This document shows, piece by piece, positions 1 through 33,161 of a DNA stretch of 33,161 nucleotides. A program made the position numbers and the translations under genes. The DNA is taken from assembly GCA_025934895.1 (NCBI GenBank), contig JAICWH010000029.1:1-33161 (forward strand), given 5' to 3'. Under the pieces are notes generated by a model. It did not search any database. It worked only from the letters and a program-made list of their open reading frames with translations, and was not told the origin of the DNA. Position 1 is the stretch's first letter. Each line of letters starts with the position of its first letter. This stretch comes from Nocardioidaceae bacterium (GTDB taxonomy: Bacteria > Actinomycetota > Actinomycetes > Propionibacteriales > Nocardioidaceae).

Positions 1-1206
1 CCGGCCGAGCTGAACCAGCTGTTCAAGGGCCTGGAGAACAAGGGCAACCCGTGGAACATGTCCCCCAACGCCCGGATGGACTGGGCCAAGGGCCTCGACT
101 TCGAGGTCAAGGTCGTCGGCGAGGACGTCGAGGACCTCTCCGAGGTGGACTGGCTGTTCTGGGTCGGGTGCGCCGGCGCCTTTGAGGACCGGGCCAAGAA
201 GACCACCCGTGCGGTCGCCGAGCTGCTGCACCTGGCCGGCGTTGACTTCGCGGTCCTCGGGAACGGGGAGACCTGCACCGGTGACCCGGCCCGGCGCTCC
301 GGGAACGAGTTCGTGTTCCAGCAGCTCGCCATGCAGAACGCCGAGGTGTTCCAGGAGACCAACGTCAAGAAGGTGGTCGCGACCTGTGCGCACTGCTTCA
401 ACACGCTGAAGAACGAGTACTCCCAGCTCGGTGTGCAGCTCGAGGTGGTGCACCACACCCAGCTGCTGAACCGGCTGGTCCGCGACGGCCGGCTCACCCC
501 CCTCGCCCAGACGAACGGGACGGGCAACGGGGTGAGCGCGAAGCGGTCGATCACCTACCACGACCCCTGCTACCTGGGCCGGCACAACCAGGTCTACTCC
601 CCACCCCGAGAGCTGCTCACCGTCATCCCCGGCGCCGAGCTGACCGAGATGGGTCGCAACAGTGAGCGGTCCTTCTGCTGCGGCGCCGGCGGGGCCCGGA
701 TGTGGATGGAGGAGAAGATCGGCGAACGGATCAACATGAACCGCACCAGCGAGGCCGTCGGCACCGGCGCCGACCAGATCGCCGTCGCCTGCCCGTTCTG
801 CCGGGTGATGCTCTCCGACGGGCTCACCTCGCTCCAGGCCGGCGGCACCGCCCGCGACGAGGTCGAGGTCCTCGACGTCGCCCAGCTGCTGCTGGCCGCC
901 GTCCAACGACCCACCGCCGAGATGCCGGACCCCGAAGCGACCAAGGCAGAGCCCGAGGAGGGCGACGTGACCCAGACCCCCAACACCGTCACCGACCCCC
1001 GCGACGTCGGCGCCGACGCCGCCGCGAGCAAGGAGCCGGACCCAGCCAAGGAGTACGCCGAAACCCCCCAGAGGACAGCGCAGCCCACCGAGCCGGCCGA
1101 CCCGAAGGTAGCCGGCGGCGACGCCGACCCCGGCACGACGGCCGCCGAGGATGACCAACCCGGTTCCGGCTCAGAGCCTGGCGTCAACGAACCCGGCCGA
1201 GACTGA
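1..1206 (+). CDS. Fe-S binding CCG-domain (HdrD/GlpC-like) oxidoreductase, 3' part
   Basis: The reading frame is open from base 1, so the gene begins left of the window and about 401 C-terminal residues are present. Two cysteine-rich CCG-type repeats bind iron-sulfur clusters or thiols in heterodisulfide reductase subunit D, GlpC and LutA proteins. The first has VGCAGAFE, ETCTGDPARR (CTG where the family usually has CCG) and CAHCFNTLKNEY. The second has YHDPCYLGRH, SFCCGAGGAR and VACPFCRVML. Actinobacteria carry large membrane-anchored versions of this protein, probably moving electrons between a quinone or flavoprotein and an unknown acceptor; any membrane part would lie outside the window. 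After about base 900 the protein ends in roughly 100 residues of low-complexity Pro/Glu/Asp/Ala-rich tail, likely disordered. The family is confident; the physiological substrate is unknown. Confidence 0.85.
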   Translation, partial: PAELNQLFKGLENKGNPWNMSPNARMDWAKGLDFEVKVVGEDVEDLSEVDWLFWVGCAGAFEDRAKKTTRAVAELLHLAGVDFAVLGNGETCTGDPARRSGNEFVFQQLAMQNAEVFQETNVKKVVATCAHCFNTLKNEYSQLGVQLEVVHHTQLLNRLVRDGRLTPLAQTNGTGNGVSAKRSITYHDPCYLGRHNQVYSPPRELLTVIPGAELTEMGRNSERSFCCGAGGARMWMEEKIGERINMNRTSEAVGTGADQIAVACPFCRVMLSDGLTSLQAGGTARDEVEVLDVAQLLLAAVQRPTAEMPDPEATKAEPEEGDVTQTPNTVTDPRDVGADAAASKEPDPAKEYAETPQRTAQPTEPADPKVAGGDADPGTTAAEDDQPGSGSEPGVNEPGRD

Positions 1207-1210
1207 CGCT

Positions 1211-1253
1211 AACCGCTGCCGACCCGGCCCATCCGCAGGGCGAAACCCTGCCG
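1211..1253 (+). repeat. GC-rich 32-bp repeat family, array A
   Basis: One full core (CCGACCCGGCCCATCCGCAG, 1219-1238) begins 12 nt after the stop of the Fe-S protein gene. The start of a second copy follows and then decays. The junction GCAGGG-cgaaa-CCCTGC (1235-1251) is a perfect 6-bp hairpin. It belongs to the same family as the arrays near 9.4, 18.2, 20.0 and 32.9 kb. It also lies 3' of dcd, which converges from the other strand, so the hairpin could end transcripts from either side, although no U-tract follows. Confidence 0.75.
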
Positions 1254-1310
1254 CTTGACCTGACGCCGTACGCCGGGAGGGGCGGTCCGATCCAGTGCTA
1301 CCCCGACCAG

Positions 1311-1886
1311 TCAGATGTCGGTGCGGTGGAAGTTCAGGTGGGACCGCGACGGGGTGGGACCTCGCTGCCCCTGGTAGCGCGAACCGTACTTCGCAGACCC
1401 GTACGGGTGCTCCGAGGGCGACGACAGCCTGAAGAAGCACAGCTGGCCGATCTTCATCCCGGGCCACAGCTTGATCGGCAGGGTCGCGACGTTCGACAGC
1501 TCGAGCGTGACGTGCCCGGAGAACCCGGGATCGATGAACCCGGCCGTCGAGTGGGTCAGCAGCCCGAGCCGGCCCAGCGACGACTTGCCCTCCAGCCGGG
1601 CCGCCACGTCCCCGGGCAGCGAGACCACCTCGTAGGTCGACCCCAGCACGAACTCACCGGGGTGCAGGATGAACGGCTCCGTGCCCTGCGGCTGCACCTC
1701 GCGGGTCAGGTCGGGCTGGTCCGACGCCGGGTCGATGTGCGGGTAGCGGTGGTTCTCGAACACCCGGAAGAACCTGTCCAGCCGGACGTCGACGCTGGAG
1801 GGCTGCACCATCTCGTCGTCGAAGGGCTCGAGGCCGATGCGGCGGGCGTCGATCTCGGCGACGATGTCGCGGTCGGAGAGCAGCAC
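1311..1886 (-). CDS. dcd: dCTP deaminase (probably bifunctional dCTP deaminase/dUTPase)
   Basis: The 191-residue length is normal for Dcd. The trimeric cytosolic enzyme deaminates dCTP; actinobacterial and archaeal relatives often also hydrolyse the dUTP product to dUMP, supplying dTMP synthesis. Visible signatures are [11 protein letters not shown] (26-36), the KSSLGR nucleotide-binding motif (101-106), [11 protein letters not shown] (112-122), the catalytic Glu in VTLELSN (E129) and the C-terminal lid [11 protein letters not shown]. The start is GTG at 1886; no Shine-Dalgarno is seen, but TAGGTT lies 7 nt upstream, which suggests a leaderless mRNA. The gene is divergent from the tRNA-Gly gene, a common actinobacterial arrangement. 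Dcd identity is very secure; the dUTPase activity is inferred from relatives. Confidence 0.95.
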
Positions 1887-1893
1887 ACGCCGT

Positions 1894-1899
1894 AACCTA
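1894..1899 (-). promoter_or_regulatory. -10 element of a putative leaderless dcd promoter
   Basis: TAGGTT on the minus strand, 7 nt before the GTG start of dcd. It matches the actinobacterial -10 pattern TANNNT. The spacing places the transcription start on or next to the start codon. Confidence 0.5.
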
Positions 1900-1930
1900 C
1901 CCGCGGGGCCGCCCGCACCCCGAGGTTCGG

Positions 1931-1936
1931 TACTAT
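1931..1936 (+). promoter_or_regulatory. Putative -10 element for tRNA-Gly
   Basis: TACTAT, 23 nt upstream of the mature tRNA 5' end, fits TANNNT and would give a short 5' leader. No convincing -35 is visible at the usual distance. Confidence 0.4.
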
Positions 1937-1959
1937 CGGCGACGTCCAGTCAGGGACCT

Positions 1960-2032
1960 GCGGATGTAGCTCAGTTGGTAGAGCGCGACCTTCCCAAGGT
2001 CGATGTCGCGAGTTCGAGTCTCGTCATCCGCT
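1960..2032 (+). tRNA. tRNA-Gly (anticodon CCC)
   Basis: A full cloverleaf can be folded by eye. The acceptor GCGGATG (1960-1966) pairs with CATCCGC (2025-2031), with discriminator T at 2032. The D arm is GCTC...GAGC. The anticodon stem is CGACC/GGTCG with loop TTCCCAA, giving anticodon CCC at 1993-1995, which reads GGG. The T arm is GCGAG-TTCGAGT-CTCGT. CCA is not encoded; the next bases are CCG. Confidence 0.95.
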
Positions 2033-2170
2033 CCGAGGTCTTGCCTCCCTTCCTATCCCGGCTCCCCGAGGCCGGTGCCCCCCTCAAGTGGCCCCGGCCG
2101 GCTGCCGAGACTCCTCCCGACGCTTGCGCCGGGGTCCCCGCAGCGAGCCGACCTCCAGGAGGGGCTCTCG

Positions 2171-3805
2171 ATGCTCAGGACGACGACGGCGGCCGTGACC
2201 CTCGGCCTGGCCTCGGCGACGATGGTCGCCGCGGTGGGCCCGGCGCAGGCACAGGCGGTGCGGACGCCGACCCGGCTGCACGCGACCTCCGTCACCTCGA
2301 CCTCGATGAGGCTCGCCTGGCGGGCCGGGCCCGGAGCCCGCAGCTTCCAGGTGCAGCTGTCCGCCAGCCGCACGATGCGCTCCGCGAGGTACGTCCGCTT
2401 CAACCGGACCGCGGGCACGGTGAGCGGGCTGCTTCCCCGGCACCGCTACTTCTTCCGCGTCGCGGTCCTCGACCCGCGCACCCACCGGCGGGTCAGCCCC
2501 TACACGGGCGGCGCCTTCCCGTCGCGGGTGACCGCGTCGATGCGCACTCCCAGCCAGCTCCGGGTCCTCGGCGTGACGACGTCCTCGGTGGACCTGGGCT
2601 GGACAGCGTCCGCGGGCGCCTCCCTCTACCGGCTGGCCAGGTCCAGCTCGCCGACGTTCGAGCACAGCAGCTACACCCTCAGCCGACGGCCCGCAGCAGG
2701 GGTGACCGGGCTGACCGCGGACACCTCCTCCTTCTACCGGGTGCAGGCGGTCACCAGCAGCGGCGTCGCGCTGACGCCGTACTCCGACTCGGTGCCAAGC
2801 CGGACGTCGACCGCCCCTGCGACGACGCCCGCGCCGGTCACGTCGAGCGGACCGGTCGACGTGCGTGCCGGCAGCTTCAACGTGATGACCGCGAGCGGGG
2901 ACCGCACCGAGGGCAACCGGCTGCCCTGGGCCCAGCGTCGCCCGGCCGTCGTGCGCGCGATTCTCGGCGAGCGGGTCGACGTGGTCGGCGTCCAGGAGGT
3001 CAGCCAGACCAACGGGCAGCCCGAGCGGATGGTGTCGGGACCGAACCAGTTCATGGACCTCAAGGACGGCCTCGACCAGGCGGGAGGCAGCTACGCGCTG
3101 ACGAACGAGAACTCCTACAACTGCGTCAACCCCGCGACGTCCTTCCGCTGCGCCTACGAGTACCGCGGCGCCTCCGGCGGTGACCGGATCTACTACGACA
3201 CGTCCAAGCTCACGCTGCTGTCCCAGGGCAGCTACGCCTATCCGACCCAGAACCCGACCACGCCGACCGTCACCTACGCCCTGGCCTACGCGTTCTTCAC
3301 GGTCAGGTCCACCGGTGCGCGGTTCCTGTTCACCAGCACCCACCTCGACCCGCCCGACCGGACCGTCCGGGTGGCCCAGTGGCACGAGCTGATCGCCGAG
3401 GTGAACCGGCTCAAGGGCTCCCTGCCGGTGATCAACGTCGGTGACTACAACACCCAGAAGTTCGACGTGATCACCCAGGCGATGCTGCCCGCGATGAAGA
3501 GCGCCGGGTACGGCGACGTGCTGAACCAGTCCTACGCCACCAACCCCGTCGTCGACCCGCGGGCCCAGACCACGGTCAACGGCTGGGTCAACTCGCTGAA
3601 CCGCTACAACCGCGACGTGAGCACCTACTCCTACCCGCACAACCACGCCAAGACCGGCAACAGCATCGACTGGATCTTCGCCACCAACGCCCTGCCGGTG
3701 AAGGAGTTCGAGATGGTCTCCGACTTCGACCCGAGCACGCTCCAGGTGTCGGGCACCATGCCCTCGGACCACAACATGATCAGCGCGACCATCACACTGC
3801 CCTGA
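2171..3805 (+). CDS. Secreted endonuclease/exonuclease/phosphatase-fold protein with two fibronectin type III domains
   Basis: The 544-residue protein is probably exported. Residues 1-29 form a Sec-type signal peptide (LRTTTAAVTLGLAS then GPAQAQA, with cleavage after an Ala-x-Ala). Two FN3-like beta domains follow at about 32-110 and 130-215, joined to the catalytic part by a Thr/Pro/Ser linker. The C-terminal 310 residues carry the full DNase I/EEP set: GSFNVM, VVGVQEVSQ, STHLDPPD, VGDYNTQK (GDxN), SIDWIFAT and PSDHNMI. It therefore probably cleaves phosphodiester or phosphomonoester bonds in a metal-dependent way outside the cell; DNA, RNA, phospholipid and inositol phosphates cannot be separated by sequence. 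The ATG at 2171 has a strong AGGAGGGG 8-15 nt upstream. It stands alone after the tRNA. Confidence 0.85.
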   Translation: MLRTTTAAVTLGLASATMVAAVGPAQAQAVRTPTRLHATSVTSTSMRLAWRAGPGARSFQVQLSASRTMRSARYVRFNRTAGTVSGLLPRHRYFFRVAVLDPRTHRRVSPYTGGAFPSRVTASMRTPSQLRVLGVTTSSVDLGWTASAGASLYRLARSSSPTFEHSSYTLSRRPAAGVTGLTADTSSFYRVQAVTSSGVALTPYSDSVPSRTSTAPATTPAPVTSSGPVDVRAGSFNVMTASGDRTEGNRLPWAQRRPAVVRAILGERVDVVGVQEVSQTNGQPERMVSGPNQFMDLKDGLDQAGGSYALTNENSYNCVNPATSFRCAYEYRGASGGDRIYYDTSKLTLLSQGSYAYPTQNPTTPTVTYALAYAFFTVRSTGARFLFTSTHLDPPDRTVRVAQWHELIAEVNRLKGSLPVINVGDYNTQKFDVITQAMLPAMKSAGYGDVLNQSYATNPVVDPRAQTTVNGWVNSLNRYNRDVSTYSYPHNHAKTGNSIDWIFATNALPVKEFEMVSDFDPSTLQVSGTMPSDHNMISATITLP

Positions 3806-3815
3806 GGCGGAGGGC

Positions 3816-3821
3816 TACCCT
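3816..3821 (+). promoter_or_regulatory. -10 element of a putative leaderless Nudix-gene promoter
   Basis: TACCCT with exactly 6 nt to the ATG at 3828, as in four other gene starts of this window. A GGAGGG lies 13 nt from the start, too far for normal ribosome binding. Confidence 0.5.
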
Positions 3822-3827
3822 CTCGCC

Positions 3828-4295
3828 ATGCCGATCCCGGATTTTGTCCGCGAGCTGCGACGGCGGGTCGGGACGGCCGAGCTGTGGCTCCCGGGGGTCA
3901 CCGCAGTCGTGCGGCGCGGCCCCGAGGTGCTGCTCGTGCGGCGGGCGGACAACGGGGAGTGGTCCCCGGTGACAGGGATCGTCGACCCCGGCGAGGACCC
4001 GGGCGTGGCTGCCCGGCGGGAGGTCCTCGAGGAGACCGGGGTCCTCGCGCACGTCGACCGGCTCGCCTGGGTGCGCGCCCTCCCGCGCACCACGCACGTC
4101 AACGGAGACCTCGCGAGCTACCTCGACCACACGTTCGCCTGCAGCTACGTCTCGGGTGACGCGCACGTCGCCGACGACGAGTCGCTCGACGTGCGGTGGT
4201 GCCCGGTGGACGACCTGCCGGCGATGCGGGCGTCGTACGCCGACCGCATCGCCTGCGTTCTCGAGGACGACCCGGTGACCCGCTTCGCGTCCTGA
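3828..4295 (+). CDS. Nudix hydrolase
   Basis: A 155-residue single-domain cytosolic protein. It has a perfect Nudix box: G50, E56, then R64-E65-V66-L67-E68-E69-T70-G71-V72, fitting GX5EX7REUXEEXGU. Such enzymes use Mg2+ or Mn2+ to hydrolyse a nucleoside diphosphate linked to another group, for example damaged nucleotides, ADP-ribose or NADH. The short domain gives no specificity motif that I recognise. It starts 22 bp after the secreted phosphoesterase gene, but the TANNNT-N6-ATG start suggests its own promoter. The DUF2461 gene follows 43 bp later in the same direction. Confidence 0.9.
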   Translation: MPIPDFVRELRRRVGTAELWLPGVTAVVRRGPEVLLVRRADNGEWSPVTGIVDPGEDPGVAARREVLEETGVLAHVDRLAWVRALPRTTHVNGDLASYLDHTFACSYVSGDAHVADDESLDVRWCPVDDLPAMRASYADRIACVLEDDPVTRFAS

Positions 4296-4326
4296 GCCGC
4301 GCCGCCGACGCTGACGCCGACCTGGC

Positions 4327-4332
4327 TATCCT
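4327..4332 (+). promoter_or_regulatory. -10 element of a putative leaderless DUF2461-gene promoter
   Basis: TATCCT with 6 nt to the ATG at 4339. No Shine-Dalgarno is present in between. Confidence 0.5.
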
Positions 4333-4338
4333 CGCGCC

Positions 4339-4998
4339 ATGGACGGCACTCCTGCAGCCCCGCCCGGTGGGTTCACCGGCTTCCCCGTCGCCGCCCTGGA
4401 CTTCTACGACGACCTGGAGATGGACAACACCAGGTCGTTCTGGACCGGGCACAAGGAGGTCTACGAGGCGGCGGTGAAGGAGCCGATGCTCGCTCTGGTC
4501 GCTGCGCTCGCGCCGGAGTTCGGCACGGCCAAGGTGTTCCGCCCCTACCGCGACGTCCGGTTCGCGAAGGACAAGACGCCCTACAAGACCCACCAGGGTG
4601 CGTTCGTCGAGGCCGGCCCGTCGACCGGCTGGTACGTCCAGGTCGGCGCGGCCGGGGTGCGGGTCGGCGTCGGGTTCTACGAGGCGAGCCCCCAGCGACT
4701 GGCGGCGATCCGGTCGGCCGTCGCGGAGGACCGCCGCGGCCGGCGGCTGCAGCGGATCATCGCGACCCTCGTCCGGCAGGGCTGGGAGCTCGGCGGGGAC
4801 CGGCTGAAGACCGCCCCGCGCGGGTACGACGGGGACCATCCCCGCATCGACCTGCTGCGGCACCGGTCGATGACCCTGGGCAGGTCCTACGGGTTCGAGC
4901 CGGTCATCCACGGTCCGGAGCTCCTCGAACGGGTGCGAGGGGACTGGCGGGCGGGGCGGCCGTTCGTGGAGTGGGTGTGCGCGAACGCCGGCGCCTGA
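4339..4998 (+). CDS. DUF2461 domain-containing protein
   Basis: 219 residues, the normal length for the DUF2461 / TIGR02453 family. Family features visible are the N-terminal FYDDLEMDNTRSFW (Asn-x-x-x-Phe/Trp start), FRPYRDVRFAKDKTPYKTH in the middle, a G-rich strand before the GFYEASP segment, and LKTAPRGYDGDHPRIDLLR near residue 160. The family is widespread in actinobacteria, soluble and without established function. The hallmark basic/aromatic residues are intact, so the gene is probably functional. It is convergent with the Rrf2 regulator and separated by 50 bp containing a hairpin. The start is chosen on the leaderless -10 spacing and on family length. Confidence 0.85.
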   Translation: MDGTPAAPPGGFTGFPVAALDFYDDLEMDNTRSFWTGHKEVYEAAVKEPMLALVAALAPEFGTAKVFRPYRDVRFAKDKTPYKTHQGAFVEAGPSTGWYVQVGAAGVRVGVGFYEASPQRLAAIRSAVAEDRRGRRLQRIIATLVRQGWELGGDRLKTAPRGYDGDHPRIDLLRHRSMTLGRSYGFEPVIHGPELLERVRGDWRAGRPFVEWVCANAGA

Positions 4999-5015
4999 CA
5001 GGCGACTCCCCGCGG

Positions 5016-5041
5016 CTCGCGGTGATCGTGATGATCGCGAG
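5016..5041. terminator. Hairpin between convergent genes
   Basis: CTCGCG pairs with CGCGAG around a GAT-rich interior, with about 10 paired positions including one G-U and one mismatch. It lies between the converging DUF2461 and Rrf2 genes. No U-run follows on either strand, so it would be a weak intrinsic terminator. Confidence 0.4.
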
Positions 5042-5048
5042 GCGAGGG

Positions 5049-5507
5049 TCAGTGCGGCTGCCAGGCGTCCTCGGACTGGGTCCGCGACGTGACCGCGGGG
5101 GGCAGCGTGCCGTCGGCCAAGGCACGGATGCTGACCTGTTCGAAGACGTCCCGCAGGCTGCTGCGGGCGGCGATCCAGACGTGCTGGAGGACCTCGGCCG
5201 AGTCGTTGTAGGAGACGGCCTCCGGGCGCAGCCCGTAGACACTGACCAGAGGTCCGTCGACCGCACGGATCACGTCCGCCACGCTGACCGTCTCCGCGTC
5301 CCTGGCCATCCGCCAGCCACCGGCCTGACCGCGCTGGCTCATCACCACCCCGGCCCGGCGCAGGTCGGCCAGGATCGCCTGCAGGAAACCGTGCGGGATC
5401 TCCTGGAGGCGTCCGAGCTCCTCGGCGCTGACCGTCGAGCCGTCCTGGTGGGTGGCCAGCTCGATCAGGGCCCGCAGGGCGTAGTCGGACTTCGCGGAGA
5501 CACGCAT
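5049..5507 (-). CDS. Rrf2-family transcriptional regulator without cluster cysteines
   Basis: 152 residues, typical of Rrf2 regulators such as IscR, NsrR, CymR and RsrR. The start MRVSAKSDYALRALIELA is characteristic, followed by a winged helix at about 25-70 with the wing segment SQRGQAGGWRMARD. VSVADVIRAVDGP and the C-terminal dimerisation helix complete the fold. There is not a single cysteine, so it cannot hold the Fe-S cluster of IscR, NsrR or RsrR. Another ligand or a CymR-like protein partner is more likely. The ATG at 5507 faces the metallophosphoesterase gene across 181 bp, so it may regulate itself and that gene. CAGACT lies 6 nt before the ATG, a weak leaderless-type -10. No convincing operator was found. 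Confidence 0.85.
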   Translation of the reverse strand: MRVSAKSDYALRALIELATHQDGSTVSAEELGRLQEIPHGFLQAILADLRRAGVVMSQRGQAGGWRMARDAETVSVADVIRAVDGPLVSVYGLRPEAVSYNDSAEVLQHVWIAARSSLRDVFEQVSIRALADGTLPPAVTSRTQSEDAWQPH

Positions 5508-5688
5508 TCGCTAAGTCTGTCAGAGAACTACACAACTGATCGGGGCGGCCGGCCCCGGCAGCGCCGTGGCGGCGCCCGTTCGGGTGAGAACCCTGTCCGG
5601 CCGTCGGTGGACGGGTAGGTTCCCTGTGCATGGCGAGACATCCCGGCGACCGCGGACAGAACGGTCGGTGACCTCGCCCGGAGGCGCG

Positions 5689-7374
5689 GTGACGCTGCGG
5701 CTGGTGCGTGAGCTGGTGCTGCAGCTGGTCTCGGCAACCCTGGTCGCGGCCCTGGTCGCGCTGCCGCTGGCGGTCGCCTGGGCCGCGACCCGCACCGACG
5801 TCCAGGCGACCGTGGGGGTCACACCGACCACCTTCTCGCTGACCACGGCCGGCCGCAGCGAGCTCCGGCTGGGGGTCGCCGGCACACTCTACGTCCCGCG
5901 GTCCCGAGGTCCGTTCGGCGTGGTCGCGACGGTCCAGGGTCCAGCCGCGGACGTCGGGCACGGGGACCTCGCGTCGTACGTCACCCCGAACATGCTGCAG
6001 CTCTACACCGGGCTGTTCCACGACCCGGAGCCCGCCGTCAAGGAGTACGTCGACCTGCTCGTCGACGCACTGTGGCGCCGACTGGTCGCCGCGGAGCTGC
6101 TGATGTCGGCCGGCGGAGGCCTGACGCTGTTCGCCCTGCGGCTGCTGGTCGTCGGTGCAGGAGCCTCGGTGCCCGGGGGCAGGAGCAGACCGCGCAGCGT
6201 CCTGGTCCGCAGGGGCTCGGCACTGCTCGTCGCACTGACGGCGAGCAGCACCGTCGCGGTCGTGGCACTCCTGCCGGTCGAGCCGGCCGACGGGGAGGAC
6301 GAGGCCGGCGGTGTCTACCAGCTGCCCTCGCTGGCCGGAACCCCGGCGGCCGGGACCACCACGAACAGCCCGGTCGTGCGGCTGCTGCTCGGAGGCGCGG
6401 TCCCGAAGGTGGAGTCCCTCATCCAGCGCCAGGAGGCCGGCGTCCGGCGCTACCGCGCGGTCGCGCTGCGTGACCTCCGCCGGCAGGCGTCGGCGTTCAG
6501 CGGGCCGCGAGCGGGCGAGAAAGCCGTGCTCGTGCAGTCCGACATGCACTGCAACACCACGATGATCACCCTGCAACGGCAGGTGGCCAGGATGCTGCGC
6601 GCACGGTTCGGCGAGGCGGTGCCTGGACTGATGGCCATCACCGGGGACCTGACCACGAACGGCACGGCCGCGGAGGGGCAGTGCATCGAGGACGAGGCTG
6701 CCATCGCCGGCGGCGCCCCCGTCGTCGCGGTGACGGGCAACCACGAGTCCGACACCAGCGTCGTGCAGATGAAGAAGTCCGGCATGCACGTGCTCACCGG
6801 GACCCCTGTCCACGCCGCCGGGGTCTCCGTCCTCGGCGCGGGGGACCCCCAGCGCTCCGAGCTCTTCGGCGCCACCCACCTGCGGGGCACGGAGACGGAG
6901 GCCGACGTCGGGCGGCGGCTCTACACCGAGGCGCGCAAGGAGCGGCCCGAGCTGCTGCTCGTCCACGAGGCGTACGCCGCGGGTGCGTTCCTCGGGGTCA
7001 GCGACATGCGCGCCTTCCTCGACGGGCGCGGCGACCCCACGGTGCGCTACGCCGACGGGGTGCGCAACGTGCCAGCCTCGGCGGTGCTCTACGGCCACTG
7101 GCACCGGCACGTCGCCCCGCGGGTGGTCTGGAACTCCGACGGCACCTGGACCCTCGTGATGGAGCTGGACACCTCCGGAGGGGCCATCGGCTCGCCCACC
7201 ATCGGGCGTTTCTCGACGCCCTGGTCCCGGCCCATGCAGGAGGCGTCGTTCCCGGTGCTCTTCCTGGACTCGAGCACCGGGATGGTGACCGGCTACCAGA
7301 CCTACCGGTTCGCCGTCGACGGTGCGGTCACGGTCGAGCCGAGGGTGGACGTCGGCGACCCGTCGCAGCACTGA
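5689..7374 (+). CDS. Membrane-anchored metallophosphoesterase
   Basis: About 561 residues from the GTG at 5689. There are one N-terminal membrane helix (about 8-34, [20 protein letters not shown]) and two more at about 133-160 and 177-197, with an extracytoplasmic-type domain between the first two. The C-terminal half has the calcineurin-like metal site in order: QSDMHCN (about 284), AITGDLTT (about 317), VTGNHE (about 350), LLVHEAY (about 425) and YGHWHRH (about 469). It should hydrolyse a phosphoester with two metal ions; the substrate is unknown. The first motif is SDMH rather than the usual GDxH, keeping Asp and His. GTG 5689 is preferred because GGAGG lies 4 nt upstream. GTG at 5668 is an alternative. 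It is divergent from the Rrf2 regulator. Confidence 0.8.
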
Positions 7375-7383
7375 ACTGCCCAC

Positions 7384-7412
7384 TTGCCTGGTCTACCGGC
7401 GGGTAGCATACT
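7384..7412 (+). promoter_or_regulatory. Promoter of the acyl-CoA dehydrogenase gene
   Basis: TTGCCT (7384-7389) and CATACT (7407-7412) are separated by exactly 17 bp. The operator-like palindromes at 7394-7405 and 7418-7429 lie in the spacer and just after the -10. Confidence 0.5.
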
Positions 7413-7429
7413 TAAGTTACCGACGAGTA
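7394..7429 (+). promoter_or_regulatory. Pair of operator-like palindromes (TACC-N4-GGTA type)
   Basis: TACCGGCGGGTA (7394-7405) and TACCGACGAGTA (7418-7429) are near-identical 12-mers 24 bp apart, each an imperfect palindrome. They sit over the promoter of the acyl-CoA dehydrogenase gene, as TetR-family repressors of fatty-acid degradation commonly do. No TetR gene is in the window, so the regulator would act in trans. Confidence 0.5.
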
Positions 7430-7495
7430 GAGCGACGGTACGACGTCCGGCAAGGTCCCGGACCGGCCGGGAACCTAGACGCAGGGGTGCGGCAC

Positions 7496-9373
7496 GTGAG
7501 CCACTACAGGAGCAACATCCGTGACATCGAGTTCAACCTGTTCGAGGTGCTCGGACGCGACGAGATCCTCGGCACCGGCCTGTTCGGCGACCTCGACGCC
7601 GAGACCGCGAGGTCCGTCCTCGCGGAGGTCGACAGGATGGCCCGCACGGAGATCGCGGAATCCTTCGCCGATGCCGACCGCAACCCTCCGGAGTTCGACC
7701 CCCAGACGCACTCGGTGCGGATGAACCCAGCCTTCGCCAAGAGCTACCAGAGGTTCATGGACGCGGAGTTCTGGCGCCTGCAGCTCCCGGCGGAGCTCGG
7801 CGGCACCCCGGCCCCCGCCTCCCTGGTGTGGGCGACGGCCGAGCTGGTGCTGGGTGCGAACCCGCCGGTGTGGCTGTACTCAGCCGGCCCGAACTTCGCC
7901 GCCATCGTGCACCGCAACGGCAACGACCGGGACAAGCAGGTGGCCCGGCACATGATCGAGCGCCGCTGGGGAGCCACGATGGTGCTCACCGAGCCGGACG
8001 CGGGCTCCGACGTCGGCGCGGGCCGGACCCGGGCCACGCCGCAGGAGGACGGCTCCTGGCACATCGAGGGCGTCAAGCGGTTCATCACCTCAGGTGACCA
8101 CGACATGACCGAGAACATCATCCACCTGGTGCTCGCGCGACCTCAAGGCGTCGAGGGCGCGGGTGGGCCGGGCACCAAGGGGCTGTCGCTGTTCATCGTG
8201 CCCAAGGAGCACTTCGACCTGCGGACCGGCGAGCTGACCGGTGAGCGCAACGGCGTGCACGTCACCGGCGTCGAGAAGAAGATGGGAATCAAGGTCTCGA
8301 CCACCTGCGAGCTGACCTTCGGCGACCCGGCCATCGGCAACGGCCGGCCGGCCAAGGGCTGGCTCCTCGGCGAGGTGCACAACGGCATCGCCCAGATGTT
8401 CGAGGTGATCGAGAACGCCCGGATGCTCGTGGGCACCAAGGCGATCGCCACCCTGTCGACCGGCTACCTCAACGCGCTCGACTACGCCAAGACCCGGGTG
8501 CAGGGCCCGGACCTCACGCAGGCCTCGGACAAGACGGCGCCGCGGGTCACCATCACCCACCACCCCGACGTACGCCGCTCCCTGATGACCCAGAAGTCGC
8601 ACGCGGAAGCGCTGCGTGCGCTCGTGCTGTACACGGCCACGTGGCAGGACAAGGTGATGGTGGCCGAGCACCGGGGCGAGCGCGACGAGCTCGCCGAGCG
8701 GGTCAACGACCTGCTGCTGCCGGTCGTGAAGGGGTACGGCTCCGAGCGCTCGTGGGTCCTGCTGGGCACCGAGTCCCTGCAGACCTTCGGCGGGTCGGGG
8801 TTCCTGGCCGACTACCCGGTCGAGCAGTACGTCCGGGACGCGAAGATCGACACGCTCTACGAGGGCACGACCGCGATCCAGGGCCAGGACCTGTTCTTCC
8901 GCAAGATCGTGCGCGATCACGGAAGGGCGCTGGGCCACCTCACCGCCGAGATCGAGGAGTTCGTCCGGAGCGAGGCAGGCAACGGCCGCCTCAAGAACGA
9001 GCGGGAGCTCCTGGCCACCGGGCTCGAGGACGCGCAGGCGATCGTGACCGCACTGGTCGGTGACCTGATGTCGGCCGACCCGCATGCCGAGGGCGGCGAC
9101 CCGCGCAACGTCTACAAGGTGGGCCTGAACACCTCGCGGCTGCTCATGGTCCTCGGGGACGTCGTGTGCTCGTGGCTGCTGCTCCGGCAGGCCGAGGTCG
9201 CGCTGGAGAAGCTCGGTGCCGAGGTGGGAGCCAAGGACCGGCTGTTCTACGAGGGCAAGGTCGCGGCCGCGCAGTTCTTCGCGCGCACCGTGCTGCCCAA
9301 GGTGTCCGCCGAGCGAGCGATCGCCGAGGCGACCGACCTGTCGGTGATGGACCTCGACGAGGGCGCGTTCTGA
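7496..9373 (+). CDS. Acyl-CoA dehydrogenase (FadE5-like, with C-terminal extension)
   Basis: 625 residues, longer than the roughly 390 of classic acyl-CoA dehydrogenases and typical of the FadE5-like group. It should oxidise acyl-CoA to trans-2-enoyl-CoA with FAD, passing electrons to ETF in beta-oxidation. The start [19 protein letters not shown] is characteristic of this group. The FAD-binding motif [10 protein letters not shown] lies near residue 165 and the catalytic-Glu motif [11 protein letters not shown] near 456, followed by the family's C-terminal helical domain. The GTG at 7496 is preferred over GTG 7487 because AGGGG lies 8 nt upstream and the protein then begins as in relatives. 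The gene is monocistronic, with a promoter and paired operators upstream and a three-copy repeat array immediately downstream. Chain-length preference cannot be read from sequence. Confidence 0.92.
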
Positions 9374-9377
9374 CCCC

Positions 9378-9470
9378 AACCCTGCCGACCCGGCGCGTCC
9401 GCAGGCCGAAACCCTGCCGACCCGGCGCGTCCGCAGGCCGAAACCCTGCCGACCCGGCGCGTCCGCAGGG
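9378..9470 (+). repeat. GC-rich 32-bp repeat family, array B (three copies)
   Basis: Three near-perfect tandem copies with period 32. The cores CCGACCCGGCGCGTCCGCAG lie at 9385-9404, 9417-9436 and 9449-9468. The first core starts 11 nt after the acyl-CoA dehydrogenase stop codon. Within a unit CCTGC and GCAGG can pair, with GAC/GTC inside. There are no unique spacers. Confidence 0.9.
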
Positions 9471-9491
9471 CTGGCGTGTCCGATAAGTGGT

Positions 9492-9533
9492 GTGCCCGCC
9501 TGCGAAGCGCTGTATAACTCATGAGGCGGGCAC
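9492..9533 (+). repeat. 10-bp perfect inverted repeat around a promoter-like element
   Basis: GTGCCCGCCT (9492-9501) and AGGCGGGCAC (9524-9533) are exact inverse complements around 22 nt that contain TGTATAAC. The sequence could be a transcript-end hairpin for the upstream gene, an operator flanking the -10 of the DUF6458 gene, or both. The RBS AGGAG and start of that gene follow 35-46 nt later. Confidence 0.6.
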
Positions 9534-9578
9534 CTCGCCCTACCGGCGCCCACGGCGTCACGCACCTAGGAGTGACAC

Positions 9579-9797
9579 ATGGGCATCGGACTCGGGATCG
9601 TCCTCGTGCTGGCCGGGCTGATCCTGGTGTTCGGCGTGGTGAACGTCGACATGAGCTTCGTCAACGACGCGGCGCTGGGGTGGATCCTGCTGGTCGTCGG
9701 CGTCCTGGCGATCGGGCTGGCGCTCTACCTCAACCAGCAGCGCTCACGCACCACCCACGTCGAGGAACGACGCTTCGACGGACCTCCCCCGCGCTGA
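9579..9797 (+). CDS. DUF6458-like small membrane protein
   Basis: 72 residues with two predicted membrane helices: IGLGIVLVLAGLILVFGVV (2-21) and ALGWILLVVGVLAIGLALYL (about 31-50). A short hydrophilic tail ending in DGPPPR follows. Length, GIGLG start and helix pattern fit the actinobacterial DUF6458 family, whose function is unknown. The AGGAG at 9568-9572 with 6 nt to ATG sets the start firmly. A TATAAC-type -10 lies about 60 nt upstream inside the inverted repeat. It is convergent with the helicase gene, with only 16 bp between the two stop codons. Confidence 0.8.
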   Translation: MGIGLGIVLVLAGLILVFGVVNVDMSFVNDAALGWILLVVGVLAIGLALYLNQQRSRTTHVEERRFDGPPPR

Positions 9798-9813
9798 CCT
9801 GCGGGAGCCCTGG

Positions 9814-11181
9814 TCAGCGCGGAGCGCGGCTCGGGCGACCGGCGTACGACGGGCGCTCGTCGCGACCACTCCGGTAGCCGCGCGGGCCGCTGCTGCGCGG
9901 ACCGGCGCTGCGGTTCGGCTGGTAGCCCGCTCCGCCGCGGCCGCGGTTGCCCTGGTAGCCACTGGTCCCTGCACGACCCGCCGTGGCCCTGGGTGCCGTG
10001 GTCCCCGACCCGGCGAGCGTCTCGCGGGTCATCGGGCGCGGTGTCGTACGGAGGTCGTGGTGGCGTGCCTCGACCCCGGCCCGCGACTGCATGCGGACGA
10101 TCTCGTCGACCTGTCGCGGGGTGGTGATGGTGACCACCGCACCCAGCTCGCCGGCCCGCGCCGTACGCCCGGACCGGTGGAGGTAGGCCTTGGCATCTGC
10201 CGGCGGGTCGAAGTGCACGACCAGGCCGACGTTGTCGACGTGGATGCCGCGGGCCGCCACGTCAGTGGCGACCACGACCTGCGCCCTGCCGGAGGAGAAC
10301 GTGTGCAGGTTGCGCTCCCGGACCCGCTGGGAGAGGTTGCCGTGCAGGTCGACCGCCCCGATACCGGAGGCGATGAACGCCTCGGACAGCTCGGTCGCAC
10401 CCTCCCGGGTGCGGGTGAACACGATGGATCGGGGGTTCGCCTCGATGAGAGCCGTGGCGGCGGCGACCTTGTCGCGGAACCCGCCGACCACCAGGACGTG
10501 GTGGTCCATGCTGGTCACCGACCCCTTGTTGGGGTCCAGCTCGTGCTTGACCGGTGAGCGCAGGTGCGCGCGCACCAGCCGGTCGACGTCGCCGTCGAGG
10601 GTGGCCGAGAGCAGCATCCGCTGACCCGTGACCGGGGTCTGCTTCAGCAGTGCGTCGACCGCGGGGTAGAACCCGAGGTCGCACAGGTGGTCCGCCTCGT
10701 CGAGGACGGTCACCTCGATGTCGTCGAACCGACAGTGCCCGCGGTCCACGAGGTCCTGCAGCCGGCCCGGGGTCGCCACCACGATGTCGGCGCCCGCGCG
10801 CAGCTGCTTGGTCTGGCGGTCGTACGGCGTGCCACCGTAGACCGTGACCAGCTTGAGCTGGACCGCGAAGGCGAGCGGCTCGATGGCTCGGCGCACCTGG
10901 GTGGCGAGCTCACGGGTCGGGACCACGATCAGGGCACGGGGCTGCCTGGGGCGGCTGCGCTGACCGGCGAGGCGGGCCAGGATCGGGAGGCCGAACGCGA
11001 GCGTCTTGCCCGAGCCGGTCTGGGCGCGGCCGAGCAGGTCCTTGCCGCTCATCGCGTCCGGGATCACCGCGGCCTGGACGGGGGTGGGCGTGGTGATGTC
11101 GACGCGGGCGAGGGCGGCGATCACCTTGGGGGACAGGCCGAGCTCGGCGAAGGAGGGGACGGTGAGGGCAGGGCTGGACAA
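9814..11181 (-). CDS. DEAD-box ATP-dependent RNA helicase
   Basis: 455 residues with the complete motif series: Q motif region PTPVQ, motif I AQTGSGKT, PTRELA, TPGR, DEAD, SAT, IVFTRTR, ATDVAARGIHV and HRSGRTARAG. It should unwind or remodel RNA with ATP in ribosome assembly, decay or cold adaptation, as RhlE-like proteins do. The last 60 residues are a Gly/Arg/Ser/Tyr-rich tail (GYQGNRGRGGAGYQPN, then RGYRSGRDER), an RNA-binding type tail. The start is TTG at 11181, supported by GAGGA 7 nt upstream. A 249-bp leader separates it from the upstream gene and contains a strong terminator-like hairpin. RhlE is the nearest named family; I do not assign a symbol. Confidence 0.93.
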   Translation of the reverse strand: MSSPALTVPSFAELGLSPKVIAALARVDITTPTPVQAAVIPDAMSGKDLLGRAQTGSGKTLAFGLPILARLAGQRSRPRQPRALIVVPTRELATQVRRAIEPLAFAVQLKLVTVYGGTPYDRQTKQLRAGADIVVATPGRLQDLVDRGHCRFDDIEVTVLDEADHLCDLGFYPAVDALLKQTPVTGQRMLLSATLDGDVDRLVRAHLRSPVKHELDPNKGSVTSMDHHVLVVGGFRDKVAAATALIEANPRSIVFTRTREGATELSEAFIASGIGAVDLHGNLSQRVRERNLHTFSSGRAQVVVATDVAARGIHVDNVGLVVHFDPPADAKAYLHRSGRTARAGELGAVVTITTPRQVDEIVRMQSRAGVEARHHDLRTTPRPMTRETLAGSGTTAPRATAGRAGTSGYQGNRGRGGAGYQPNRSAGPRSSGPRGYRSGRDERPSYAGRPSRAPR

Positions 11182-11317
11182 CAGAGGATCCTCGGGGAGA
11201 GCTGGTCAGGCGCGTCCCTGCCCGGGTGCCACGGCGTGGTCCGGCGAGCCTGCGAGACGCAGTTCGTGCCCGATCACTGGTCCTGCGCGTCGTGCGCACC
11301 ACACCGGGCGACAAAGA

Positions 11318-11336
11318 AAGGCCTTCGGAAGGCCTT
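11318..11336 (-). terminator. Rho-independent terminator (minus strand)
   Basis: The minus strand reads AAGGCCTT-CCG-AAGGCCTT followed by TCTTTGT, a perfect 8-bp stem with a U-rich tail. It lies about 95 bp after the thioredoxin/NHL gene and about 137 bp before the helicase start. It either ends the upstream transcript or acts as an attenuator in a helicase leader. Confidence 0.75.
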
Positions 11337-11430
11337 GGCTGGTGCCAATCCTAGCAGCGCAGTCGTCTGTCTCCGACCAGCACGACGAGACGTCGCCCAC
11401 TCCGACGTCGACGTGGGGAGGACCCCGCGG

Positions 11431-13269
11431 TCACGTGTGGACACCGTTGTCGGAGAGGGGGAGGACCAGGCGGCGGCTCCCTCCCGGCGCGACGCGGACC
11501 GGGATGCCCCAGTCCTGGCGGTGCAGGTGGCACGCGGCGCCCTCGCCGGCGGGTGCGTCGCAGGAGGCCGCCCGTGCCGCGACGTGCAGCACGCCCTCCC
11601 CGACCGCAGCGTCGATCCGCAGCCGCCGGGTCAGCTCGGTGCCGCGACCCTCGCCCTCGCCGAGCAGTGCCGCAGGGGTGGCGGAGACGACAAGCTGCGT
11701 CGGCGCACCGAAGCGGTCGTCGACCTTGTGGCCGGGTGGCGGATCGAAGGACACGACCAGCTCGAGCTCCCCGCCGGTGATCTCGGTGACCGGCCGCTGG
11801 GTCGAGTGCGCGAAGCCCGTGACAGCGACCTCACCGGCGAGGGGGACCCGCGTCAGCCGGTGCGCGGCGGACTCCACGACCACGAGGTGCCCGCCATCCA
11901 GGACCGCCCCGCTGGGCTCCGCGAGACCGGTGGCAACGGTGGTCAGCCGCCCGTCCGCATAGCGGCGTACGGCGCCGTTGTAGGTGTCGCACACCGCCAC
12001 CGAGCCGTCGGGCAGCGCCGTGACGCCCAAGGGATGCTGCAGCAGCGCGTCACCGGCCGGACCGTCCCGGAAGCCGAAGTCGAACAGGCCGGTGCCGACC
12101 GCCGTACGCACCTCGCCGCCCTCGACGCAGCGCAGGCTGGAGGTCTCGCTGTCGGCCAGCCACAGCCGGTCCCCGGCCGCTGCCAGCCCGGACGGCTGCG
12201 CGAGCCAGGTGGTCGGGAGCGGGCCGTCGAGAAGCCCCTCGTTCCCGGTGCCCGCGACGGCCGCGACCTCCCACGTCCGCGGGTCGAAGGTCCAGAGCTG
12301 GTGGACGCCGGCCATCGCGACCCACACCCGGTCCTGCCACCAGACGACGTCCCACGGGCTGGAGAGCGCCGTGCGGTCGCCGGGAACTCCCTGGATCCCG
12401 TTGCCGGCAAGGGTCGTCACCTCGCCGTCGGCGAGCCGGAGACCTCGCAGCGCATGGTTGACGGTGTCCGCGACGACCACGTCGTAGCCCACCTCGGCCG
12501 CCAGGTCACCCGGGAGGAGGCACAGACCGTTCGGCTCGTTGAACCGTGCGGTCGTCCCGTCGACGAGTCCGCGGGACCCGTCACCGATCCGGCGTACGAC
12601 GGTCTCGAGGTCCGGCTCGAGCTCCACGAGGCTGTGATGGCCCGCATCCGCGACGAGGAAGCCCTTACCAGGAAGGGCTATCGCCTTCGCCGGGAACCGC
12701 AGGTCACCCGCCTCGACGTGCGGGGCGACGTACGGCGAGTCGCCCGGCTGCAGGGTTCCGCGGGCCAGGTGCACGGCGCGAAGCTCGGAGACGAGGGCGT
12801 CGACGGCGTGCGCGTGCCCCTCGCCGGCGTACTGCGCGACGACGTAGCCCTCGGGGTCGACGAGGACCAGCGTCGGCCACGCACGGGCGGTGTACGCCTG
12901 CCAGGTCACGAGATCCGGGTCGTCGAGCACCGGGTGCCCGACGTCGTAACGCTGCACCGCTGCGGCGAGCGCGTCGGCGTCCGCCTCGTGCACGAACTTC
13001 GGCGAGTGCACTCCGACGACGACGAGCTCACCGGCGTACTTCTCCTCGAGCGGCCGCAGCTCGTCGAGGACGTGCAGGCAGTTGACGCAGCAGAAGGACC
13101 AGAAGTCCAGGAGCAGGAAGCGGCCCCGCAGGTCGCCGAGGGCCAGCTCGCGGCCGCCGGTGTTCAGCCAGCCCCGGCCCCGCAGCTCGGGTGCCCGGAC
13201 GCGCGGTCGCCGGCCAGTGGAGGATGGTGTCGTCACGTCGGCGGCAACGCGCACGAGGGGCCGGATCAT
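11431..13269 (-). CDS. Thioredoxin-domain NHL-repeat protein (NHLRC2-like)
   Basis: 612 residues. A thioredoxin-like domain at about 25-165 has the active-site motif FWSFCCVNC (C61-x-x-C64, with an extra Cys60) and a WPT cis-proline near 129. A beta-propeller of NHL repeats follows (about 170-490), with recurring segments such as RFNEPNGLCLLP, LSSPWDVVW, LAQPSGLAAA and LLQHPLGVTALPDGS. A C-terminal beta domain of about 110 residues ends the protein. This order matches the NHLRC2 family, found from bacteria to animals, whose biochemical role is not settled; a redox function is inferred from CxxC. There is no signal peptide, so it is cytosolic. The ATG at 13269 has only a weak GGCGGG upstream; GTG at 13236 is possible. 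It is divergent from the SDR gene over 72 bp. Confidence 0.85.
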   Translation of the reverse strand: MIRPLVRVAADVTTPSSTGRRPRVRAPELRGRGWLNTGGRELALGDLRGRFLLLDFWSFCCVNCLHVLDELRPLEEKYAGELVVVGVHSPKFVHEADADALAAAVQRYDVGHPVLDDPDLVTWQAYTARAWPTLVLVDPEGYVVAQYAGEGHAHAVDALVSELRAVHLARGTLQPGDSPYVAPHVEAGDLRFPAKAIALPGKGFLVADAGHHSLVELEPDLETVVRRIGDGSRGLVDGTTARFNEPNGLCLLPGDLAAEVGYDVVVADTVNHALRGLRLADGEVTTLAGNGIQGVPGDRTALSSPWDVVWWQDRVWVAMAGVHQLWTFDPRTWEVAAVAGTGNEGLLDGPLPTTWLAQPSGLAAAGDRLWLADSETSSLRCVEGGEVRTAVGTGLFDFGFRDGPAGDALLQHPLGVTALPDGSVAVCDTYNGAVRRYADGRLTTVATGLAEPSGAVLDGGHLVVVESAAHRLTRVPLAGEVAVTGFAHSTQRPVTEITGGELELVVSFDPPPGHKVDDRFGAPTQLVVSATPAALLGEGEGRGTELTRRLRIDAAVGEGVLHVAARAASCDAPAGEGAACHLHRQDWGIPVRVAPGGSRRLVLPLSDNGVHT

Positions 13270-13327
13270 CCCGCCATCGCCTTGGCGCGCTGGTCGAGCT
13301 CGCGGCCCTCGAGGTCGCGCTCGGCAC

Positions 13328-13333
13328 TAGGGT
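13328..13333 (+). promoter_or_regulatory. -10 element upstream of the SDR gene
   Basis: TAGGGT, 8 nt before the ATG at 13342, with no Shine-Dalgarno. The spacing allows a leaderless or nearly leaderless transcript. Confidence 0.4.
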
Positions 13334-13341
13334 TCCCTCTC

Positions 13342-14259
13342 ATGAGGGAGCAGCCCTGGACCTACGCCGACATCGGTGACCTCACCGGGAGCCGGGCGCT
13401 CGTCACGGGCGTGACCAGCGGGGTCGGTGAGGCGGTGGCCCAGGCCCTCGCCGCGCACGGCGCCGAGGTGGTGCTGGCGGGCCGCAACCAGGGCCGGCTG
13501 ACCGCGAGCCTGGAGCGGCTGCGCGACCGGGTCCTCGACCCGCTGGTGCGGCCCCTGCAGCTCGACCTGGCCGACCAGTCGTCGGTACGGCGCGCAGCAG
13601 CCGAGGCTGCGACGTACGGCCCGCTGCACCTGCTGGTCAACAACGCCGGGGTGATGGCGACGCCGTACGCCCGCACGGTCGACGGCTTCGAGCTGCAGAT
13701 GGCGACGAACTTCCTCGGGCACTTCACCCTCACCGGCCTCCTGCTGCCCCAGCTGGTGGCAGGAAGCGCGCGGGTCGTCTCGGTCTCCTCCCAAGGGCAC
13801 CGGACGGTGCGGACGGCGCCGCTGCAGGACCCGCGACTGCCCCCACGTCGCTACCACCGCTGGCTCACCTACGCGCGGAGCAAGCTGGCCAACCTGCTCT
13901 TCGCCTTCGAGCTGGACCGCCGGGCCCGCGCCGCAGGGCTGCCGCTGACGTCCGTGGCAGCACATCCCGGGATCGCCTTGACCGGGCTGATGGCCTCGGG
14001 ACATCGGGGCGCCGCCGGCGGGTCGATCCTGGACGCCGCGTTCAGCATGCTGGGCCAGCCGCCGTGGCAGGGCGCGCTCCCGCTGCTGATGGCCGCCACC
14101 GCCGACCTCCCCGGCGGCACCTACGTCGGTCCGAGTGGGCCGGGCGAGGCGCGCGGCGCTCCCGGCATCGTCGGCAGCAGCAGGCTGGCCCGGGACCGGG
14201 AGGCCGCCGGCAGGCTGTGGCGGCTCGCGGAGGGCGCGACCGGGGTCGCCTACCCGTAG
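13342..14259 (+). CDS. Short-chain dehydrogenase/reductase (retinol-dehydrogenase-like)
   Basis: 305 residues with the classical SDR signatures: TGVTSGVG at 22-29 (NAD(P) binding), LLVNNAGVM near 99, a Ser in SVSSQGH and the catalytic YARSK near 177. Length and the FLGHFTLTGLLLPQL segment resemble the WW-domain oxidoreductase / retinol dehydrogenase subgroup, usually NADP-dependent with lipophilic alcohols or ketones. The natural substrate is unknown. The gene precedes the SerA-like gene by 36 bp, but that gene appears to have its own start signal. The first 12 residues before the Rossmann fold are a short polar extension. Confidence 0.85.
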   Translation: MREQPWTYADIGDLTGSRALVTGVTSGVGEAVAQALAAHGAEVVLAGRNQGRLTASLERLRDRVLDPLVRPLQLDLADQSSVRRAAAEAATYGPLHLLVNNAGVMATPYARTVDGFELQMATNFLGHFTLTGLLLPQLVAGSARVVSVSSQGHRTVRTAPLQDPRLPPRRYHRWLTYARSKLANLLFAFELDRRARAAGLPLTSVAAHPGIALTGLMASGHRGAAGGSILDAAFSMLGQPPWQGALPLLMAATADLPGGTYVGPSGPGEARGAPGIVGSSRLARDREAAGRLWRLAEGATGVAYP

Positions 14260-14295
14260 CCGGACGCCGGCGGCTGCTTTGAGACAGTGGACGAC

Positions 14296-15492
14296 GTGAG
14301 AGCCCTGCTGCTGGAGAACCTGCACCCGTTGGCCTCGTCGATCCTCAGCGAGGCCGGGATCGAGGTGGAGACCCGGCCGGGTGCCCTGAGCGAGGACGAG
14401 CTGGTGGGCTGCCTGGACCGCTACGACCTGCTCGGGATCCGGTCCAAGACGGAGGTCACCTCGCGGGTGCTGGACGCGCACCCGCACCTGGTGGCGGTCG
14501 GCGCGTTCTGCATCGGCATCAACCAGATCGACCTCGACGCCGCCACCCGGCACGGCATCGCGGCGTTCAACGCGCCGTACTCCAACACGCGCTCGGTCGT
14601 GGAGCTGGCGATCGCGAACATCATCGCGATGGCGCGCCGGCTCACCGAGCGCGACAAGGCCCTGCACGCCGGCGTCTGGGACAAGTCCTCGGAGGGCAGC
14701 CACGAGGTCCGTGGTCGCACCCTGGGCATCGTGGGCTACGGCAACATCGGCTCGCAGCTGTCCGTGGTGGCCGAGATGCTGGGCATGCAGGTCTACTTCT
14801 ACGACACCGACGAGAAGCTGGCGCTCGGCAACGCCCGACGGTGCTCCTCGCTGGAGGAGCTCATCGACACCGTGGAGACGGTCACCCTGCACGTCGACGG
14901 CCGCGGGGGCAACGCCGGGATCTTCGGCCGTCAGCAGTTCGAGCGGATGAGGCCGCGGTCGCTGTTCCTCAACCTGTCCCGCGGCTTCGTCGTCGACTAC
15001 GAGGCGTTGCGGGACGCGCTGGTCGCCGGCCACATCGCCGGTGCCGCGGTGGACGTGTTCCCGAGCGAGCCGCGGCGCCGCGGCGACGCCTTCGACTCGC
15101 CGCTGCTGGGTCTGGCCAACGTCATCTTGACCCCGCACGTGGGCGGGTCCACCGAGGAGGCGCAGGAGGACATCGGCCGGTTCGTCGGCACCAAGCTCCG
15201 CGACTACGCGCGCACCGGGAGCACGGCGCTCTCGGTCAACCTGCCCACGCTGACCCCCGCCCGCAACGTCCACGCGCAACGGATCGCCCACATCCACCAG
15301 AACACCCCCGGCGTCCTGGCACACGTCAACCAGGTGCTCGCCGAGCACGACGTGAACATCGGCGGACAGGTGCTCGCCACCCGCGGCCAAACCGGGTATG
15401 TCGTCACCGACACCGGATCCGGGTTGTCCTCGACCGTGCTCGAGGCCCTGCGCTCGGTCCCGGAGACGGTGCGCCTCCGCGTCATCGACTGA
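14296..15492 (+). CDS. serA: D-3-phosphoglycerate dehydrogenase, short type with ACT domain
   Basis: About 398 residues. It oxidises 3-phosphoglycerate to 3-phosphohydroxypyruvate with NAD, the first step of serine synthesis. The Rossmann motif GIVGYGNIGSQ, NLSRGFVVDYEAL, the catalytic His region LTPHVGGSTEEAQ and the C-terminal ACT domain (HQNTPGVLAHVNQVLAEHDV) are all present. The E. coli-type length of about 400 differs from the roughly 530-residue SerA with an extra ASB domain found in most actinobacteria. This may therefore be a second SerA or act on a related 2-hydroxyacid. GTG 14296 gives the usual beginning MRALLLENLHP; a GTG at 14287 would add three residues. GACAGT lies 7 nt before 14296. 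Confidence 0.85.
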   Translation: MRALLLENLHPLASSILSEAGIEVETRPGALSEDELVGCLDRYDLLGIRSKTEVTSRVLDAHPHLVAVGAFCIGINQIDLDAATRHGIAAFNAPYSNTRSVVELAIANIIAMARRLTERDKALHAGVWDKSSEGSHEVRGRTLGIVGYGNIGSQLSVVAEMLGMQVYFYDTDEKLALGNARRCSSLEELIDTVETVTLHVDGRGGNAGIFGRQQFERMRPRSLFLNLSRGFVVDYEALRDALVAGHIAGAAVDVFPSEPRRRGDAFDSPLLGLANVILTPHVGGSTEEAQEDIGRFVGTKLRDYARTGSTALSVNLPTLTPARNVHAQRIAHIHQNTPGVLAHVNQVLAEHDVNIGGQVLATRGQTGYVVTDTGSGLSSTVLEALRSVPETVRLRVID

Positions 15493-15521
15493 CCCCGGGG
15501 AGAGCTGTCCGTGGGTCCGGG

Positions 15522-15527
15522 TACGGT
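15522..15527 (+). promoter_or_regulatory. -10 element of a putative leaderless aldehyde dehydrogenase promoter
   Basis: TACGGT with 6 nt to the ATG at 15534. The intervening CGAGGG is too close to the start to be a ribosome binding site. Confidence 0.5.
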
Positions 15528-15533
15528 CGAGGG

Positions 15534-16910
15534 ATGAGCACCTTTGCCACCGTCAACCCTGCGACCGGCGAGACCCTCGAGGAGTTCCCGACCCTCGACG
15601 AGCAGGGCGTCGAGACCGCGCTGTCCCGGGTCCGGTCCGGCTTCGAGCAGTGGCGCACGACGTCGGCGGCCGAGCGGGCCGCCGTACTCTCCAAGGTCGC
15701 CTCGCTCTACGACGAGCGGGCCGAGGAGCTCGCCGAGCTGATCTCTCTGGAGATGGGCAAGCCGGTCCGCGAGGCCAAGGGCGAGGTGAAGATCTCCTCG
15801 ATGATCTACGCCTACTACGCCGACCTCGGGCCGGGGCTGCTCGAGGACGAGCGGCTCGACGTGCCGGGCGCCGAGGAGACCGTCGTCCGGAAGCTGCCGG
15901 TCGGCCCGCTGCTCGGGATCATGCCCTGGAACTACCCCTACTACCAGGTCGCCCGGTTCGCGGCGCCGAACCTGATGCTGGGCAACACCGTGCTGCTCAA
16001 GCACGCTCCCAGCTGTCCGCGCTCGGCGCTGCGGATGGAGGAGCTGTTCGTCGAGGCGGGGCTGCCGGCTGACGCCTACGTCAACATCTTCGCGACCAAC
16101 GAGCAGGTCGCCGACATCATCGCCGACCCCCGGATCCAGGGTGTGTCCCTGACCGGCAGCGAACGCGCCGGCGCCGCGGTCGCCGAGGTGGCCGGCCGCA
16201 ACCTGAAGAAGGTCGTCCTCGAGCTCGGCGGGTCGGACGCCTTCATCGTGCTGGACTCGGCGGACATGGACGCCACGGTCAAGTCGGCGACCCGGGGGCG
16301 GATGTCCAACACCGGCCAGGCCTGCAACGCCGCCAAGCGGTTCGTGGTCCTGGAGCCCTACTACGACGAGTTCGTGTCCAAGCTGACCGCGTCGTTCGCA
16401 GCGATGGTCCCCGGTGACCCGATGAACCCGAAGACCGCCATCGGCCCGCTGTCCTCGCAGACCGCCGCGGCGACCCTGACCGAGCAGGTCGAGAACGCCG
16501 TGGCCGAGGGCGCGACGGTGCTCACCGGCGGACACCGGATCGATGGGCCGGGTGCCTACGTCGAGCCGACGCTGCTCGCGGACGTGAGGCCCGGGATGCG
16601 GGCCTACTCGGAGGAGCTGTTCGGACCCGTCGGGGTCGTCTACAAGGTGTCCTCGGCGGACGAGGCCGTGGAGCTGACCAACTCCTCGTCGTTCGGGCTC
16701 AGCGGCTCGGTGTGGAGCAGCGACCTCGACAGGGCGCGTGAGGTTGCCGAGCGCCTCGAGGTCGGGATGGCGTTCGTCAACGAGCACGGAACCACGTTGC
16801 CGGCCCTGCCCTTCGGTGGCGTCAAGCGGTCCGGCTTCGGTCGTGAGCTCGGGCCCTGGGGGATGGACGAGTTCGTGAACAAGAAGCTGGTCAGGGTCTC
16901 GAAGGCGTGA
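15534..16910 (+). CDS. NAD(P)-dependent succinate/glutarate-semialdehyde dehydrogenase-like
   Basis: 458 residues of the aldehyde dehydrogenase superfamily, closest in appearance to the GabD-like semialdehyde dehydrogenases (start FATVNPATGETLEEFPTL, then MPWNYPYYQVARFAAPN). The catalytic Glu is in LELGGSD (about 230) and the nucleophile in NTGQACNAAKRF (Cys264). It oxidises a short semialdehyde to the carboxylate. Its last four bases (GTGA) overlap the start of the glutaryl-CoA dehydrogenase-like gene, so the two are translationally coupled. This favours glutarate semialdehyde, from lysine or 5-aminovalerate breakdown, over succinate semialdehyde; that is inference from context. Confidence 0.85.
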   Translation: MSTFATVNPATGETLEEFPTLDEQGVETALSRVRSGFEQWRTTSAAERAAVLSKVASLYDERAEELAELISLEMGKPVREAKGEVKISSMIYAYYADLGPGLLEDERLDVPGAEETVVRKLPVGPLLGIMPWNYPYYQVARFAAPNLMLGNTVLLKHAPSCPRSALRMEELFVEAGLPADAYVNIFATNEQVADIIADPRIQGVSLTGSERAGAAVAEVAGRNLKKVVLELGGSDAFIVLDSADMDATVKSATRGRMSNTGQACNAAKRFVVLEPYYDEFVSKLTASFAAMVPGDPMNPKTAIGPLSSQTAAATLTEQVENAVAEGATVLTGGHRIDGPGAYVEPTLLADVRPGMRAYSEELFGPVGVVYKVSSADEAVELTNSSSFGLSGSVWSSDLDRAREVAERLEVGMAFVNEHGTTLPALPFGGVKRSGFGRELGPWGMDEFVNKKLVRVSKA

Positions 16911-18085
16911 GTGCTGCCGTGACCTCCCTGGCCGACGACTACCTCGACCTCGACAGCCTGTTCTCCCCCGAGGAGCTGGCCCTGCGGGACCGCGTCCGCG
17001 CGTTCGTGAAGGCGCGCATCAAGCCACACATCGAGGAGTGGTACGAAGCCGCGCACTTCCCGCTGGAGATCGTCAAGGAGCTCGGTGAGCTGGGCGTGCT
17101 GGGCATGCACCTCGAGGGCTACGGCTGCCCGGGGCGCAGCGCCGTGGAGTACGGCCTGGCAGCCCTCGAGCTCGAGGCCGGTGACTCGGGTCTGCGGACG
17201 TTCGTGAGCGTGCAGGGCTCACTGGCGATGAGCGCGATCCGCCACTTCGGCTCCGAGGAGCACAAGCAGAAGTGGCTGCCGGGGATGGCTGCCGGTGAGC
17301 TGATCGGGTGCTTCGGGCTCACCGAGCCGACCGCGGGCAGCGACCCCGCCAGCATGCTCACCACCGCGCGACGCGACGGCGAGGAGTGGGTGCTCGACGG
17401 CCACAAGCGGTGGATCGGGCTGGCGTCCGTCGCGGACGTCGCGGTGATCTGGGCGAAGACCGAGGACGGCGTGATCCGTGGGTTCGTGGTGCCCACCTCG
17501 ACCCCCGGCTTCACGGCCACCCCGATCCAGCACAAGCTGTCCATGCGGGCGTCCATCCAGTGCGACGTCGACCTGGTCGACGTACGTCTGCCTGCGGGTG
17601 CGGTCCTCCCGGACGTGACCGGGCTGAAGGGTCCGTTCTCGTGTCTCAACGAGGCCCGCTACGGGATCATGTGGGGTGCCATGGGCGCCGCCCGGGACTC
17701 CTACGAGGCGGCCCGCGACTACGCCCTCGAGCGCACCCAGTTCGGGCAGCCGCTGGCGTCCTTCCAGCTCACGCAGCAGAAGCTGGTCGACATGGTCCTG
17801 GAGCTCCAGAAGGGCGTGCTCGTCGCCCTACAGACCGGCCGGCTCAAGGACGCCGGCCGGCTCCGGCCGGAGCAGATCTCGTTCGGCAAGCTCAACAACG
17901 TCCGCGAGGCGATCGCCATCTGCCGCGAGGCCCGCACGGTGATCGGCGGCAACGGCGTCACGCTGGACCACTCACCCCTGCGGCACGCCAGCAACCTGGA
18001 GAGCGTCCGGACCTACGAGGGGACCGACGAGGTGCATACCCTGATCATGGGGCGGGCCGTCACCGGGATCCAGGCCTTCACCTAG
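16907..18085 (+). CDS. Glutaryl-CoA dehydrogenase-like acyl-CoA dehydrogenase
   Basis: 392 residues, normal for glutaryl-CoA dehydrogenase. That enzyme oxidises and decarboxylates glutaryl-CoA to crotonyl-CoA with FAD and ETF. Visible are the FAD/substrate motif FGLTEPTAGSDPASM (about 139), KRWIGLASVADVAVIWAKT, the RTQFGQPLASFQLTQQKL segment and the catalytic Glu in RTYEGTDEVHTLIMGRA (about 370). The GTG start at 16907 overlaps the aldehyde dehydrogenase stop as GTGA. Relatives include medium-chain and 2-methylacyl-CoA dehydrogenases, so the exact substrate is not proven, but sequence features and coupling both favour glutaryl-CoA. Downstream lie an 11-bp tandem duplication, a C-rich tract and repeat array C. 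Confidence 0.85.
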   Translation: MSAAVTSLADDYLDLDSLFSPEELALRDRVRAFVKARIKPHIEEWYEAAHFPLEIVKELGELGVLGMHLEGYGCPGRSAVEYGLAALELEAGDSGLRTFVSVQGSLAMSAIRHFGSEEHKQKWLPGMAAGELIGCFGLTEPTAGSDPASMLTTARRDGEEWVLDGHKRWIGLASVADVAVIWAKTEDGVIRGFVVPTSTPGFTATPIQHKLSMRASIQCDVDLVDVRLPAGAVLPDVTGLKGPFSCLNEARYGIMWGAMGAARDSYEAARDYALERTQFGQPLASFQLTQQKLVDMVLELQKGVLVALQTGRLKDAGRLRPEQISFGKLNNVREAIAICREARTVIGGNGVTLDHSPLRHASNLESVRTYEGTDEVHTLIMGRAVTGIQAFT

Positions 18086-18110
18086 GCCTCGTCGACGTCG
18101 TGACCCGAAC

Positions 18111-18132
18111 CGCCTCCTGACCGCCTCCTGAC
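18111..18132 (+). repeat. 11-bp tandem duplication
   Basis: CGCCTCCTGAC occurs twice in direct succession (18111-18121, 18122-18132), just after the glutaryl-CoA dehydrogenase-like gene and before the C-rich tract. Confidence 0.8.
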
Positions 18133-18141
18133 CGCCCGCTG

Positions 18142-18172
18142 CCCCCCACCCCCCACCCCCACCCCCCACCCC
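18142..18172 (-). other. G-quadruplex-type tract on the minus strand
   Basis: Runs of 6, 6, 5, 6 and 4 cytosines are separated by single A residues. The minus strand therefore has five G-runs with one-base T loops, the pattern of a very stable quadruplex. On the plus strand the transcript would be C-rich and unstructured, like a Rho loading site. Confidence 0.75.
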
Positions 18173-18262
18173 TGTGCCGACCCGGCGCATCCGCAGGCCG
18201 AAACCCCGTCGACCCGGCGCATCCGCAGGGCCGAAACCCCGTCGACCCGGCGCTTCCGCAGG
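18173..18262 (+). repeat. GC-rich 32-bp repeat family, array C (three copies)
   Basis: Cores lie at 18177-18196, 18209-18228 and 18242-18261, with spacing 32 and 33. They are variants of YCGACCCGGCGCWTCCGCAG. The array lies between the G-rich tract and the AbiEi-like gene, same strand as the upstream glutaryl-CoA dehydrogenase-like gene. Confidence 0.9.
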
Positions 18263-18302
18263 ACCTGTGGACAGCGAGTCGCGACGAACCCGCGGAGAGT
18301 CC

Positions 18303-19286
18303 ATGCTGCTGGACGTGACTGTGCTCGCGGGATCTCGCAACGCAGCGCTGCTGGGACCCGGCTTCCCGCTGCCGCTGGAACAACCGTTCACGACGCGCCA
18401 AGCATTGGAGTCCGGCATCAGCAGATGGCGGCTGCATCGCCTGGTTCGCGAAGGCTACCTGCGGCGGCTGCTCAAGGGCGTGTACGTAGCGGCACAGACG
18501 CCGGACAGCCTCCTGCTCCGTGCGGAGGCGCTGGTCAGCGTCGTACCCACGCATGCAGTGGTCACCGACTGGACCGCGGTCTGGCTCTTCACCGGGCTGT
18601 TGCCACCGAACGACCACCTCGCCGTGCCGGCCATCAGCATGTTCCTGCCAGCGGGGAAGGGTCGGCTGCGCAACCAATTGTGCGACAGCGGCGAACGGAC
18701 CTTCGTCACCGGCGATTTCCTCACCATCGGCGGGCTGAGGGTCACCACGCCCCTTCGGACCGCGTGGGACATGGGTCGGCTGGCCCACCGAGACCGGGCC
18801 CTGAGCGGAATGGACGGACTGCTGAGACACGACCCCTCGATGCGTGAGGAGATGGTCGGCGGCGTCGAACGCTTTCGCAGGCAGCGCGGCGTGGTCCAGC
18901 TGCGCGAGCTTGCGCCGCTGGCCGACGCTCGGGCCGAGTCGCCGGGCGAGTCGGTTCTGCGGCTGCGCTGGCTGGACCTTCGGAGCCTGCCCGCACCCAC
19001 GCCGCAGGTGCCGATCTTCGACGACCGCGGTGTGCGGATCCACCGGCTCGACCTCGGCGTCGAGAAGCTTCGCTTCAGCGTGGAGTACGACGGGGAGGAG
19101 TTCCACTCCACCAACGAGGACCTCGTGCACGACGAGCGAAGACGGGAGTGGATCCGTCGCGAACGAGGCTGGCTGATCGTGCCCGTACGCAAGCACAACG
19201 TGTTCGGCGCCACCCGGGACATCGAGGGGATCCTCTACGAGGGCGTGCGGGAGGCCCGCCGGCGACTCGGTGAGCGACTGAGGTGA
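18303..19286 (+). CDS. AbiEi-like N-terminal domain with DUF559-type C-terminal domain
   Basis: 327 residues. The N-terminal part (about 25-75: FTTRQALESGISRWRLHRLV, then GYLRRLLKGVYV) matches the winged-helix start of type IV toxin-antitoxin AbiEi-family proteins. The C-terminal 80 residues (FSVEYDGEEFHS, DERRREWIRRERGWLIVPV) resemble DUF559 / Vsr-like folds of the PD-(D/E)XK nuclease clan. Many actinobacteria carry such orphan proteins; a nuclease or DNA-binding role is possible but unproven. No AbiEii-type nucleotidyltransferase toxin is adjacent. GGAGAG lies 3 nt before the ATG at 18303, close but the best start. The gene sits between repeat array C and a convergent hydrolase gene, an accessory-looking position. 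Confidence 0.7.
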   Translation: MLLDVTVLAGSRNAALLGPGFPLPLEQPFTTRQALESGISRWRLHRLVREGYLRRLLKGVYVAAQTPDSLLLRAEALVSVVPTHAVVTDWTAVWLFTGLLPPNDHLAVPAISMFLPAGKGRLRNQLCDSGERTFVTGDFLTIGGLRVTTPLRTAWDMGRLAHRDRALSGMDGLLRHDPSMREEMVGGVERFRRQRGVVQLRELAPLADARAESPGESVLRLRWLDLRSLPAPTPQVPIFDDRGVRIHRLDLGVEKLRFSVEYDGEEFHSTNEDLVHDERRREWIRRERGWLIVPVRKHNVFGATRDIEGILYEGVREARRRLGERLR

Positions 19287-19292
19287 CCTCAG
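19278..19292. terminator. Small palindrome at converging gene ends
   Basis: CTGAGGTGACCTCAG is a perfect palindrome whose centre TGA is the stop codon of the AbiEi-like gene. It gives a 6-bp stem with a three-base loop. No U-run follows, so terminator function is doubtful. Confidence 0.3.
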
Positions 19293-19313
19293 ACCCCTTC
19301 GGATCGACCGCGT

Positions 19314-20015
19314 CTAGGCGGCATAGGAGGTCGCCGCCGCTACCAGCCCGGCGAACAAGCCAGCGTCCGCGCGGGTCTCCGGGTGCCACTGCACCGCCAC
19401 CCGGAACCGCTCACCCGGGGCCTCGATCGCCTCCACTGTGCCGTCCTCGGCTCGCGCCGCGACGACGAACCCCGGATGCTCGCGCACGGACTGGTGATGG
19501 TGGCAGCCCACGCTGCTCCGGTCCCCGAGCAGCATCCTCAGCCGGGTGCCGGCGACGGTCTCGATGTCCACGTCCCCGAACTCCGGACCGCTCGGGGAGT
19601 GGGTCTGATGGCCGACCGAGTCCGGGAGATGCTGGTCGAGGGTGCCACCGGAGTGCACGGCCATCACCTGCATTCCGCGGCAGATCCCGAGCACTGGTAG
19701 CTCACGAGCCTCCGCTGCCTCGAGCAGAGCGAGCTCCCAGGCGTCGCGGTCGGTGCGCCAGCTCACGGTGAGCGGATGCGGGTCGGCGCCGTACCGGCCG
19801 GGGTCGACGTCGGCGCCGCCCGCGATCACCAGTCCGTCGAGCCGCCCCACGGCGTAGGTCGCCGCAGCCGGCTCGATCGGCGGGAGCAGCACCGGGACGC
19901 CGCCGGCGCGCTGGATGGAGTCGGCGTACCTCGTCGGGAGGAGGTCTGCCGGTTGGTCCCAGACGCCCCATCGCGCCTGCTCGCGGTAGGTGCTCAGTCC
20001 GATCAGCGGTCGCAC
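19314..20015 (-). CDS. Class I glutamine amidotransferase-like gamma-glutamyl hydrolase (PuuD-like, peptidase C26)
   Basis: 233 residues. The fold and catalytic set are those of gamma-glutamyl-GABA hydrolase PuuD: nucleophile Cys112 in LGICRGMQVM, His211 and Glu213 in VQWHPET, plus IAGGADVDPGRY (65-75). PuuD enzymes cut the gamma-glutamyl amide after an amine has been glutamylated and oxidised, releasing glutamate and the product acid. It is the last gene of the leftward operon with the glutamine-synthetase-like ligase, aldehyde dehydrogenase and SDR, which supports that role. The GTG start at 20015 has no strong Shine-Dalgarno. Repeat array D lies between it and the SDR gene. The substrate is unknown. 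Confidence 0.85.
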   Translation of the reverse strand: MRPLIGLSTYREQARWGVWDQPADLLPTRYADSIQRAGGVPVLLPPIEPAAATYAVGRLDGLVIAGGADVDPGRYGADPHPLTVSWRTDRDAWELALLEAAEARELPVLGICRGMQVMAVHSGGTLDQHLPDSVGHQTHSPSGPEFGDVDIETVAGTRLRMLLGDRSSVGCHHHQSVREHPGFVVAARAEDGTVEAIEAPGERFRVAVQWHPETRADAGLFAGLVAAATSYAA

Positions 20016-20026
20016 GTCAGCTCAGC

Positions 20027-20089
20027 CCCTGCGGACGCGCCGACTCGGCAGGGTTCCGGCCTGCGGACGGGCCGACTCGGCAGGGTCGG
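20027..20089 (-). repeat. GC-rich 32-bp repeat family, array D (two copies, inverted)
   Basis: Two copies with period 32. On the plus strand CTGCGGACGCGCCGACTCGG lies at 20029-20048 and a variant at 20061-20080. The family core therefore reads on the minus strand, the same strand as the SDR gene that ends 11 nt before the first core. The array sits inside the apparent operon. CCCTGC/GCAGGG arms can pair. Confidence 0.88.
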
Positions 20090-20091
20090 CA

Positions 20092-20859
20092 TCACAGGGG
20101 GGTGACGTAGGCACCGGAGATCCCGCCATCGACAAGGAACGTGCTGGCGGTGATGAAGCTGGCCTCGTCGGAGGCGAGGAAGACCACGGCGTTGGCGATC
20201 TCCACGGGATCGGCGAACCGGCCCATCGGCACGTGCACCAGACGGCGCTGCGCACGATCCTGGTCACTGGCGAACAGCTCCTGGAGCAGCGGCGTGTTCA
20301 CGGGCCCGGGGCACAGCGCGTTCACCCGGACCCCGTCGCGGGCGAACTGCACCCCGAGCTCCCGGGACATGGACAGCACACCACCCTTGGCCGCCGAGTA
20401 GGAGATCTGCGACGTCGCAGCGCCCATCACCGCGACGAACGAGGCGGTGTTGACGATCGAGCCGCGGCCCTGCTCGAGCATGTACGGCAGGACCGCCTTG
20501 CAGCACAGGTACACGCTCGTGAGGTCGACGTCCTGCACCTTGCGCCAGGTCTCGAGGTCGGTGTCCAGGATCGAGTCGTCGTCCGGTGGTGAGATGCCGG
20601 CGTTGTTGAAGGCGATGTCCACCGACCCGTAGGTCTCCTTGACCGTCCTGAACAGCCCGTCGACCTGGTCCTTGTCGGTGACGTCGCAGTGCACGAACAG
20701 CCCGCCGACGCCGTCGGCCACCTCCTTCCCGTGCAGGTCGTCGACATCCGCGACGACCACGTGCGCGCCTTCCTCGGCGAAGCGCAGCACCGTCGCCAGA
20801 CCGATGCCCGAGCATCCGCCGGTGACGACGGCCACCTTCCCGTCGAGCCGTCCTGCCAT
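20092..20859 (-). CDS. Short-chain dehydrogenase/reductase
   Basis: 255 residues, classical SDR: cofactor motif VTGGCSGIG (12-20), DVDD acidic residues after strand 2 (favouring NAD), NNAGIS, a catalytic Ser in NTASF and YSAAKGG, and the C-terminal FITASTFLVDGGISG. Relatives are annotated as 3-oxoacyl-ACP reductases or glucose dehydrogenases, which says little about the substrate. In this operon an alcohol intermediate of the amine pathway is plausible, for example oxidation of a hydroxyl group to an aldehyde for the neighbouring aldehyde dehydrogenase. AAGGAA lies 6 nt upstream of the ATG. The gene is 34 bp after the aldehyde dehydrogenase. Confidence 0.88.
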   Translation of the reverse strand: MAGRLDGKVAVVTGGCSGIGLATVLRFAEEGAHVVVADVDDLHGKEVADGVGGLFVHCDVTDKDQVDGLFRTVKETYGSVDIAFNNAGISPPDDDSILDTDLETWRKVQDVDLTSVYLCCKAVLPYMLEQGRGSIVNTASFVAVMGAATSQISYSAAKGGVLSMSRELGVQFARDGVRVNALCPGPVNTPLLQELFASDQDRAQRRLVHVPMGRFADPVEIANAVVFLASDEASFITASTFLVDGGISGAYVTPL

Positions 20860-20893
20860 CTGTGTTCCTTCCGTGGGCTGGTCGCGCGACCCC

Positions 20894-22249
20894 TCAGTGC
20901 GCGATGAAGACGTTCTTCTCCTCGGTGAACGCGTGCGGCGCGTCCGGCCCGAGCTCCCGGCCGAGCCCGGACTGCTTGTAGCCTCCGAACGGCGTCCAGT
21001 AGCGCACCGCCGAGTTGGAGTTCACCGACAGGTTGCCGGCCTGCACGCCGCGCGCGACCCGGAGGGCACGCCCGACGTCGGCGGTGAAGATGGAGCCGGC
21101 GAGGCCGTAGTCGGTGTCGTTCGCGCGGGCGACCGCGTCGGCCTCGTCGTCGAACGGCATCACCGCCACCACCGGGCCGAAGACCTCCTCGCGCCAGATC
21201 CGCTCGTCCGGCGAGTCGGAGAGCACCACGGTCGGGGGCACCCAGAAGCCCGGGCCCGCAGGAGCCGGCCCGGTGAACGCGACGTCCGCATCCTCCACGT
21301 AGGCCCGGACGCTCGAGCGCTGGTGGGCCGAGATCAGCGGCCCCATCTCGCTGCGGCGGTCAGCCGGGTCGAGCACGGCCATCGCGCGGACGGCCGGCTC
21401 GAGGAGGTCGAGGAACTCGTCGTACGCCGTGCGCTCGACCAGGATGCGCGAGCGGGCACAGCAGTCCTGGCCCGCGTTGTCGAACACGGCGTACGGCGCC
21501 GCAGCAGCTGCCGCGGCCAGGTCCGCGTCGGCGAAGATCACGTTGGCGCTCTTGCCGCCGAGCTCCAGAGTGCACCGCTTCACCTGGTCCGCGCAGCCGG
21601 CCATGATCCGCTTGCCCACCTCGGTGGAGCCGGTGAAGCAGACCTTGCGGACCAGGGGATGCGTCACGAACCGCTCGCCGACTACGGACCCCTTCCCGGG
21701 GATGACGGTGAACACCCCCTCGGGCAGACCGGCCTCGAGGGCCAGCTCGCCGATCCGGATGGCGGTCAGCGGGGTGAGCTCGGCAGGCTTGAGGACCACG
21801 GTGTTCCCGGCGGCCAGCGCCGGCGCCATCCCCCAAGCCATGATGGGCATCGGGAAGTTCCAGGGCACGATGATGCCGACCACCCCGAGCGGCTCATGGA
21901 ACGTGACGTCCAGTCCGCCGGGCACCGGGATCTGCCGGCCGAACATCCGCTCCGGCGCGGCGGAGTAGTAGTTCAGGCAGTCCCGGACGTTGCCGGCCTC
22001 CCACGTCGCGTTGCCCCAGGTGTGGCCGGCGTTGCGGACCTCGAGCTCGGCGAGCTCCTCGACGTGGGCGTCGACGACCGCGGCGAAGCGGCGCAGCAGC
22101 GTCGCGCGGTCACCGGGCGTGACGTCGCGCCAGGCCGGGAACGCGGCATGCGCCCGCTCGACGAGACGGTCGGTGTCCTCGACCGACGCCAGCGAGACGT
22201 CCGTCACCGGCCGCTCGGTCGCCGGGTTGACGACGGTGAACACAGCCAT
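20894..22249 (-). CDS. Aldehyde dehydrogenase (PuuC-like context)
   Basis: About 451 residues. NAD(P)-dependent oxidation of an aldehyde to the acid. Motifs: IVPWNFPMPIMAWGMAPAL, ELGGKSANVIFADADL with the general-base Glu, the nucleophile region NAGQDCCARSRIL and the C-terminal PFGGYKQSGLGRELGPDA. The nucleophile motif has two adjacent Cys. The ATG at 22249 is chosen because GAGGGG lies just upstream; an in-frame GTG at 22258 would overlap the preceding gene's stop region. Only 5 bp separate it from the glutamine-synthetase-like gene, so the two are co-translated. In the proposed pathway it acts on a gamma-glutamylated amino aldehyde; free amino aldehydes are also possible. Confidence 0.9.
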   Translation of the reverse strand: MAVFTVVNPATERPVTDVSLASVEDTDRLVERAHAAFPAWRDVTPGDRATLLRRFAAVVDAHVEELAELEVRNAGHTWGNATWEAGNVRDCLNYYSAAPERMFGRQIPVPGGLDVTFHEPLGVVGIIVPWNFPMPIMAWGMAPALAAGNTVVLKPAELTPLTAIRIGELALEAGLPEGVFTVIPGKGSVVGERFVTHPLVRKVCFTGSTEVGKRIMAGCADQVKRCTLELGGKSANVIFADADLAAAAAAAPYAVFDNAGQDCCARSRILVERTAYDEFLDLLEPAVRAMAVLDPADRRSEMGPLISAHQRSSVRAYVEDADVAFTGPAPAGPGFWVPPTVVLSDSPDERIWREEVFGPVVAVMPFDDEADAVARANDTDYGLAGSIFTADVGRALRVARGVQAGNLSVNSNSAVRYWTPFGGYKQSGLGRELGPDAPHAFTEEKNVFIAH

Positions 22250-22254
22250 GCCCC

Positions 22255-23631
22255 TCACATCCTCTCGAAGCTGCGTCGGAGCTCCCAGTCGGTGACCGCG
22301 GCCCCGAACGACGCCAGCTCGACGTCGGCCATGTTGGTGTAGTGGTCGACGACCTCCTCACCGAGCGCGGCGCGGGCGACCGACGACCGGGTGAAGGCGT
22401 CACGAGCGTCCCGCAGGGTCTGCGGCACCCTGGGCTTGTCGGACTCGTAGGCGTTGCCGACGAGCTCCGGCTCCAGCTCCAGCTCGTTGTCGATGCCGTG
22501 CAGCCCGCCGGCGAGCATCGCGGCGAGCGCCAGGTAGGGGTTCACGTCACCGCCGGGCAGCCGGTTCTCCATCCGCGCCGAGGCGCCGTGGCCCACCAGC
22601 CGCACGGCGCAGGTCCGGTTGTCGAGTCCCCAGGCGACAGCGGTCGGCGCGAACGACCCGGCGGCGAAACGCTTGTAGGAGTTGACGTTCGGGGCGTAGA
22701 GCAGCGTGAAGTCCTCCATGGTGGCGAGCACGCCCGCGACGAAGTGGTCGTAGAGCGGCGTCCTGGCACCGTCCTGCCAGAACACCGTCTCGCCGTCAGT
22801 TCCGCGCAGCGACAGGTGGATGTGGCAGGAGTTCCCCTCCCGCTCGTTGAACTTCGCCATGAACGTCAGCGACTTGCCGTGCGCCGCCGCGATCTCCTTG
22901 GCCGCGGTCTTGTAGACCGAGTGGTTGTCGGCGGTCGCGAGCGCCGCGTCGTAGAGGAAGCCGATCTCCTGCTGCCCGAAGTTGCACTCCCCCTTCGCAC
23001 CCTCGACGTTCATCCCGGCGGCGTACATGGCGTTGCGGATGTCGCGGAGCACGGGCTCCACCCGCGTCGTGCCGAGGATCGAGTAGTCGATGTTGTACTG
23101 ATTGCTCGGTGTCAGCCCCTTGTAGCCGGCGCTCCAGGCGCTCTCGTAGGTGTCCTCGAAGAGGATGAACTCGAGCTCCGTGCCGGCGAGCGCGACGAAG
23201 CCGGCGTCGGCTGCGCGCCGCAGCTGGTGCTTGAGGATCGTCCGCGGGGAGGGCTCCACCGGGCTGTGGTCGGAGTCGACGAGGTCGCACTGGATCATCG
23301 CCGTCCCCGGCACGTGGGGAAGCAGCCGGATCGTGTCGTAGTCGAGGACGAACTCCATGTCCCCGTAGCCCTTCTCCCAGGAGGTCATCGCATAGCCACT
23401 GACGGTGTTCATGTCCACGTCGACGCCGAGGAGGTAGTTGCACCCCTCCACCCCGTGGTCCAGCACGACGTCGGTGAAGTACGACGCGTGCAGCCGTTTG
23501 CCCTGCAGCCGACCCTGCATGTCGGTGAACGCGATGACCACCGTGTCGACAGCACCAGAGCCGATCAACGTCTCGAGGCGCTCCAGGTCGAGCAGCCGGG
23601 GGTTGCGCGGCGGCAGCGAGGGCAGTGACAT
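22255..23631 (-). CDS. Glutamine synthetase-family gamma-glutamyl-amine ligase (PuuA/GlnA3/GlnA4-like)
   Basis: 458 residues. The fold is that of glutamine synthetase with ATP, glutamate and metal residues in place: TELEFILFEDTYE, NFGQQEIGFLYD, GNSCHIHLSL, NSYKRFAAGSFAPTAVAWG and RMENRLPGGDVNPYLALA. The N-terminal FTDMQGRLQGKRL and overall length match the amine-glutamylating subgroup (PuuA for putrescine, Streptomyces GlnA3 for polyamines, GlnA4 for ethanolamine) rather than housekeeping GlnA. The segment expected to hold a GlnA adenylylation Tyr is not recognisable. It should attach glutamate to an amine using ATP. GGAGA precedes the ATG. It is the first catabolic gene after the GntR regulator, 35 bp downstream. 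The amine cannot be named from sequence. Confidence 0.88.
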   Translation of the reverse strand: MSLPSLPPRNPRLLDLERLETLIGSGAVDTVVIAFTDMQGRLQGKRLHASYFTDVVLDHGVEGCNYLLGVDVDMNTVSGYAMTSWEKGYGDMEFVLDYDTIRLLPHVPGTAMIQCDLVDSDHSPVEPSPRTILKHQLRRAADAGFVALAGTELEFILFEDTYESAWSAGYKGLTPSNQYNIDYSILGTTRVEPVLRDIRNAMYAAGMNVEGAKGECNFGQQEIGFLYDAALATADNHSVYKTAAKEIAAAHGKSLTFMAKFNEREGNSCHIHLSLRGTDGETVFWQDGARTPLYDHFVAGVLATMEDFTLLYAPNVNSYKRFAAGSFAPTAVAWGLDNRTCAVRLVGHGASARMENRLPGGDVNPYLALAAMLAGGLHGIDNELELEPELVGNAYESDKPRVPQTLRDARDAFTRSSVARAALGEEVVDHYTNMADVELASFGAAVTDWELRRSFERM

Positions 23632-23666
23632 CGGTTCTCCAGAGGGGGTCGACGGGCAGGGTGATC

Positions 23667-24446
23667 TCAGGTCAGCAGGCCTCGCAGCAGCGCGGCGGTG
23701 TCGTCGCAGTGGCGCTCCATGACCCGCCGGGCCCTGGTCGGCTCGCTCGCCAGAACGGCGCCGAGGATCAGCCGGTGCTGGCGGTCGGAGTGCTCGATGT
23801 TGACGGCCAGCACGGGGATCGCACTGAGCATGTCGTGCAGGTCGGCCTGCACCACTGTCACGGACTGGACGGTCAGCGCCGAGTCGGTCACCGCGGCGAT
23901 CGCGAGGTGGAACCGCGAGTCGGCCTGCCGGTGCTCGGCCGGGTCGGTGGCGCCGGCCACCTCGTCGTGCGCTGCGACCAGGAGGTCCCGTTCGGCGACG
24001 CCGAGCTTCCGTGAGGCAGCGATGTAGGCGGCCCCCGGCTCGACCACCCGCCGGAACACCAGGGTGTCGCGCAGGTGCTCACTGCGCGGTCCCAGGGCCC
24101 GGGCGCCACGCGCGGACGGTCGTCGAGGCCGGTAGCAGACCACCGTGCCGCCGCCCCGGCCCCGCGTGGTCTGGACGAACTCGGCGGCGCGCAACCCGGC
24201 CATCGCCTCCCGCAGAGTGGCTCGCGAGACACCCAGCCGCTCGGCGAGCTCCCGCTCCGGTGGGAGGGTGGTGCCCCGCGGGTAGACGCCGAGCCGGATC
24301 GCAGTCGCCAGCTGCTCCACGCAGCCCTCGAAGGCGTGGTGGCCACGGACGGCACGCAGCACGCTGTCACCGAGCTCCCACCCGGGCCCGGGACCCACCT
24401 CGGCGCCGCGGTCGACGCGGGAGTCGAGGTGGGAGGCGGCAGGCAC
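23667..24446 (-). CDS. GntR/FadR-family transcriptional regulator
   Basis: About 259 residues from the GTG at 24446. An N-terminal winged helix has the GntR signature (LPPERELAERLGVSRATLRE, then AMAGLRAAEFVQTTRGRGGG) and a C-terminal FCD ligand-binding domain has its metal-type pattern (DSRFHLAIAAVTDS, RQHRLILGAV, MERHCDD). It probably represses this operon and the divergent permease operon until a pathway amine or acid binds. A TTG at 24482 would extend it by 12 residues but lies in its own promoter. On the minus strand TTGACG (24482-24477), 18 bp, GAGACT (24458-24453) and 6 nt precede GTG 24446, favouring a leaderless start there. A perfect palindrome sits just beyond the -35. Confidence 0.88.
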   Translation of the reverse strand: MPAASHLDSRVDRGAEVGPGPGWELGDSVLRAVRGHHAFEGCVEQLATAIRLGVYPRGTTLPPERELAERLGVSRATLREAMAGLRAAEFVQTTRGRGGGTVVCYRPRRPSARGARALGPRSEHLRDTLVFRRVVEPGAAYIAASRKLGVAERDLLVAAHDEVAGATDPAEHRQADSRFHLAIAAVTDSALTVQSVTVVQADLHDMLSAIPVLAVNIEHSDRQHRLILGAVLASEPTRARRVMERHCDDTAALLRGLLT

Positions 24447-24483
24447 GGGCCAAGTCTCATGACATCCGGGCGACCACGTCAAT

Positions 24484-24499
24484 GGTTTGACATCAAACC
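24484..24499. promoter_or_regulatory. Perfect 7-2-7 palindromic operator between divergent operons
   Basis: GGTTTGA-CA-TCAAACC. It contains a consensus TTGACA (24487-24492) that can serve as the -35 of the permease operon, and it abuts the -35 of the GntR gene on the other strand. A FadR/GntR dimer bound here would block both promoters. A weaker repeat CGTCT-N6-AGACG lies at 24506-24521. Confidence 0.7.
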
Positions 24500-24577
24500 T
24501 TTATCCGTCTGCATCTAGACGGTCAGTTCTCCACGACGCTACTTTGGGCCGACCTCGTCACATGCATCGGAGATGAC

Positions 24578-26134
24578 ATGACCGAATCCACCGAACTGTC
24601 GCAGGACGAGCAGATGCTCGCCAAGCTCGGCTACAAGCAGGAGCTGAACCGCTCCTGGTCGGGCTTCTCGAACTTCGCCATCTCGTTCTCCATCATCTCC
24701 ATCCTGGCGGGCTGCTTCACGACCTTCTACCAGGGTTGGAACAACGGCGGTCCGGTCGCGATCTCGTGGGGCTGGCCGATCGTCTCGCTGTTCATCCTGA
24801 TCATCGGCCTCACCATGTCCGAGCTCGTGTCGGCCTACCCGACCTCGGGAGGGATCTACTGGTGGGCGGCCAAGCTGGGCGGCCCGGCGGCCGGCTTCTT
24901 CACAGGCTGGCTCAACCTGATCGGACTGCTGGCCGTGACGGCGTCCGTGGCGTACGGCGCCGCGACGTTCTTCGACCTCACGCTGAGCACCGTCTCCTCG
25001 GGCTGGGCCGGGGGCGCAGGTCTCGGTCGAACCTACGCGATCTTCCTGGTCATCCTGGCGCTCGCCGCTCTGGCCAACATCTTCGGCGGGCACCTGATGG
25101 CCATCATCAACAACATCTCGGTGTGGTGGCACGTCGGCGGTGCGGCCCTGGTGATCCTGATCCTGGCGTTCATCCCCAAGACGCACCAGGCCGTCAGCTG
25201 GGTGTTCACCACCAAGATCAACAACTCCGGCTTCGACGGCGGTGCGGTCGGTGACCTGAAGTTCTGGTTCCTGGTCCTGCCGCTCGGGCTGCTGCTGACG
25301 CAGTACACCATCACCGGCTTCGACGCCTCCGCACACCTGTCGGAGGAGACGTCGGCCGCCTCGGAGGCGGCCGCGAAGGGGATCTGGCGGTCCATCGCCT
25401 ACTCCGCGATCGGCGGCTACGTGCTGCTTCTGGCCTTTCTGTTCGCCGTCCAGGACCCCGGCGGGGTCAGCAAGGGCGGCGGCGCGGTCGATGTGATCTT
25501 CGGACAGGCCCTGCCCCAGGGCTGGCACTTCGTGGTGCTGCTCATCTCGACGGCAGGACAGCTGTTCTGCACGGCCGCGTGCATGACGAGCTGCTCGCGG
25601 ATGACGTTCGCGTTCAGCCGGGACGGTGCCATCCCCGGCTCGCGGATGTGGTCCAAGGTCAACCCGAGGACGAAGGTGCCCGTCAACGCCGTGCTGCTGT
25701 CGTTCGCGGTGGGCGCGATCATCACCGCTCCCGCTCTGGTCAGCGTCAACGGGGTGCCGGTCGCGTTCCTCGCGGTGGTGTCGATCGCGGTGATCGGGCT
25801 GTACCTCGCCTTCGCCGTCCCGATCTTCCTGCGGTGGCGGCTCGGCGACTCGTTCGAGACAGGGTCGTGGAACCTCGGTGCGAAGTACAAGTGGATGAAC
25901 ATCCTGGCCGTCGTGGAGATCGCCATCGTGTCGATCTACTTCATCCTGCCGTTCACCCCGACCGGCACGCCCGGCAACAAGGACTTCACCTGGAGCAGCG
26001 TCAACTACGCGCCGATCCTGACCTTCGGCACGCTGATCGTGCTGGCGATCTGGTGGAAGGCGTCAGCGAAGCACTGGTTCACCGGGCCCAAGCACACCAT
26101 CGACACCGACGTCATCGAGGCTTTCGAAGACTGA
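24578..26134 (+). CDS. APC-family amino acid/amine permease
   Basis: 518 residues, about twelve hydrophobic helices, for example ISFSIISILAGCFTTFY (about 35-51), WPIVSLFILIIGLTMSELV (about 66-84) and FWFLVLPLGLLLTQYTI. Typical APC features are GWLNLIGLLAVTASVAYG and the TGFDASAHLSEET motif of the amino-acid/choline transporter subgroup (UgaP, HNM1 and bacterial GABA or ethanolamine permeases). It should import an amine or amino acid by proton symport across the cytoplasmic membrane. GGAG lies 5 nt before the ATG. The gene opens the rightward operon, divergent from the GntR regulator, with the palindromic operator in between. Substrate assignment to the amine used by the locus is inference. 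Confidence 0.9.
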   Translation: MTESTELSQDEQMLAKLGYKQELNRSWSGFSNFAISFSIISILAGCFTTFYQGWNNGGPVAISWGWPIVSLFILIIGLTMSELVSAYPTSGGIYWWAAKLGGPAAGFFTGWLNLIGLLAVTASVAYGAATFFDLTLSTVSSGWAGGAGLGRTYAIFLVILALAALANIFGGHLMAIINNISVWWHVGGAALVILILAFIPKTHQAVSWVFTTKINNSGFDGGAVGDLKFWFLVLPLGLLLTQYTITGFDASAHLSEETSAASEAAAKGIWRSIAYSAIGGYVLLLAFLFAVQDPGGVSKGGGAVDVIFGQALPQGWHFVVLLISTAGQLFCTAACMTSCSRMTFAFSRDGAIPGSRMWSKVNPRTKVPVNAVLLSFAVGAIITAPALVSVNGVPVAFLAVVSIAVIGLYLAFAVPIFLRWRLGDSFETGSWNLGAKYKWMNILAVVEIAIVSIYFILPFTPTGTPGNKDFTWSSVNYAPILTFGTLIVLAIWWKASAKHWFTGPKHTIDTDVIEAFED

Positions 26135-26135
26135 C

Positions 26136-27056
26136 GTGCACGAGCCGGAGGGCGGACTGGACGACCTGCTGGACCAGATCCCTGTGCTGGCGGGGCTGCC
26201 ACGCTCGGTCGTGGAGCTGCACGGCGGGCTGACCAACAAGAACCTCCGGGTCACCACGAGCCGCGGCGACTACGTCGTGCGCCGGTTCCGCGGCGACGCC
26301 GAGCTGCTCGGCATCGACCGGGACGCCGAGCACGCGAACACGGTGGCGGCCGCGCGGGCCGGCGTGGGCGCGCCGGTCGTCGACTACGTGCCGGAGCTGG
26401 GCGTGCTGGTGCTCGGGTTCCTCGGCGGACGTACCTACGACAACGCCACGTTCGCCGAGCCCGGTGTGCCGGCCCGCGCCGCCCACGCGATCCGCAGGCT
26501 GCACGAAGGGCCGCGGTTCGTCGGCGACTTCGACATGTTCGACCGGCAGCGGCGCTACCTGCGCACGGTGCACGAGCACGGCTACCCCCTCGTCGAGGGG
26601 TACGTCGACCTGGCCGACCGGTTCGCCGAGGTGCGCCAGGCACTCGCCGCACGCGCAGAGCCGACGGTGCCCTGCAACAACGACCTGCTGGCCGGGAACT
26701 TCGTCGACGACGGGGAGCGGCTGTGGCTGATCGACTACGAGTACTCCGGCAACAACGACGCCTGCTTCGAGCTCGGCAACACCAGCACCGAGTGCGACCT
26801 CGACCGCGACCAGGTCGAGGAGCTGGTGTCGGCGTACTTCGGGAGAACCCTGCGCAGCAGCAAGCTGGCGCGGGTGCGGCTGCAGGCGCTGGTATCGGCC
26901 TACGGCTGGTCGCTGTGGGGCGCCATCCAGGCGGCCGTGAGCAGCATCGACTTCGACTTCGAGGCCTGGAGTAGCGAACGGTTCGAGAAGGCGGCCCGCG
27001 GACTGACCGGTGACCGGCTGCCGGCGCTGCTGGAGGAGGTCACCCGTGCCGACTGA
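26136..27056 (+). CDS. Choline/ethanolamine kinase-like phosphotransferase (APH fold)
   Basis: 306 residues. The kinase-like fold of aminoglycoside phosphotransferases and choline kinases: nucleotide loop HGGLTNKNLRV (about 28-38), a Lys-equivalent strand YVVRRFRG, the catalytic loop CNNDLLAGNF near 181 (Asn where the family usually has His in HNDxxxxN) and the metal-binding LIDYEYSGNND near 203 followed by ELGNTS. This last segment is typical of choline/ethanolamine kinases. It should phosphorylate a hydroxyl group of an amino alcohol with ATP. The GTG start is 1 bp after the permease stop. The gene overlaps the FAD-GcvT gene by 11 bp, so the three are one operon. A kinase is unusual beside a Puu-like set. 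Confidence 0.82.
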   Translation: MHEPEGGLDDLLDQIPVLAGLPRSVVELHGGLTNKNLRVTTSRGDYVVRRFRGDAELLGIDRDAEHANTVAAARAGVGAPVVDYVPELGVLVLGFLGGRTYDNATFAEPGVPARAAHAIRRLHEGPRFVGDFDMFDRQRRYLRTVHEHGYPLVEGYVDLADRFAEVRQALAARAEPTVPCNNDLLAGNFVDDGERLWLIDYEYSGNNDACFELGNTSTECDLDRDQVEELVSAYFGRTLRSSKLARVRLQALVSAYGWSLWGAIQAAVSSIDFDFEAWSSERFEKAARGLTGDRLPALLEEVTRAD

Positions 27057-29454
27057 CCTGCCGACCCGGGCCCGCGTCGTGGTCGTCGGGGGTGGCGTCA
27101 TCGGCACCAGCACCGCCTACCACCTCTCGGCCCTCGGCTGGAGTGACGTGCTGCTCCTGGAGCAGGGCACCCTGTCGTGCGGCACCACCTGGCACGCCGC
27201 GGGCCTGGTGGGCCAGCTGCGCGCCTCGGAGAGCGGCACCCGGCTGGTGCAGCGCAGCGGCGAGCTCTACGCCCGGCTCGAGGCGGAGACCGGGTTGTCG
27301 GCGGGCTACCGGCAGTGCGGAGGCGTCATCGTCGCCCGCACCCCCGACCGGATGACCCAGCTGCGGCGCACCGCTGCGACCGCTGCGGCCTACGGTCTCG
27401 AGTGCTCGATGATGACCCCGGCCGAGGCCCTTGAGCGGTGGCCGGTGATGCAGGTCGAGGACCTGCTCGGGGCGATCTGGCTGCCCGGGGACGGCACGGC
27501 CAGTCCCACCGACCTCACCATGGCGCTCGCCAAGGGTGCCAGGATGCGCGGCGCCCGGATCCAGGAGCACACCCGCGTGGTCGACGTACTCACCAAGGAC
27601 GGTGCCGTGACCGGGGTCCGCACCGACCGGGGTGACGTCGAGGCCGAGGTCGTCGTGAACTGCGCCGGCCAGTGGGCCGCGCAGCTGGGCCGGATGGCCG
27701 GGGTGAACGTGCCGCTGCACTCGTGCGAGCACTTCTACGTCGTCACCGACCAGATCGACGGAGTGGGCAGCGGCCTGCCGATCATGCGTGACCCGGACGG
27801 CTGGACCTACTTCAAGGAGGAGGTCGGCGGGCTCGTCGTCGGCGGCTTCGAGCCCGAGGCCAAGCCGTGGCTCGGTCCTGACGACATCCCCTACCCGTTC
27901 GAGTTCCGGCTCCTGGACGAGGACTGGGAGCACGTCGAGATCCTGCTGGAGAGCGCCCTGCTGAGGGTCCCCGCCCTGCGGGAGACCGGCATCCGCAGGT
28001 TCTACAACGGCCCGGAGAGCTTCACGCCCGACAACCAGTTCCTGCTCGGTGAGGCACCCGAGCTCCGCGGCTTCTTCGTGGGCGCCGGCTTCAACTCGGT
28101 CGGCATCGCCTCAGCCGGTGGCGCCGGGCAGGCGCTGGCCGAGTGGGTGGTCGCGGGTGAGCCCACCAGCGACCTGGTGGCCGTGGACATCCGCCGCTTC
28201 GCGCCGTTCCATGCGAACCACCGCTGGCTGCGTGAGCGGGTGGTGGAGGTGCTCGGCCTGCACTACGCCGTGCCGTGGCCGAACCGGGAGCTGGAGAGCG
28301 CCCGGCCGCTGCGGTGCTCACCGCTGCACGAGCGGCTGGCCGCCCGCAACGCGGTGTTCGGGTCGAAGATGGGGTGGGAGCGGCCGCTGTTCTTCGGCCC
28401 TCCCGGCGCGAGCCTGGCGTACTCCTGGGAGCGGCCGGCCTGGCTGCCGTGGTCCGCGGCCGAACAGCGCGCCACGCGCACCGACGTCGCGGTGTTCGAC
28501 ATGACCTCGTTCTCGACGTACCTCGTGACCGGACGGGACGCGGAGGCCACCTTGCAGTGGCTGTGCACCGCCGACGTGGCGGTTCCGGTGGGCCGGGTCG
28601 TCTACACCGCGATGCTCAACGCGCGGGGCACCTACGAGGCCGACCTGACCGTGACCCGGGTCGCAGCCGACGAGTTCCTCCTGGTCAGCAGCTCGGCGAG
28701 CACGGTCCGCGACCTCGACTGGGTGCGGCGGCACGTGCCCGTGGGCCACGACACCCGGGTGGTCGACGTGACGTCGTCCTACGCGGTGCTCGGAGTCATG
28801 GGGCCGCGCTCGCGGGAGCTGCTGGCGGCGTTGTCGCAGGACCCCTTCGACGGGCCGTTCGGCTCCTCCCGCGTGGTCACCCTCGGTGCCGCGACGGTGC
28901 GAGCCACCCGGGTCACCTATGTGGGCGAGCTGGGCTGGGAGCTCTACGTGGCCACCGAGCTCGCCGCCGGCGTGTACGACGACCTGGTCGCCGGCGGCGC
29001 GGCGGATGCGGGCTACTACGCCATCGAGTCGATGCGGCTGGAGAAGGGCTACCGCGCCTTCGGTCGCGAGCTCACGCCGGACCACTCGCCGGTCGAGGCG
29101 GGCCTGCTGTTCGCCTGCAAGTTGCGGACCGGCGTCGACTTCCTGGGCCGCCCGGCGCTCGAGGCGGCCCGCGCTGCGGCGCCGACGAGACGGCTGGTGT
29201 CCTTCGTGCTCGAGGACCCCGAGCCGATGCTGTGGGGCGGCGAGCTGGTGCTGCGCGACGGGACCGCGGTCGGTCAGGTCACCAGTGCCGCCTGGGGTGA
29301 GGCGGTCGGAGCCTGCGTCGGGCTCGCCTACGTCGCCGCCGCGGAGGACCTGCCGGCGGGCGGCTACGCCGTCGACGTGGCAGGGGAGGTGCGCCGCGTG
29401 CGGGTCGATGTGCGGGCGCCGTACGACCCGGGCAACCAGCGGGTGCGCGGCTAG
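27046..29454 (+). CDS. Dimethylglycine/sarcosine dehydrogenase-like FAD-GcvT fusion protein
   Basis: 802 residues, the length of mitochondrial and bacterial dimethylglycine dehydrogenases. An N-terminal FAD-dependent DAO domain has VVVVGGGVIGTSTAYHL and LEQG. The motif SCGTTWHAAGLVGQLR contains His50, matching the His that binds FAD covalently in the family. A central FAO_M region follows. A GcvT folate-binding part (about 440-690) and GcvT C-terminal barrel (about 700-802) include MLNARGTYEADLTVTR and MRLEKGYRAFGRELTPDHSP. Such enzymes remove N-methyl groups oxidatively and pass the C1 unit to tetrahydrofolate. GGAGGAGG lies 6 nt before GTG 27046. Last gene of the rightward operon; in the Puu comparison it stands in the PuuB position. 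The exact methylated amine is unknown. Confidence 0.9.
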   Translation: MPTDLPTRARVVVVGGGVIGTSTAYHLSALGWSDVLLLEQGTLSCGTTWHAAGLVGQLRASESGTRLVQRSGELYARLEAETGLSAGYRQCGGVIVARTPDRMTQLRRTAATAAAYGLECSMMTPAEALERWPVMQVEDLLGAIWLPGDGTASPTDLTMALAKGARMRGARIQEHTRVVDVLTKDGAVTGVRTDRGDVEAEVVVNCAGQWAAQLGRMAGVNVPLHSCEHFYVVTDQIDGVGSGLPIMRDPDGWTYFKEEVGGLVVGGFEPEAKPWLGPDDIPYPFEFRLLDEDWEHVEILLESALLRVPALRETGIRRFYNGPESFTPDNQFLLGEAPELRGFFVGAGFNSVGIASAGGAGQALAEWVVAGEPTSDLVAVDIRRFAPFHANHRWLRERVVEVLGLHYAVPWPNRELESARPLRCSPLHERLAARNAVFGSKMGWERPLFFGPPGASLAYSWERPAWLPWSAAEQRATRTDVAVFDMTSFSTYLVTGRDAEATLQWLCTADVAVPVGRVVYTAMLNARGTYEADLTVTRVAADEFLLVSSSASTVRDLDWVRRHVPVGHDTRVVDVTSSYAVLGVMGPRSRELLAALSQDPFDGPFGSSRVVTLGAATVRATRVTYVGELGWELYVATELAAGVYDDLVAGGAADAGYYAIESMRLEKGYRAFGRELTPDHSPVEAGLLFACKLRTGVDFLGRPALEAARAAAPTRRLVSFVLEDPEPMLWGGELVLRDGTAVGQVTSAAWGEAVGACVGLAYVAAAEDLPAGGYAVDVAGEVRRVRVDVRAPYDPGNQRVRG

Positions 29455-30338
29455 CCGGTGAACCCGGCGTGCACGTGGTCGTGGTGGGTGGCGTCGCTGA
29501 ACCACTGGGGGCCCTGACCCAGCAGGTAGGGGCCGCCTACGTTGTAGGACCCCGCCGCAGCGGCCGCCTCCATGTAGCCCGTGACCAGTCGGCGCGGGGT
29601 GTCGCGGGAGACCACGAGGTGCCCGTCGACACGGAACGTGTCGAAGGCCCGGCCCTGCGGGTGGTCGCTGAGCCGGTCGGTGCCGAACACGTGCAGCGGG
29701 TGCCCGGAGCGGACCACGCTGACGCCGACGCGGTAGCGCTCGGAGAGTCGCAGCAGCGCCGTCAGCACGCTGACGTGCACCCGCCCCGAGCGGACGTCCG
29801 CACGTGCCGCCGGTGGTAGGTCGATCCGCCCGCTCCCCAGCACCCTGCGCTCCTCGTCGGTGGACCGGTGCGGTGCTCCCGGGTGGGAGGGGTGCACCGC
29901 GGTGACCCGCCAGCCGGCTGTGGTGCGGCTCAGCCGGACGTCGTACGTCGCCCCGCCGCTGACCACCGCACGGCCGCGGCGGTGCCAGGACCGGGTCACC
30001 ACCAGGACGCTGACGGTGTCGGCGAGCAGGCCGCCGTACTGCGCTTCGAGCACCTGCACCACCGACCCGCGGTCGGCGTCGCGACGTTCGATCGCACGCA
30101 CGGCGGTGGCCTTGGCCCGAGGTGACAGGTCGGCGGGGTCGGGCCGCCAGGGGCTCACTGGCGGCAGCGGCGGTGCGCTCGGCGTCGCCGTCGGCCCCCC
30201 ACCTGGTGTCGAGGGCCGCGGCACCGAGGGCGACGAGGAGTGCCGGGGGGAGGGCCGAGGCTCCGGCGAGCTCGTGCAGCCGGCCAGCAGGAGCCCGGCC
30301 CCGAGCAGCAGGAACTCCCGGCGGTCAGTCCTCGGCAT
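29451..30338 (-). CDS. Tat-type lipoprotein with LAS-family (M15-like) metallopeptidase motifs
   Basis: 295 residues. The N-terminus TDRREFLLLGAGLLLAGC combines a twin-arginine motif with a lipobox (LAGC, Cys about 21), so it is predicted to be exported folded and lipid-anchored. A 40-residue Ser/Pro linker follows. The C-terminal half has SDHPQGRAFD (His226, Asp233) and HHDHVHAGF (285-293), the H-x6-D and HxH pattern that binds zinc in D-Ala-D-Ala carboxypeptidase/lysostaphin-type (LAS) peptidases. A role in cell-wall peptide trimming is possible, but overall similarity to known peptidases looks low. Its ATG overlaps the stop of the 54-codon ORF upstream (TGATG). Its stop shares the bases CTAG with the convergent FAD-GcvT gene. 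Confidence 0.7.
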   Translation of the reverse strand: MPRTDRREFLLLGAGLLLAGCTSSPEPRPSPRHSSSPSVPRPSTPGGGPTATPSAPPLPPVSPWRPDPADLSPRAKATAVRAIERRDADRGSVVQVLEAQYGGLLADTVSVLVVTRSWHRRGRAVVSGGATYDVRLSRTTAGWRVTAVHPSHPGAPHRSTDEERRVLGSGRIDLPPAARADVRSGRVHVSVLTALLRLSERYRVGVSVVRSGHPLHVFGTDRLSDHPQGRAFDTFRVDGHLVVSRDTPRRLVTGYMEAAAAAGSYNVGGPYLLGQGPQWFSDATHHDHVHAGFTG

Positions 30339-30351
30339 CAGTCCTCGGCAT
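30326..30351 (-). repeat. 13-bp tandem duplication at a gene start
   Basis: CAGTCCTCGGCAT occurs twice in succession (30326-30338, 30339-30351). On the minus strand each copy begins ATGCCGAGGACTG. The right copy gives the end of the 54-codon ORF and the left copy the start of the lipoprotein gene. Confidence 0.85.
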
Positions 30352-30502
30352 CGCCCTCCGTGACGGGGTCGAGCTGGTCCCGCAGCTCGCCGGTCACCTC
30401 GACCTGGGTGTCGTCCATCTCCGGACCATGCTGAGGCTCTCGCCGGTACGAGGACCCCGGGTCGTGCGGGTCAGCCGGTGGCGACGGGTCGGGGGGTGGC
30501 AT
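30338..30502 (-). CDS. Small acidic protein, 54 residues, unrecognised
   Basis: The ATG at 30502 is preceded by GGAAGGA with 6 nt spacing, a good ribosome binding site. The frame runs to a TGA whose last base is the A of the lipoprotein ATG (TGATG), a classical coupling arrangement. The product is Pro-rich at the start (MPPPDPSPPADPHDPGSS) and acidic at the end (DTQVEVTGELRDQLDPVTEG, then DAED). It has 15 Asp/Glu among 54 residues, three Arg and no Cys, Trp or membrane segment. I do not recognise a family. Coupling suggests co-production with the lipoprotein. It could also serve mainly as a leader ORF that delivers ribosomes to the next gene. Confidence 0.6.
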   Translation of the reverse strand: MPPPDPSPPADPHDPGSSYRREPQHGPEMDDTQVEVTGELRDQLDPVTEGDAED

Positions 30503-30587
30503 CGTCGGTCCTTCCGCTCGGGTGACCGTTCTCTACCCCCGACGCCCGCCGCCCATGTCCGTCCCGCCGGGTGAGGGTGCGGGTGTC

Positions 30588-30593
30588 TAGAGT
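30588..30593 (+). promoter_or_regulatory. -10 element of a putative leaderless GNAT-paaI-paaK promoter
   Basis: TAGAGT with 6 nt to the GTG at 30600, without a Shine-Dalgarno. Confidence 0.5.
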
Positions 30594-30599
30594 GTCGGC

Positions 30600-31076
30600 G
30601 TGGCCGACCTGCGACCCCTGCGCGACACCGACGTCGCGGACGTGCTGGCGCTCAACGATGCCAATGTGACCAACCTGGCGGCGATGGACGAGGCGAAGCT
30701 GCACGAGCTGAGGAACATCGCGGACCGCTTCGACGTGCTCGACGTGGACGGCGGCTTCGGCGGGTTCGTGATCACGTTCGCCCAGGGTGCGCCTTACGAC
30801 TCGGACAACTATCGCTGGTTCGGCGCCCGGCACCGCCGCTTCTACTACCTCGACCGGATCGTGCTGCACGAGTCGTTCCGCCGTCGGCGCCTCGGGACGT
30901 TCGTGTACGACGAGATCGAGCGGGTCGCGGCGCCGTACGGCCTGCTCGCCCTGGAGGTCAACCTGGTGCCACGCAACGACGCGTCGCTGGCCTTCCACGC
31001 GGGGCGGGGCTATGTCGAGGTCGGCCGGCTCGGCGACGAGCAGCACCTCGTGTCGCTGATGGAGAAGGGCCTGTGA
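30600..31076 (+). CDS. GNAT-family N-acetyltransferase
   Basis: 158 residues. The acetyl-CoA binding signature RRRRLGTFVYDEIERVA follows the YYLDRIVLHESF strand, and the C-terminal LEVNLVPRNDASLAFHAGRG gives motif B. The length suits a single GNAT domain acting on a small molecule or protein N-terminus; the substrate is unknown. The GTG start is supported by TAGAGT 6 nt upstream. The stop overlaps the GTG of the thioesterase gene (GTGA), so the gene is the first of a coupled three-gene operon with paaI and paaK. A role in phenylacetate metabolism is not established for such a protein. Confidence 0.88.
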   Translation: MADLRPLRDTDVADVLALNDANVTNLAAMDEAKLHELRNIADRFDVLDVDGGFGGFVITFAQGAPYDSDNYRWFGARHRRFYYLDRIVLHESFRRRRLGTFVYDEIERVAAPYGLLALEVNLVPRNDASLAFHAGRGYVEVGRLGDEQHLVSLMEKGL

Positions 31077-31516
31077 CGACGGCCCGCTCAGCGCAGGAGG
31101 TCGCCACCCGCGCAGCCGAGGCGATGTGGGCCGGGGACGCGGCGAGCCAGGCACTGGGCATCGAGCTGGTGCGGGTCGCACCCGGTCGTGCGACGGTGCG
31201 GATGACGGTGCGCGAGGACATGGTCAACGGTCACGCGATCGGGCACGGCGGGCTGACGTTCACACTGGCGGACTCGGCGTTCGCGTTCGCGTGCAACTCC
31301 TACAACCGCAGCACGGTCGCCGCGCACTGCGAGATCCGGTTCCTGGCACCGACCCGGCTCGGCGACGTGTTGGTCGCCTCGGCCGTCGAGCGCAGCCGGA
31401 AGGACCGCGACGGCGTCTATGACGTCACCGTGCACGTCGGCGACACGTTGGTCGCGGACTTCGTGGGGCACAGCAAGGAGGTTCGGGGCGTGCTGTTCAC
31501 GGATGAGGCGAGCTGA
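31073..31516 (+). CDS. paaI: PaaI-like hydroxyphenylacetyl-CoA thioesterase
   Basis: 147 residues, single hotdog domain. The segment NGHAIGHGGLTFTLADSAFAFACNS has the HGG and catalytic Asp pattern of PaaI thioesterases. CEIRFLAPTRLGDVLVASA and the final VADFVGHSKEV complete the family pattern. PaaI hydrolyses phenylacetyl-CoA and ring-hydroxylated dead-end CoA esters, freeing CoA in phenylacetate degradation. It is coupled to its neighbours on both sides: GTGA overlap with the GNAT gene and TGATG with paaK. Adjacency to paaK makes the PaaI assignment strong, although the ring-oxidation genes paaABCDE are not in the window. Confidence 0.9.
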   Translation: MTTARSAQEVATRAAEAMWAGDAASQALGIELVRVAPGRATVRMTVREDMVNGHAIGHGGLTFTLADSAFAFACNSYNRSTVAAHCEIRFLAPTRLGDVLVASAVERSRKDRDGVYDVTVHVGDTLVADFVGHSKEVRGVLFTDEAS

Positions 31517-32802
31517 TGACCGACCGTCCGAGGTTCGAGATGCCGGACACCACGGCGCAGGAGGTGCGGACCGCCCAGCTCGAGTCGTTGCGCGAGACGC
31601 TTGCTCGGGTCTACCGGCAGGTGCCGCACTACCGGCGCGCGTTCGACGACGCCGGCCTGGTGCCCGACGACCTGCGGACCCTCGAGGACCTGGCGCGCTT
31701 CCCCTTCACCACCAAGGACGACCTGCGCGCCGGCTATCCGTTCGGCATGTTCGCCGTGCCGCGCGAGAAGGTCTCGCGGATCCACGCCTCCTCCGGCACG
31801 ACGGGCCGCCCGACCGTCGTGGGCTACACCCATGACGACCTGGAGACCTGGGCCGAGCTGATGGCCCGCTCGATCTACGCGGCCGGGGGGCGCCCTGGGG
31901 ACCTGGTCCATGTCGCCTACGGCTACGGCCTGTTCACCGGCGGACTCGGGGCGCACTACGGCGCCGAGCGGCTCGGCTGCACGGTGATACCGGTGTCCGG
32001 TGGCATGACGCCGCGGCAGGTGCAGCTGATCCTGGACTTCGAGCCGCGGGTGATCATGGTGACCCCGTCGTACTTCCTGGCGATCCTGGACGAGCTGGAG
32101 ACCCAGGGCGTGGACCCCCGGTCGACCTCGTTGAGGATCGGGATCTTCGGTGCCGAGCCATGGACCGAGGAGATGCGCCGAGAGGTCGAGCGGCGCAGCG
32201 GGATCGACGCCGTGGACATCTACGGGCTGTCGGAGGTGATGGGACCCGGGATCTCGCAGGAGGCGGCCGCGACCAAGGACGGGCTGCACATCTGGGAGGA
32301 CCACTTCCTGCCGGAGGTGGTGGACCCGGTGACCCTCGAGGTGCTGCCTGACGGCGAGGAGGGCGAGCTGGTGCTCACCACCCTGACCAGGAGGGCGATG
32401 CCGGTGGTGCGCTATCGCACCCGGGACCTGACCCGGCTGCTGCCCGGCACTGCCTACCCCGGGTTCCGGCGGATGCAGCGCGTCACCGGACGCACCGACG
32501 ACATGATGATCGTGCGTGGGGTCAACATCTTCCCGTCCCAGGTCGAGGAGCTGCTGCTGACGGTCGAGGGGCTGACCCCGCACTACCTGTGCGTGCTGAC
32601 CAGGCCGGGGAACCTCGACGAGCTGACCGTCCGCGTGGAGGCGCACGGCTCGGTGCGCGAGTCCGACCGACCGGATCTCGGTGCCCGGCTGGAGGGGCTG
32701 GTGAAGGACCACGTAGGGGTGACCGTTTCTGTGGAGGTGGTCCCCCCGCATGCGCTGGAACGCTCACTGGGCAAGGCGAAACGCATCTCGGACCAGCGCT
32801 GA
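31516..32802 (+). CDS. paaK: Phenylacetate-CoA ligase
   Basis: 428 residues, the normal length for PaaK. It activates phenylacetate with ATP and CoA to phenylacetyl-CoA, the entry step of aerobic phenylacetate breakdown. Adenylate-forming motifs: HASSGTTGRPTVVGYTHDD (P-loop, about 94-112), YGYGLFTGGLGAHYGAERLG, GIFGAEPWTEEM, DIYGLSEVMGPG, then YRTRDLTR and RTDDMMIVRGVNIFPSQVE, with a C-terminal lid domain ending in LGKAKRISDQR. The catalytic Lys in the last segment is present. The ATG overlaps the paaI stop as TGATG. An indoleacetate or other arylacetate ligase would look similar, but phenylacetate is the default. Confidence 0.93.
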   Translation: MTDRPRFEMPDTTAQEVRTAQLESLRETLARVYRQVPHYRRAFDDAGLVPDDLRTLEDLARFPFTTKDDLRAGYPFGMFAVPREKVSRIHASSGTTGRPTVVGYTHDDLETWAELMARSIYAAGGRPGDLVHVAYGYGLFTGGLGAHYGAERLGCTVIPVSGGMTPRQVQLILDFEPRVIMVTPSYFLAILDELETQGVDPRSTSLRIGIFGAEPWTEEMRREVERRSGIDAVDIYGLSEVMGPGISQEAAATKDGLHIWEDHFLPEVVDPVTLEVLPDGEEGELVLTTLTRRAMPVVRYRTRDLTRLLPGTAYPGFRRMQRVTGRTDDMMIVRGVNIFPSQVEELLLTVEGLTPHYLCVLTRPGNLDELTVRVEAHGSVRESDRPDLGARLEGLVKDHVGVTVSVEVVPPHALERSLGKAKRISDQR

Positions 32803-32805
32803 GCC

Positions 32806-32898
32806 TCACAGCCAGCCGTTCTCCCGGGCCGACCGGACCGCCTCCATCCGGTTGTGCGTCCCGGTCTTGCCGATCGCGTCGGAGAGATGATTGCAGCC
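32806..32898 (-). pseudogene. 3' remnant of a LuxR/NarL-type response regulator gene
   Basis: The last 30 codons before the minus-strand stop at 32806 read NHLSDAIGKTGTHNRMEAVR then SARENGWL. This is the end of a LuxR-type helix-turn-helix domain of DesR/NarL-like regulators, where the preceding residues would be TVR. Upstream in this frame the similarity stops abruptly and repeat array E begins about 30 bp further. Most of the gene is missing, including the receiver domain. No start codon or RBS belongs to it. It is convergent with paaK with only 3 bp between the stops. Confidence 0.65.
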
Positions 32899-32926
32899 CG
32901 GGCGACCGAACGTGTGACGATCATCA

Positions 32927-33022
32927 CGACCCCCGTCGAGTCGGCCCGTCCGCAGGCCCGACCCCCGTCGAGTCGGCCCGTCCGCAGGCCCGACCCCCGC
33001 CACTCCCGCCGACTCGACCCCG
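32927..33022 (+). repeat. GC-rich 32-bp repeat family, array E
   Basis: Two full copies with cores TCGAGTCGGCCCGTCCGCAG at 32936-32955 and 32968-32987 (period 32). A degraded third begins at about 32992. Same strand as paaK, with the regulator remnant in between. It fills most of the space up to the promoter of the last gene. Confidence 0.88.
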
Positions 33023-33070
33023 CTACCGCCGCCACACCCGCCGGGTCGGCGTAGGGCCGCGGATGCTGGG

Positions 33071-33076
33071 TACCGT
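33071..33076 (+). promoter_or_regulatory. -10 element of a putative leaderless promoter for the last gene
   Basis: TACCGT with 6 nt to the ATG at 33083. The window ends 79 nt into the gene. Confidence 0.45.
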
Positions 33077-33082
33077 CCCGGC

Positions 33083-33161
33083 ATGAAACTCATGAGGACC
33101 GCAGTCGCCTTGGGGATCGCCCGCCGGATCTACACCGAGGCACGCAAGCCCGAGAACCAGC
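33083..33161 (+). CDS. Hypothetical protein, 5' end only
   Basis: Twenty-six codons are visible, MKLMRTAVALGIARRIYTEA then RKPENQ, open to the window end. The start is chosen because TACCGT lies exactly 6 nt upstream, the leaderless pattern shared by other genes here. The segment is basic with a short hydrophobic stretch, too weak for a confident signal peptide. No family can be named from this fragment. Confidence 0.55.
   Translation, partial: MKLMRTAVALGIARRIYTEARKPENQ

Follow-up and report, generated by a model that had tools for sequence, protein, structure and literature searches.

A conserved kinase and FAD-GcvT gene pair beside a probable actinobacterial ethanolamine gamma-glutamylation locus, with a possible role in the catabolism of methylated ethanolamines

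What does an actinobacterial locus break down when it joins the genes of a gamma-glutamylation pathway to a kinase of the choline kinase fold and a protein with flavin and folate domains? The locus lies in the window, by which we mean the whole stretch of 33,161 nucleotides from a Nocardioidaceae bacterium (contig JAICWH010000029.1) that was analysed. An initial annotation had described eight genes in two divergent arms, and this description holds, with the open reading frame list and profile searches placing all of the reading frames at or near the positions first assigned and matching the families proposed (Table 1). The locus is real and conserved; its core is already known, while the arm carrying the kinase and the FAD-GcvT protein is new.

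Table 1. Features of the locus, with positions in the window, proposed roles and the main evidence for each assignment
Feature	Position	Strand	Evidence
PuuD-like class-I amidotransferase (Peptidase C26), proposed gamma-glutamylglycine hydrolase	19314..20015	-	PF07722 E 1.5e-57
SDR, proposed gamma-glutamylethanolamide (alcohol) dehydrogenase	20092..20859	-	NF004713 481 bits, cut-off 404
Aldehyde dehydrogenase, proposed gamma-glutamylacetaldehyde dehydrogenase	20894..22258	-	PF00171 E 5.4e-155
GlnA4-like ligase, proposed gamma-glutamylethanolamide synthetase	22255..23631	-	PF00120 E 9.9e-96
GntR/FCD regulator, start codon uncertain	23667..24482	-	PF07729, PF00392
Proposed operator, perfect inverted repeat in divergent promoter	24484..24499	.	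Recurrence in related intergenic stretches
APC-family permease, proposed (methyl)ethanolamine uptake	24578..26134	+	PF13520 E 8.4e-52
Choline/ethanolamine-kinase-fold protein, proposed N-methylethanolamine kinase	26136..27056	+	PF01633 above cut-off
FAD-GcvT protein (clade A), proposed N-methylethanolamine-phosphate:THF demethylase	27046..29454	+	DAO, FAO_M, GCV_T, GCV_T_C above cut-off

Both arms are tightly packed. The permease and kinase genes are spaced by one base, and the kinase gene overlaps the FAD-GcvT gene by 11 bases if the latter begins at 27046, the start chosen in this analysis for a reading frame listed as 27010-29454. Gaps on the minus strand are at most 76 bases, the aldehyde dehydrogenase and ligase genes either overlapping by 4 bases or lying 5 apart depending on the start. 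Between the arms, the divergent promoter holds the perfect inverted repeat GGTTTGA-CA-TCAAACC. Among 20 related intergenic stretches between GntR and permease genes, 9 carry the strict form GGTnTGAnnTCAnACC of this repeat and 11 lack it; the 20 loci, 383,457 bases in all, contain no further copy. A relaxed pattern is found in 16 of the 20 (none in L010, L014, L059 or L085), but is loose, so the strict count was used. We propose from this recurrence that the repeat is an operator common to both arms. Together with the joint conservation of the arms in many genomes, the putative shared operator bears out the earlier view that they belong together. The permease itself scores 311 bits against TIGR00907, where 598 are required, and a sequence search of the structure database returned no solved relative at E 1e-5.

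Together, the minus-strand arm and the permease are a published gene set, that of the gamma-glutamylation route by which Streptomyces breaks down ethanolamine, with an SDR, an aldehyde dehydrogenase, GlnA4, a regulator, a putative transporter and an amidotransferase described in one cluster (PMC6529630, in its available part). Profile searches against that list find all six together here, so that this part of the locus has in fact been described, where the initial annotation knew of no described pathway with exactly the set of the whole locus. Because the core set equals the published cluster (PMC6529630; review PMC9397018, each in its available part), we consider ethanolamine very probably the substrate of the core. 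The kinase and FAD-GcvT genes present here are absent from the published figure legend, and methylethanolamine does not occur in the text of that paper (PMC6529630). By sequence the nearest solved relatives of the ligase are 5dm3 and, nearly tied, 11zs; a weak model of the ligase (pLDDT 73.7) superposes on 5dm3, Csal_0679 of Chromohalobacter salexigens, with Z 39.5 and rmsd 2.9 over 369 aligned residues. Catalytic motifs are intact in the amidotransferase (GICRG at residue 110, HPE at 211) and the aldehyde dehydrogenase (GQDCCA at residue 263). The name of the HMM matched by the SDR, 3-oxoacyl-ACP reductase, was not taken at face value.

The locus shares its gamma-glutamylation logic and superfamilies with the putrescine (Puu) pathway of Escherichia coli, and the likeness to PuuA, PuuC and PuuD first proposed stands at that level. 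It does not extend to the equivalogs, whose scores fall far below the NCBIfam cut-offs (198 of 650 bits for GGputSyn, 333 of 850 for PuuC and 77 of 266 for the PuuD-type hydrolase) and are too low for the Puu pathway proper, which is ruled out. By the domain profiles, a single-domain oxidase of the PuuB type is apparently missing from the eight proteins too, the sole FAD enzyme of the set being the multi-domain FAD-GcvT protein.

The kinase is assigned with more detail from its fold. It scores 70.6 bits against PF01633 (cut-off 29), and its model (pLDDT 94.1) has 3dxq as top fold match (Z 34.9), the first 34 rows of the fold search all being choline/ethanolamine kinases with Z from 34.9 to 22.1. 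Against LicA with choline (4r7b) the model gives Z 29.6 and rmsd 2.4 over 277 aligned residues. In an alignment of 76 rows D183, N188, D200 and W258 are conserved at 1.00 and W261 at 0.99, and the two tryptophans align with those of human choline kinase beta; we take the first three to be the catalytic Asp/Asn/Asp and the tryptophans to be the pair of the amine cage. The guanitoxin kinase GntI (NF041256) reaches 179 of the 357 bits required and was taken as a distant relative only. From its fold and putative amine cage we infer that the kinase of the locus, to which the initial annotation assigned no role, would phosphorylate N-methylated ethanolamines.

The FAD-GcvT protein has the domain order DAO, FAO_M, GCV_T, GCV_T_C of dimethylglycine dehydrogenase (DMGDH, 4pab) and dimethylglycine oxidase (1pj5), to which it scores 449 and 381 bits respectively, but it falls in a separate clade from these enzymes. 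Numbered from 27046, TWHAAG at residue 48 aligns with the motif of 4pab, and D533 is conserved at 1.00 in the four FAD-GcvT groups compared; the histidine is presumably the flavin-linking residue and D533 the folate-site aspartate. In a tree made by a quick method, in which both paralogues from the same genome have very long branches and joins within clade C are flagged as possibly false, the kinase is partnered by FAD-GcvT proteins of three clades, which we name A, B and C. To our knowledge neither this clade nor the kinase has been assayed as an enzyme.

The kinase and FAD-GcvT genes form a conserved pair that is nested on the GlnA4 core. Among 296 sampled Actinomycetes genomes, 57 carry the kinase (one, the best match, counted in each), and the FAD-GcvT gene lies within 12 kb of it in 44. 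Of the 13 kinases with no such gene within 12 kb, 7 have no close form anywhere in the genome, and the other six have one on another contig; since at most three FAD-GcvT candidates were scored per genome (E up to 1e-125), these linkage counts are lower bounds. Conversely, all 20 genomes with a close form (at least 65% identity) have the kinase. GlnA4 is present in 54 of the 57 kinase genomes versus 93 of 239 Actinomycetes genomes lacking the kinase, as raw counts that ignore shared ancestry, and at family level in 50 of 51 genomes with a close FAD-GcvT form versus 46 of 146, a count that likewise ignores shared ancestry, defines a close form by an identity of at least 59% and includes partial copies. 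Physical linkage is less general: in 19 of the 57 kinase genomes, GlnA4 and the kinase are no more than 20 kb apart. Where a kinase locus has a close FAD-GcvT form and the kinase is preceded by more than 7.5 kb of sequence (27 clade A loci), GlnA4, aldehyde dehydrogenase and SDR are all within 12 kb in 20 and not in 7, and because 20 of 27 hold all three the grouping exceeds chance. Of 39 clade B or C loci fetched by pattern, none has the full set of four core enzymes inside 12 kb; three loci that have them (L141-L143) were chosen for a nearby GlnA4 and are not a random sample. The pair also occurs in Actinomycetes genomes of 1.2-2.2 Mb and in some marine Alphaproteobacteria; around the marine pairs, no glutamine synthetase gene is found for about 8 kb. 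This nested distribution fits an arm added on to feed ethanolamine into the core.

These observations suggest a pathway in which the permease would import the amine and the kinase would phosphorylate N-methyl- or N,N-dimethylethanolamine. The FAD-GcvT protein would then oxidise the N-methyl group to give methylene-THF, leaving ethanolamine phosphate. Two ways of recovering the phosphate are conceivable: the kinase could transfer it to the next methylated ethanolamine, as MthK of Eubacterium limosum does, or a phosphatase could release it. Free ethanolamine would be glutamylated by the GlnA4-like ligase and oxidised by the SDR and then the aldehyde dehydrogenase to gamma-glutamylglycine, which the PuuD-like hydrolase would split into glycine and glutamate; from glycine and methylene-THF, serine and pyruvate may follow. 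We give roughly even odds (probability about 0.5) to the whole locus serving the catabolism of ethanolamine and N-methylated ethanolamines through a phosphorylated intermediate, with every substrate inferred. An N-methylated amino alcohol such as methylethanolamine, as originally suggested, is still the best guess, and methylated ethanolamines are probably the added substrate of the kinase/FAD-GcvT arm; that demethylation passes through a phosphorylated intermediate we give even odds.

Neighbouring genes bear on several of these steps. Genes for serine dehydratase (L038, L042, L071 and L145) and a PurU-like protein (L038) fit glycine and a C1 unit as products, and in L038 and L043 two FAD-GcvT genes flank the kinase, which is what one would expect of two successive demethylations. 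A phosphatase gene was not recognised anywhere in the window. A HAD-type hydrolase gene, which scores too low for any named phosphatase model, adjoins the kinase in L016, L043, L073 and L129-L131; among the best 80 of 299 kinase loci found by peptide patterns, a set biased to close relatives for which the whole-genome samples are the fairer measure, it lies within 12 kb in four (close in L016, L043 and L073, 7 kb off in L038).

The clusters and their nesting would also fit if the FAD-GcvT protein demethylated free N-methylethanolamines and the kinase served another end, such as making ethanolamine phosphate for lipids or trapping imported amine. Choline/ethanolamine kinases, whose fold this kinase has, feed lipid synthesis in other organisms. 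No lipid gene was found among the annotated neighbours of the kinase, which are a minority of all neighbours, and FAD-GcvT genes from three different clades accompany the kinase, even without GlnA4 nearby, which argues for a joint reaction. We regard separate roles as unlikely. Less likely again is that the FAD-GcvT protein works as a conventional dimethylglycine or sarcosine dehydrogenase, either after oxidation of N-methylethanolamine to sarcosine or in the betaine route. The domain architecture and the 449 bits to DMGDH agree with it, but the same genome has two paralogues nearer to the known enzymes, one with 548 bits to DMGDH adjoining an MttB-family gene and one with 521 bits to dimethylglycine oxidase adjoining an ETF-beta-like gene, as well as a SoxB-like gene just under its cut-off (493 of 529 bits), and the kinase and GlnA4 would be left unexplained. 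Because closer enzymes of the dimethylglycine type exist elsewhere in the genome, along with the SoxB-like gene and a BADH-like gene that reaches 619 of the 669 bits required, both below cut-off, the betaine/dimethylglycine route was ruled out as the main role.

The nearest relatives of the FAD-GcvT protein in a plasmid collection (57-58%) raise a further alternative, in that aminoethylphosphonate genes adjoin them in all four matches opened. As an analogue of ethanolamine phosphate that is likewise anionic, this phosphonate also speaks for the phosphorylated intermediate of the pathway set out above. The pair might instead act on another small phosphorylated or phosphonate amine, such as N-methyl-aminoethylphosphonate or a different amino alcohol, from which ethanolamine or a substrate of GlnA4 would still be formed. 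FAD enzymes that act on N-methyl-aminoethylphosphonate have been described, and PbfC/PbfD resemble our proposal in the flavin-dependent oxidation of an N-methyl amine bearing an anionic phosphorus group (PMC10590968, in its available part), though neither tetrahydrofolate nor GcvT occurs in the text of that paper. A phosphonate needs no kinase, however, and no phosphonate gene was found among the window proteins and annotated neighbours, which makes this reading improbable. The residues R59, R166 and R383 are basic in the kinase-linked and phosphonate-linked clades and missing from both paralogues of the genome; R59 never varies within clades A, B and C or among the four phosphonate-linked relatives and is N or D in both paralogues (an intermediate row, L120_2940, being omitted). 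The constancy of R59 in the kinase-linked clades also favours the phosphorylated route, but by alignment a link between these residues and an anionic substrate group is only suggestive. The initial annotation had placed the FAD-GcvT protein in the PuuB slot, acting on a gamma-glutamyl-N-methyl amine, a reading favoured by the nearby ligase of the glutamine synthetase type but very unlikely. Tertiary amines cannot be glutamylated, and FAD-GcvT/kinase pairs occur without GlnA4 nearby. An SDR-type dehydrogenase, moreover, is proposed for the oxidation after ligation in the GlnA4 pathway (PMC6529630, in its available part), and an SDR is present here.

The route that we prefer, through phosphorylated methylated ethanolamines, has a precedent in E. 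limosum, where a choline kinase primes the substrate for demethylation to THF (PMC12155760, in its available part). Its MthK/MthB/MthC/MthA system works alike in kinase priming and methyl transfer to THF but is not homologous, the demethylase there being an MttB-family protein acting on phosphocholine with a cobalamin protein (PMC12155760, in its available part) and here a flavoenzyme of another family; by profile search, none of the eight proteins has an MttB domain. No description of the set of kinase, FAD-GcvT protein and GlnA4 was found in titles and abstract openings of the open-licence literature, and neither kinase nor ethanolamine occurs in the available part of a paper on marine choline metabolism (PMC4744692).

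We tentatively propose, at slightly less than even odds, a widespread aerobic route in which a phosphate tag on methylated ethanolamines is gripped by a flavoenzyme of the DMGDH type, the methyl group passes to tetrahydrofolate, the kinase re-uses the phosphate and ethanolamine enters the gamma-glutamyl route. If true, this would name enzymes for the oxidative use of methylated ethanolamines, which are the headgroups of methylated phospholipids and are industrial amines, and would explain the kinase/FAD-GcvT pair in many Actinomycetes and some marine Alphaproteobacteria. It would be an oxidative, convergent counterpart of the cobalamin MthK/MthB route, phosphate tagging having arisen twice with unrelated demethylases, and would add a new substrate class to the FAD-GcvT enzymes, an unassigned clade of which would become directly testable for its function.

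All eight genes that the initial annotation placed in the locus were recovered in the list of open reading frames and by domain searches of the window. The contig that carries them, C235, belongs to a genome of 3.9 Mb. The plus-strand genes abut or overlap and the minus-strand intergenic gaps are at most 76 bases. The repeat in the divergent promoter is a proposed operator that would place both arms under shared control. Its strict form, GGTnTGAnnTCAnACC, was found in 9 of 20 related intergenic stretches, with 0 other occurrences across those loci, 383,457 bases in all. In 44 of 80 kinase loci (for example L014:9181-9972) the kinase has a second regulator nearby, a GntR protein with a UTRA domain; none of this kind was identified in the window.

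Features of the locus, in transcription order for each strand, and of its flanks
Feature	Position	Strand	Remark
GntR/FCD regulator		-	
GS-like (GlnA4-like) ligase	22255-23631	-	
Aldehyde dehydrogenase		-	
SDR		-	
PuuD-like amidotransferase		-	
Perfect inverted repeat	24484-24499		divergent promoter
APC permease		+	
Choline-kinase-like protein	26136-27056	+	
FAD-GcvT protein	27046-29454	+	
ORF directly past locus	29451-30338	-	no Pfam/NCBIfam match at E 0.001
ORF directly past locus	30471-31181	-	no Pfam/NCBIfam match at E 0.001
ORF adjoining amidotransferase end	18174-19286	+	AbiEi-antitoxin-type domain; weak below-cut-off MTES_1575 nuclease-like match

The core of the locus (SDR, aldehyde dehydrogenase, ligase and amidotransferase, with regulator and permease) is a known kind of gene set. 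At that level it is the same as a Streptomyces cluster which, according to PMC6529630, comprises an SDR, an aldehyde dehydrogenase, glnA4, a regulator, a putative ethanolamine transporter and a glutamine amidotransferase. Glutamylation of ethanolamine by GlnA4 was demonstrated in that work, and a glnA4 mutant was unable to use ethanolamine for growth; the steps after that, down to glycine and glutamate, are proposed only. The initial view that no such pathway had been described therefore does not hold for the core. The match to PuuA, PuuC and PuuD is one of superfamily, as the Puu scores fall far short at 198, 333 and 77 bits where 650, 850 and 266 are needed. In sequence, the ligase is closest among solved structures to 5dm3, with 11zs almost level; 5dm3, Csal_0679 of Chromohalobacter salexigens, is also the top fold match of a weak predicted model. 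A predicted glutamylation route in that species is named in PMC6529630.

The kinase and FAD-GcvT genes form a conserved pair. Of 80 kinase loci (the best of 299 fetched by pattern, and biased towards close relatives), all but L082 carry an FAD-GcvT gene within 12 kb of the kinase. These 79 divide into 40 with the close form (clade A of our FAD-GcvT tree, identity at least 60%) and 39 of other clades. The full set of four core enzymes is found within 12 kb in 20/40 clade A loci and 0/39 of the others, many loci being truncated by contig ends. The two arms are conserved together in many genomes. We also sampled 296 Actinomycetes genomes, each at least 90% complete: 57 contain the kinase (E <=1e-30) and 147 contain GlnA4 (E <=1e-100). 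An FAD-GcvT gene lies within 12 kb in 44 of the 57, the close form is on another contig in 6 more, and 7 have neither; GlnA4 lies within 20 kb of the kinase in 19. GlnA4 is present in 54/57 genomes with the kinase versus 93/239 without it (Fisher p 1.4e-15, own genome excluded, shared ancestry ignored), and the kinase is present in every one of the 20 genomes that carry the close form (here at least 65% identity), within 12 kb in 14. Likewise, among 197 genomes of the family, GlnA4 (E <=1e-150) occurs in 50/51 with the close form (at least 59% identity) versus 46/146 without it, within 15 kb in 39 of the 51; the exception, G088, has an FAD-GcvT copy of 59% identity. Since GlnA4 is often found alone and the pair rarely without GlnA4, the pair shows the pattern of an upstream add-on. 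In one family of the class sample (11 genomes with the kinase), genomes of 1.2-2.2 Mb retain the kinase together with GlnA4 and an FAD-GcvT gene of ~40% identity, as in L136, L137, L138, L144 and L083, the last named Candidatus Nanopelagicaceae.

The best match of the predicted kinase model (pLDDT 94.1) is a Mesorhizobium protein of the choline/ethanolamine-kinase family (Z 34.9), and choline-bound LicA scores Z 29.6. The first 34 rows of the fold search are all choline or ethanolamine kinases, followed by a homoserine kinase (Z 21.5, tied with one further choline kinase entry) and an aminopropanol kinase (Z 20.4). Catalytic residues and two tryptophans are 0.99 to 1.00 conserved across 76 rows; both tryptophans align with human choline kinase beta and are presumably part of an amine cage. 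In the FAD-GcvT protein the four domains are all present, along with the TWHAAG motif and the folate-site Asp. Its scores are 449 bits against DMGDH and 381 against dimethylglycine oxidase, and two other FAD-GcvT genes of the genome match known dimethylglycine enzymes better: one on C44 (L126; 548 bits to DMGDH) adjoins an MttB-family gene, and one on C188 (L127; 521 bits to dimethylglycine oxidase) adjoins an ETF-beta-like gene. C188 also carries a BADH-like gene; C234 carries genes for a SoxB-like protein and a type III glutamine synthetase.

In the tree of 104 rows the window protein belongs to clade A. Beside it, as a sister clade, stand four enzymes (L005-L008; from plasmids of Roseateles sp. 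XES5, Ensifer, Sinorhizobium and Shinella), the four examined among 25 matches listed of 1,275 records. Their genes, near position 10001, adjoin 2-aminoethylphosphonate genes on large plasmids, making them candidate N-methyl-aminoethylphosphonate demethylases; each is accompanied by a DeoR-type regulator. Near the gene in L005 (14075-21877) are an APC permease, glutamine synthetase, GMC oxidoreductase, N-formylglutamate amidohydrolase and aldehyde dehydrogenase, a set similar to the one put forward for Chromohalobacter. The FAD-GcvT partners of the kinase come from three clades, A, B and C. In L038 and L043 the kinase is flanked by a clade C gene on one side and a clade A gene on the other, and L120 carries two kinase-like genes along with two FAD-GcvT genes, arrangements that fit stepwise removal of two methyl groups. 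L124:5021-11904 holds two choline-kinase-like genes, a DeoR regulator, a Zn hydrolase, a hisN-type phosphatase and ethanolamine ammonia-lyase EutBC. Added serine dehydratase genes (L038, L042, L071, L145) and a PurU-like gene (L038) fit glycine and a C1 unit as products.

The kinase may serve to turn the substrate into an acidic amine, the kind on which DMGDH-type enzymes act. In Eubacterium limosum, according to PMC12155760, MthB demethylates choline only after phosphorylation by MthK, which the authors suggest gives the alcohol the acidic character of the substrates that the MthB family binds; MthK can also use the demethylated product as phosphate donor for the next choline. From these two cases we infer, by analogy, that the window pair would follow the same phosphate-first logic. 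R59 is invariant in the compared kinase-linked and phosphonate-linked clades and is N or D in the genome's two other FAD-GcvT proteins. Next to the kinase in L016, L043, L073 and L129-L131 is a gene for a HAD-type hydrolase. Counting against phosphate first, a HAD gene is near the kinase in just 4/80 kinase loci and no phosphatase was identified in the window; the kinase may also have some other role than priming demethylation.

The locus is real and conserved, and the pair is a new part on a known core, with no description of the combination in the titles and abstract openings listed by searches of open-licence literature. Of the initial proposal, a Puu-like locus for an N-methylated amine or amino alcohol, Puu membership is lost and the substrate class stays the best guess: with the pair, the locus is most likely for methylated ethanolamines.
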